From: Myotis daubentonii | Taxonomy: Eukaryota; Chordata; Mammalia; Chiroptera; Vespertilionidae | NCBI RefSeq assembly: GCF_963259705.1 | Contig: NC_081841.1 | Location: 116,879,033-116,943,032 of the forward strand | Length of the DNA stretch: 64,000 nt | Direction: 5' to 3' | In this document: positions 1 to 64,000 of the stretch, piece after piece | Layout of the letters: each line of letters starts with the position of its first letter | Numbering within the stretch: the stretch's first letter is position 1 | Made by a program: the position numbers and the translations under genes | Notes under the pieces: model-generated | Databases searched by the model: none | What the model was told of the DNA's origin: nothing | What the model saw: only the letters and a program-made list of their open reading frames with translations

Positions 1-131
1 GTGTGGCTAGCTTGCAAACCACCTCAGGCCCCTTGCCTAGGCCAGCCCTACCCCCCAAGGGGACCCCCACCCTGATCCAGGACCCCCTTCAGGGCAGACC
101 AGCCGGACCCCAACCATACACCAGGCCTCTA
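1..131 (+). mobile_element. HeliBat-type Helitron, 3' part (cut by window start)
   Basis: The segment ends in CACCAGGCCTCTA and is followed without spacer by the next element's TCTATACTAATAAAAGG. The usual CTAG terminus is shortened to CTA. The same shortened junction recurs at 20592/20593 and, on the minus strand, at 34161/34162. The 5' end lies outside the window. Confidence 0.75.
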
Positions 132-364
132 TCTATACTAATAAAAGGGTAACATGCTAATCAGACCAGACATCCTTCCAGACAAAGCCATGGTGGTGGG
201 GCCAACTGCAGAGGCAGTTAGGGGTGATCAGGCTGGTAGGGGAGAGAAGTTAGGAGGATCTGGGCAGTTGGACATCTCCCGAGGGGTCCCAGATTAGAGA
301 GGGTGCAGGCCGGGCTGAGGGACACATCCTTCCCGTGCATGAATTTTGTGCACCGGGCCTCTAG
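132..364 (+). mobile_element. Non-autonomous HeliBat Helitron
   Basis: It begins TCTATACTAATAAAAGGG and ends with the short palindromic 3' motif GTGCACCGGGCCTCTAG, both diagnostic of bat Helitrons. There is no coding capacity. It abuts the next Helitron directly. Confidence 0.85.
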
Positions 365-610
365 TCTATATATATTAAAGCCCAGTGACTGAATGGCGGA
401 ACAACCAAAACGACTGGTTGAACAGTCGCTATGATGCACACTGACCACCAAGGGGCAAACACTCAATGCAGAAGCTGCCCCCTGGTGGTCAGTGCGCTCC
501 CACAGTGGGAACACGGCTCGGCTGACCAGAATGAGTAGCACTCCCACAGCTGCCAATCCCCACAAGCCACGCCCCCCACCAGTGCATGAATCCGTGCACT
601 CGGCCTCTAG
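365..610 (+). mobile_element. Non-autonomous HeliBat Helitron
   Basis: It begins TCTATATATATTAAAG and ends GTGCACTCGGCCTCTAG, followed by the host T. It is the third member of a head-to-tail Helitron array at the left window edge. The internal text about 'gaccaccagggggca' type sequence is shared with several other Helitrons of the window. Confidence 0.85.
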
Positions 611-1130
611 TAATTAATAACTAATAATACAAGAATAAACTGTATTTCACATATTCACAACAATAAACCTACTTTTGCCCCATCCTGTATGTACCACATC
701 TTCTGTATCTGTTTATCAATGGACATCTAGATTGCTTTCATATCTTGGCTATTGTAAGTAATATTGCAATGAACATAGGGGTGCATATATATTTTTAAAT
801 TAGTGCTTTTATTTTCTTTAGATAAATACCCAGAAGGGGAATTGCTGGTTCATATAGTAGATATATTTTTAGTCTTTTGAGGAATCTCCATACTGTTTTC
901 CATAGTGGCTGCACCAATTTGCAATCCCACCAGCAGTAAACAAGCATTCCTTTTTCTTCACATCCTTACCAACACGTTATTTGTTGACTTTTTTATAATA
1001 GCCATTCTGACTGGGTGAGATTATATATAATTGTGGTTTTGATTTGCATGACTCTGATGATTAGTGATGTTGAGCGCCTTTTCATATCTCTGTTGGCTAT
1101 CTGTGTCCTCTTTGGAAAAATGTCTCATCA

Positions 1131-1238
<108 letters not shown>

Positions 1239-1843
1239 TCATTCAGTAAGTTGTCTTTCTGTTTTGTTGATAGTTTCCTTTGATGTACAGAACTATTTAG
1301 TTTTATGAAGTTCCATTTGTTTATTTTTGCTTATGTTTCATTTGCACCAGGGGACATAGCTAAAAGAGTATTACTAAGACTGATTGGTGTCAGACAGTTT
1401 GCTATCTATGTTTTCTTCTAGGAGTTTTATGGTTTCAGGTCTTACAGTTAAGTCTTTAATCTATTTTGAATTTATTTTTGTATATGGTGTAAGAGAGTGG
1501 TACAATTTCATATTTCCCATATAATTGTTTAGTTTAATCAACACCACATGTTGAAGAGATTGTCTTTTCTTGATTGTATATTCTTGACTCCTTTGTTGTA
1601 GGTTAATTGACCATGTAAGTGAAGGTTTATTTCTGGGCTTTATTCTATTCCATTTATCTATTTGTCTGTTTTAGTGTGAGTACCACACTGTTTTAATTAT
1701 GATAGCTTTGCAGCATAGTTTGAAATCAGGAAGTGTTATACCTCCCACCTTGTTCTTTCTCAAGTTTTCTTTGGCTATTTGTAGTTCTATATACATTTTA
1801 GGATTTCTTGTCCTAGTTCTGAGAAGAATGTCACTCATAATTT

Positions 1844-2021
1844 AAAAAACAACAACACTTTTTATCCTCATGTGAGGATATGCTTATTAATTTCAGAGAG
1901 AGAAGAGAGAAGAGAGGAGAGAGAGAGAGAGAGAAACATCTAGTGAAAGAGATTCACTGATTGCCTCCTGCATGCTCCTCTACTAGGGAATTGAACCCGT
2001 AATCTAAGTATGTGCCCATAC
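1844..2021 (-). mobile_element. Bat tRNA-derived SINE (Ves-like), diverged
   Basis: In antisense it shows the TTTATTGATTTCAGAGAGAG-like tail, a GA-rich stretch, the 'ttgcctcctgcatgc' block and a degenerate B-box complement ('attgaaccc'). It sits inside the antisense L1. Confidence 0.7.
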
Positions 2022-2600
2022 ATATTTTGATAGGAATTTCATTAAACTGTAGAGAGCTTTGAATAATTATGGTCATTTTAATACTATTAATTCTGCCAAG
2101 CCATGAGCATGATATATCCTTTCATTTATTTGAGTCTTCTTTGATTTCTTTCTTCCATATCTTATAGTTTTCAAAGTACAGGTCTTTTATCTACTTGGTT
2201 AAATTTATTCTCAGGTATTTTATTCTTTTGATGCAATCCTATCTAATAAAAGAGTAATATGCAAATTAACTGTAACTCTGCAACAAAGATGGCAGTACCC
2301 ACAGTCAATAAGGAGTGAATATGCAAATCGAGGGCCACTCTGCAACAAAGATGGTGGTGGCCGGGCCGGGATGCTTGTGTTCCACCCACCCTGCCCGCAG
2401 AGGGCCTGTGGGCAGCACACAGGCATGGAGAGCCAGGTGTCCCACCCCGCCCCATCTGCTCCAGACCAGTGGGCAGCATGCACAGGCGTCCCGCCCGTCC
2501 CAGGCCACTCTGGGCCGGTGGGCTGCGCACACGGAGAGCCTCTGGGCAGGGGACGTGGGCCGGCGGAGGGCAGCCTATACTCCCCACATGACAGTGGTGG

Positions 2601-2740
2601 CAGCCATGAGCACACCAAGTGGAGCCTGTGGGCCAAGCAGAAGTAGTGCCTGCAGGCCATCAGCGCCAAGGAGTAGCTGTGCAAGTCCCACCTCCTGGCC
2701 CAGAAGGTGCGCGATTGCAGGGACAGCCACTGTAGTGGGC
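2601..2740 (+). pseudogene. Possible host exon fragment captured by the Helitron
   Basis: One frame reads HTKWSLWAKQK, stop, CLQAISAKE, stop, LCKSHLLAQKVRDCRD. Codon use is strongly G/C-ending (AAG, CTG, GCC, ATC, AGC) as in a GC-rich exon, and both stops are TAG in places where GAG or CAG would be a one-base change. I do not recognise the source gene. HeliBat elements are known to carry gene fragments, which makes capture plausible. It is also possible that this is only GC-rich noise. Confidence 0.4.
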
Positions 2741-3536
2741 CAGATTGACATCCTCTTGGCTGCGCCATGGGGGTTTGTGGACCTGCAAAGCCGCAGGCCT
2801 CCAGTGCGCAATCCTCTCTTCCCCCCATGGCGTGTGAACGTCCCCCAGTGTGCTGTCACCCAGCGTGTGCCTGCAACAGTCCCGGACCTTGGTGCACACA
2901 AGTTCCCCCCACCCCTCCGCCACACTTCCATCAACCCCAGCATGCCTACGTCTCCCACAGGGTGTGTGCATGTCCCCTCCGGCATGCTCACATCCTTTGG
3001 AGAGTGTCTGGGTATTCTAGGTGCTGAGGGTGGGCGCCTGTTAGAAGGTGGAGTGGTGATGTCCTGTTCCCGCGGAGGCCAGTGCAGCGACGAGATCACC
3101 TCTGTGGGGCTAATGCAGGTGCTGAGGTGGGAGCAGGTGTGGACAGACACACCTGGTGGGTGTGGGAGGCCCTTGCTGAAGTGCCTTCAGTCAGTGTTCA
3201 AGATCGGGAACCTGGAGGAGGCGAGGAGTTCCGTCCTCTCAGTGAAATGGTGGGATAGTCAGGGCAACTGCAGAGGAGGAATGTGCACTTTGGGTGCCGG
3301 CACCCATGAGTGAAGGCTTCCCTGACTGAGCCTCACTTGTTTGGGGCCTAGTGCACTCCTGCCAGGCAACAGGTGACAGGATGTGCTTTTCCGAGTTAAT
3401 GAGAGAAAACATTGATTCTCCCACTGCCCGCGAAGGTGGAAAGTGGAGTGGGGAGACATGTGGGGAGTAAGCGAGGTTCCCTGTCTGGGGGTTCCAAATT
3501 TTCCATTGGTTCCTTTCACGGCTGACTAGAGATATA

Positions 3537-3640
3537 CAGGGTGTCCCCGTAAAATGTATACACACTTTGAATACCTACTAATTCCAATGAGTTTAAGCAT
3601 GAAAATAAAGAAACAACAATGGAGCTGTCATCTGTTAAAA
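3537..3640 (+). mobile_element. mariner-like element, 5' terminal fragment
   Basis: The block begins ACAGGGTGTCCCCGTAAAAT and continues with text typical of a bat mariner end. It has no matching 3' inverted repeat within the Helitron, so it is a fragment carried inside the composite Helitron. The family assignment is from memory. Confidence 0.5.
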
Positions 3641-5681
3641 GTGCGGGCACAAACTGGCAGTAGGACATTCCCTGAGGGGTCCCAGATTGGAGAGGGTGCG
3701 GGCCGGACTGATGGGCTCCCCTGCCCCCCCCCCATGCACGATTTTCATGCACCAGGCCTCTAGTCTATATATATAAAAAGTCAGCAATTGGAATTCCAGA
3801 ACGACCAGAACGACTGGTCACTATGATGCCCACTGCAGCCAGCGAACTGGCCTGATCCTCCCGCAGGCCCTCCCCCCAGTTGGCCACGCCCTGATTGCCC
3901 CCCCACCCCAATAGGGGGTGGGGCTTACCGGCCAACCTCCTGCAGCCCCTCCCCCCGTTGGACCCCCACCACCCTAATGGGCCCACAGCCCTCCCCCCAG
4001 CTGGCCATGCCCCTGATCGCCCCCCACCCCAATAGGGGACAGGGCCAGCTGGCCAACCTCCTGCAGCTCCTCCCCCCACCCAGCCCCACCCCAGATTGGC
4101 TCCCCAACCCTGATCAGGGCAGGCTGTCCGGCCAACCTCCTGCTGTCTCCTCCTCCTGACAGGCCTGGCCTCAAATCCACCCTGTTTGGGGCCAGGCCGG
4201 CCGGACCCCACCTGTGTGCAAATTTGTTCACTGGGCCTCTAGTTGTAAATAAGATTGTTTTTCTTAATTTCTCTTTCTAATTGTTCATTATTAGTGTATA
4301 AGAATGCAACAGATTTCTGTATATTATCTTTTCACCCTACAACTTTACTAAATTCATTTATTAATTATATTAATTTTGGTGGGTTCTTTAGAATTTTCTA
4401 TATATAGTGTCATGTCATCTACAAATAGTGAGTTTTTCTTCTTTCCAGTTTGGATGAATTTTATTTCTTTTTCTGATCTGACTTTTGTGGCTAGGACTTC
4501 CAGTAATATATTGAGTAATAGTGGTGAGAGTGGGCATCCTTGTCTTGTTCCCAATCAGAGGAGAAACTTTCAGCTTTTCAGTACTGAGTGAGATGTTAGT
4601 TGTGAACTTGTCATATATATAACCTTAATTAAGTTGAGGTAAGTTCCTTCAATACCCACTTTGTTGAGAGTTTTATCATAAATGAATGTTAAATTTTCTG
4701 CAATGCTTTTTCTGCATCTGCTAAGATAATTATACAATTTTTATCATTGGCTTTGTATGGGATGAACCACATTACTTTTTTGCAGATGTGATTTCTTGCA
4801 TATCTGGTGATGATGTCCACTTTATTTGTTAAATTCGGTTTGCTAGTATTTTGTTGTCAATTTTTGTATCTATGTTTATCAGGGATATTGGCCTCTAGTT
4901 AAATTTTTAAAGTGTCTTTGTCTGGTTTGTGTACCAGGGGAATGTTGGCTTCATAGAAAGAGTTTGGAAGTGTTCTTTCCTCTTCAATTTTTTGGAAAAA
5001 TTTGAGAAGGATAGTTATTAATTCTTCTTTAAATCTTTGGTAGAATTTACCTGTGCAGCCACCTGGTCTGGGATTTTATTTGTGGGGAGTTTTTTTTTTA
5101 AATTACAATTTCATTGCTAGTAATTAATCTATTCAGATTCTCTGTTTCTTCATGGTTTAGTCTTGCAATTTTGTTTGTTTCTATAAATGTCAAATTTGTT
5201 GGCATGTAATTGTTCATAATATTCTTTAATGATACTTTTTATTATTGTGATGTCAGTTGTAATCTCTCCTCTTTCATTTATGATTTTATTTATTTGTATT
5301 CTCTCTTTTTTCTTGATGGATTCTTGCTAGAGGCTTTTCAATTTTGTTTATTCTTTCAAAGAACCATCTCTTAGTTTCTTTAATCTTTCCTATTGCTTTT
5401 CTATTTGTTTATTTCTTCTCTGCTATTTATTTATTTATTATTTATTTTTACTTACTTTGGTTTTTGTCTGTTATTTTTATAATCCCTTTAGGTGTAAATT
5501 TAAGCTGTTTATTTGATATTTTTCCTGCTTTATGGTAGGCCAGCATAGCTGTGAACTTTCCTCTTAGAACTGTAGCTGTGTCCCATTAGTTTTGGGTTAT
5601 AATGTTTTTATTTTCATTTGTCTCAAGATAGTTTTCAAGTTCCTGTTTGATTTCCTCTTAGGTTCATTGATTGTTTAGATA

Positions 5682-5895
5682 CAGGGGTGGGCAAACTTTT
5701 TGACTCGAGGGCCACAATGGGTTCTTAAACTGGACCGGAGGGCCGGAACAAAAGCATGGATGGAGTGTTTGTGTGAACTAATATAAATTCAAAGTAAACA
5801 TCATTACATAAAAGGGTACGGTCTTTTTTTTCAATAGTTTTATTCATTTCAAACAGGTGGGATCTGGCCCGCGGGCCGTAGCTTGCCCACGGCTG
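5682..5895 (+). mobile_element. Non-autonomous hAT element (MITE)
   Basis: The terminal inverted repeats are CAGGGGTGGGCAAACT at the left and TTGCCCACGGCTG at the right. The flanks GTTTAGAT and GTTTAGAA are a near-perfect 8 bp target duplication, the hAT hallmark. The same family is inserted at 38618-38819. Confidence 0.85.
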
Positions 5896-6250
5896 GTTTA
5901 GAAGCATGTTGTTTAATCTCCACATATTTTTTTCTAGTTTTCTTTCTATAGTTGATTTCTATTTTCAGGCCATTGTGGTCAGAATATATGCTTGATATAA
6001 TTCAATCTTCTTGAATTTATTGAGGCTTGTTTTGTGGCCTAGTATGTGATCTATCCTGGAAAATGTTTCAGGTACATTTGAGAAAAATGTGTAACCTGCA
6101 ATTTTGGGATGAAATGCTCTCTAAATATCTATGAAGTCAAACTGATCTAATGTGGAATTTAAGGCTATTATTTCCTTATTAATTTTCTGTCTGGATGATC
6201 TTCCATTGAGATACATGGAGTAGTTCCAACTATTATTATATTATTGTTAA

Positions 6251-6684
6251 CTAGAGGCCCAGTGCATGAAATTTGTGCAAGGAGGGGGGGTGTCTCTCAA
6301 CCCAACCTGCACCCTCTCCAATCTGGGACCCCTTGGAGGATGTCCAACTGCCAGATCGGGCCTAAACCGGCAGTCAGACACCCCTCTCACAATCTTGGAC
6401 CGCTGGCTCCTAACCGCTCACCTGCCTGCCTGATTGCCCCTTAACCACTTCTGCCTGCCAGCCTGATCACCCTGTAACTGCTCCCAGGCTGGCCTGATTG
6501 ATGGCTAACTGCTCCTTTGCTGGCCTGATTGCCCACAACTGCCCTCCCCTGCCATGACCTGCCTCCTCCGTGGGGACCCGCCTCTGCTGTGAGTGCGGCC
6601 ATCTTGTGGTGGCCATCTTGTGATGACATTGCATGAGGGCGTCGCATGAGGGTGTGACACCACCTAGGCTTTTATTATCTAGGA
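6251..6684 (-). mobile_element. Non-autonomous HeliBat Helitron
   Basis: On the plus strand it runs from CTAGAGGCCCAGTGCATGAA to TTTTATTATCTAGGA, so its 5' TC end lies at 6684. The flanks are A6250 and T6685 and L1 resumes on both sides, consistent with insertion at AT. Confidence 0.9.
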
Positions 6685-6811
6685 TTCTTGACTTTGTGTT
6701 TATTAATATTTGCTTTTTATATACTTGGGTGTTCCTATATTGGGTCAGTAGACATTGACAATTGTTATATCCTCTTCTTTTATTGAGCCCTTTAAAATTA
6801 TGTAATGTCCA

Positions 6812-6998
6812 CCCTCACTGGTGTGGCTTGGTTGAGTGTTGTCCTGGGCACAAAAAGGTCACTGGTTTGATTCTGGTGATGGCAGATATGCATGTCTGGG
6901 TGCATATAGAAGGCAATTGATCAATGTTTCTCCCTCTCCCTCTCCCTCTTCCTCTCCCTTTATCTCTCACTCTGAAAATCAATAAAACCATATTTTTA
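6812..6998 (+). mobile_element. Bat tRNA-derived SINE, diverged
   Basis: A degenerate A-box/B-box tRNA head ('tggcttggttgagtg', 'ggtttgattct') is followed by the 'caattgatcaatgtttctccctctccc' pyrimidine tract and AATCAATAAAA tail of Ves-type SINEs. Confidence 0.75.
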
Positions 6999-7138
6999 AG
7001 AAAATTTTTCCTCTTTTTGCATTTTTTGTTCTAAAGACTATTTTGTCTAAGTATTGCTACCCCAGCTTTCTTTTCATTTCTATTTTTAATGGAAAATATT
7101 TTTTCCAGTCCTTCACTTTTAGTTTGAAAACACACCTT

Positions 7139-9149
7139 TCTTTTAGAGTGTTCAAGGCATTAATTCTTCTGGCCCCAGAGGGTAAAGGAGTAGAACCTGC
7201 AGAATCTAGAAGGGTTAAGAAGGACCTCAGAAGTTTCCCTTATCTTTCTCCTGTCTGCATTTCTCTGGGTTCTCCTAATTCACTCATGAGGCCTCCTCAC
7301 TACAGCCAGTGTGGTGATTCTGGCCCCGATTACAAATGAGGTATCAAGACTCCAGAAAGGGGAACTTTGCCCTAGTCCAAGGGTGAGTGGTCTAGTACTC
7401 TGCCATTGGCTACTTTACCCCCAGTTCTTAGCTCTAAAAGTGCTGAACTTTTCTATACTTAGAAGGATCTCCAGAACAGAGAAAGCATTCTCCATGGGTC
7501 TAGGAGCATAGGGAGTTATGGATAGAGAACCAATAGTAGTATTTCTGAACCTGTGGTACTCTTGAGGTCCTCTACTCCAAGCTCTCCAATTTTTAGAGGA
7601 GGAAACCAAAGACTTCTCTTCCTTAACCTCCTCCATCTTATTGGGCGGAGAGTTTGGAGGAAGTGATTTATTCTTGTTTCTCCTACCCAGAGCTGTAGAT
7701 TTCAGACCCCAGGCCCTGTCATCTTCTGCCTGCCCTGGGCATGGTCTTGGGTACCCAAGCCCATCATTCTTGGATTCCCTCCCCTCCCCATGCTGTAGAT
7801 CCTGGTTATGTTCTAGGAGACTGGATGCTCCTGTCCTGTGGTGGAGCTGTCTCTATTTTCTTTCTTCTTTTGGCCTTTTCACCAGCCCAAGATTCACTTC
7901 TCCTCTGATCTCATGCCATAAGGCCATTTCCTCTGATGTGAGTGTGTGTGTCTGTGTGTATCCCCAGAGGAAGTGACCCCACATGAGGTTGGATGGCTCT
8001 CATACCAAAACAAATCCCACGTACAGAGTGAAGCCCTGCTTTAGGAGACTCAAACTTTCCCTTCACCTTAGCATTCTGCCCCTGAGTAGCTTGGGCCTAT
8101 CCCTGCTCCTCTCTGGTCTTTACTTTCACAGTTGTACAAAGATGCATTGCACAAGAAACTGCAGAAACCTGCACCCAGCCTATAGGCAGTCCAGGCTACC
8201 AGATCCCTGGTAAAGGTGTTGTTGTGGGTTCCAGGAGCACCCTCTGACCTTCCTCACTGGGTGGTCATGCTCCAATGATTTTTTAGGCCCCTCTTCTTTG
8301 CAGCCATGAAAGGGTTTCAGCCTCACTTAACCTTGCAAACCAAGGGAGGAGAGGTAGTTCCTCAAAGAGAAACTGAGGCTCAGAAAATACTAGAAAGTGA
8401 CATGTATGTGGAGTGGGTGAAGGTATGGGGTGTTTAGAATACTATGCATAATGTCACCACTGCATCCACCATGGTGGATATGAGAATGTTCCCCAGGGAT
8501 GGGAAGTTACTCATCCAAGTTCACACAATTTGAAGGCAAAGCTAGAAATTTCCCTAAGATTGGATGATACAGGTGCAAACAAGTGGTAGATCCCTGTCAC
8601 TCTCATGTAAGAGAAGTATGTATATGAACAGTCCCTGCTGACTCTTGACTGGCCAACCTAACAGAAGGGAATCATCTATCTTTCTGTCACAGCACTTCTA
8701 GATGGTGTCTATCCTCAGGCTGTCTCTTGTTGCAAAATGGCTGCTGGGGCACCAACCTGAACCAGCCACAATGTCTACATTTCTGAAGCAGGAAGAAGAA
8801 AAGATAAAGGGATAAATTTCCTACATGGCCATGTATGCTCCATCTAAGCAGCCTTCTCCAGAGTTCCACATAATTCTTCTGCTCACATCTAATTAGCCAG
8901 AATAGAGGCTTTAGTTTGGTGAAGAAAGAAGTCTGAGTCTCTCTTGTTAATGAAGACAGATGAAAACCACATGGTAATGAACAGTATTCTTTCTCTACAC
9001 TAAACAGCAAAGAAAGGCAAATAGATGGAGTCATTTCCAATAAATTGAGCATTCATTTACTTACCACTGACTCTCTTGCCTTGGTGTTTTGTTTTGTTTT
9101 TATTACCAGAGAAATAAGAAGTATGGTTTCAGACCAGGATATATATATA
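7139..9149. other. Unique DNA, no gene recognised
   Basis: This is the longest stretch with no repeat that I recognise. Short open frames exist on both strands, but none shows a conserved domain, codon bias or paired splice sites that I could support. Confidence 0.5.
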
Positions 9150-9320
9150 TCCTATCAAATAAAAGGGTAATATGCAAATTAACCATCACTCCATCACAAA
9201 GATTGTCAGTGCCCAGTCCTCTCAGCCCTGCCAGAGTCCCCGAGTCCCAGGGAGGGGCAGCCTCTGAGAGTGGGCAGCATGAGTGGCCTGGTGGAATGCT
9301 TGCTTTGTCACCTTAGTGAC
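9150..9320 (+). mobile_element. HeliBat Helitron 5' fragment
   Basis: It begins TCCTATCAAATAAAAGGGTA and 'atgcaaattaacc', the standard HeliBat 5' end. No CTAG terminus is found downstream, so the 3' side is missing; the right limit is approximate. Confidence 0.65.
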
Positions 9321-9855
9321 AGGACTGGAGAAGTACCATCCACCCCACTATTCTAGGAACCAGACTGATATAAACTCCAGGGTCTCAGCTGACCCCATTG
9401 GGATCCATACAACTATCTCTGTCCAGCCAAAGGCAGAGTAATATTTTTTGGTCACTTGCAGAGGAGTACTTCTGGGATAAGAAAAAACACCTATCATATT
9501 CCCTGAAAGCAAAACAGCACCATCCCCACCGAAAGCCCTGTCAGAAACAAACTTTTGAGTGATGAGTGATTGAGATTGACAGCTGGATGATAGGCAAAGC
9601 GGGGAGAATGGCCTCTTCTGCTTGCAGCCAAGGCCTGTGGAGATAGACACAAGCAGTGGACCAGTGAATTGCTTGGAGCATCAAGCAAGGTTCTAAAAGC
9701 AAAAAGACAGTGTCTGACAGTGGTTGGAACCTAAGTACCTAATAGGAACCCCAAATTGGCAGAAAGAAAAGAAGAGTGGAGTCCTAAGCCAGCTCCCATG
9801 GGGCATTACACTAGGTTGAAATGAACAAGACTTCACTACACTTTTTTATTTATTA
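9321..9855. other. Unique DNA, no feature seen
   Basis: No repeat signature or convincing coding frame was found between the Helitron fragment and the next Helitron end. Confidence 0.4.
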
Positions 9856-9951
9856 CTAGAGGCCCGGTTCATGAAATTCATGCACTGTAGTGGTGGGGTG
9901 TCCCTCAGCCCAGCCTGCATCCTCTCTAATCTGGGACCCCTTTGGTTGATC
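9856..9951 (-). mobile_element. HeliBat Helitron 3' fragment
   Basis: It begins CTAGAGGCCCGGTTCATGAA on the plus strand (3' terminus in reverse) and shows the 'ctcagcccagcctgca' block, then switches at about 9951 into L1 3' UTR text. The 5' part is lost. Confidence 0.7.
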
Positions 9952-10360
9952 TCTCACCCCCTGCGGGCCCACCGTCTTCCCTCTGAGGTTGGATGGTCTG
10001 TTCAATGCTTCTCTGTCTCTGGATTTATTTTAGTTCATCAGTTTATGTTGTTCATTATATTCTGCAAATGACTGAGGTCATATGATATCTGTCTTTCTCC
10101 AACTGGCTTATTTTGCTTAGCATAATGCTCTCGAGGTCCATCCATGCTGTTGCAAAAATGTAACAGTTCCTTCTTTTTACAGCAGCATAGTATTCCATTG
10201 TAAACCACAGTGTTTTAATCCACTCATCTGTTGATGGGGACTTAGGCTGTTTCCAAATCTTAGCTATTGTAAATTGTGTTGCAGTGAACATAGGGGTGCA
10301 TATATCCTTTCTGATTGGTGTTTCTGATTTCGTTGGATATATTCCTAGAAGTGAAATTAC

Positions 10361-10578
10361 ACCGAAACCGGTTTGGCTCAGTGGATAGAGCGTCAGCCTG
10401 CAGACTGAAAGGTCCCAGGTTCGATTCCGGTCAAGGGCATGTACCTTGGTTGCTGGCACATCCCCAGTGGGGGGTGTGCAGGAGGCAGTTGATCAATGTT
10501 TCTCTCATCGATGTTTCTAACTCTCTATCTCTCTCCCTTCCTCTCTGTAAAAAATCAATAAAATATATTTTAAAAAAA
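10361..10578 (+). mobile_element. Ves SINE, near-consensus
   Basis: The tRNA-like head has a clear A box (TGGCTCAGTGG) and B box (GGTTCGATTCC), then the body, pyrimidine tract and AATCAATAAAATAT tail. It is flanked by a perfect 14 bp target-site duplication AGAAGTGAAATTAC (10347-10360 and 10579-10592). The long duplication and intact boxes indicate a young L1-mobilised copy. Confidence 0.95.
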
Positions 10579-11106
10579 AGAAGTGAAATTACTGGGTTAA
10601 ATGGAAGTTCCATTTTTAATTTTTTGAAGAAACTCAATACTGTTTTCCAAAGTGGCTGCACCAGTCTGAATTCCCACTAGCAGTGTACAAGGGTTCCTTT
10701 TACGCCACATCCTTGCCAGCACTTGTTGATTTGTTGATGATAGCCATTCTGACAGGTATGAGGTGGTACCTCATTGTCATTTTTATTTGCATCGCTCCAA
10801 TGATTAGTGACTTAGAGCATGTTTGCATGTCTCTTGGCCTTCTATATGACCTCTTTTGAAAGGGGTCTATTTAGGTCCTTTGCCCATTGTTTGATTGGAT
10901 TGTTTACCTTCTTTTTGTTAAATTGTATGAGTCCCCTATAAATTTTGGATATTAAACCCTTATCAGATATAACATTGGCAAATAATGTTGCCAATGCAGT
11001 GGGCTTTCTTATTTAGTAGATGGTTTCTTTTGCTGGGCAGAAGTTTTTATTTTGATGTAGTCCCATTTGGTTTTTTTTTCTTCTTAGTTTCCATTGTCCT
11101 AGGTCA

Positions 11107-11340
11107 CAGTGATGGCAAACCTTTTGAGCTCGGCGTGTCAGCATTTTGAAAAACCCTAACTTAACTCTGGTGCCGTGTCACATATAGAAATTTTTTGTTA
11201 TTTGCAACCATAGTAAAACAAAGACTTATATTTTTGATATTTATTATATATATTTAAATGCCATTTAACAAAGAAAAATCAACCAAAAAATGAGTTCACG
11301 TGTCACCTCTGACATGCGTGTCATAAGTTCGCCATCACTG
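11107..11340 (+). mobile_element. Non-autonomous hAT element
   Basis: The terminal inverted repeats are CAGTGATGGCAAAC at the left and GTTCGCCATCACTG at the right, with an AT-rich core and no coding sequence. The flanks contain TCCTAGGT and TCCTAGGA, an imperfect 8 bp duplication offset by two bases on the left. Confidence 0.8.
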
Positions 11341-13211
11341 TCCTAGGAGCTGCATCTGTAAACATTTTGCTACAAAATATGCCTGATATTTTTCTGCCTA
11401 TGGATTCTTCTAAGATTTTTATGGTTTCCTGTCTTAAATTTAAGCCCTTTATCCATTTTGTGTTTATTTTTGTGAAGGGTGTAAGTTGGGGGTCTCCTTT
11501 CATTTTTTTTTTTTTTTGATGTATCTGTCTAGTTTTCCCAGCACCATTTATTGAAGAGACTGTCTTGTCTCCATTGTATGCTCTTGCCTCCTTTGTCAAA
11601 TATTAAGTGAGCATAATAGATTGGGTAGATTTATGGGTTCTCTGTTCTGTTCAACTGGTCTATAAGTCTGTTCTTGTGCCAATAACAGGCAGTTTTGAAA
11701 ACAGTGGCTTTGTAATATAGCTTGATATTTGGTATTGTGATTCCTTCCAATATTGTTCTTCTTTCTCAGAATATTCCAAGTCTTTTTTTATTCCATATGA
11801 ATTTTTGGAGTTTGTTCTAGGTCTATGAAGTATGCAATTGGTATTTAAATGGGGATTGCATTGATTCTATAGATTGCTTTGGGTAGTTTGGATACTTTAA
11901 TGATGTTGATTCTACCAATCCATGAACATCGTATGTTCTTCTATTTGTTTATGTCTTCCTTTATCTCTTTTTTTCAACACCCTGTAGTTTTCCTAGTATA
12001 AGCCTTTACTTGTTTAGTTAAGTTTATTTCTAGGTATCTTAATTTTTGTTGTTGTTGGAATGGTAAATGGGATTTTTTTTTTTTCAGTTTCTCTTTCTGT
12101 GAATTCATTGTTGGCGTATAAAAAAGCCATAGATTTCTGGGTGTTAATTTTGTATCCTGCTATATTACCAGATTCATTTATTAAGTCTAGTAGGTTTTTT
12201 TTTGATGAAGTCGTTAGGGTTTTCTATGTAGAATATCATGTCATCTGCAGAGTGACAGTTTTACTTCTTCTTTCCAGTTTGCATGCCTTTTATTTCTTCT
12301 TGTCTGATAGCTATGGCTAGCACATCCAGTACTGTGTAAAACAGGAGTGGTGAAAGTGGGCATCCCTGTCTTGTTCCTGTTCTTAGGGGAAATGGTTTTA
12401 GTTTTTGCCCATTGAGTATGATGTTGGCTGTAGGTTTGTTGTATAAGGCTTTTATTATGTTGAGGTATGATCCCTCTATTCCCATTTTGCTGATGGTTTT
12501 TATCAAGAACGGGTGTTGTATTTTGTCAAGTGCTTTTTCTGCATCAATTGATATGACTATGTGATTTTTGTCTCTCAATTTGTTTATGTGATGTATCATG
12601 TTTATTGATTTGTGGATATTGTACTATCCTTGCATCCCTGGGATAAATCCTACTTGGTCATGGTGTATGATCTTTCTGATATAATGCTGGTTCTGATTTG
12701 CTAGAATTTTGTTGAAGATTTTAGCATCTATGTTCATCACAGATATTGGCCTGTAATTCTCTTCCTTTATGGTGTCTTTATCTGGTTTTTATATTAGGGT
12801 AATGTTAGATTTATAGAATGAACTTGGAAGTGTTCCTTCCTCCTGAATTTTTTGGAATAGTTGAGGAGGATAGTTTTTAGTTCTACTTTGAATGTTTGGT
12901 AAAACTCCTTGTGAAGCTGTCTGGCCCTGGGCTTTTGTTTGTTGGAAGCTTATGGATGATTGCTTCAATTTCCCCCATAATTATCGGCCTATTGAGATTT
13001 TTAGATTATTCCAGATTGAGTTTTGGAAGGTTGTATTTTTCTAGGAATATGCCCATTATCTCTAGGTTGTGTAGTTTGTTGGAATAAAGTTGTTTATAGT
13101 ATTTTTTAACAATCCTTGGTATTTCCGTGGGGTCTGTTGTTATTTTGCCTCTTTAATTTCTGATTTTGTTTATTTGGGTCCTCTCTCTTTGCTTCTTAGT
13201 GAGTCTGTCTG

Positions 13212-13659
13212 CAGTGTTTCTCAACCTTCTGGCCCTTTAAATACAGGTCCTCATGTTGTGACCCAACCATAAAATTATTATTATTTTTTAAAATATATTT
13301 TATTGATTTTTTACAGAGAGGAAGGGAGAGAGATAGAGAGTTAGAAACATCGATGAGAGAGAAACATCGATCAGCTGCCTCCTGCATACCCGCTACTGGA
13401 GATGTGCCTGCAACCAAGGTACATGCCCTTGACCGGAATCGAACCTGGGACCTTTCAGTCTGCAGGCTGACTCTCAATCCACTGAGCCAAACCGGTTTTG
13501 GCATATAAAATTATTTTTGTTGCTACTTCATAACTGTAATGTTGCTACTGTTATGAATTGTAATGTAAATATCTGATATGCAGGATGGTCTTAGGTGACC
13601 CGTGTGAAAGGGTTGTTTGACCCCCAAAGGGGTCGAGACCCACAGGTTGAGAACCACTG
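13212..13659 (+). mobile_element. Non-autonomous hAT element (URR1/Charlie-like) split by a Ves SINE
   Basis: The termini CAGTGTTTCTCAACCTTCTG and GGTTGAGAACCACTG are inverted repeats. The core ('gttgctacttcataactgtaatgttgctac') resembles URR1-type hAT elements known from other mammals, from memory. The Ves insertion at 13280-13504 divides it. Confidence 0.75.
13280..13504 (-). mobile_element. Ves SINE
   Basis: An antisense Ves: the tail complement comes first, then the B-box complement (GGAATCGAACC) and A-box complement (CCACTGAGCCAAACC). The 11 bp target duplication ATAAAATTATT lies at 13269-13279 and 13505-13515. Confidence 0.9.
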
Positions 13660-15949
13660 GTCTAGAGGTTCATTTATCTTGTTTATCCTTTCAAAGCACC
13701 AGCTCTTGGTTTTATTGATCTTTTGTATTGTTTTTTTTGGTCTCTATGTCATTTATTTCTGCTCTGATCTTTATTACCTCCTTCATTCTGCTCACTCTGG
13801 GCTTTTATTTTTGCTCTCTTTCTAATTCTTTATGTTGTAGAGTTAGATGATTTATTACGATTTTTTCTTATTTTTTGAGGTAGGCCTGTAGAGCTATAAA
13901 CCTCCCTCTCAGGACTGCTTTCACTGTGTCCCATAGATTTTGGATTGTTGTGTTTTCATTGTCATTCATTTCCAGGACATTTTTAATTTCTTCATTGATC
14001 TCTTTGGTAACCCAATCATTGTTTAATAGCATGCTATTCAGCTTCCAAGTGTTTGAATTTATTGATTGTTTTTATTGTAGTTTATTTCTAATATTATGAT
14101 ACTGTGGTCTGAGAATATGCTTGATATGATTTCAATTTTTGTGAATTTGGAGAAACTTTGCCTGTGACCCAATATGTGGTCTGTCTTAGAAAATGTCCCA
14201 TGTACACTTGAGAATTACATATATTCTGTGGTTTTGGGGTGAAATGTTCTGAAGATATCAATTAATTCCATCTTAGCTAGTGAGTCATTTAGAATTGATT
14301 TATGTCTCTGCTGATTTTTTATCTAGATGATTTATCCATTGATGTCAATGGTGTATTAAAGCCCCCTATTATGATTGTATTGTTGATCTCGCCCTTGATA
14401 TCTTTCAGAAGTTTTTTTTATGTATTTGGGTGCTCCTGCATTGGGTCCATATATGTTTACCAGGGTTATATCCTCTTGTTGTATTGATTCCTTTAGTATT
14501 ATGAAGTAGCCTTTTTTCACTCTTATTATGGCCTTCACTTTGAGGTCTATTTTGTCAGATATAAATATTGCTACCCCAGCTTTTATTTTCATTTCCATTT
14601 GCCTGACAGATATTTTTCCATCCCTTCATTTTCAGCCTGTGTGAGTCCCTTGTTCTGAGGTGGGTCTCTTGTAGACAGCATATATATGGATCATGTTTTC
14701 TTATCCATTCAGTCACTCAATATCTTTTGATTGGAGTATTTAGTCAATTTATGTTTAAAGTTATTATTCATAGGTACTTATTTGTAGCCATTTTTGGTTT
14801 TGGTGCCTGTGTTCCTTCTTTCCTTTTTATTTATTCTTTTTACATCAGTCCCTTTAACATTTCTTGCATTGTTGGCTTGGTAGTGATAAACTCCCTTAGC
14901 CCTTTTTTGTCTGTGAAGCTCCTGATTTCTCCTGTAATTTTGAATGATACCCTCGCTGGATAGAGTATTTTTGGATTCAGTTTCTTGCTTTGCATCACTT
15001 TGTAAATTTCCTTCCATTCCTTTCTGGCCTGATGTGTTTCTGTTGAGAAATCATTTGATAATCTAATGAGAGATCCCTTGTACATAACATTCTGTCTCTA
15101 TCTTGCAGCCTTTAAGATTCTCTCTTTGTCCTGAACATTTGCCATCATAATTACGACGTGTCTTGGTGTGGGTATTTTCAGGTTCATCTTGTTTGGGACT
15201 CTGTGCTTGTGTGATTTTTTTTCTTCCCCACATCAGAGAAGTTTTCTGACATTAGTTCTTCAAATAGGTTTTCTAACCCTTGTTCCTCTTCCTGTCATTC
15301 TGGCACCTCTATTATTCGTATGTTGCTTCATTTCCTGTTGTCCCAAAGTTTTCTTTGTCTCTCCTGTCTTTTAATTTTTTTTTCTGATTGCAGGTCAGTT
15401 TGGATGTGTTTTGCTTTCCTGTATTGTAATTCACTAATTCAGTCCTCTGCTTCTCCTAGCCTACTGTTGAAACTTTCCATAGTGTTTTTTATTGCAGCTA
15501 TATCACTCCTTATTTCTCCTTGATTCTTACATAAGTTGTTGATTTTTTTCATTCATCTGGTTTATGAACTGTATGACCCTTAGTCTGAATTCTTTTTCTG
15601 GCATATTGCATGGCTCCATTTCACTTAGTTGCTTCTCTGGCTACGCCTCCTTTCCCTTCCTTTGGGGGTTTCTTCGCCTCCCCATTTTTGCTCTGCCTAA
15701 GGATCTAGGTGTTGAGTCGTGTGGGGGCTGTTTCTAGGGTGGCAGCAGCTCCTCAGGCATCAGCTGCTCCTTGGGCGGTTGCAGCAGTGGCTGCTCCTCA
15801 GTTGGTGGCAGCTCTTCTTGTGGGCACTGCTTGTGTGGCTTTTCGCAGCAGTGGTGCCTCCTCTGGCTGGCGGAGGCAGGCTGCTCGCCTGGCTGCTGTT
15901 CCCCAGGCAGGGTGGGCTGCTCACGAGGATGCTATTCCTTGGATGGGGG

Positions 15950-16260
15950 TGGGCAGCTCACGTGGCTGCTGCTCCTCAGATGGGGGTGAGCTGCTCATGT
16001 GGCTGCTGCTCCTCAGATGGGGGTGGACTACGTGCGGCTGCTGCTCATCAAATGGGGGTGGACAGCTAATGAAGTTGCTGCTCATCAGACAGGGGTGGCT
16101 GCTCACATGGCTGCTGCTCCTCAAATGGGGGTGAGCTGTGTGTGGCTGCTGGTAGTCAAACGGGGGCAGGCAGTTCACACAGTTGCTGCTCCTTGGACAG
16201 GGGCAGGCTGCCTGTGTGGCTGCTGCTCCTCAGATGGGGGCAGGCTTCTCACGCTGCTGC
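15950..16260. repeat. Minisatellite in L1 5' UTR, unit about 40 bp
   Basis: About eight imperfect copies of a unit containing 'ggctgctgctcctcagatgggggtg' run in tandem. The block corresponds to the 3' part of the L1 5' UTR; the sense L1 at 51690-51880 has a shorter, unexpanded version. Long open frames here are an effect of the repeat. Confidence 0.7.
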
Positions 16261-16611
16261 TGCTCATGTGTTTGTGGTACCCTGTGCAAAGCGTTGGGCC
16301 ACCCAGAGAGGAATGTGCTTTGGAACTCATAGGAGCCAGTGGCTGGGGTGGCTGGAGTCTTGGCGACGGTGGGACTGCACCCAAGGCAGCAGGTCCCTGG
16401 CAGGGGTGGCTGTAAAGTCCCAGGTGGTGTCTGAGGGTACCCTAGGTGGAGGTGAGGCTGGGCTCCCAGTCACAGCAGCTCTCCCCTTCAAGAAGGTGCA
16501 GCCTCTGTGGTAGAGCCAGCCTCCCCAGGACTGTTTGCAATTGTAGCAGAGCCTGCCCATCTAGGCGAGCTCGGTCTGCCTGTCCTGCAGGATCTAACTG
16601 CCCCTCACTCA

Positions 16612-16613
<2 letters not shown>

Positions 16614-16642
<29 letters not shown>
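16614..16642. repeat. (CA)n microsatellite
   Basis: An uninterrupted CA dinucleotide tract, followed by imperfect CA-rich sequence to about 16663. Confidence 0.9.
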
Positions 16643-16646
<4 letters not shown>

Positions 16647-17026
16647 CACACACATCCACACACTCCCCTTTCTCTCCCTCCCTCACTCATACTCTCTCCC
16701 TCACTGCTGCCTTTTTCCTGCCTCTGTAATTGGGTCTGGAGTGTCTGGAGTGTTATTGACCTTTTCATGGATGGAGTCTCCTCTCCAGGTGTCTGGTTAT
16801 GTGGCTCGCTCTCTACCACATTGATCAAACAGGACAAAATGCAACTCAAAAAGATATGACACAAAGGAAACAAAACACGAATGTACTCATGACACCTATA
16901 AACCCAATATAAGTGACCACCAGAGAAAAGAGAATTAGGGGAGAGAAAAGAGAGTGCAAATGATATCAAGGAGAGAAAAAATGGTAAGAGAGAAAAGAAA
17001 AAGAAGAAAAAGAAAGAAAAAGGGAA

Positions 17027-17028
<2 letters not shown>

Positions 17029-17076
<48 letters not shown>
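17029..17076. repeat. (CA)n microsatellite
   Basis: An uninterrupted CA tract ending immediately before the Tc1-like inverted repeat; it may have eroded the left TA duplication. Confidence 0.9.
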
Positions 17077-17077
<1 letters not shown>

Positions 17078-17080
<3 letters not shown>

Positions 17081-17880
17081 AGTGGCCAGATTATTATGAC
17101 CACCTGACGTTTGTAGGCAAATTAGCCATACACTGCATTGTATGTGATATGGAAGCTGAAGGTTTGTTCGAACACCTTTGCTGTCTGCAGTTACCAAGAT
17201 AAAAAAGTCTCTAATTCTCATAGGAACACAAGGATTAGACAGTCGAGCATTGGAAAAAAGTTATGTGGTCCGATGAATCACATTTCCAGTTGCATCATGC
17301 AGATGGCAGAGTGAGAATTTGGCGGAAACAGCATGAAAGCATGCACCCCACATGCATGAGTACAACCCTTCAAGCTGGTGGGGGCAGTGTTATGGTTTGG
17401 GGCATGTTTTCCTGGCATGATTTGGGCCCTTTAATTCGTGTAGAACAATTTCTGAATAGCAAAACATACCTAAGTATCATTGCTGATCAGGTTTATCCTA
17501 TCATGTTGATGGCATATCCCAATGGAGATGGCTTCTTCCAACAAGACAATGTGCCATGCCACGGTGCTCGTATTGTGCAGGAGTGGTTTCAAGAACATGA
17601 GGGAGACTTTACCTTGCTTACGTGGCCCCCACAATCAGCAGATATCAATCCAATTGAGCATTTGTGGGATGAAGTTAAAAGAGCCATCAGGCAGCTGGTT
17701 CCACAGCCATCAAATCTCACAGAACTGGACAGTGCTATTCATCAGGCATGGTGTCAGATTCTTCGCATCACCTTTCAACATCTCATGGAGTCAATGCCAA
17801 GAAGAATCACCACAGCATTGGAGGCAAAAGGTGGCCCAACGAAGTACTGATGGGGTGGTCATAATAATCTGGCCACTCGG
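17078..17880 (+). mobile_element. Tc1-like DNA transposon, internally deleted
   Basis: The terminal inverted repeats are about 26 bp: CTGAGTGGCCAGATTATTAT at the left and the complement of CCGAGTGGCCAGATTATTAT at the right, differing at one position over 20 bases. A TA dinucleotide follows at 17881-17882; the left TA has been lost next to the CA repeat. The element retains the C-terminal two thirds of a transposase frame (17263-17850). The region coding the N-terminal helix-turn-helix DNA-binding domains is missing between about 17105 and 17240. It lies in the 5' UTR of the antisense L1. Confidence 0.9.
17263..17850 (+). pseudogene. Tc1/mariner transposase, catalytic domain only
   Basis: This is a 195-codon uninterrupted frame for the DDE domain of a Tc1-type transposase, the enzyme that excises and joins the transposon at TA sites. 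The catalytic residues are visible: first Asp in WSDESHF, second Asp in FQQDNVPCHGA, and Glu in NPIEHLWDE. Thirty-six residues separate the second Asp from the Glu, so this is a DD36E enzyme and not the usual DD34E. The frame stays open upstream of the Met with HWKKV, so the true protein began earlier. The DNA-binding N-terminal part is deleted and no full-length product is expected. The good preservation suggests a recent family. DD36E Tc1-like families (Incomer, Intruder) have been described and I recall bats among the hosts, but I cannot verify this here. Confidence 0.88.
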
Positions 17881-18059
17881 TATATGTATATGGAGAAACA
17901 CCACAGAACAAACAGATAAACTAAAAAATGCAAACACCAAACACTCAGAAAAAAGGGCAGGGGCAGAATCTGTAGAGGCTGAGTTTATATACAGGAAATA
18001 AGGTTAAGGAATTGGATGAATATGGGATGGACCTCAGCTCATATAGAGGAAGTAGGAAG

Positions 18060-18275
18060 AGGATGAGTGGATAAGAAGAAAGAGAAAGTAGAAAAAAATT
18101 TTAAAAAATTAATTAAAAAATAGGATAAAATAAAAATAGAAAAAATAGAAATATAATGATGAAAAATAATGCGGGAAGAAATAAAAATAAAGAAACAAAC
18201 AAAAAAATGGAAATATAGAAAAAAGAAGAAAAAGAGAGATAACAAAATAATAATAAAATAAAAATGAAAAAGTTA
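18060..18275. repeat. Purine-rich low-complexity tract
   Basis: An A-rich and AAGAAA-type tract. It is the complement of the T-rich section of the L1 5' UTR seen in the sense copy near 50640-50900. Confidence 0.7.
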
Positions 18276-19243
18276 AGTGTCCACCAAGTTTTAATCCCCC
18301 ATGGCGCTGTTTAAGATCCCATTCTTCTGTACTGTCTGCCACTTCTCAGTTCCTGTTAGATTGTTGAAGTCCCAAGCAGTCCACTGTCCTCTGTTTGTGA
18401 CTATTTCCACAGCCTTGACTACCAGCTGACAGGATCAATCTTCCCACTAAGCCTATCTGCCCACTTTCAATCTTAATCTCTCAAGTGGCTGTTTCTGACA
18501 GGGCTATAGTTGGGGAGGTTGCCATATGGCTTTTAGGGACTGAAGGGTCTCTCAGATTTTTTTTTGTATCCTTTGTAGCACTCAGGGTGTCGTCTGGGTG
18601 TGGCGATATTAGTTGTCTGGAGACTGCAGGGAGGGGTTATCTCTTCAGGGGATAATGGCTGCGTAGGTCTAGCACGTCAGATATGACTCAATGCCAGACT
18701 CCTGGCCACCTCTCCCTGAGCGGTTCCTCTTCCCAGCCTCTCCCCAGACTCCATAAGTCTGCACGTCAGCCATGGGTGAGTGTTTGTATTTGAAAGGTCC
18801 TATGAACTGGGTTTAGCGAATAAAAGAAAAGACCAATGAGGGGAAAGAGCTGTGCCACTGTGAACCCCTCTCCCCCCTACACGGTGTGGCTTGGGCAGTT
18901 GTTCAGGCTGCCTCCTCGGGGCTCAGCCTCTCATGACTGTGGGCTTAGATCTAGAATCCCCTGCTGCCAGCTGCCTGTCCCAAGGGATGAGGACTTGGTG
19001 CCGTGTGGCTTCCTTCTGACCCTCTGGGCTTGGAAGTCTTGTAATTCTCTCCAGCCCAGATCCCTGATTTTACCATTCTCCAGGAGTCCTCTGCCCTTCC
19101 TGGCTGTGAATCGTCTCACCAGCTGTGTCTACTTCACCAATTCAGGGTGGATGTTATTCAATTTAGTTGCTCCTATATGCTCCAGGACAAGGCTCGGGTC
19201 ACGTCTGCCTATTCCACTGCCATTTTGTTTCTCCTGAAATTTA

Positions 19244-19848
19244 GCTTTAATTCTGTCAGAAGGGTAGCTTCTACTTTAGAATTCTAAAGGAATTTCCTCC
19301 CTCTTCTGCATGGCACCAATATTAAGGCAGGTAGTTCTCTTGCTGCTTTCTTAGTTCTGATTTATCCTTTTTCTGAGACTGTAATCTCCTGGGGTCCCAG
19401 CTTCATAGAGTCTCTATGTCACTCTTCATAGTAGGTGTATCCTGGGTTTGCTTTCTTCCCTCCTACATCCCAAGTAGCTGCCAAAATGGGAGCACCTCAT
19501 CCCAGATTCAACAGATCTGCCTGTGTACTTCTTGGGTTCCGGTTTTCAGTAATGTGTTGGCTTCTGTGTGTTTGTCAGCAGCTATGCTTCATCAATGCCC
19601 GTGAAAGGTGTGAAGGAAGGCAGGAGAAGGGAACAGATCAGAACCTTGACCCACTTTGACCAGAACTCTTTCATTTGCTTCCATTTATAAGTAGGTTATG
19701 GTGTCACTTTACTTAAAAACTGCTGAAATGTTGAAAACCTTCAATTGGAGTCATCTTAAAGAGGACCTTTGTGGATGAAAAGAGGTCATAAATCTGACAA
19801 GCTCAGGAGAGGCTTGCATCACAACCCTGCAGACTCAGAGATCTAAAA
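19244..19848. other. Unique DNA between L1 and Helitron composite
   Basis: No repeat family or supported coding sequence was recognised. Confidence 0.4.
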
Positions 19849-20592
19849 TCCTATCTAATAATAGACAAACATGGTAATTAACCATACCTCCGCTATGCTT
19901 TCCATCGGCTAATCAGCAGGATATGCAAATTAACTGCCAGCAAAGATGGCGGCCAGCAGCCACGCAGCTGAAGCAAACATGAGGCTTGCTTGCTCCAGTG
20001 ATAGAGGAAGCCAAGGTTCCCTGCCTTCTGCGGCCAGGCTCTGAGCTCCGGATGCAACACTATTGCAATTATAGAAGCTAAACAAACCCCAGATACCTGC
20101 TTTCAGCCAGCCATGGCCTCAGAGCTGGAGCCGGCTCTCAGCTCCAGTGACAGCTATAGAAGGTAAATAAATCCCAGAATAAAAAAGAAAAAGAAAAAGA
20201 AAGAGGCTGGGAGCTTCAGTCACCTGCCAGCCTGAAAACGGCCCTTAGCCCCTCACCCAGACTGGCCAGGCACCCCAGTGGGAACCCCCACCCTGAAGGG
20301 GGTGTGACCAGCTGCAAACAGCCATCATCCCCTAATCCAGGCTGGCCAGGCACCACAGTGGGGACCCCCACCCTGAAGGGGGTGTGACCAGCTGCAAACA
20401 GCCATCAGCCCCTCACCCAGGCTGGCCAGGCACCCCAGTGGGGCCCCCCCTCCCTGAAGGGGGTGTGACCAGCTGCAAACACCCATCAGCCCCTCACCCA
20501 GGCTAGCCAGGCACCCAAGTGGGACCCCCACCCTGATCCAGGACATCCTTCAGGGCAAACCAGCTAGCCCCCACCCGTGCACCAGGCCTCTA
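19849..20592 (+). mobile_element. HeliBat Helitron with internal 83 bp repeats (first half of a composite)
   Basis: It starts TCCTATCTAATAATAGACAA after A19848 and ends CACCAGGCCTCTA, missing the G of CTAG, directly before the next element. The interior from about 20240 to 20545 has about 3.5 tandem copies of an 83-84 bp unit ('ccaggctggccaggcacc' ... 'gaccagctgcaaacagcc'). A homologous element lies inverted at 34162-34825. Confidence 0.85.
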
Positions 20593-21057
20593 TCCAATAT
20601 AGTAAAAGGGAAATATGCAAACTGACCCTAACAGCAGAAAGACTTGGAATGACTGGTCACTATGACACACACTGACCACCAGGGGGCAGACACTCAATGC
20701 AGGAGCTGCCCTCTGGTGGGCAGTGCACTCTCACAGGAGGGAACTCTGCTCAGCCGCAAGCCAGGCTGATGGCTGCCAGTACAGCAGTAGTGGTGGGAGC
20801 CTCTCCTGCCTCCTCAGCAGCGCTAAGGATGTCTGACTGCAGCTTAGGTCTGCTCCCCCTGGCAAGTGGACATCCCTCAAGGGCTGCCGGGCTGCCAGAG
20901 GGATGTCTGATTGCCATCTTAGGCCCAATCCCCCGGGAAGCAGGCCTAAGCCAGCAAGTGGTCACCCCCAAGGGGTCCCAGACTGCGGAAGGGCACAGGC
21001 TGGGCTGAGGGACCCCCTACCCCCGAGTGCACAAGTTTTTGTGCACTGGGTCTCTAG
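20593..21057 (+). mobile_element. HeliBat Helitron (second half of a composite)
   Basis: It begins TCCAATATAGTAAAAGGGAA and ends GTGCACTGGGTCTCTAG before T21058. It is homologous to the inverted 33697-34161 element. Together with 19849-20592 it forms a 1.2 kb unit inserted at A|T. Confidence 0.88.
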
Positions 21058-21780
21058 TAACTATATAGGATGGTCTGAAAGTAAAGCTTTTTAACTAAGA
21101 GTAGTGCATAGTGGGTAGTCATATCCTAAGGCAGTATTCTTCCCTGGCGAAGGTCAGTCTTCACCTTAGCTAAGTCTGTCTATTGTCTTTTTGTGTTTAG
21201 GATAACATGCCTAATAAACATGTCCTTGCAAAAACAATGTAATTTCCCTTTTTCCAGACCCCCTCAGAGCACAGACACCACAATAGAGAAAAGACTACAA
21301 ATCCCCTCATTGTCATTATCATGTTAATTGTTGACCGATAATTGTCCTGTACCCACCTGTGTAAAGGAGGTATGTGGGTATCGTTTTACTTTTTATCCAA
21401 TCTCAGAAGTTTCTCCACTTTGCTTTCCCCCTCCCCAATCTATTGCCAATGGATTTCATGTAATCCACTTACGTCTTCTCTTTGGATTATAATCTGTAAA
21501 ATAAGATACAGAATTGCCATTTTCTGGAGCATTTTCTCAATCCATTGACATTTTGCTTCCCAGCAATTGCCATCAGTTTGGCTCAAATAAACTCATAAAA
21601 TTCTCTACAGGCTTGAATGTTTCTTATGTTGACATGTTCTACAATTATTGTGCAGTTTTGAGGATCTGGCTATAAATGGATGCTGATACATTGAACTTTA
21701 ACTTTCGCCTGCCAGACTGAGAAGTCTAGATCTGAAAAATGGTGAAAATGTCACTGTGCCTCCTGGATGAGAAGTGGCCC
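21058..21780. other. Unique DNA downstream of the GPR148 relic
   Basis: No repeat or coding sequence was recognised. The right part is probably the former 3' flank of the GPR148 gene, which reads leftward. Confidence 0.4.
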
Positions 21781-21784
21781 CAGA

Positions 21785-22660
21785 CTATCCCCAGCAGCCA
21801 TCAGAAGCCAAGAGCACCTCACTGCTGGCTGCTGTGAGCCATATATCAGTCCTGGCATCAATGTGGTGCTCCTTGGTCAGCACAATATCCAGGGAAAATG
21901 CCACCACTGAGCTCACATACAGTGTGATTAGCACTGGTGGATAAGGAGAGTGCTGCTTTCCTGGGAATAGCCTGAACCCAGAAACCTGAAATCCTGACCC
22001 CTGCATAGATCATGCAGAAACAGTAGGTGATAGAGCTGTGCATAGAAAGAAAATGCACAAGATGCATTTGTGTGTGACAGTGACTAGGGAGCCATGGCTC
22101 AACTTGATGTCCAGTCTCAACTATTTGATGCATGAGAATCCTAGCTCTCCAACCTGGCATCCTGCAAAGCCAAATGAGAAATATGGGGAAGAAGCAGGCC
22201 ACCACATTATGGATAGCTTCACAGGATATGAAGGAGAGGAAGTGCAGAGGACGAGCGACTGTTAGGTAGCTGTGCAGCACAGTGGCCATGAAGGACAAGG
22301 TGGCACTGGTGTAGGTAGTGAAGACAGAGTCTGTGAGAATACCAGCTGCCCAGGTTACTGGAGAAGATGAACATATGAAAGATAATGTAGGCTGGATATG
22401 AGAGCAGGATGGAAGCCAGCAGCAGCAGCAGCTCAGAACTAGCATGGCCACAGCCAGGAGAGCCAAGGGAGGAAGAACCAGCGCAGCAGGAAATGGACAC
22501 CCTGAGATCCCTGGGATCAGGGAGGTGTTGCTGGCTGCCTAGGACATGCAAGAGAGCTTGCTGATGAGATGGTCAGGCTAAACAGGCTGTTGTGTTCAGG
22601 GGTCAAGGTGCCAACTGACACCCCCATAATTCCTGGCAGGAGTGGCAGGCTTTGTCATAG
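21785..22660 (-). pseudogene. GPR148: GPR148, orphan class A GPCR, decayed
   Basis: Minus-strand frames carry clear similarity to mammalian GPR148, a single-exon orphan receptor of about 350 residues, as I remember it. In order from the N-terminal side they are: a frame with ASILLSYPAYIIFHMFIFSS (TM2 region, about 22440-22370), a second frame with GILTDSVFTTYTSATLSFMA and VLHSYLTVARPLHFLSF (TM3 and second loop, about 22345-22230), then FFPIFLIWL (TM4), CILCIFFLCTAL (TM5), and in a third frame VLITLYVSSVVAFSLDIVLT (TM6, about 21940-21880) followed by EHHIDA. The frame changes at least twice and stops interrupt the N-terminal third, so no receptor can be made. An olfactory receptor was considered and rejected because the MAYDRYVAIC signature is absent. 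Confidence 0.85.
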
Positions 22661-23167
22661 GTGATTGGTTCTGCACTTGCCCCTGGTATGGATCTCATCT
22701 ACAGGGGTCCTGATAGTGCCACTCTTCTGCAGAGATACTGGGCTTGGGCAGGTCTTAGGAATGACTGTTTAACAAAAATAAAAACAACAATGCAAAATTA
22801 TGCTCACATGCATTCATGCACATCTCTGCTAGCTGTCCAGGCTGCATGTGTGTGTGTGTGAGTATACCTAAACAGATTAGTTCATTGTGATGATTTGTTG
22901 GTCACTGACCTCTTGATAAGTGTCCCCCATTTCAATTTCCCTCAAACCTGTCTGGTAAGCCAGCAGGGAGGGCACAATACTCACTACATTGGATTGGATC
23001 ATGGGTGAGAGGCTAGAAAAGAAAGAGCAGCTTCTGGGAACTAGAATTGTCAGGCCTAACTTCTGACTGGGGCTGCACATGACAGGAAATGAGGCCACAA
23101 TGGAGAAACCTTGGCAGGCTCATACTCTTCCTCACAGAGCCCTGGGCCACAGCCCCCATGAGAGGGA

Positions 23168-23210
<43 letters not shown>

Positions 23211-23326
23211 ACACCCTTCTACATGGGACTTCACATGGAAGAGTACTCAGCCATCCATGTGTGGGATCCCTATGTGGTAGGAAGTCCCTGCCATAGTCGG
23301 GCAGATAGAAGCCCATAGAAGCTAGG
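22661..23326. other. Unique DNA with a (TG)n tract at 23168-23207
   Basis: Upstream flank of the GPR148 relic. A 40 bp TG microsatellite lies at 23168-23207; a shorter TG run is at 22848-22861. No gene was seen. Confidence 0.5.
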
Positions 23327-23531
23327 CAGGGGTCCTCAAACTACGGCCCGCGGGCCACATGCAAATACAAATATTGTATTTGTTCCCATTTTGTTTTTTT
23401 ACTTCAAAATAAGATATGTGCAGTGTGCATAGGAATTTGTTCATAGTTTTTTTTAAAAACTATAGTCCGGCCCTCCAACAGTCTGAGGGACAGTGAACTG
23501 GCCCCCTGTTTAAAAAGTTTGAGGACCCTTG
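23327..23531 (+). mobile_element. Non-autonomous hAT element (MITE)
   Basis: The termini CAGGGGTCCTCAAACTACGG and AGTTTGAGGACCCTTG are inverted repeats, and the flanks AAGCTAGG and AGCTAGAG carry a shifted 7 bp match. It has an AT-rich core and no coding sequence. Confidence 0.8.
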
Positions 23532-24455
23532 AGCTAGAGGAAGAGAAGGAAGTAGAAGAGAGAAGAGGATAGGAGACTTGTGTGTGTCAGCTAGGCAGCT
23601 GGGACATCTCAGGTTATCCAGAGGTGTAGACAGTTGTGTGCAATTGGCCTGGGCCCATGGTGGGAAGGCCAAAGGGATGGGACTCAGGCTTCATGCTTTG
23701 AAGGTCCTGGTTGTGTGGCCTTGAGAAGATTTGCTCACATGTATACATTTGTTTTCTTATTTGTAAATGTGAATGCTTCTCATGGGAACCTCATGGAAGT
23801 GTCGCAAAAATCCAGAGGTTTTAATCAGGTGCAGCCCATACCTCCCAACACACTCTCCAGGAGCTTCAGTCCTCTCTGCTTACAGATCCCCTTATCATCA
23901 CTGCAGAAACAGCTGCACTGCTACTCCATGCCCCTGGGCCCTCCCACAGCCCACCCAAGGCCCCCCAAATTCTGCCTAGCTGGAGAGAGAACTTCCATGG
24001 AGCTTGGGCCTTCCTCAGAACAGCCAGATTGTTTTTAGGGTCAGAGGGAGACAGGAATTTTAGAGACTGAGTCATGAGAGGGCCAGCCTTGCATTATATA
24101 TGCCACCTAGACCAGAATCAGCAGGTGACACAGTTGCCTCATCCCTCAACCATGGATCCTCTGACCACACAGTGTCACTGCCTCCCTTCTCTCTCTCAAT
24201 GGTGTTATAGTCCGAAGACTTCAAAGGAACCCTATCTCTGCCTCTCATCATTAACTGTGTGATCTTGGCTAAATTACTTTGCCCCTATGGGCCTCCATGG
24301 ACTCACCTGGGGTCCAGGATGCGAATTTGTCTGTCCTTAAAGGCCAAAAAAAAAAAAGGGGGGGGGAGGAGAAGGAAAGAAAAACAAAACAGTTCAGAGA
24401 GTAGAAAGGAATAAAGTAGTTTAAAAGAGAAGGAAGAAAGGAAGGAAGGAAGGAG
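23532..24455. other. Unique DNA ending in a purine repeat
   Basis: No gene was recognised. A poly-A/poly-G stretch lies at 24346-24366 and an AAGG tetranucleotide tract at about 24430-24455, where L1 sequence begins. Confidence 0.5.
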
Positions 24456-24605
24456 TTTATTCTTATATATGGTTTAAGTTGGTGGTCTAGTTTTTTTCTT
24501 TGTTTTTTTGCATGTATCTGTCCAATTATCCCAACACCATTTATTGACTAAACTGTCTTTACCCCATTGTATGTTCTTGTATCCTTTGTTAAAAATTAAT
24601 TGCCC

Positions 24606-24813
24606 AGCCCTAGCTGGTTTGGCTCAGTGGATAGAGTGTCAGCCTGTGGACTGAAGGGTCCTGGGTTCGATTACAGCCAAGGGCACATGTCTGGGTTGTG
24701 GGCTCGAGCAGGAGGCAGCCAATCAATGATTCTCATCATTGATGTTTCTATCTCTCTCTCTCCCTCTCCCTTCCTCTCTAAAATCAATAAAAATATATAT
24801 ATATATATTTAAA
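24606..24813 (+). mobile_element. Ves SINE
   Basis: A box (TGGCTCAGTGG) and B box (GGTTCGATTAC) are present, with the pyrimidine tract and AATCAATAAAAATAT tail. The flanks contain the imperfect duplication AAAAATTAATTGCC / AAAAATAATTGCC. Confidence 0.9.
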
Positions 24814-25247
24814 AATAATTGCCTACATAGGCAGTTTATTTCTAGACTCTCTATTCTGTTCCATTGATCTATATTTCTGCTTTTATGCCAGGGCCATAAG
24901 TTTTGATTACCATAGTCTTGTAGCATAGTTTCATGTCAGGTAGCATAATACTTCCAACTTTATCCTTCTTTCTCAAATTGCTGTGGTTATTCGGGATCTT
25001 TTGTGGTTTCATATACATTTTTTTTGATTATTTGTTCCAGTTCTGTGAAATATACCATTGGTATCTTGATAGGAATTGTATTGAATTTATAGATTACTTG
25101 AGTGGTATAGACATTTTTATTATGTTAATTCTTCCTATTTATGCTTCCATTTACTTTTATCTTCTTTGATATCTACTTCAGTGTCTTAAAATTTTCTGAG
25201 TACAGGTCTTTTACCTTCTTGGTTAAATTTATTTCTAGACACCTTAT

Positions 25248-27615
25248 CTATATATATATATTTTTAATATATTTTTTATTGATTAAGATATTACATATGT
25301 GTCCTTATCCCTACCTTACCCCCTACCCACACCCCCACTCATGGCCTCACCCCCCCCCCATTGTCCATGTCCATTGGTTAGACCTATATGCTTGCATGTA
25401 AGTCCTTTGGTTGATCTTTCCCCCTTACCCCCACCCTCCCCTATCTTCCCTCCAAGGCCCTACAGTCCAATCAATGCCTCTCCGTCTCTGGATCAGTCCT
25501 TGTTCATCAGTTTATGTTGTTCATTATATTCCACAAATGAGTGAGATCATGTGGTATTTATCCTTCTCTGACTGGTTTATTTCACTTAGCATAATGCTCT
25601 CCAGTTCCATTGATGCTGTGGCAAATGGTAAGAGTTCCTTTTTCTTCTTCCTCTTCTTAAAGAATACCTTTCAGCATTTCATATAATGCTGGCTTGGTGG
25701 TGATGAACTCCTTTAGCTTTTGCTTATCCGTGAAGCTCTTTATCTGACCTTCAATTCTGAATGATAGCTTTGCTGGATAAAGTAATCTTGGTTGTAGGTT
25801 CTTGCTATTCATCACTTTGAATATTTCTTGCCACTCTCTTCTGGCCTGCATGGTTTCTGTTGAGAAATCAGCTGACAGTCGTATGGGTACTCCCTTGTTG
25901 GTAACTGACTGTCTTTCTCTTGCTGCTTTTAAGATTCTCTCTTTGTCTTTTGCTCTTGGCATTTTAATTATGATGTGTCTTGGTGTAGTCCTCTTTGCAT
26001 TCCTTTTGTTTGGGGTTCTCTGTGCTTCCTGGACTTGTAAGTCTATTTCTTTGACCAGGTAGGGGAAGTTTTCTGTCATTATTTCTTCAAATGGGTTTTC
26101 AATATCTTGCCCTCTCTCTTCTTCTGGCACCCCTATAATTCTGATGTTGGTACGCTTGAAGTTGTCCCAGAGGCTCCTTACACTATCTTCATATTTTTGG
26201 ATTCTTTTTGCTTTTTTCTTTTTTGATTGGATATTTTTTGTTTCTTCCTATTTCAAATCTTTGACTTGATTCTTCGGATCCTCTTGTCTTCTGTTGGATC
26301 TCTGTATATTATTCTTTATTTCAGTCAGTGTATGCTTAATTTCTAGTTGGTCTTTTTTCATATCCTCCAGGGTCTCACTAAATTTATTGGTGGTTTCCAT
26401 AAAATTCTTGAAAAACCTTATAACCGTGGTTTTGAACTCTATATCCAGTCGTTTTCTTTCCTCCATTTCTGTCATTTGTGACCTGTTTCTTTGTCTCCAC
26501 ATTTTTCATGCTTCCCTGTGTTGGTAGAGTGGTTTTGTGTGCTAGGTGTCCTATAGGGCCTACTGGGTCAGCCTCCCCAGTTACTTGAGGTGGACACTCT
26601 TGGTGCACCTCCTTGTGGTTTTTGTGCACAGTCTTGTTGTAGTGATGCCTTGATTGTTGTAGGTATCACTGGGAGGAATTGACCTCCAGGCCAGTTGGCT
26701 CTGAGAATCAGCTGTGTCTGCAGTGGGAGAACTTCTGTGCTGAAGACACCCTTCTGGGGCAAGACTTGTTTCAATGGGGCTTTGGTGCTCACTGAGTCTG
26801 CCCCCTGAGTGTGTCCCTTATGGATCTGAGGAGTTGTAATCTGGATGGTCCCCCTCTGACCACTGGGTACACTGGCTCTTGGATCTAAGGAGGTGCTAAT
26901 TTAACCTCTTCTTGAGGTTACCCAGCAGGAGCTAAGTAGAGATCTGCAGATTCCCCTTCCTTTTTGGGGTTTTGGAGGTGCCCAGATGAGGCCCAGCTGT
27001 GAAGCAATGCAAGCTGCTGTGGGGCCTTGGGCCTTCTCTTGGAAGTTCTGGGTCTGTCTGGCCCAGCTGCAATTTGTTAAGTAATTTTCAGGTTGCAAAA
27101 GGCCAGGGCATTCATATGCAAAAGCCTCTGCCGCAGCCTGGGTGGGGCAGGGTCTCAGGGAATCAAAGGGTGGAGCAAGCAGCTATAGTTGATCTTCAGC
27201 CCTGCCCTAAGGGGCTGCACGTCTCAGTGTCCCGGTAATTGCTGCAAGCACCTCTGAGGGAAAGCTGCCCTCAAGTTCCACATTCTGCCTGCTGCCAGAC
27301 AGTCCAGTTTCTCCTTGTATGAGGCCTGGGTCCCCAGAGACTTCCTGGAACTGGAGTTCAGAGCAGTCAGGAGCTTGTGACTCCCTCCTGATTCAAAAAG
27401 GCAGCCGCATCCTCAGGTAACAGCCCTGCACTTTACTTCCGCAGCTCCTCTGAGTCTCAGTGTGCTTTTCTCTTTTCTTCTAGTTGTAGAATTTCCACTC
27501 AGCCTGCCTTCCTGTAGTTCTGGATGATGTCCGTTTTGTCTTTTCATTGTATTTTTGAAGTTGTTGTGGGAGGCAGCTATTTCTGGTGTTTACCTATGCC
27601 GCCATCTTGGTTTCT
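25248..27615 (-). mobile_element. HAL1-like L1 derivative lacking ORF2, full-length, copy 1
   Basis: On the minus strand it starts AGAAACCAAGATGGCGGCAT (27615, typical L1 start with a YY1-like AAGATGGCGG box), then a 5' UTR, ORF1 and immediately the L1 3' UTR, with no ORF2. The ORF1-to-3'UTR junction near 25640-25660 is the same as in copy 2 at about 29290. The flanking duplication CACCTTAT is at 25240-25247 and 27616-27623. ORF1 is broken here by stops or a frameshift around 26130-26250 (open pieces 25657-26130 and 26248-26502). Confidence 0.85.
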
Positions 27616-27737
27616 CACCTTATATTGTTTTTGATGCAACTGTAAATGGAATTTTTTTCAATATCCCTTCTTTATAGTTCATTATTGGTATATAAAAATG
27701 CAACTGATTTCATAATTTTTATTTTATATTCTGCTTT

Positions 27738-27942
27738 CTATAAAAATATATTTTTAATTGATTTCAGAGAGGGAGAGAGAGATAGAAACATCAGTGATGA
27801 GAGAGAATCATTGATTGGCTGCCTCCTGCACACACCCTACTGGGGATCGAGCCCACATCTGGGCATGTGCCCTGACCAGGAATTGAACCATGACCTCCTG
27901 GTTCATAGGTCAATGCTCAACAACTGAGCCACACTGGCCAGT
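27738..27942 (-). mobile_element. Bat tRNA-derived SINE
   Basis: In antisense: AATTGATTTCAGAGAGGGAG, 'gattggctgcctcctgcaca', B-box complement (GGAATTGAACCATG) and A-box complement (CAACTGAGCCACACTGGCC). The head differs somewhat from the main Ves subfamily. Confidence 0.8.
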
Positions 27943-28928
27943 TGTTTCCTACTTTTTCACTGAATTCATTTATTAGGTCTAGTAGTTTTTTGATGGAATC
28001 TTTAGGGTTCTCTATATATAGTATCATGACAGTTTTACTTCTTCCTTTCCAATTTGGATGCCATTTCTTTCTTTATTTTTTTTCTTTTTCTTTTCTCATT
28101 TACTTCTTCTTGTCTAATTGCTGTGGCTATAACTTTCAGTCCTATGTGGAATCAGAGTGGCGAAATGAACATCCCTGTCTTGTTCCTGATCTTAAGGAAA
28201 ATGCTTTTAGTTTTTCCCCACTGACTATGATGTTAGCTGTGGGTGTATCCATATGGTCTTTATTTTTATTTTTTAAAATATTTTAAATAAGTTTTTATTT
28301 TTCAATTACTCTTTATATTCACTGTTATTCTGTATTAGCTTCAGATGTGCAGCAAAATTGTTAGGAAATTATTTACTTTGCAGCATGGTCCCCCACTGCT
28401 TCAAGAAGCCAATTGGCGCCATATATATTTATTTTAATACTAGTGGCCTGGTGCACAGATTTGAGGACATTGAAAGGAAATTAATTAGAAGAAATATTTT
28501 GATATCGCTATTTGCTCTTTCTCTATAAGAGAAGTGTCAGAGATGAAAGAAAATTAGTAAAATGTATATGAAAATAATATATAAACTGATTAATAAATAA
28601 ACAAAAACATGTCATAACAACGAAGACATGATATAAAAGCAACAAAAACATAATATAAAACAACAAAAACATGATATAAAAACAACATTGATAAAAATAA
28701 TGACTGGTAAATGGATTAAACTTATTCTCATATCTCCTTGTATACCACATTAAGAGTAAAAACACTTTCAGAGTGCTTGGCTAATTTCCCTTGTGATGAA
28801 GTATTTACAACTTTAACATCACACACTCTTCGAACTGGAGAGAAAGCAACATATAACTGAACATGTCCAAAAATGTGTTCAGGTCAGAATATTCCTACTC
28901 TGTCTAGAATTTGTCCTTGTGATTTATT

Positions 28929-31122
28929 TATTTTTCTTTTTTTTTAAAATATATTTTTTATTGATTAAGATATTACATATGTGTCCTTGTCCCCACGTTA
29001 CCCTCTACCCCCCCCCCCCCGCTCATGCCCTCACCCCCCCGTTGTCCGTGTCCATTGGTTAGGCCTATATGCTTGCATAAAAGTTCTTTGGTTGATCTTT
29101 CCCCCTTACCCCTACCCTCCCCTACCTTCCCTCCAAGGCCCGACAGTCCAATCAATGCCTCTCCGTCTCTGGATCAGTCCTTGTTCATCAGTTTATGTTG
29201 TTCATTATATTCCACAAATGAGTGAGATCCTGTGGTATTTATCCGCTCTCCAGTTCCATCCATGCTGTGGCAAATGGTAAGAGTTCCTTTTTCTTCTTCC
29301 TCTTCTTAAAGAATACCTTTCAGCATTTCATATAATGCTGGTTTAGTGGTGATGAACTCCTTTAGCTTTTTCTTATCCGTGAAGCTCTTTATCTGACCTT
29401 CAATTCTGAATGATAGCTTTGCTGGATAAAGTAATCTTGGTTGTAGGTTCTTGCTATTCATCACTTTGAATATTTCTTGCCACTCTCTTCTAGCCTGCAT
29501 GGTTTCTGTTGAGAAATCAGCTGACAGTCGTATGGGTACTCCCTTGTAGGTAACTGACTGTCTTTCTCTTGCTGCTTTTAAGATTCTCTCTTTATCTTTT
29601 GCTCTTGGCATTTTAATTATGATGTGTCTTGGTGTGGTCCTCTTTGGATTCCTTTTGTTTGGGGTTCTCTGCGCTTCCTGGACTTGTAAGTCCATTTCTT
29701 TCACCAGGTAGGGGAAGTTTTCTGTCATTATTTCTTCAAAAAGGTTTTCAATATCTTGCTCTCTCTCTCCTTCTGGTACCCCTATAATTCTGATGTTGCT
29801 ACGCTTGAAATTGTCCCAGAGGTTCCTTACACTATCTTCATATTTTTGGAATCTCTTTTCTTTTTTCTTTTTCGGTTGGGTATTTTTTGTTTCTTTGCAT
29901 TTCAAATCTTTGACTTGATTCTTGGGATCCTCTTGTCTGCTGTTGGATCTCTGTAAATTATTCTTTATTTCAGTCAGTGTATGCTTAATTTCTAGTTGGT
30001 CCTTTTTCATGTCCTCCATGGTCTCACTATACTTATTGAGGGATTCATTAAATTTATCGGCGGTTTCCATAAAATTCTTGAAAAACCTTATAAACGTGGC
30101 CTTGAACTCTATATCCAGTCGTTTGCTTTCCTCCATTTCTGCCATTTGTGACCTGTTTCTTTGTCTCCGCATTTTGGCTGCTTCCCTGTGTTGATAGAGT
30201 GGCCCTGCACGCCAGGTGTCCTGTAGGGCCCAGTGGCTCAGCCTCCCCAGTTACCTGAGGTGGACACTCTTGGTGCACTCTTGGTGCCTTGGTTGTTGTA
30301 GGATCACTGGGAGGAATTGACCTCCAGGCCAATTGGCTGTGAGAATCAGCTGTGTCTGAAGTGGGAGTACTTCTGTGCTGAAGACACCCTTTTGGGGCAA
30401 GACTTGCTTCAGTGGGGCTTTGGTGCTCACTGAGTCTGCACCCTGAGTGTGTCCCTTATGGATCTGAGGGGTTGCAATCTGGATGGTCCCCCTCTGACCA
30501 CTGGGTGCAGTGGCTCCTGGATCTAAGGAGGTGCTAATTCAGCCTCTGCCTGAGGCCACACAGCAGGAGCCACCAAGAGGCTCAGCTGTGAAGCAATGCA
30601 AGCCGCTGGGGGGCCTTGGGCATTCTCTTGGAAGTTCCGGGTCTGCCTGGCTCAGCTGCAGTTAGGTAATTATCAGTTTGCAAAGGGCCGGTACATTCAC
30701 ATGCAAAAGCCTCTGCCGCAGCCTGGGTGGGGCGGGGTCTCAGGGAATCAAAGGGCGGAGGAAGCAGCTATGGCTGATTCTCCGCCCAGCCCTAAGGAGT
30801 CCTGCGTCTCAGTGACCGGATAACTACTGCAAGCACCTCTGAGGGAAAGCCGCCCTCAAGTTCGCCCGCTGCCCGACAGTGCAGCTTCTCCCTGTATGAG
30901 TCCTGGGTCCCCAGAGACTTCCCGGAACCGGAGTTCAGAGCAGTCGGGAGCTTGCGATTCAAAAAGACAGCCGCGTCCTCAGGTGCCACCCCCTTTCCGT
31001 GAGCGCGAGCCGCCGTACCTCTGCACTTCACCTCCGCATCTCCTCTGGCTCTCAGTGTGCTTTTCTTTCCTTCTAGTTGTAGAATTTACACTCGGCCAGC
31101 ATTCCTGTTGTTCTGGATGATC
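28929..31122 (-). mobile_element. HAL1-like L1 derivative lacking ORF2, copy 2
   Basis: A 2.2 kb insertion flanked by a perfect 17 bp duplication TGTCCTTGTGATTTATT (28912-28928 and 31123-31139), with the A-tail complement at the left. The structure is a 5' UTR missing the outer ~100 bp seen in copy 1, an intact ORF1, and a 3' UTR. The absence of ORF2 with the same junction as copy 1 shows that both derive from one ORF2-less master. It would have been mobilised by L1 ORF2p in trans. Confidence 0.9.
29306..30172 (-). CDS. L1 ORF1p-like protein of HAL1 element, uninterrupted
   Basis: A 288-residue frame for an L1 ORF1 protein, the RNA-binding chaperone that coats L1 RNA. Residues about 15-100 are charged and heptad-like (coiled-coil trimerisation region, KKDQLEIKHTLTEIKNN). 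A basic linker follows (PKKKKEKRFQKY). Residues about 115-205 match the RRM (RSNIRIIGVPEGEREQDIEN), and the end matches the C-terminal domain (LRPARLLYP-type LQPRLLYPAKLSF, ITTKPALYEMLKGIL). The start is the first Met (30172). The frame is open although the element has no ORF2, which suggests a young insertion or a recently active family. Expression is not shown. Confidence 0.85.
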   Translation of the reverse strand: MRRQRNRSQMAEMEESKRLDIEFKATFIRFFKNFMETADKFNESLNKYSETMEDMKKDQLEIKHTLTEIKNNLQRSNSRQEDPKNQVKDLKCKETKNTQPKKKKEKRFQKYEDSVRNLWDNFKRSNIRIIGVPEGEREQDIENLFEEIMTENFPYLVKEMDLQVQEAQRTPNKRNPKRTTPRHIIIKMPRAKDKERILKAARERQSVTYKGVPIRLSADFSTETMQARREWQEIFKVMNSKNLQPRLLYPAKLSFRIEGQIKSFTDKKKLKEFITTKPALYEMLKGIL

Positions 31123-31256
31123 TGTCCTTGTGATTTATTAATAGTTATTGCAAATGCTGGCATCATGGGAAACTGTCTTTGAATTAATTTAAATGAAAGG
31201 CCAGTGTCAGACAGGGACAAATATCGTGCATGTGTGAGTCAACGTTTATTTTTAAA

Positions 31257-31538
31257 CTAGAGGCCTGGTGCATGAAATTCATGCACTCGGGGGTGAGGAG
31301 GCCCCTCAGCCCAGCCTGCATCCTCTCACAGTCCAGGAGCCCTTGGGTGGTGTCCCGCCACCGCCACTGCGCTTGCCAGCTGTGAGTCTGGCTTCTGGCT
31401 GAGGACCGCTCCCTCTGTGGGAGTGCACTGACCACCCAGGGGCATCTCCTGCATTGAGTGCCTGCCCCCTGGTGGTCAGTGCGCACCTGTTGTTTCGCCA
31501 TTTGGTCAATTTGCATATTAGCCTTTTATTATATAGGA
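31257..31538 (-). mobile_element. Non-autonomous HeliBat Helitron, complete
   Basis: It runs from CTAGAGGCCTGGTGCATGAA to GCCTTTTATTATATAGGA on the plus strand, so the 5' TCCTATATAATAAAAGGC end is at 31538. This is the best match to the canonical short HeliBat in the window. Confidence 0.93.
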
Positions 31539-31798
31539 CTGGTACATTTCCAAAGTAGCTTTGAGACAGCTAATAAAAAAAGCAACATCAAAAAAAGATG
31601 AAACAATACAGCAAATCCATTAGAAAGATGACAGGAGAGCAGGTACCAAACAAAACCATGAGAAGAAGATGGTTTCTATAGCTTCCAAAACCTCCTACAG
31701 AAAGCAAAGAGACTGCTGACTGACTTCTTTTTAGCTTCAGGCTCTGAACATTTCCTTTTAACATAAAAGGAAATGAACAGCACACTGGCTATTAACAA
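31539..31798. other. Spacer between Helitrons
   Basis: About 260 bp of AT-rich DNA without a recognisable feature. Confidence 0.5.
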
Positions 31799-32664
31799 CT
31801 AGGGGCCCAGTGCATGAATTTGTGCACTTTGAAAGGACTGTGGGCTGCGAGGCTGTGGTGGGCACAGGGATGGGTCTTGGCCCATCCTCCACACCCCCGC
31901 CTGGCCCCTCCCGCCACGGTCTTGGGTCCCCTGTCTGCCAGCAGCACTGCTCCCACCACTGCTGCTCCCACATGCTGACAGTGTCGGCCCCTCTCACATC
32001 TGCTGATGGTGCAGGACTGGCACCATCAGCAGGAGTGAGCTGCGGGTGCTGCCCCAATCGCCCCTCAGGAGCAGGGGGAGGTGGAGAAGCCCTCAGGGGT
32101 GATTGGGGCCAGCAGCTGCTGCTTGCACCCACTGACAACCTGAGCAATCGGGACTGTAACCAGGCGCCAGCTGTGGGTGCAAGTGGGGCTGCCAATGGCA
32201 GTGGGTGCGAGAGGTGGCTACTGGCCCCAATCACCCCTCAGGAGTAGGGGGAGGTGAAGAAGCCCTGAGGGGCAATCGGGGCTGGCAGCCACCACTTGCA
32301 CCCACTTATAGCACTGAGCAATGGGCCCTGGGCACTGGCAGCAGGTGTGAGTGGGGCTGGCACCAGCAGCAGGTGTGAGCACTGGGCAAGACCACAGTGC
32401 ATGGGAGCAAAGAATTTTCAGTAACTACCAGAGGCTCATCCTGATGATAGCGACCAGCACCCTGCCTTTGTCTGGCACCCCCGCTCACCTGCTCCACCAT
32501 CCCGCCACAGCTGATGCCCACCATGTTCTGTGCTCTGCTGCCTGCTGCCCATGCCCACCATTTTCCACATGCTCCCCTTGGTGGTCAGCGCACATCATAG
32601 CAACCGATTGTTCGGTTGTTCTGCCATTCGGTCTATTTGCATATTAGCCTTTTATTATAAAGGA
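31799..32664 (-). mobile_element. HeliBat Helitron, member 4 of abutting array
   Basis: It runs from CTAGGGGCCCAGTGCATGAA to TTTTATTATAAAGGA; the left flank is A31798. The interior is GC-rich with duplicated blocks (for example 'cccctcaggagcagggggagg'). Confidence 0.88.
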
Positions 32665-33696
32665 CTAGAGGCCTGGTGCACAAAATTTGTGCACGGAAGG
32701 GGGCTCCCCTCAGCCAAGCCTGCACCCTCTCCAATCCAGGACCCTTCAGGGGATGTCTGACTGCCAGTTTAGGCCCCAGGATCTGGCCTAAACTGGCAGT
32801 TGGACATCCTTCTCACAATCCAGGACCGCTGGCTCCTAACTGCTCACCTGCCTGCTTGCCTGACCACCCCTAACTGGCCTGCCTGCAAGCCTGATCACCC
32901 CTAACTACCCCCCCCCCCCGCTGGCCTGGTCGCTCCAAAAGCCCCTCTCTGCTGGCCTGGTCGCCTCTAACTGCCCCCCTAACAGCCTGGTTGCCCCCAA
33001 CTGTCCCTCTTGCAAGCCTGGTTGCCCCTCACTGCCCCCCTCTGCTGGCCTGGTTGCCCCTAACTGCCCCCCTGCAGGCCTGGTCACCCCTCACTGCCCC
33101 CCACTGCTCGCATGGTCACCCCTCACTGCCCCCCGCCAGTCTGGTTGCCCCTAACTGCACCCCTCTGCTGGCATGGTCACCCCTCACTGGCCCCCATGCA
33201 AGCCTGGTTGTCCCTCATGGCCCCCCTCTGCTGGCCTGGTCACTCCCAACTGCCCCCCCCCACCCGCCGGCCTGGTTGCCCCTCACTGCCCCCCACACTG
33301 GCCTGGTCACCCCTAACTGCCCTCCCCTACTGACCTGGTCACCCCCAACTGCCCCCCCTCACCGGTCTGGTTGCCCCTTACTGCCCCCCCTGCTGGCCTG
33401 GTTGCCCCACGCAGCCTGGTGTTCAGTCGTTTGGTTGTCCCTCAGTAACCCCCCTGCCAGCCTGGTTACCCCATGCAGCCTGCTGCTCAGTCATTTGGTT
33501 GTCGCTCACTAACCCCCCTGCCAGCCTTGTTGCCCTACTCAGCCTATTCGGTCATCTGTTCAGTTGTTTCAAATATGACAACCCCTGGCTCTTAACATAC
33601 ATAGATTGCCAATGCACGTCATATGTACTGGCTAGTCAGTCCATCAGACGGTCAGATGGATGGGCTGTCAGTCACTTAGCCTTTTATATATATAGA
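32665..33696 (-). mobile_element. HeliBat Helitron with ~30 bp minisatellite, member 3 of array
   Basis: It runs from CTAGAGGCCTGGTGCACAAA to CTTTTATATATATAGA. Between about 32890 and 33540 it contains some twenty imperfect copies of a unit like 'ctggcctggtcacccctcac' plus a C-run. Long open frames here reflect the repeat. Confidence 0.88.
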
Positions 33697-34161
33697 CTAG
33701 AGGTGCAAAACAATTTCTGCACTCGGGGGGGGGGGGTGGTTCCTCAGCCTGGCCTATGCCCTCTCACAGTCTGGGACCCCTCGGGGGATGACCATCTGCT
33801 GGCTGAGGCCTGCTCCCCAGGGGATTGGGCTTAAGACAGCAATCAGACATTCCTCTGGCAGCCCGGCAGCCCTTGGGGGATGTCCACTTGCCAGTGGGGA
33901 GCAGACCTAAGCTGCAGTTGGACATCATTAGCACTGCTGAGGAGGCAGGAGAGGCTCCCCCCACCACTGCTGTAATGGCAGCCGTCAGCCTGGCTTGTGG
34001 CTGAGCAGAGCTCCTCCATGTGGGAGCTCACTGACCACCAGAGGGCAGCTCCTGCATTGAGTGTCTGCCCCCTGGTGGTCAGTGTGTGACATAGTGACCA
34101 GTCATTCCCAGTCTTTCTGCTGTTAGGGTCAGTTTGCATATTTCCCTTTTACTATATAGGA
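33697..34161 (-). mobile_element. HeliBat Helitron, member 2 of array
   Basis: It runs from CTAGAGGTGCAAAACAATTT to CCCTTTTACTATATAGGA. It is homologous in reverse to 20593-21057, including the 'gaccaccagggggca' block. It joins member 1 with no spacer. Confidence 0.88.
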
Positions 34162-34825
34162 TAGAGGCCTGGTGCATGGGTGGGGGCTAGCTGGTTTGCC
34201 CTGAAGGATGTCCTGGATTAGGGTGGGGGTCCTGCTTGGGTGCCTGACCAGCCTGGGTGAGGGGCTGATGACTGTTTTCAGGCTGCCCGCACCCCCTTCA
34301 GGTTGGGGGTCCCCACTGGGGTGCCTGGCCAGCCTGGTTGAGGGGCTGATGGCTGTTTTAAGGCTGCCCGCACCCCCTTCAGGTTGGGGGTCCCCACTGT
34401 GGTGCCTGGCCAGCCTGGATGAGGAACTGAGGGCTGTTTTCAGGCAGGCCAAGCCTGCAACTGAAGCTCCCAGTCTCTTCTTTTTTTCTTTTTCTTTTTT
34501 TATTCTGGGATTTATTTACCTTCTGTAATTGAAACTTTCTTGCGGCTCCAGCTCCAAGGCCAACTGGCTGAAAGCAGGTATCTGGGATTTGTTTAGCTTC
34601 TATAATTGCAACATTGTTGCATCCGGAGCTCAGAGCTAGGCTGTGGCAGCCGGGGAACCTTCGCTTCCTCCATTGCCGGGGCAACCAAGCCTCATGTTCA
34701 CTTCAGCTGCGTGGCTGCCGGCCGCCATCTTTGTTGGAAGTTAATTTGCATATCCTGATGATTAGCTAATGGGAAGCGTAGCGGAGGTATGGTTAATTAC
34801 CATGTTTGTCTATTATTAGATAGGA
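34162..34825 (-). mobile_element. HeliBat Helitron, member 1 of array
   Basis: It starts (5' TC) at 34825, complement of GTTTGTCTATTATTAGATAGGA, and ends at 34162 with the shortened terminus TAGAGGCC. It carries 83 bp type internal repeats around 34215-34440. It is homologous in reverse to 19849-20592. The right flank is T34826. Confidence 0.88.
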
Positions 34826-34888
34826 TTATTGGCTATCTTCCCTACCCTGTAATTTACATCTCTGTGGCTATATTGTAATTACCAATTT

Positions 34889-35063
34889 GGGTGGTCAGTG
34901 GCAACTTAGGTACAAGCTTAAACAAAAGAGGCTTCTTGCCTAACAGTGACATAAATATTTGGGTTATAGAAAGGCATGCCTGTGCAGTGTAGACAGTAAG
35001 ATTGCTGTGTCCTTGCTCAGATTGGCCTTGAACATCTGGTATACTCTGGATAGGGCCCCCACA
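34889..35063 (-). mobile_element. 3' LTR of old endogenous retrovirus, partial
   Basis: It matches about 175 bp of the 5' LTR at the right end (to 42065), including GGTCAGTGGCAACTTAGGTA and the terminal 'gggcccccaca'. Read on the minus strand the LTR starts TGTGGGGGCCC. The U5 side is missing on the left. Confidence 0.75.
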
Positions 35064-36430
35064 TTCCATGCCTTACACTGGTGATTTCTATGGGATCCTC
35101 TGGCCTATCTTCCAGCACCTTGAGCACAGAGTTCACAACAGCAACACAAACTACAACATGTTATAACCAGTACTCCAGCCCCAATAGCAACACTCACAAA
35201 TGCCCAGTGCCTTACTCCTGAGAGTCTATCCCACCAACCTCGGAGGGGGTTATGGGACATGGCTTGTATGGTTCGCACTTCCCTGTTTATCTCTTCCAGG
35301 GCACTGGTTACATTCCCTTGATTGTCAGGTATATATGTACAATATTCTACATGTATGATGACATAGGTGCCTCCTGTGCAGCAGTTAACAAATCTAGTGC
35401 TATTCTATTCTGCAGTGTCACTTTGCACATCTACGTGGTTTCATCTATCATTAGGGTAAGGGCTTGCTGGGTCTGACCCAAGTCTTTAGCTATATTCTCA
35501 GCTAAGGCTGTTACTTATAACTCTACCTTAATTGCTCCTCCTGCAGGAAGGAATACAGCTAAGGAGTAAAACCACCAGGAAGTCAATTTAACACAATGCC
35601 ACCAGTGGTAAACTGAGTCCCAGTTATGGGGAATCTCTTCTAAAGTCTTAAGAATTTTCCCAGGGATATAGGGCCTACCCCAGGTACATCGACCCGACCA
35701 ATTCACAGGGAGGTAAGGACAGCCATACCTTCCACACACCCATAAGTATCCTGAAATCATCATATCTACAGGTTTTGTGCCGCTATAATGCTTTCCATTC
35801 TGTCGCTTCTGAACCTCAACATTAGTAGTTATGTTACAACACAAGTCTGGAGGCAGCCAGCCAACGACTCAATTCTTACTGAGTCACTGCTGCTCTACAC
35901 ACGTGTCTGCAGGGTCTCTTAATTCTACTTGTTCTCCTAGCAACCACCCCCAACCATTCCACACTGTATAACCAATAAAGGGGCGAGTATTGAGGTGGTC
36001 CCACCAGATCAGAGTCTTTATGGCTTGGTACACAGAATCCCAGGAGATGTTGTTGAAGTCTTGGTCAGTTAACCATGTCCAATTGGCAGTGGTGGCCAGA
36101 TGGATGTGCCATGGAAATCCACCGGCCACTCCTGGGGGAATTTCTGTGCACACCCAACAATGGGAGACATTATGCATCGAGCATAGGTGTGTGCCCACAA
36201 CACTACGCTGTTAGCCAAGCTTGCCCTGATCAAAGAGACAAAAGAGAAACTGAAACCATCATAGAGAGATCACAGCCTTCTGGAAAGATGCAAGCAACTG
36301 TGTCTCTTCTAGACAGCACTGTGACTGGAATCAGAGGACAACCTGGCCAGTGATACCAAGTGGGATCTCCCTCTTCATAGGGGCCCGGTTTCACAAGGGA
36401 AGCTATGGGAAATCTGAGCACTGGTCAGAG
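35064..36430 (-). pseudogene. Endogenous retrovirus env-like remnant
   Basis: Between the integrase and the 3' LTR the minus strand has several open pieces in env position: 36230-36421, 35884-36198 (surface-type, Trp/Cys-rich) and 35515-35844, which ends with a hydrophobic AVFLPAGGA stretch as expected at a fusion-peptide-like start. A hydrophobic segment plus Cys cluster near 35110-35250 could be the membrane anchor. Stops and frame changes interrupt it throughout, so no envelope protein can be made. Assignment is by position and composition, with no database match. Confidence 0.6.
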
Positions 36431-37394
36431 GGGAATAGTGTAAGTCCCCTTTAACAATGTATCCCTCCTATGCTTTCTGGCTTGGACTTGCACTGTTACT
36501 GGCCAGGGCTGGATCAAAGGGTGCAACTGGAACTTGTAGTCGTACCCAATTCCCCAGGGCCCTTCCCCAGTAACAGTCCATGGCCAGGTCCACACTGCCT
36601 CATTCCCCTCTGCCAAGTGGGCAGGTGTGTAGGCAGCAGCAAAGTTTCCAGATGGGTGTACCTTGGGGCGCAATAGTTCATTTGTTGTTTTCACCTGCAT
36701 ATGCAGCGTCTGAGGATACCTCCGCATCACTAACTCAAAGGGAGAAGCACTGGATGTTCATTCAATCATCTAGCCCAACTTTTTAGGCTAGATGGGTCCA
36801 CCCCTAGGCAGAGCTTGTCTTTTACCAGGCCATTATACTGTTCAATCACCCCAGCAGCTTGGGGATTATATGGAACGTGAAACTGCCAAGCTATATCCTG
36901 GGCCTTGACCCAGCTCTGTACCTTCTTCCCTGTGAAATGGGTTCCATTATCACTTACTATGCTAAGGGGTCACTCATAGGTGGCCCCCAAGTGTTCCAAA
37001 CCATGGACAACTGTCCATTGGGTGGCCTCTCTTGCAGGGTGAGCAAAAAGGAGGCAGGTGGCAGTCAGGGCATAGTTAAAACCCTAGTCCAGAGGGAGAG
37101 GCCCAATGAAATCCACCTGCCAATGTTGGAGAGGGGTCCCTCCTCTGAGGACATGGCCCTTCTTCCCCGGAGGCCATATCGATGGGGCAGGGGGAAGGTG
37201 TCTGAGCACAGCAGGGACAACCTCGTACTGCAGCGAGGGGTTCCCCTGTGGATAAGGCCAGGCTCCACCTCTCAGCCACCTGCATCATTGTCTGTGGTCC
37301 CACCTGCCCTAGTTTCCAATGGAGCCACCAAGTCCAATCTTCAGGGAAAGGTACTACCTCCCAAACCCTTGCCAAGGCATCTGCCTCATTGTTC
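36431..37394 (-). pseudogene. Retroviral integrase and end of RNase H, old ERV
   Basis: Minus-strand pieces show the RNase H end (PGNNEADALAR at about 37394-37360), a zinc-binding region (WWLHWKLGQVGPQTMMQV then CPCCAQ, about 37330-37200), and the catalytic-core end (PYNPQAAGVIEQYNGLVKDK, about 36880-36820). Further pol or env-leader text follows to 36425. Several stops are present. It is separated from the rest of pol by LTR A at 37401-38212. Confidence 0.8.
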
Positions 37395-37400
37395 CCAGGG

Positions 37401-38212
37401 TGCCGGGGTCCAGCCCCAGCGGGTCCAGGGGTCCCCAAAGGTGTGGATGGAGTCGGCGAAGAAGGAATGACACGGAGATAGCGTTCAGTTGATCAGCAGC
37501 CTAGCCAGGATCTCCAGCCAGGATCTCCAGCCAAGTTCTGGTCTGGATCTCCAGAGAGGTTCTGCTTAGGATCTCCAGCCAGGTTCTGTAGCCATGTTCC
37601 CTCGCTAGGTTCTCCAGCCAGGTTCTGTCCAGGTTCTCCAGCCAGGTTCAGTCACCAGGTTCTAGTCAGGTTCTCTTGCCAATTTCTGTAGTCAGGTTCA
37701 GTCCAGGATCTTTTGCCATGTTCTCTCGCTAGGTTCTGTCTCTAGGTTCTGAGGCCAGTTTCTGTCCAGGACCTTTTGCCATGTTCTCTCCAGCGAAGTT
37801 CTTCTGTCTCTAGAGAACGTTCTGTGTAGGTTCTGTGCCTAGGTTCTGAGTGTAGGTTCTGTGTTCTGAGTTCTGTCTTGTTACATCTGTATTTATACCA
37901 GTTGATTCCAATCCTATCAATCTCTATTCCAAATGTTAGGGCGTTTCTTATCTCCATTCCAGGGAGTAAAGATTATGTAGCTTAAGCATGATTGTTCGTA
38001 GTTAAAGTGATTAATTACCCGCCTGGCACTTAGTTGAGGGGTTTTATTCCCTCCCTAACTTCAGGGAAAAATCCCTACCTGGGGATTCAACCTTTCTCGG
38101 AGAGGTGACCTTGGTTAAAACACAGCGCCAAGAAGGTGAGCAAACATATTAAGAACCATATGCCATATATGCCAGGTCCCTTGAAACAGCAAGGATGGAC
38201 CGGCTCCCGGCA
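37401..38212 (-). mobile_element. Younger solo LTR 'A' inserted in the old ERV pol
   Basis: The 812 bp element has TG...CA ends on both strands (TGCCGGGGTCC on plus at 37401, TGCCGGGAGCCGG on minus at 38212). The 6 bp target-site duplication CCAGGG is at 37395-37400 and 38213-38218. The 6 bp size suits a betaretrovirus-like (class II) integrase. The left half contains an array of 'aggttctgtc/ctccagcc' short repeats and is about 90 bp longer than in LTRs B and C. It splits the RNase H coding region of the old ERV. Confidence 0.9.
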
Positions 38213-38218
38213 CCAGGG

Positions 38219-40500
38219 GCTAACAATGGTCGATGGCCACTCAAATGATATATTGTTGCCTTTTTGGAAGTCCCTACTTTCCATATATCCTTTCACATTT
38301 CCTGTCCCCACACGGGACGGTGTCCTACCAGCCACTGTTGCTTGTGCGATTGTGGCAACCACAAAGTCAAGCCTTTAAAGATAGCCCAGCTGCCTGTTAC
38401 AATGATCAAAGGGCCAGGCTCCTTTGTCAACACCATCCAGACTGCTCTTGGTTCAGTCCATTGGCTACTTTGCCCAGTACCAGAATCAAATGACAGTTTG
38501 TCTGTATTTAAATGGACAGCCACTGCTGTACATGTAGCAGTGCTCCCCCTACTTGATCCGTCTGTGTACCACATGGTCTCTGGGAGAGATAGCATAGCTT
38601 CTCGGAATGGACTAGGGCAGGGGTGGGCAAACTTTTTGACTCGAGGGCCACAATGGGTTCTTAAACTGGACCGGAGGGCCGAAACAAAAGCATGGATGGA
38701 GTGTTTGTGTGAACTAATATAAATTCAAAGTAAACATCATTACATAAAAGGGTACGGTCTTTTTTTTATTTTAGTTTTATTCATTTCAAACGGGCCGGGC
38801 TGTAGTTTGCCCACGGCTGGACTAGGGAGTACCTCCTCTATAGGAGTTTCATCCCTTGACAGGATCTCATATGTCACAGGACCCAACAGGGTTTGCAATT
38901 TCTGTGACAGAGGCCTGGTACTCACCACTGCCCTCTGTTCCAAATAGGCCTCCATTTTGCTAAAGTTGGGGTTTGTGCCACTCTCAACTTGGGTGTGGTC
39001 ACCCAAGATCTAAGCCACTGGCTATAGGATAGGCAGTCTTCACAAGCCGAGCACCTTACTTTGTGTTGTGATTGCCTCACAGGCCTACAGGGCTACATAA
39101 ATGGCAGCCAACTGCATCTCACTGAGGATGTACTGACACTTGGCCCCTTTGCACAGCTGAGACCAGAACCCAATAGGCACCCTTCTCTGCCCATGCTATT
39201 GCCATAGATCCCAACCAAACCCTGATGGAGTAACAGTTATGTCCAACTGGAATGGTTGTGTTAGATCTACAACCTGAAAGCTTTGGGTTTCTTGGTAATG
39301 AGAAAGGCCTCCTCAACTTCTGGAGTCTAGTGCCATGTCACCCCTGTTCCAGAATAACAGGTACAAGGGCCACAAAAGTTGTGCCAGATGGGGATGAACA
39401 CTCACCAATACCCTAAAAGACAACATAGGCCTGTAACTTTCACTGTTGTAGGTCGGGGAAAAGCCTGCACTTTGTCAATAACTGCCTCAGGTATCACCTT
39501 GGTCTTACTAGACCAGACAACTCCCAAGAATTTGACAGACAAGCCAGGTTCCTGGACCTTGGCAGTCATTAACCACCCATACCCATGAGTTCAATGCCTG
39601 CCATAGGCTACTGGAAGCTGTATTCAAATCTGCAAAAGAATCAGAAGTTAGCATGATATCATCAATATAATGGAACATTGTCACTGTAGGAGGCTTGCCC
39701 TAGGTGGCTAAATCTTGTGCCACCAGACCATGACAGATGGTAGGGCTGTGTAAATATCCTTGAGGGAGAAAACAAAAGTCCACTGTCAACCTTCCCACAT
39801 AAAAGCAAACTGTTCCTAACTCCAGGCCTATATCTATGGAAAAGAAAGCATTAGCCAAATCCACCACATAGTGGAATCACCCTAACAACATAGTTAGGTG
39901 ATTGATCAGATCTGTTATAGCCGGAATTGTGGAATGTAATGGGTAGTCACTTTATTCAGTTCTCTGTAATCCACAGTCATTCACAAGGTGCCGTCAGGCT
40001 ACTTCACTGGCCATACTGGACAATGTAGGGGCTGTGCGTGGGCCAGATGATCTTTGCCTTCTCCAGCTGCAATATCTTCTGATTTCCTCTTGACCTCCTG
40101 GGAGGAGGTACTGCCACACCCACACCACCTGGCAGGGATTAGGCAGTGTCACCACCATGTGATGTAGGTGCCCCCTTGTGGTAGGCTTTACCACACACAC
40201 CCATAGGTGGAATTCACCCTGGGTCATTGCAATTGTTAACCCTTTTAGCACGTCCACTCCCAAGATGTATTCTGGTATGGGAGATATATACACAGTATAG
40301 GCCTTTCAGCGGAAGGCGGCCAATACTCAGTGTCAAGGTTGCCTGCCATACATGAACAGTTCTGCCTCCATATCTGTCTGTATATCTGTCAGGGTTACAA
40401 TACAGTAAACTGTAGTCTGCAACCATATCAACCAGTGCCAACATACATTGCATGTTGCAGGGATGGGGGTGGGGAGGGGAGAACCAATATATTGTGAGTT
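38219..40500 (-). pseudogene. Old ERV pro-pol: protease, RT, first part of RNase H
   Basis: Read leftward: a protease relic (ALVDMVADYS at about 40413-40445, where Thr-Gly of the active site is lost, and ILGVDVLKGL near 40250), RT with the active-site box YIDD in FHYIDDIM (39654-39675), then RNase H with MWYTDGSSRG (about 38550-38575) and the Glu in QWTEPRAVW. Stops occur throughout and a hAT (38618-38819) interrupts the connection region. The YIDDIM form recalls class III (ERV-L-like) polymerases, a tentative call from memory. Confidence 0.8.
38618..38819 (+). mobile_element. Non-autonomous hAT element in ERV pol
   Basis: It has the same family termini as 5682-5895 (CAGGGGTGGGCAAACT ... GCCCACGGCTG) and a perfect 8 bp duplication GACTAGGG (38610-38617 and 38820-38827). 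Confidence 0.93.
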
Positions 40501-41460
40501 CAACATACAGCCGCCAGTCCTCCGGGTCCCCTCTCCTGACTGGGTTCCTTGGCCTGTTCCTCAGTCTAGGACATTAAGCTCCTCCTCCTCAGGGGAATTT
40601 AAATAGTCCTAGAGGCATACTGGTCTAGGGCAGTGGTCGGCAAACTGCGGCTCGCGAGCCACATGCGGCTCTTTGGTCCCTTGAATGTGGCTCTTCCACA
40701 AAATACCACGTGCGGGCGCGCATGTACAGTGCGATTGAAACTTCATGGCCCATGCGCAGAAGTCGGTATTTTGTGGAAGAGCCACACTCAAGGGGCCAAA
40801 GAGCCGCATGTGGCTCGCGAGCAGCAGTTTGCGACCACTGGTGGAACTGCCTTTCTTCGGTAGCTTCTGGAAATGCTTTCCTACCAGTAATTGCCTCCAC
40901 AAGGCCAGCAGCACATCATTAGGCTGCTGACCTATCTTCTCTTTCCTAACCCCTGTAGCCAGCAGCTCCACCCACATTTGCGTGTGGGAGATTTTCACAG
41001 GTTCTGTCCCCACCACTTTTCTGGATCCCGAGCCCGTGGTCTTAGGCACTGCCTTATGTACCGTAGGCTTTTGCACAGTGATGGGTTTCGCTATTCCCTT
41101 TTATCATCACTTGGCTTTCACATCCCCCAAGCTGGCCATGGCTGTAATTATCTCATGTATACAGTGGTTTACGAAAAGGGTCAAAATAGCTGCCAGCCAC
41201 CCAAAAGCTGCTGGAAGGGCTGCAGCGAGAATCAAGTCTTTCCTATGCATCAAAAAATGCTCATCATCAGGACCACAAGTATTCAAGTTAAACATGGCTT
41301 GTTTCGTGCCCATTTCCTGTATCACTTGCACTAAATCTACATTCATAGTCCATTTACTCATGGTTTCTGGCAATTCTCCGGCATCCTGCCAAATGCTTCG
41401 AGATGCCACCATTAACCAATCCATCAGGGAGTGATCTCCCTGTCTGACTCCCAAACAGTG
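40501..41460 (-). pseudogene. Old ERV gag remnant
   Basis: The minus strand holds a 115-codon frame (41107-41454, with RQGDHSLMDWLMVA and GPDDEHF) and a further frame to about 40609 that runs through the hAT-like MITE. Position between the 5' LTR and protease supports gag. No zinc knuckle (CX2CX4HX4C) is visible. Confidence 0.6.
40631..40840. mobile_element. Palindromic hAT-like MITE in gag
   Basis: The 210 bp element starts CAGTGGTCGGCAAACTGCGG and ends GTTTGCGACCACTG. The two halves (40641-40710 and 40765-40830) are inverted repeats of one another, including CTCGCGAGCCACATGCGGCT, so single strands would fold into a long hairpin. No clean 8 bp duplication was found. Confidence 0.8.
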
Positions 41461-41749
41461 ACTGATCTGCAGTCACTGCCGCAAAGAGGGATGGGTCATT
41501 ATTGAGGCTAACTTCTCCATCTTGGCTGGAGATAGCTCTCTCAGTGTTGCAGTTTCAAGGCATTAGGAGCAACCAGTCTACCTGCCTGACAACCTTCTAC
41601 TGGTCTTTGGGGATTGTGCCCATCAAGGGCAACAAAGCCTTCTCTAATGCCTTAACTTACTCCCAATCTTCCAAGGCATCAGGACCACTGCTACCAGATA
41701 CCATAAACCAGTCAGAGGCCACATGTCCTCCAATGGGATAGATGGGGTA

Positions 41750-42065
41750 CTTACCCCAGAATCCTGCCCACTACTACACCAAGTTCCTCAGCCAGGGACT
41801 TGACCCTTCTGGGGGCAGGAAATTGGAAGAACACTCAGGTGCAAGCAGACAAGTGGAACATGCTTTATTACAACAAAACAGCCAACAACTGGCTGGTCAG
41901 TGGCAACTTAGGTACAAGCTCAAACAAAAGAGGCTTTTTTCCAAATAGTAACATCAGTATTTGGGTTATAGAAAGGCACGCCTATGCAGTGTATACAGTA
42001 AGATTGCTGTGTCCTTGCTCAGATTGGTCTTGAACATCCAGCGTACTTTGGACAGGGCCCCCACA
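41750..42065 (-). mobile_element. 5' LTR of old endogenous retrovirus
   Basis: It shares about 175 bp with the 3' LTR (34889-35063) and starts TGTGGGGGCCC on the minus strand at 42065. The left limit is uncertain; the complement of an AATAAA signal is near 41863. L1 sequence begins at 42066, so the ERV inserted next to or into that L1. Confidence 0.7.
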
Positions 42066-42448
42066 CCAGGTTATGTCAGTTTTCAGTTTTCAATCATTAT
42101 TTATTCAAATAGGTTTTCAATCCCTTTCTCTTTCTTTTCTCCTTCTGGTTCCCCTGTGATGCAAATGTTGTTATTCTTTATCTTGTCCTAGACATCCCCT
42201 AAACTACTCTCATTTTGTAAAATTCTTTTTTCTGTTCTGATTGGGAGTTTTCTGTTACCTTTTATTCTGAATCGCCGATTCAATCCTCTGCTTCATACAA
42301 CCTACTGCTTATTCCTTCTGGTGTATTCTTAATACGCTTACTATCTCTTTTTTTTAAGTTCCCAATGAGCTCATTCATTCTTTCTCTAAGTTCCTTGAGC
42401 ATCCTTATAACCATTATTTTGGATTCTGTATCTGGTATATTCCATTTT
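42066..42448 (-). mobile_element. L1 ORF1 fragment (unit 1 copy)
   Basis: Antisense L1 ORF1 text (e.g. 42280-42486 strand minus, MVIRMLKELRERMNELI). The same text recurs at 47025-47407, and the rest of this L1 continues at 48131 beyond LTR C. Confidence 0.8.
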
Positions 42449-43171
42449 TGCTGGGGTCCAACCCCAGCAGGTCCAGGGGTTCCCAAATGTGTAGACGGAG
42501 TCGGCGAAGAAGGAATGACACGGAGACAGTGTTCAGTTGATCAGCAGCCTAGCCAGGATCTCTAGCCAAGTTCTGGTCTGGATCTCCAGAGAAGTTCTGC
42601 TTCAGATCTCCAGCCAGGTTCAGTCACCAGGTTCTAGTCAGGTTCTCTTGCCATGTTCTATAGTCAGGTTCAGTCCAGGATCTATTGCCATGTTCTCTCC
42701 AGCAAAGTTCTTCTGTCTCCAGGCTCCGTGTAGGTTCTGTCTTCTGAATTCTGTGTTCTGAGTTCTGTCTCACTTGGTCCTGTCTTCCAAGCCCTGTGTT
42801 CTCAGTTCTGTGTTCTAAATTCTGTCTATTGTTGTCTTGTTACATCTGTATTTATACCAGTTGATTCCAATCCTATCAATCTCTATTCCAAATGTTAGGG
42901 CGTTTCTTATCTCCATTCCAGGGAGTAAAGATTATGTAGCTTAAGCATGATTGTTCGTAGTTAAAGTGATTAATTACCCGCCTGGCACTTAGTTGAGGGG
43001 TTTTATTCCCTCCCTAACTTCAGGGAAAAATCCCTACCTGGGGATTCAACCTTTCTCGGAGAGGTGACCTTGGTTAAAACACAGCGCCAAGAAGGTGAGC
43101 AAACATATTAAGAACCATATGCCATATATGCCAGGTCCCTTGAAACAGCAAGGATGGACCGGCTCCCGGCA
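42449..43171 (-). mobile_element. Hybrid LTR 'B' at the duplication junction
   Basis: The 723 bp LTR has TG...CA ends. Its left flank is CATTTT (as LTR C) but its right flank is CCAGGG (as LTR A), so it has no matching duplication of its own. Positions 42449-42832 follow LTR C at every difference seen (for example TGCTGGGG versus TGCCGGGG in A). Positions 42867-43171 follow LTR A at all of about 12 sites where A and C differ. The switch lies in the 34 bp shared stretch 42833-42866. Confidence 0.95.
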
Positions 43172-43177
43172 CCAGGG

Positions 43178-45459
43178 GCTAACAATGGTCGATGGCCACT
43201 CAAATGATATATTGTTGCCTTTTTGGAAGTCCCTACTTTCCATATATCCTTTCACATTTCCTGTCCCCACACGGGACGGTGTCCTACCAGCCACTGTTGC
43301 TTGTGCGATTGTGGCAACCACAAAGTCAAGCCTTTAAAGATAGCCCAGCTGCCTGTTACAATGATCAAAGGGCCAGGCTCCTTTGTCAACACCATCCAGA
43401 CTGCTCTTGGTTCAGTCCATTGGCTACTTTGCCCAGTACCAGAATCAAATGACAGTTTGTCTGTATTTAAATGGACAGCCACTGCTGTACATGTAGCAGT
43501 GCTCCCCCTACTTGATCCGTCTGTGTACCACATGGTCTCTGGGAGAGATAGCATAGCTTCTCGGAATGGACTAGGGCAGGGGTGGGCAAACTTTTTGACT
43601 CGAGGGCCACAATGGGTTCTTAAACTGGACCGGAGGGCCGAAACAAAAGCATGGATGGAGTGTTTGTGTGAACTAATATAAATTCAAAGTAAACATCATT
43701 ACATAAAAGGGTACGGTCTTTTTTTTATTTTAGTTTTATTCATTTCAAACGGGCCGGGCTGTAGTTTGCCCACGGCTGGACTAGGGAGTACCTCCTCTAT
43801 AGGAGTTTCATCCCTTGACAGGATCTCATATGTCACAGGACCCAACAGGGTTTGCAATTTCTGTGACAGAGGCCTGGTACTCACCACTGCCCTCTGTTCC
43901 AAATAGGCCTCCATTTTGCTAAAGTTGGGGTTTGTGCCACTCTCAACTTGGGTGTGGTCACCCAAGATCTAAGCCACTGGCTATAGGATAGGCAGTCTTC
44001 ACAAGCCGAGCACCTTACTTTGTGTTGTGATTGCCTCACAGGCCTACAGGGCTACATAAATGGCAGCCAACTGCATCTCACTGAGGATGTACTGACACTT
44101 GGCCCCTTTGCACAGCTGAGACCAGAACCCAATAGGCACCCTTCTCTGCCCATGCTATTGCCATAGATCCCAACCAAACCCTGATGGAGTAACAGTTATG
44201 TCCAACTGGAATGGTTGTGTTAGATCTACAACCTGAAAGCTTTGGGTTTCTTGGTAATGAGAAAGGCCTCCTCAACTTCTGGAGTCTAGTGCCATGTCAC
44301 CCCTGTTCCAGAATAACAGGTACAAGGGCCACAAAAGTTGTGCCAGATGGGGATGAACACTCACCAATACCCTAAAAGACAACATAGGCCTGTAACTTTC
44401 ACTGTTGTAGGTCGGGGAAAAGCCTGCACTTTGTCAATAACTGCCTCAGGTATCACCTTGGTCTTACTAGACCAGACAACTCCCAAGAATTTGACAGACA
44501 AGCCAGGTTCCTGGACCTTGGCAGTCATTAACCACCCATACCCATGAGTTCAATGCCTGCCATAGGCTACTGGAAGCTGTATTCAAATCTGCAAAAGAAT
44601 CAGAAGTTAGCATGATATCATCAATATAATGGAACATTGTCACTGTAGGAGGCTTGCCCTAGGTGGCTAAATCTTGTGCCACCAGACCATGACAGATGGT
44701 AGGGCTGTGTAAATATCCTTGAGGGAGAAAACAAAAGTCCACTGTCAACCTTCCCACATAAAAGCAAACTGTTCCTAACTCCAGGCCTATATCTATGGAA
44801 AAGAAAGCATTAGCCAAATCCACCACATAGTGGAATCACCCTAACAACATAGTTAGGTGATTGATCAGATCTGTTATAGCCGGAATTGTGGAATGTAATG
44901 GGTAGTCACTTTATTCAGTTCTCTGTAATCCACAGTCATTCACAAGGTGCCGTCAGGCTACTTCACTGGCCATACTGGACAATGTAGGGGCTGTGCGTGG
45001 GCCAGATGATCTTTGCCTTCTCCAGCTGCAATATCTTCTGATTTCCTCTTGACCTCCTGGGAGGAGGTACTGCCACACCCACACCACCTGGCAGGGATTA
45101 GGCAGTGTCACCACCATGTGATGTAGGTGCCCCCTTGTGGTAGGCTTTACCACACACACCCATAGGTGGAATTCACCCTGGGTCATTGCAATTGTTAACC
45201 CTTTTAGCACGTCCACTCCCAAGATGTATTCTGGTATGGGAGATATATACACAGTATAGGCCTTTCAGCGGAAGGCGGCCAATACTCAGTGTCAAGGTTG
45301 CCTGCCATACATGAACAGTTCTGCCTCCATATCTGTCTGTATATCTGTCAGGGTTACAATACAGTAAACTGTAGTCTGCAACCATATCAACCAGTGCCAA
45401 CATACATTGCATGTTGCAGGGATGGGGGTGGGGAGGGGAGAACCAATATATTGTGAGTT
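43178..45459 (-). pseudogene. Old ERV pro-pol, duplicate copy
   Basis: Copy of 38219-40500 shifted by 4,959 bp with the same breaks; the YIDD box is at 44613-44634 and WYTDGSS near 43515. It is cut off at LTR B, so the last part of RNase H and the integrase are absent from this copy. Confidence 0.85.
43577..43778 (+). mobile_element. Non-autonomous hAT element, duplicate copy
   Basis: Copy of 38618-38819 with the same GACTAGGG flanks; present by segmental duplication, not by a new insertion. Confidence 0.93.
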
Positions 45460-46419
45460 CAACATACAGCCGCCAGTCCTCCGGGTCCCCTCTCCTGACT
45501 GGGTTCCTTGGCCTGTTCCTCAGTCTAGGACATTAAGCTCCTCCTCCTCAGGGGAATTTAAATAGTCCTAGAGGCATACTGGTCTAGGGCAGTGGTCGGC
45601 AAACTGCGGCTCGCGAGCCACATGCGGCTCTTTGGTCCCTTGAATGTGGCTCTTCCACAAAATACCACGTGCGGGCGCGCATGTACAGTGCGATTGAAAC
45701 TTCATGGCCCATGCGCAGAAGTCGGTATTTTGTGGAAGAGCCACACTCAAGGGGCCAAAGAGCCGCATGTGGCTCGCGAGCAGCAGTTTGCGACCACTGG
45801 TGGAACTGCCTTTCTTCGGTAGCTTCTGGAAATGCTTTCCTACCAGTAATTGCCTCCACAAGGCCAGCAGCACATCATTAGGCTGCTGACCTATCTTCTC
45901 TTTCCTAACCCCTGTAGCCAGCAGCTCCACCCACATTTGCGTGTGGGAGATTTTCACAGGTTCTGTCCCCACCACTTTTCTGGATCCCGAGCCCGTGGTC
46001 TTAGGCACTGCCTTATGTACCGTAGGCTTTTGCACAGTGATGGGTTTCGCTATTCCCTTTTATCATCACTTGGCTTTCACATCCCCCAAGCTGGCCATGG
46101 CTGTAATTATCTCATGTATACAGTGGTTTACGAAAAGGGTCAAAATAGCTGCCAGCCACCCAAAAGCTGCTGGAAGGGCTGCAGCGAGAATCAAGTCTTT
46201 CCTATGCATCAAAAAATGCTCATCATCAGGACCACAAGTATTCAAGTTAAACATGGCTTGTTTCGTGCCCATTTCCTGTATCACTTGCACTAAATCTACA
46301 TTCATAGTCCATTTACTCATGGTTTCTGGCAATTCTCCGGCATCCTGCCAAATGCTTCGAGATGCCACCATTAACCAATCCATCAGGGAGTGATCTCCCT
46401 GTCTGACTCCCAAACAGTG
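45460..46419 (-). pseudogene. Old ERV gag remnant, duplicate copy
   Basis: Copy of 40501-41460 with identical open pieces and the same MITE. Confidence 0.6.
45590..45799. mobile_element. Palindromic hAT-like MITE, duplicate copy
   Basis: Copy of 40631-40840 created by the tandem duplication. Confidence 0.8.
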
Positions 46420-46708
46420 ACTGATCTGCAGTCACTGCCGCAAAGAGGGATGGGTCATTATTGAGGCTAACTTCTCCATCTTGGCTGGAGATAGCTCTCT
46501 CAGTGTTGCAGTTTCAAGGCATTAGGAGCAACCAGTCTACCTGCCTGACAACCTTCTACTGGTCTTTGGGGATTGTGCCCATCAAGGGCAACAAAGCCTT
46601 CTCTAATGCCTTAACTTACTCCCAATCTTCCAAGGCATCAGGACCACTGCTACCAGATACCATAAACCAGTCAGAGGCCACATGTCCTCCAATGGGATAG
46701 ATGGGGTA

Positions 46709-47024
46709 CTTACCCCAGAATCCTGCCCACTACTACACCAAGTTCCTCAGCCAGGGACTTGACCCTTCTGGGGGCAGGAAATTGGAAGAACACTCAGGTG
46801 CAAGCAGACAAGTGGAACATGCTTTATTACAACAAAACAGCCAACAACTGGCTGGTCAGTGGCAACTTAGGTACAAGCTCAAACAAAAGAGGCTTTTTTC
46901 CAAATAGTAACATCAGTATTTGGGTTATAGAAAGGCACGCCTATGCAGTGTATACAGTAAGATTGCTGTGTCCTTGCTCAGATTGGTCTTGAACATCCAG
47001 CGTACTTTGGACAGGGCCCCCACA
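46709..47024 (-). mobile_element. 5' LTR of old ERV, duplicate copy
   Basis: Copy of 41750-42065, followed at 47025-47407 by the duplicated L1 ORF1 piece. Confidence 0.7.
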
Positions 47025-47407
47025 CCAGGTTATGTCAGTTTTCAGTTTTCAATCATTATTTATTCAAATAGGTTTTCAATCCCTTTCTCTTTCTTTTCTC
47101 CTTCTGGTTCCCCTGTGATGCAAATGTTGTTATTCTTTATCTTGTCCTAGACATCCCCTAAACTACTCTCATTTTGTAAAATTCTTTTTTCTGTTCTGAT
47201 TGGGAGTTTTCTGTTACCTTTTATTCTGAATCGCCGATTCAATCCTCTGCTTCATACAACCTACTGCTTATTCCTTCTGGTGTATTCTTAATACGCTTAC
47301 TATCTCTTTTTTTTAAGTTCCCAATGAGCTCATTCATTCTTTCTCTAAGTTCCTTGAGCATCCTTATAACCATTATTTTGGATTCTGTATCTGGTATATT
47401 CCATTTT

Positions 47408-48130
47408 TGCTGGGGTCCAACCCCAGCAGGTCCAGGGGTTCCCAAATGTGTAGACGGAGTCGGCGAAGAAGGAATGACACGGAGACAGTGTTCAGTTGAT
47501 CAGCAGCCTAGCCAGGATCTCTAGCCAAGTTCTGGTCTGGATCTCCAGAGAAGTTCTGCTTCAGATCTCCAGCCAGGTTCAGTCACCAGGTTCTAGTCAG
47601 GTTCTCTTGCCATGTTCTATAGTCAGGTTCAGTCCAGGATCTATTGCCATGTTCTCTCCAGCAAAGTTCTTCTGTCTCCAGGCTCCGTGTAGGTTCTGTC
47701 TTCTGAATTCTGTGTTCTGAGTTCTGTCTCACTTGGTCCTGTCTTCCAAGCCCTGTGTTCTCAGTTCTGTGTTCTAAATTCTGTCTATTGTTGTCTTGTT
47801 ACATCTGTATTTATACCAGTTGATTTTAATCCTGTCAATTTCTATTACAAAGGTTAGGGCGTTTCTTATCTCCATTCCAGGGAGAAAAGATTATGTAGTT
47901 TAAGCATGATTGTTCGTAGTTAAAGGGATTAATTACCCACCTGGCACTTAGTTGAGGGGTTTTATTCCCTCCCTAACTTCAGGGGAAAATCCCTACCTGG
48001 GGATTCAACCTTTCTCGGAGAGGTGACCTTGGTTAAAACACAGCGCCAAGAAGGTGAGCAAACATATTAAGAACCGTATGCCATATATGCCAGGTCCCTT
48101 GAAACAGCAAGGATGGACCGGCTCCCGGCA
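47408..48130 (-). mobile_element. Younger solo LTR 'C' inserted in L1
   Basis: 723 bp, TG...CA ends, with a 6 bp target-site duplication CATTTT (47402-47407 and 48131-48136); L1 sequence reads through when it is removed. It differs from A/B in the right part at about 12 of 305 positions, about 4%. Confidence 0.93.
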
Positions 48131-48592
48131 CATTTTATTTAGTTGTTTTTTTGGGGGAATTTCTCTTGTTCTTTAATTTGAGGCATTTTTGTCTCCTAAT
48201 TTTGGCTGCCTCTCTGTAGTTGTTTCTGTGTATTAGGTAAATCTTCTATGTCCCCAGCCTTGGTATAGTTTTTTATAGTAGGTATTTTATGGGGAGCCTG
48301 CTGTGGGGTTAAAACCCCAAGCTTCTCAGGAGTAAACCTTTGCAGCTAAGATATTCCTCCAGATTCTCAGCTGCTGCATGTGGGTGCAGGGCCAGCCCTT
48401 TTTGCATCTCCACCCTTCCTACCAATCAAAATGTGGCTTCTTTTATAAATCCTTGGTGATAAAAGTACAACTCAGCTCGTCTTCATTTGACTATTCAGGT
48501 TGATTAGTCTATATTTTAGTTATAATTCCAGATTGGTTCTGGGAGGAGATGAGTGTAACTTCAACATACTCTGCTGCCATCTTGGATTCTCC
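48131..48592 (-). mobile_element. 5' end of the L1 interrupted by LTR C
   Basis: Antisense continuation of the ORF1 N-terminal part and 5' UTR, ending with CTGCCATCTTGGATTCTC, the complement of an L1 start with a YY1-like box. Confidence 0.75.
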
Positions 48593-48654
48593 CAGAGAAT
48601 TTCATCCCCAGGCCTTGAGATCTAATCAAGTTTTCCTAGAAAGATATTAAAACG

Positions 48655-48875
48655 GCCCTGGCCAGTTTTTCTCAGTGGTTAGAGTGTCTACAGACTCAAG
48701 GGTAATGGTTCGATTCCAGTCAAGGGCACATACCTTGGTTACAGGCTTAATCTCTGACCCCAGGACTGGGCGCATGCAGGAGGCAACCAATCAATATGTC
48801 TCTCTCACATTGATGATTCTGTGTCTCTCTCTCTCCCCCTCCTTTCCACTCTCTATAAAAATCAATGGAAAAAAA
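48655..48875 (+). mobile_element. Ves SINE, diverged
   Basis: tRNA-like head (TTTCTCAGTGG A box, GGTTCGATTCC B box), 'catgcaggaggcaaccaatcaa' body, pyrimidine tract and AATCAATGGAAAAA tail. Confidence 0.85.
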
Positions 48876-49490
48876 TATCCTTGGGTGAGGATTAACAAAA
48901 AATAAAAAGAAAGACATTCAAACTTATTGTGGACTGTGGGGCAAAAATCTAATGGCCACCATAACAAGAAGGTATCTTCAGACCAAAAGATGAAGCAAGC
49001 AACTGCATAGAAAATAACAGAATTACAAGGTAATTTACTTACAGGAAGATTGGGCCAGAGTGGACAGATGACCCAGCAATTTTTCTTAAGTTATTATTCA
49101 CTACCAGACTCCTATTACAGTACTTCTTTTATAGTATAACTCAGGTATAATGATTGGCAAGACAAAGAGACAAAGAATGCAATAGTTGCAGGGGGCATCC
49201 CTCCTGGTGGTCTTATGATAAATGATTGTTTATAATTGATACTCTTACCTAATTGATACTCTTACCAGTTTGATATTTATCTCAGTTGTCAGGCCATTCT
49301 GGCTGTTGCTAACAAAAATATTTAAGGCTACATTTTAAGGAACACAGATCAACATCAACTAGAAGGTTTGCTAAGGACAGTGAAGTTGGTCGCAAAGATC
49401 ACAGCATGAAACTTAAAATGAAATCTGGACACAGAGAGAGAATTAGTTTTGTTCATATATACATGTATACACTTAAGAACCAGTAACTCG
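48876..49490. other. Unassigned DNA
   Basis: No coding sequence was seen. Some text could belong to an old LTR or L1, but I could not match it. Confidence 0.35.
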
Positions 49491-51157
49491 GAAGACAAGA
49501 TGGCGGTGATATAGGCAGACATGTCCCAGGTCGTGTCCAGGAGCAAATGGAGTAAGCAGCTGAAACTAGTAACACCCACCCCAAATTGGCGAAATTACTC
49601 AGCTGGTGAGACGGTTTGCAGCTGGGAAGGGCAGAACTCCCCTGGAAAGGTAAAAAAAAAAAAAAAACAGGGATCTGGGCAAAAAAGTTTGCCAGACCTC
49701 TGAGCCCAAAGGGTTAGAGGGAGACCGCGTGGCAGACAGCCGCGTACCTTGGGACAGGCACAGCCCCTGACTGGGGAAAGGAGATCCGAGGGATTCCTGG
49801 TGCCACGGGATTTGAGATCTGGGTTCTGTGATCACAGAGGACTGAGCCTAAAGGGGGAAGCCTGAAGAGCTGACCAGACCATGCAGTGCCAGTAAGAGAA
49901 GAGCTTACAGAAACTCAGCCTTCCCTGTTTCCGTGGCCAGCGTTTGTTTGTTTGTTTGTTTTCACTGAACCTTGTTCATAAGACATTTCGGATACAGACA
50001 CTCACCTGTGCTGAAGAGAGGGAGAAGGTGTGGATGAGTGGAATCTGGGGAGAGGCTGAGGAGAGAGGGGGTCTGGGAGAGGTGGCAGCGATTTGAGTGC
50101 TGAGACACCCCTGGGCCCAGGATTGGGGCAGCCATTCTCTCCGGAGGGTGGGACTCCTCCACCTAGCCCCCAGGCAAGGAGCACAGCCACACCCAGATTG
50201 CACCCTGAACGAGATGAAGGATTAAAATAATCTGATTAGTCCCTGGGAGTTAACACGGTCTGGCCTATAGAGGGATTTTCAATCCCAGCAACAACACAGA
50301 GCAGGGTAACAATTAAAGAACCAGCTCTGGACAGTTGATCTCCCAAAACCAGTTTTAAGTGCAATAGAGAAAATAAACCCTTGCTACTGGATAGAGAAGC
50401 CGTATAGCTTCAGAGGCCAACCCAAAAACACTGCCACCCAGAGGCTGAGCAACAAACAGACACTTAGCTAAATACAAATTAAGGCAGTTAGGGACACAAA
50501 TACGGCCTGCTTTAAAATCAGGACTGTGGTTTACAACACGGAGGAACAAGTGTATCGCAGGGAAATTCAACACTCTCCTGAATACCTGGCAGGACTAAGG
50601 TGAGCCAGACTGACGAGTAGAAGAACTGAAGGACCTTCACTACTGCAAATTTTTTTTTATTTTTTTACCTTTTAACTAAGAAACCAATTTTTTTTCTTCT
50701 TCTTTTTCCATCACCTGATTTTACCCTTTTAATTACTACATTTTTTTAAACCAGTATTATTACTGCTACCATTTTACCATTTTTTAAAGTGCCATTTTAT
50801 TTTCTCTTTATTTTATTTTGGGATTAGTGTTCTCCATTCTATTTTCATCGTTCCTTTAGCATCAATTTTTCCTACTTCAATTTCACCTCTATGCTAAAAC
50901 CCTCTCCCTCACTTTCCCCCCTTTGTTGTCCTGTTTCTCTTGCCCTATTCCTGCTTCAGATTTTCCCGATTCCTTCTGTTTACCTCCTGTCAAAATTTAA
51001 TCCTACTTATATATCCTATTTCCAATCCACTGCTCTAAATCCTTATACACATATCCCTTATCTTTCTTCACTATCCAATTTTTTTCTCTCTTCTTTTATC
51101 TTTCTATTGTTTTGTTGCTGTTTGCTTGATTGTTGAGTACATTGCTTTTTTTGTTTT

Positions 51158-51162
<5 letters not shown>

Positions 51163-51195
<33 letters not shown>

Positions 51196-51200
51196 TGTTA
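51163..51200. repeat. (TG)n microsatellite in L1 5' UTR
   Basis: TG dinucleotide tract with one TA interruption, in the pyrimidine-rich section of the 5' UTR. Confidence 0.9.
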
Positions 51201-51885
51201 GGACTGGTTGTGAGGTTGTTTTGCTTTTTCTTTTTATTTTTTTCTGCTGGTTTTTCCTCTCCCTCCCCCCTGGTTATTTTTATGCTTCTGTTTTCCCTTG
51301 CCTCTCTTGATATTATTGGTTGTTTCTAGTTTGCATTCACCTCCAGGGAGCTGTTGTTGGAATTTGTTGGGATTAGCGGCGGTTCTATCAGAGTTTTAAC
51401 CTCATATAAATAGTCTCTTCCCCTCTTCTACTTCATTCTCTCTTTTCGCTCATTTTTTTCCTCTTCCCCCCCTCCTTTTTCCCAATTTCATTTTTGCACT
51501 CCTTTTCCCCCCCCTACTTTTCTTTTCTTTTCTTTTTTCTCTTCCTTATCCCCTAATTCTCTTAATTCGGGTGGTCACCTTTATTTGGGGTTATTAATAT
51601 TGTGAATATATTTGTGTTCAGTGCCTGGTACGTGGTGCCTTGTTGTGTAGTATTTTGTGCCATTAAATCAATGCAGCAGATCCAAGCAACAGCAGCCTCC
51701 TGAGCACCACACCCTATGTCTGAGGAACAGCTGTATGTGAAGCCTCCCCCCACCAGCCAGAAGAGCCACCACAGCTGTGAACAGCACCCACCAGAGGAGC
51801 TGCTGCCAACTGCCCGAGGAGCAACCACAGCCCAAGGAGCCACTGCCACCCAGGGAGCAGCCACAGAACGACTCAACACCTAGAT

Positions 51886-52836
51886 ATGTCAGTGAGATCA
51901 AACATAGGTAGACAAAGAAACCCCCAAAGGAAAAAAAAGGAGGACTTGCCAGAAAAGCAGCTAAGTGATACAGAGGCATGCAACACGACAGAAAAAGAAT
52001 TCAGAATAAGGGTCCTAGAGTGCATAAACCGGATGGAGGAAAAAATCAACAACTTATGCAAGAAGCAAGAAGAAACAGTTGAAAAAATCAATAACTTATG
52101 CAAGAAGTAAGAAGAAACAGATGAAAAAAATCAATAACTTATGTAAGAACCAAGAAGAAATGAAGAGCGATATAGCTGCAATAAAAAACACCATTGATAG
52201 TATCAACAGTAGACTAGGAGAAGCGGAGGACCGAATTAGTGAATTAGAAGACAAGGAAGCAGAACACACCCAAACTGTACTGCAATTGGAGAAAAAAGTT
52301 AAAAGAAAGGAGGAGAACCTAAGGGAGCTTTGGAACAACATGAAACGAAACAACATACGAATAATAGGGGTGCCAGAACAACAGAAAAATGAACAAGAAT
52401 TAGAAAACCTATTCAAAAAAATAATATCAGAAAAATTCCTGGGGGTTGGGGGGGAGTCACACAAGCCCAGAGAGTCCCAAACAAGGTGAACCCGAAAAGA
52501 CCCACACCAAGACAAATCATAATTACCATGGCAAATGTTCAGGACAAAGAGAGAATCTTAAAGGCTGCAAGAGAGAGACAGAAAGTTACATACAAGGGAT
52601 CTCCCATTAGATTATCAAATAATTTCTCAACAGAAACACATCAGGCCAGAAAAGAATGGATGGAAATTTACAAATTGATGCAAAACAAAGGACTGAATCC
52701 AAGAATATTCTATCCAGCAAGGCTATCATTCAAACTTGAAGGGGAAATAAGAAGCTTCACAGACAAAAAAAGGCTAAGGGAGTTTATCACCACCAAGCCA
52801 GCAATGCAAGGAATGCTAAAGGGACTGGTGTAAAAA
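51886..52836 (+). pseudogene. L1 ORF1 with two frame changes
   Basis: The frame starting at 51886 (MSVRSNIGRQ) stops at 52110. Sense continues in another frame (52079-52489; coiled coil then NNIRIIGVPEQQKNEQELEN of the RRM) and returns to the first frame at 52486-52833 (C-terminal domain ending ITTKPAMQGMLKGLV). A run with two copies of an NNLCKK-type segment around 52040-52145 marks the site of the first shift, consistent with slippage in a short repeat. Confidence 0.85.
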
Positions 52837-52882
52837 GAAGAACCAAAAAGCCCAGAAAGAAAACAGCCACACAAAAAAAGAA

Positions 52883-55800
52883 ATGGCTACAAACAAGTAC
52901 CTTTCAATAATAACTTTAAACATAAATGGACTAAATGCTCCAACCAAAAGACATCAAATGGATGAATGGATAAAAAAACATGACCCATACATTTGCTGTC
53001 TATAAGAGACCCACCTCATTAGAAGGGACTCACACAGACTGAAAGTGAAGGGATGGAAAAATATCTTTCAGGCAAATGGAAATGAAAAGAAAGCTGGGGT
53101 AGCAATACTTATACCAGACAAAATAGACCTCAAAGTGAAGGCCATAACAAGAGATAAGGAAGGCCACTTCATAATACTAAAGGGATCAATACAACAAGAA
53201 GATATAACCCTGATAAACATATATGCACCCAATGCAGGAGCACCCAAATACATAAAAAAATGCCTGGAAGATATCAAAGGAGAGATCAACAACAATACAA
53301 TCATAGTAGGGGACTTTAATACACCACTGACATCACTGGATAAATCCTCTAAGCAAGCAATCAGCAAAGAAACAGCAATCCTAAATGACTCACAAGATCA
53401 GATGGACTTATTTGACATCTTCAGAACACTTCACCCCAAAGCCATGGAATATACATTCTACTCAAGGGCTCATGGGACAGATTCAAAAATAGACCACATT
53501 TTGGGTCACAAACAAAGTCTCCTCAAATTCAAGAAGACTGAAATCATACCAAGCATCTTCTCAGACCACAATGGCATAATATTAGAAATAAACTACAATA
53601 AAAACAGCCCCAAATACTCAAACACTTGGAAGCTGAATAGCATGTTATTAAATATTGATTGGGTTACCAATGAGATCAAAGAAGAAATTAAAAAACATCC
53701 TGGAAACTAATGACAATGAAAACACAACAATCCAAAACCTATGGGACGCAATGAAAGCAGTCCTGAGAGGGAAGTTTATAGCTCTACAGGCCTATCTCAA
53801 AAGCCAAGAAAAAATAGTAGTAAATCATCTAACTCTACAACTCAAAGAATTAGAAAGAGAGCAAGAAGAAAACCCCAGAGTGAGCAGAAGGAAGGAGATA
53901 ATAAAGATTAGAGCAGAAATAAATGACATAGAGACAAAAAAAAAAAAAAAACAATACAGAAAATCAATGAAACCAAGAGCTGGTTCTTTGAAAGGATAAA
54001 CAAGATTGACAAATCTCTAGCCAGGCTCACCAAGAATCAAAGAGAGAGGACACAAATAAATGAAATCAGAAATGATAGAGGCGAAATAACAACAGACCCC
54101 ACAGAAATACCAAGGATTGTTAAAAAATATTATGGACAGCTCTACTCCAACAAACTAGACAACATGGAGGAAATGGAAAAATTCCTAGAAAAATACAACA
54201 TTCCAAAACTCAATAAGGAAGAATCTAAAAATCTCAATAGGCCAATAACTATGGAAGAAATTGAAGCAGTCATCAAAAAGCTTCCAGCAAACAAAAGCCC
54301 AGGACCAGATGGCTTCACAGGGTAGTTTTACCAAACATTCAAGGAAGAACTAAAACCTATCCTCCTCAGACTACTACAAAAAATTCAAGAGGAAGGAACA
54401 CTTCCAAGCCTATTGTATGATGCCAGCATCACCCTAATACAAAAACCAGGTAAAGACAACACAATGAAAGAGAATTACAGGCCAATATCCCTCATGAACA
54501 TAGATGCCAAAATCCTCAACAAAATCTTAGCAAATCGGATCCAGCAGTACATCAGAAAGATCATACACCATGGCCAAGTAGGATTTATCCCAGGGATGCA
54601 AGGATGGTACAATATCTGCAAATCAATAAACGTGCTACATCACATAAACAAATTGAAAGAAAAAAACCGATGCAGAAAAAGCATTTGACAAAATCCAACA
54701 CCTATTTTTGATAAAAACTCTCAGCAAGGTGGGAGTAGAAGGATCATACCTCAACATAATAAAAGCTATATATGACAGGCCCACAGACAACATCATACTC
54801 AATGGACAAAAACTAACACCATTTCCCCTAAGAACAGGAACAAGACGGGGATGCCCACTCTCACCACTTCTGTTCAACATAGTACTGGAAGTGTTAGCCA
54901 TTACAATTAGGCAAGAAGAAGAAATAAAAGGCATCCAAATTGGAAAAGAGGAAGTAAAACTGTCCTTATTTGCAGATGACATGATATTATACATACAAAA
55001 CCCTAGAGACTCCACCAAAAAGCTACTAGACTTAATACATGAATTTGGCAATGTAGCAGGATACAAAATCAACCCCAAGAAATCTGAGGCATTTCTATAC
55101 ACCAATAGTGAACTTTCAGAAAGAGAGATTATTAAAACAATCCCATTTACCATCGCACCAAAAAAATTAAGCTACCTAGGAATAAACTTAACTAAAGAGG
55201 TAAAAGACCTCTACTCAGAAAACTACAGGACATTGAAAAAAGAGATAGAGGAAGACATAAACAGATGGAAAAACATACCATGTTCATGGATTGGTAGAAT
55301 CAACATCATTAAAATGTCCATACTACCCAAAGCAATCTATAAATTCAACGCACTTCCCATTAAAATACCAATGGCATACTTCACAGATCTAGAACAAACT
55401 CTCCAAAAATTCTTCTGGAATAAAAAAAGACCCCGAATAGCTGCAGCAATCCAGAGAAAGAACAAAGTAGGTGGGATCTCAATACCAGATATCAAGCTGT
55501 ATTACAAAGCCACTGTTCTCAAAACTGCCTGGTACTGGCAAAAGAACAGAGATATAGATCAATGGAATAGAATAGAGAGCCCAGAATTCGGCCTGAACCA
55601 ATATGCTCAATTAATATTTGACAAAGGAGGCAAGAACATACAATGGAGCCAAGATAGTCTCTTCAATAAATGGTGTTGGGAAAATTGGACAGATATATGC
55701 AAGAAAATGGAACTAGACCAGCAACTTACACCATACACAAAAATATACTCAAAATGGATAAAGGACTTAAATGTATGACAGGAAACCATAAAAATTCTAG

Positions 55801-56690
55801 AAGAATCCAAAGGCAACAAAATCTCAGACATATGCCGAAGCAATTTCTTCACTGATACAGGTCCTAGGGCACTTGAAACTAAGAGAAAATGAACAAATGG
55901 GACTACATCAAAATAAAAAGCTTCTGCACAGCAAAAGAAAACATCAACAAAACGACAAGAAAAACCACTGCGTGGGAAAACATATTTGCCAATGTCATAT
56001 CTGATAAGGGCCTAATCTCCAAAATTTATAGGGAACTCATACAACTTAACAAAAGGAAGATAAACAATCCAATCAAAAAATGGGTAAAGGACCTAGATAG
56101 ACACCTTTCAAAAGAGGACATTCAGAAAGCCAACAGACATATGAAAACATGCTCAAAGTCACTAATCATCCGAGAGATGCAAATCAAAACAACAATGAGG
56201 TACCATCTCACACCTGTCAGACTGGCTATCATCAACAAATCAACAAACGACAAGTGCTGGAGAGGATGTGGAGAAAAAGGAACACTTGTGCACTGCTGGT
56301 GGGAATGCAGACTGGTGCAGCCACTATGACAGACAGTATGGAGTTTCCTCAAAAAACTGAAAATGGAACTCCCATTTGACCCTGTGATCCCACTTCTAGG
56401 AATATATCCCAAGAAACCAGAAACACCAATCAGAAAGGATATATGCACCCCTATGTTCATAGCATCACAATTCACCATAGCTAAGATCTGGAAACAGCCT
56501 AAGTGCCCATCAGTAGATGAATGGATTAGAAAACTATGGTACATCTACACGATGGAATACTATGCTGCTGTAAAAAAGAAGGAACTCTTACCATTTGCAA
56601 TGGCATGGATGGAACTGGAGAGCATTATGCTAAGTGAAATAAGCCAGTCAATGAAGAAAAAATACCACATGATCTCACTCACTCATGGAT
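52883..56690 (+). pseudogene. L1 ORF2 (endonuclease-reverse transcriptase), inactivated
   Basis: It begins ATGGCTACAAACAAG. The endonuclease domain is largely readable (53045-53710; GDFNTPL, DHILGHKQ and SDHNGI motifs) after an in-frame TAA near 53003. A frameshift follows at about 53690, a stop at about 54324, and a further break near 54660. The RT core is open at 54708-55778 with the active-site box LFADDM. The C-terminal Cys region is around 56260-56310 ([18 protein letters not shown]). It cannot encode a full protein. Confidence 0.88.
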
Positions 56691-56991
56691 AATAGAGACC
56701 ATTATAAACTTTTGAACAATAATAGATACAGAGGCAGAGCTGCCTCAAACAGATTGTCAAACTGCAGCGGAAGGCCGGGCAGGGTTGGGGGGCAGGAGGG
56801 AGGGGGGTAAGAGATCAACTGAAGGACTTGTATGCATGCATATAAGCATAACCAATGGACATAAGACACTGGGGGGTAGAGGTGGCCAGGGGATTGTCAA
56901 GGGCGGGGGAAAAAAAGGACACATATGTAATACCCTTTGTAATACTTTAAGCAATAAAAAACAAACAAACAAACAAACAAAAAAAACAAAA

Positions 56992-57440
56992 GGGCCTTGA
57001 CACCAGATTTACTATATCTTACAGATTCATTGCAATCAATGTCAAATCCCAATGATGCTTTTTTGCAAAAATAGAAAAACCCATCCTAAAATTGATAGGG
57101 CATGTCAAGGAATCCCAAATAGCCAAAACAGTCTTGGAAAAGCAGAACAAAGCTGACAGTCTCACATTTCCTAATTTCAAAACTTACTGCAAAGCTCTAG
57201 TAATCAAAACAATGTAACACTAGCAAAAAGGTAGATGAAACAATGGAATAGGTGCTGGGACAACAGGTTATCTACAAACATAAGAATGAAGTAGGACCCT
57301 AACATATACAAAAACTAACTCAAAATGGGCCCCAAACCTAAACTATAAAACTCAGAATAAACATAGGGGGAAGGTCCATAATATTGGATATCGCAATGAT
57401 TTCTTGGATATGGTAAACTTTATGTTATGTGTATTTCACC
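56992..57440 (+). mobile_element. Old L1 fragment (ORF2 text)
   Basis: The sense strand resembles L1 ORF2 3' half text ('cagattcattgcaatcaatg', 'aaagctctagtaatcaaaac', 'ggtgctgggacaac'), much more diverged than the neighbouring L1. A second small old L1 piece is at about 57930-58060. Confidence 0.6.
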
Positions 57441-58611
57441 ACAAATTTTTTTTAAATAAAAATTTACATTCTTGGCATCTTCAAATGTTTCACAGATATT
57501 TGCAAAGTTTATCTGTGTTTCTTCTCCTACTGAGCCAATAGTCCTAATCTTCTCAAGGTTCCTGCTAAGGAATGCTATAAGAGCCTCCTAATCTCTGGCA
57601 TACCCCTGCTTTTCTTGAGCCAGGCTGAATCTAAGAATATGGGACTTGTTGAAAATGTGTCTTGTTGAATGAAAAGACACGGAGTTTCCAATTTTGTTTC
57701 CATAGTGTCTCTGAAAAACTCAGCTCATTTCGTAATGAATGAGGTAATGTTGAAAGCATACTCTTTAAAAATCAGAAACAAGACAGATGACTGCTAGCTC
57801 TGCTTCTATCCAACATTGTTGAGGCCCTCACCCTAACAAAAAAGCAATGCAAAGAAAACCATTATAAAAGAATGACAAATTGTCATTATTCACAGCTGTT
57901 ATGGTGGTCTTCAATGGCCCCCAAAATAAGAGACACTATTAAAATTTAGGAGAAAATTTTGCAACATTGCTAGATATAAAATCAACATGCAAAACTCAGT
58001 TCCTGCATACCAACAATATGTAGAAAATGTAATATATTTAACATAGCAATTAAGGAAAAGCTATCTAGCACCTAGCACTGATGTTGATCTTCAACCTCTG
58101 TGTTAGGGGTTGTTTTCGCTTGGATGCAGAAAGGTCAAATATCTACCTTAATGTCATTTCTTGTATCCCTAAATCTGTGCATAATCATATGACTGTAAGT
58201 TACCATTAGTAACACAAACAAAGCAGGTCATTCGATTTTATTGCTAATATCTAAATATTTGCTTTATGAATATAGTACACATTTTATATGTAACTTGGAG
58301 GGAAAATCTTAGGTTCTTTTTATGTTGAAGTGTTGATTGTAGTATAACTGCATATTATTTTAAAAATAAAATTTTGCAATGATTAATGAAAAAAACAAAA
58401 CAAAACAACAAAATAAAACAAAAAAAAACCAACCAGTAACTCCTTTTACTTTCCATCTACCACCAGTCCTTTTTAAACAGAAATGTCTGTGACCCATGCC
58501 TGTCCCTCCACTGTGTGCTGGGAATGTTGGGTGGGTAGTTTCTTCAGTATCATGGGTCTATAGATGAGGAAGAATTGTGCTTAAAAGCTGTATTTAAATA
58601 GTTATTGCCTA
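57441..58611. other. Mostly unique DNA
   Basis: No gene was seen. It includes a small old L1 piece (57930-58060) and an A-rich run at 58388-58430. Confidence 0.4.
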
Positions 58612-58835
58612 GTAAGTTGGTTTGGCTCAGTGAATAGAGTGTCGGCCTGTGGACTGAAGGGTCCCAGATTTGATTCTGGTCAAGGGCACATGCCTGGGTT
58701 GCAGGCTCGATACCCAGTTGGGGGCGTGCAGGAGGCAGTCGATCAATGATCCTCTCTCATCATTGATGTTTCTATCTCTTTCTCCCTCTCCCTTCCTCTC
58801 TGAAATCAATAAAAAATATGTTTTAAAAAATTTAA
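58612..58835 (+). mobile_element. Ves SINE
   Basis: A box (TGGCTCAGTGAATAG), degenerate B box (GATTTGATTCTGG), body, pyrimidine tract and AATCAATAAAAAATAT tail. The imperfect duplication AAATAGTTAT / TAATAGTTAT flanks it. Confidence 0.9.
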
Positions 58836-59929
58836 TAGTTATCACTAGGAAACTCATTCTCACCTGACTTTGAGGAGTTAGATGATGAGATCTTGGACTT
58901 TGAGGTGATGAGATAATGATATTTAGATTTAGATGATGATTTTGGTTCACAAACTGGCCCCTCTACATAGAGGGCAAGAAGAGATGGAAGAAATAAGTAG
59001 ACCACTCCAGATAGATAGGTGGCAGGTTTAATAAACAAGGCAACATATTTGACAACCAGAAGACTCACGTCCACCTGCCAGAATCTATATAGAGAATATA
59101 CCTAGGCTCAGTCAAATATACCATCCAGATTGTCTCAACAATACCTATCTCTCTCACGGTTGCATCCTTGGAACAGCTCTCACTGTGGGAACAGTTGGCT
59201 GAGTGTACAGTCCAAGGACAGGGGAGGGGTAAGGAACCTTCAATTGCTGAAGTCCAGCTCAGTGATCAACTGGAGGTCATGTCCTATTGATGACCTCCAC
59301 CAACAGATGAGAATTTGTATTTTGTGTTGATACTGTAATAGGTAGAGACTTGGGAACCTTGAGATATAGTGAATAATCTTGCATTTAGGAAGGATACTAG
59401 TTATTAGAGGACAGAGGTTGGACCCCGCTTCCCCTTGACCCATAATTTCCTGCTGCTAAGTTGAGGAGACACTTGAATGAAGAGATATCCTCTCCTTGAT
59501 TATGTGATGCTGTATTGCACTAGTGAGTTTCAGAAAGAGATATTACCCTTCATGGGCCTGACTTAGTCATAGAAGATGGTATAGATGACTACATCAGATC
59601 TTGAAAACAAGTTGGCAATATTTGGTGATATTATGTAAGCAACTGACCTCTGATGAACTAGTGCATATTCCCGGGTCTACCTCGTAACTTCCTGATAACT
59701 GTCACCAAACCGGGGTCCTGTGGATATAGGGAACCTATGTACCTTCTGCTTCCCCTATTAGCCTGGGGACTCCCAGTGTGGACTGCCTTCTTGGACCTGA
59801 CACCAGCTTCTGCAGCTTCCGGTGTGGCGCAGGGCCATCTGAGTCCAGATCAGTGCACTCCACTGACCCCCAGGAGGCGGTTTCCCAGCTGCCCCTGCGT
59901 GGTGGCCAAGGTGCTGTCCGCTCCCTCTG
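58836..59929. promoter_or_regulatory. Upstream region of the serine protease gene
   Basis: Non-repetitive DNA before the protease start codon. GC content rises from about 59740. No TATA box or clear promoter motif was assigned. A frame from 59737 with a signal-peptide-like start overlaps exon 1, but its phase does not fit exon 2. Confidence 0.3.
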
Positions 59930-60164
59930 ATGGCGAACGCTGGGGTCGGGGGTGCAGTTCCAGGCTGGTGGGCAGCCTACGCCCTGGCTGTGGCCCTTCT
60001 CTGGCTGTGTCCACTACTGCTGCACGCCCAATCTGCGGGGACCACCGCCCGATCAGCGGGGATCACCGCCCAGCCCGCGGGGTCCACCGCCCAATCTGCG
60101 TGGACCACCGCCCAGCCTGTGGGAACCACCGCCCAGCCCAGGAGGACCACTCAGGACGGGGCTG
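59930..60164 (+). CDS. PRSS40: Testis-type serine protease (PRSS39/PRSS40 group), exon 1
   Basis: The frame from ATG 59930 gives a signal-peptide-like start (hydrophobic AYALAVALLWLCPLLL, ending LHAQS) and then a Thr/Ala-rich segment of about 5.5 seven-residue repeats (consensus roughly AGTTAQP, encoded by a 21 bp DNA repeat at about 60035-60150). The exon ends at GCTG|GTGAGT (60164/60165) in phase 1. It joins exon 2 so that the next residues are V-C-G-R-P, the conserved Cys that tethers the propeptide in this family. The Thr-rich stretch is likely O-glycosylated (inference). The start is the only Met giving a signal peptide in the correct phase; its Kozak context is moderate (G at +4, C at -3). 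It could be PRSS39 rather than PRSS40. Confidence 0.7.
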
Positions 60165-60868
60165 GTGAGTGGGCAGCTAGGGCAAGGGAGGCCAGGTCAC
60201 CCACTTTGTCATGTCCCACCCTCAACAGCAGCCACGGGGGTTGGGCTCTAAGGTCCCTGGGTTTCTGCGGAACATACGGTGGGGCCATGGAGGGAGAGGC
60301 AGGGGAGACCAAGGTGCCCCCTCTGCCCTGCAGCTCTTTCCCACTAGATTTCAGTATCCTAGGCCAGGAGTAGAGGTCCTGCACTAGCCTGTCTCTGTCA
60401 GCCCCCCACAGCCTCTTCATTTTAAGAATGGGAAGTGCTACTTCAGGAGGGTTATTATCAAGCAAAGTATGTATCATTTGGCCTCAGGCTCCCTAGAATA
60501 TTGTACTGAGGTGGGAGGTGTGCAAACAGGTCATTATCAGTAGCCCTGAGCAAACAGCATTCCTCTGTAAGTCCTCAGTTTCTGGGACTTCAAACAGTTG
60601 TGTATTAGTTAAGTGAAATCGGTCTGGGGAAGGACCTGGGGAAATGCCAATGCCCAGCCTGGACCTCCTTACTGCTATTCTGATCTGTACCTACCTGGCT
60701 GCCCCCCCTCCTCCTTTGCCCCCTCCTCCAGACCCACAAGCTGCTTCCTTAACACTGTCATCTCCAGTGAAGCCAGGTGGCCTTTGTCACATAGGCCATG
60801 TCACTTCACCCTGGGTTTATGGAGGCAGCAAGGCTGTGTGTGCCTCATGACTGGGACTATCTCCACAG
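60165..60868 (+). other. Protease intron 1
   Basis: Begins GTGAGT and ends in ACTATCTCCACAG. It is 704 bp with no repeat recognised. Confidence 0.7.
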
Positions 60869-61031
60869 TGTGTGGGAGGCCCGTAGTGACTGGGAAGATC
60901 TTTGGTGGCAAGAATGCATCTGACCAGCGGTGGCCATGGCAGGCCAGCCTGCTCTACCATGGCAAGCACATCTGTGGAGCAGCCCTCATCAGTGCCTTCT
61001 GGGTGATCTCAGCTGCCCACTGTTTCCAAAA
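60869..61031 (+). CDS. PRSS40: Serine protease exon 2 (activation site, catalytic His)
   Basis: Acceptor CTCCACAG|TG at 60868/60869; donor AAAA|GTGAGT at 61031/61032. It encodes the pro-peptide Cys (VCGRP), the activation cleavage point GK|IFGG, where trypsin-like enzymes have R|IVGG, the RWPWQASL strand and the catalytic histidine in ISAAHC. These are the signatures of family S1 (chymotrypsin fold). Length and phase (in phase 1, out phase 2) fit the trypsin-like genes. The cleavage P1 residue is Lys, so activation by a trypsin-like enzyme is expected. Confidence 0.9.
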
Positions 61032-62868
61032 GTGAGTCTTCCCACAGGGGTGCAGCTGCTGGGGGGGTGGGGAGGGAGGGAGCACAAATGGCCAGAAAAG
61101 AAGGGGGTAAAGGAGGTTGCAGCTTTTTTCTTCTTCTAGGCTTTGTTCTGGGATAGTTTGCTGCCACCAGGTGTCTCTGGGTGTTGTTGCAGTCCTCTCT
61201 ACCTGAAATACCATCACTGTTCACCACCTGACTCTAGTCTTCTGACTGTCTTGAGTCATTTTTCCTAGGACAGAGGATAATTGCCTCATCTCTCCTCACA
61301 GGGATGTTCTTTTCACCCCCCGTCTTCATATTGTGGTAACATATACGAAGATGGTGTGGTTGTCTCAGCTACATTATTTTTAAGTAGCTAAATGGAAATT
61401 GGCTCTAATTATGATTATCAGTAAATACTGGAAAACAGACTTTAGTTCCAAAATAATTGCCTCCAGTTCATTCTTTATTTTTCCTAAACTTTAGGAATCT
61501 AAGTCCTGTTTCAACTCAAGGTGGGCTCTGGTTTCTATATGTTGCCCAGCTCTAGATAACCCCATAAGATTCCAATGTGCCTCAGTTTCCTCTTGTGCAA
61601 ATGGTAGTTGGTGTGTAGTGTCCCTTACCACATCCTGGCACAGGCTTCATGCTGTAAGTCAGAGTGACAGTACCAAGGCTGGGGGTGGGGAGCATCAGTC
61701 AGGGCCCATTGTGAACAAGTATTTTGCCCTCTTGTCTGAAGGCTGTCTCCAGCACAACTGCCTGAAACTTCCCTGGGTCCTGACTACTTGCACACTTGGC
61801 AGTTCCTCTCTAGAGGTGTGCTAGGACTCTGCACACCTAACTAGAACTCAGCTCTTTCTTTCACCTCTGTAGAACTATGTGCCTAAGAATAGCTGTCGTC
61901 ACCACTGTCCTCACAGACCAGAGTGAGGAATAAAGAAGATGGTCTCAGTCTCGGGAGATGGGTGCAGTTAGGAGAGTGGGCTGCTCCTCAGGTGTATCCT
62001 GGGCTTATTCTGTGCCCAGAAGGAGTGATAAAGTCATCATGCTCCATGTCAGGAAGACAAGGCTGCTGGTGTCAGCTGGCTTTGAGACCCCACTTCTATT
62101 CATTTATTCAGCAAACATGGGTGCCAGGCACCATGTGAAGCCCACTGTGGGTGATGTAGAGATGCAAGGCTCCACTTGAAACTTCTCATCCTATAAGAAA
62201 AGTAAGACACAGTCCAACTACTGTGATCCAGGGTAGAGAGTCCATAATGTGTGAGAGGGTAGATGCTGAGCAAGTGTCAAGAGAGGTGCTGTAGATCTCA
62301 TCAGATGTTGGGCCTTATGGAAGAAGGATTCAGGCATGGGGAGTCTGGGTAGGGGACAACACAAGCAGGACACCACACACTCCTCTATTGGCTCCACAAA
62401 GACTTGTTGAGTGCCTGTCACCAGGTGGGGACCAGCCTTTAGAGAAATTGGTGTGTGTGGACTGGGAAGGAAGAGGATGAATCATTCTAGGATGGGAAAT
62501 GGGGTCTTTGAGACTCACTCCTGGGTATGGGACCTTACAAGGGTTCTGGTCAAAGTTGGGAATGAGCCAAGTCTCCTCTCCTCAAAAATGAAGGGGTATA
62601 ACTTCATGTTTCCAGCACTAAGATTCTCTGCTCCTTTGATTCTGGGGCATGCTGGGAAAGCCATCAGTAACTTTCAAAGGATAAATGTCCTGAGGCTGTG
62701 GACAGCAATCAAACCACCTCAAGAGAATGTTAGGAAGGGAGGAGAAAGAGACCACTAGAATAATGGTGGGCTCTAATTACTAACCAGGGGGTGGGGAAAG
62801 CAGTCAGAGTAAGGGTGCTGGTCCAGCACCCAGAGGAGATGGGTGATAATGGAGCCTCTCCACAATAG
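61032..62868 (+). other. Protease intron 2
   Basis: 1,837 bp, GTGAGT...CACAATAG. No transposable element was recognised, in contrast to the rest of the window. Confidence 0.7.
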
Positions 62869-63143
62869 GTCCCATGAGCCATCAGACTACAAGATCCTGC
62901 TAGGGTACCATAAGCTACAGCATCCCACCGAGCACAGCCTGCAGATGACAGTATACCGAGTCATCATCCACGATGATTTTAATAAGCGCTACATCATGGG
63001 GAGTGACATCGCATTATTGCAACTACATAGGTCTGTGAATTTTACTTCCCATATCCTCCCTGCCTGCCTCCCAGAGCCTAATGCAACGTTGCCCCCTCAT
63101 ACCTCTTGCTGGATAACTGGCTGGGGAATGATCACTGAAGAAG
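62869..63143 (+). CDS. PRSS40: Serine protease exon 3 (catalytic Asp)
   Basis: Acceptor ACAATAG|GTCC at 62868/62869; donor GAAG|GTGAGT at 63143/63144. The codon split with exon 2 (AA|G) is restored as Lys. The exon encodes YKILLGYHKL, the 'MTVYRVIIHDDFNK' loop, the catalytic aspartate in GSDIALLQL, ILPACLPEP and CWITGWGM. It has a potential N-glycosylation site (NFTS). All residues expected of an active protease in this exon are present and there is no stop, so the gene looks intact so far. The exons with the catalytic Ser (GDSGGP) and specificity pocket lie beyond 64000 and are not visible. Confidence 0.9.
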
Positions 63144-64000
63144 GTGAGTAGGATAGGGGAGATGAGGAGAGTGAGGCTGAGGAAGAGGGGGGTGCAGTGG
63201 CCACCATGGGGCCCTGACAGCCTGTCCTAAAACTTCAAGTTTTCTTTAGTTCATTGTTCAAATAAATCTGAGTGTCTCTAACTTTTGGAAGCAGGAACTT
63301 GAGCCATTCAGGATTCCACCCTGATTCCCAGGTCCTCCTTGGGTCAGGCTCCTTCAGAGCTTGCTTTGTCAAACACCTCTTGAAATCCTACTGCCACAGA
63401 AGGTACTTGGGCAGCAGTCAGGAAATGAAGCAGGCCTGCTCTCTGGTATGGGTGGTGGAATTGAACATTTATAGCTTTTACCTCTGTGAACTTCACTTCT
63501 CTTTATTCTAACTGAAGTAAAAGTTGCCCATTCTGCCTGCTTGCTGGGCTTGTATATTTTTAGATGGAGAAAAGAGAAATGTTGGGGAAATATTTTTGCA
63601 CAGGGATGAATGCTTTTGTTTTAAACATAACATTGAGTGAAAAAATAGGATGTAAATTTGGCAGAACATCTCAGTGAAGGCGTTGGGGACAGGACTTTCT
63701 TTGCTGTGCAGGCCAGTGCCAGTATCCCTGCTCCTGTCTACTTCCAACATTTCCAAAGACACCCTCCTGGGATGGACTCATTAAGAACCACTGGCATACC
63801 AAACAAGATTCTCCAAGCTGGTCAGAGTATGGGAGTTGGGGAATGAAGTGAAGTGAGCTGCCACCAGGACAGGGAGCAGCTGCCATCAAAGAGGGACTCA
63901 ATTGTCTTTCTCCCTCCACTCCATCCACCCCCAGACTGCAGTTGCTGGTCTGGGCTGCCCCTGAGAACATGTGAGGGCCGTACACAAGTCATACTCCATA
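63144..64000 (+). other. Protease intron 3, incomplete
   Basis: Starts GTGAGT at 63144. No further exon that fits in phase and similarity was found before the window ends. Confidence 0.6.

Follow-up and report, generated by a model that had tools for sequence, protein, structure and literature searches.

Endogenous retroviruses (ERVs) are described as substrates for non-allelic homologous recombination (NAHR), leading to deletions and duplications, in the human genome by Campbell et al. 2014 (PMC4195946), who give an estimate of 300-500 bp of uninterrupted identity for such events. The survey described there required an alignment of 2 kb or more between paired proviruses and so excluded alignments of only the LTRs. 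LTR- or ERV-associated expansion is also described for primate amylase (PMC12363942) and for mouse KRAB zinc-finger clusters (PMC11952569), and in both systems the insertions are proposed to promote unequal recombination and a change in copy number. The locus in Myotis daubentonii presented here resembles the human HERV exchanges (PMC4195946) in that ERV copies in the same orientation share short uninterrupted identity and the differences between the copies place the exchange, in windows of 8-162 bp there and of 34 bp here. The human events are large, whereas the present one, with a unit of 5 kb, involves two solo LTRs, each of 0.7-0.8 kb. The likeness to the amylase and KRAB zinc-finger expansions is in the proposed role of the insertions; the units described there carry host genes, in contrast to the unit found here, in which no host gene was identified in a scan of 10 open frames out of the 44 listed between 33.0 and 50.5 kb. 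Judged by titles and abstract openings, none of the papers listed in the literature searches dealt with this locus or with hybrid solo LTRs in bats.

The window, which is the whole stretch of 64,000 nucleotides that was analysed, contains no N and lies on a contig of more than 209 Mb in an assembly of 2.13 Gb and 121 contigs, which is the source of all genome controls below. The structure of the outer LTRs and the unit was read from the assembled sequence alone, that is from one haplotype in one assembly. Three solo LTRs, A, B and C, are found in the following order.

37395..37400, no strand: left target site duplication (TSD) copy of A, CCAGGG, in the sequence flanking A
37401..38212, minus strand: solo LTR A, parental, 812 bp, with TG...CA ends and CCAGGG on both flanks
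38213..38218, no strand: right TSD copy of A, CCAGGG, in the sequence flanking A
42443..42448, no strand: left flank of B, CATTTT, equal to the TSD of C, read from the sequence
42449..43171, minus strand: solo LTR B, recombinant, 723 bp, its left part as in C and its right part as in A
42833..42866, no strand: exchange interval, 34 bp, throughout which A, B and C are identical
43172..43177, no strand: right flank of B, CCAGGG, equal to the TSD of A, read from the sequence
47402..47407, no strand: left TSD copy of C, CATTTT, in the sequence flanking C
47408..48130, minus strand: solo LTR C, parental, 723 bp, with CATTTT on both flanks
48131..48136, no strand: right TSD copy of C, CATTTT, in the sequence flanking C

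A and C are homologous, on the same strand and 4,236 bp apart in the presumed parental order. The flanks of all three LTRs, and a spacing of about 4.2 kb, had been given in an earlier note on this DNA and are correct, the flanks to the base. A chance agreement of 6 bp has a probability of about 2.6e-4 each for A/A and C/C, calculated from base composition, and chance is excluded as the origin of the pattern formed by A, B and C. The orientation of A has a single basis, a TATA-like motif (GTATAAATA) read by eye on the minus strand. The family to which the LTRs belong has TG...CA ends and 6-bp TSDs and is putatively class II (ERVK-like) by these features, a 6-bp TSD being typical of class II LTR elements, though shared with others. 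That A and C might be the two LTRs of a single provirus was considered and rejected, each of them having its own pair of TSDs.

The first 418 bp of B are identical to C (to 42866) and the last 339 bp are identical to A (from 42833), which confirms the 34-bp window in which the earlier note had placed the crossover. To the right of the exchange, A and C form a well-matched block of 339 bp with 12 differences, and B has the base of A at all 12. To the left, A and C diverge in a length-variable repeat; B follows C there in all 86 substitution columns and all 99 gap columns, both counts being soft because the alignment spans that repeat. Aligned at the diagnostic sites, the three LTRs give a single switch from C to A, in the order predicted for a hybrid of the outer LTRs. 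The switch is in register, and B contains no extra bases and no base foreign to both A and C. The possibility that B is a natural member of an LTR subfamily was rejected, given its exact match to C and A, its flanks from two sites and the matching flanks of the other 17 solo LTRs among 30 fetched loci; the idea has some substance, as C-like and A-like halves are joined in two other insertions (L012 and L014, below).

The DNA between the LTRs is present twice and contains a MITE in each copy.

38213..42448, no strand: inter-LTR DNA, unit 1, 4,236 bp, identical to 43172-47407
38618..38819, no strand: hAT-like MITE in unit 1 with the 8-bp TSD GACTAGGG, ends and TSD read by eye
43172..47407, no strand: inter-LTR DNA, unit 2, 4,236 bp, identical to unit 1
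43577..43778, no strand: copy of the hAT-like MITE (38618-38819) in unit 2

Positions 37874-42866 are identical to 42833-47825, a run of 4,993 bp at an offset of 4,959 with 0 mismatches, 68 CpG included. The 4,959-bp tandem duplication with identical units, as described earlier, is thus borne out. The identity at this offset ends inside the outer LTRs or at LTR ends, and beyond the LTRs the similarity is gone; no other exact repeat in the window is longer than 120 bp, the length of the second-longest. The unit consists of the part of an older provirus to the right of A, the MITE with its TSD and some flanking DNA. We take the MITE to be hAT-like, and it has many near-identical copies in the genome. 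When the first 597 bases of the unit region were used as a probe, 461 candidates were obtained from the assembly and 40 of them scored: two matches of full length and 100% identity, both in this window, seven partial matches of 79-85%, and 31 matches to the MITE only (96-99%).

The explanation that we prefer is duplication by unequal recombination between LTRs A and C with the hybrid B in the middle, and it is well supported without being proved. Both kinds of junction, parental and recombinant, are directly visible, as are the exact tandem unit and the insertion site of A; we infer a crossover rather than template switching, an event in the germ line and a correct assembly. At the start, two solo LTRs of the same family and orientation would have been located 4,236 bp apart, A in the older provirus and C in neighbouring DNA. 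In a germ-line cell, C on one chromatid or homologue would pair with A on the partner. Unequal crossing-over inside the 34 identical bases would yield one product in which the intervening DNA is present twice, its two copies separated by a C/A hybrid LTR. From the other product the intervening DNA would be deleted, and a single A/C hybrid LTR would be left. The exchange is located at the edge of good homology, and the longest exact run shared by A and C (90 bp) is found elsewhere. This run is shorter than the human estimate of 300-500 bp (PMC4195946), which counts against a crossover, although the HERV exchanges in that study were placed in windows of 8-162 bp.

Template switching during replication, by break-induced replication or fork stalling, would have moved a nascent strand from C to A within the 34 bp, so that the unit was copied again. 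The final structure would be the same as that of a crossover, and perfect identity of just 34 bp at the edge of the homologous block speaks for such a switch. The earlier note held that the hybrid LTR proves NAHR. The structure is as predicted, but "proves" is too strong, because template switching within 34 bp looks identical. The switch in B is, however, single, homologous and in register, without extra or foreign bases, and a homology-driven exchange is simpler; we therefore regard template switching as unlikely. An old duplication, with identity kept by gene conversion or by repeated gain and loss of units, overlaps with A-C recombination and concerns its date. Identity alone fits recent origin or recent homogenisation, but the latter would have to be traceless across all 4,993 bp, and a recent origin is simpler, which makes an old date improbable to the same degree. 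An assembly artefact, in which the unit was walked twice owing to the sequence common to A and C, would agree with the complete lack of differences between units that were inspected as assembled, but a graph error would probably arise in the 90-bp stretch rather than in 34 bp, the window has no N in an assembly of only 121 contigs, and no one-unit version was found elsewhere in the assembly among the 40 scored matches to the 597-bp probe, so that an artefact is the least likely of the three and very doubtful.

Comparison with other copies of the family shows how far the flanks of B depart from those of an ordinary insertion. With 472 bases of the hybrid as a probe, 3,063 candidates were obtained, 40 were scored and 30 fetched; the 30 loci are those family members closest to the probe rather than a random sample, and the scoring of TSDs was restricted to ends with TG and CA. 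They comprise B, C, 16 other solo LTRs, all 18 with host DNA on either side, and 12 loci in eight proviral insertions. The TSDs match at 6 of 6 positions in all 17 solo LTRs other than B (C and the 16 others), with mixed flanks in none of the 17. The flanks of B mismatch at 5 of 6 positions, the sole mismatch among the 18 fetched solo LTRs, and a mixed pair of flanks is exceptional within the sampled loci. The outer TSDs match in six of the eight proviral insertions, and in the other two (L026 and L036) the far ends lie outside the fetched sequence. One locus, L030, was a candidate for mixed flanks (CCCGAG/ATTTTA) and was rejected, the wider region being one insertion with ATTTTA at both ends and a partial extra LTR copy.

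LTR A is located inside an older provirus.

34888..42065, minus strand: older decayed provirus hosting LTR A, recognised by an LTR-like pair and RNase H, limits approximate

The LTR-like pair (34888-35063 and 41890-42065) is 89.2% identical over 176 bp, and RNase H is found at 38293-38724, just past A (Pfam PF00075, E 5e-7). This was the only hit above the cut-off when ten open frames of the older provirus were compared with Pfam, and hits below the cut-off in two further frames are regarded as chance. Related copies of the older provirus matched at six other places. Since A is inside this element, the duplication consists in large part of old retroviral DNA. The position of A in an older provirus is absent from the earlier note.

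The insertion site of A could be compared with paralogs in which the site is empty. Six of the seven places with partial matches to the 597-bp probe were fetched (L003-L008). The site is uninterrupted by an LTR and aligned on both sides in four of the six (L003, L004, L007 and L008), with a 10-base gap beside it in L007. Few bases are aligned to the left of the site in L005 (27) and L006 (9), and both are weak as empty sites. The target of A is present once in each paralog; it reads CCAGGG in L003, L006 and L008, whereas L004, L005 and L007 differ from this at one or two bases. For C, no match across the site was found among the loci compared; its outer right flank (500 bp) has a full match at one of 41 listed places, and otherwise the relatives are partial. 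The parental roles assigned earlier to A and C hold, on the TSDs and additionally on the family control and, for A, the empty-site comparison.

The family LTRs cut from these loci were also typed, on the right by the 12 A/C sites beyond the exchange and on the left by best match. Two are of one type throughout: the left LTR of L011 resembles C, with 95.2% identity to the left and 11 of 12 sites to the right, and L018 resembles A, with 94.3% identity over 350 bp to the left and 10 of 12 sites to the right. L012 is C-like to the left (94.2%) and mostly A-like to the right (8 of 12), while L014 is A-like to the left (93.1% over 349 bp) and C-like to the right (11 of 12); most other typed LTRs are intermediate. 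Despite their mixed types, the insertions L012 and L014 have matching TSDs, which means that LTR type alone does not identify the derived copy among the three. Among the nearest relatives, L011 is the closest to C on both sides, and L018 is the closest to A on the right and third-ranked by score on the left. A polarity drawn from these relatives was withdrawn when the full typing gave mixed types in ordinary insertions. That B is the derived copy follows instead from the TSDs and the duplicated unit: an insertion gives matching flanks, and B alone is without them. Our confidence in the A-C recombination was built on the same two observations and is unchanged by the typing. The family is a mosaic, perhaps through recombination during reverse transcription, and mixed LTRs arise in it by other routes too. 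B is distinguished by its exact identity to both neighbours and by its flanks.

Two further loci of the same family, L039 (C4) and L041 (C1), have the order LTR-unit-LTR-unit-LTR, for which LTR-LTR exchange is a natural reading. Unlike the present locus, where the unit is the DNA between two insertions, the unit there is the interior of the element itself, with one TSD around the whole array (AAGAAT in L039 and CCTTTA in L041). The outer LTRs of L041 are identical over 827 bp and the blocks pairing the middle LTR with an outer one are 90.4-90.6% identical, a pattern that would fit the transposition of a whole tandem element. The two halves of L039 are 97.1% identical over 2,299 columns and its outer LTRs 90.8% over 692. 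Exchange between LTRs may have occurred more than once in the family; the two arrays come from four hand-picked proviral regions and give no rate. In these four regions there is about 0.75-1.0 kb between the LTRs.

The absence of mismatches over 4,993 bp supports the earlier view that the event is recent. At 2.7e-9 per site per year, a rate applied to vespertilionid bats in PMC4643047, 0 differences in 4,993 bases give a 95% upper bound of about 111,000 years, which presumes no gene conversion, no assembly smoothing and a vespertilionid host, a vesper bat being suggested by the SINEs, the hAT-like MITEs and the two mir-9229 matches of the window. It is conceivable, at somewhat less than an even chance, that the locus is a living copy-number polymorphism, as the earlier note suggested, with alleles of one, two or more units segregating alongside the reciprocal deletion, because the identical direct repeats of 4,993 bp that the event produced are a far better substrate for exchange than the original pair of LTRs of 0.7-0.8 kb. 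If so, LTRs of the family would seed arrays of this kind repeatedly.

The process is a known one, a textbook event at a new locus, and the value of the locus is in its clarity: both parents, the hybrid, the TSDs and the 34-bp window are preserved together, which makes the unequal LTR recombination unusually legible. Provided that the mechanism holds, a tandem array can be started by solo LTRs that measure 0.7-0.8 kb and share a well-matched block of just 339 bp, and the junction at B is a ready marker for copy-number change. Nothing points to an effect on the animal, as far as the ten scanned open frames of the 44 listed and the lack of an identified host gene in the unit indicate. The human-type hotspot motif, which we take to be CCNCCNTNNCCNC, is absent from 37.0-48.5 kb, a result that says little because bat motifs are probably different.

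A tRNA search found none, an exact 30-base LTR pattern had no match in IMG/VR, and a literature search on mir-9229 gave no paper with that term among those listed. Two matches to mir-9229 are found in the window, which also contains SINEs, presumably of the Ves type.

The family to which LTRs A, B and C belong is mosaic: two further loci from the same genome assembly mix C-like and A-like parts despite matching target-site duplications (TSDs) around their insertions. The LTR of L012 (1237-1970 in the locus) has a C-like left part and a mostly A-like right part, and that of L014 (1167-1960) is the reverse, A-like on the left and C-like on the right.

Three other loci carry longer elements of the family:
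G000:C4:50388500-50397500 (L039), LTR-interior-LTR-interior-LTR tandem element
G000:C1:174440500-174448500 (L041), LTR-interior-LTR-interior-LTR tandem element
G000:C23:122246500-122254500, reverse complement (L040), provirus

A single matching TSD encloses the whole tandem element in both L039 and L041. The outer LTRs of L041 share 827 identical bp while blocks involving its middle LTR align at about 90%, which suggests that this tandem element transposed as one unit. The provirus L040 has an additional partial LTR at its right end, where 252 bp (3493-3744) are 100% identical to 1696-1947 of the left LTR; the full LTR adjoining this partial copy shows about 92% similarity to the left LTR.

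Other repeats lie within the window:
5682-5896, MITE copy
38618-38819, MITE copy in the first copy of the duplicated unit, with the 8-bp TSD GACTAGGG
25244-27528 and 28924-31121, 2.2-2.3-kb repeat in direct orientation
19847-21067 and 33689-34827, repeat of roughly 1.1-1.2 kb in inverted orientation

The two MITE copies, which we take to be hAT-like, are 99% alike over 150 bp, and copies at 96-99% make up 31 of the 40 genome matches scored, out of 461 candidates. The direct repeats are 84% alike overall with exact runs of up to 120 bp, and each holds one mir-9229 match (26744-26818 and 30382-30456). The inverted pair is 85-89% alike, and both members contain a minisatellite of 80-81-bp units. 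A 210-bp stretch (40631-40840) in the part of the unit derived from an old, decayed provirus matches its own reverse complement at 81%; its second copy is at 45590-45799.
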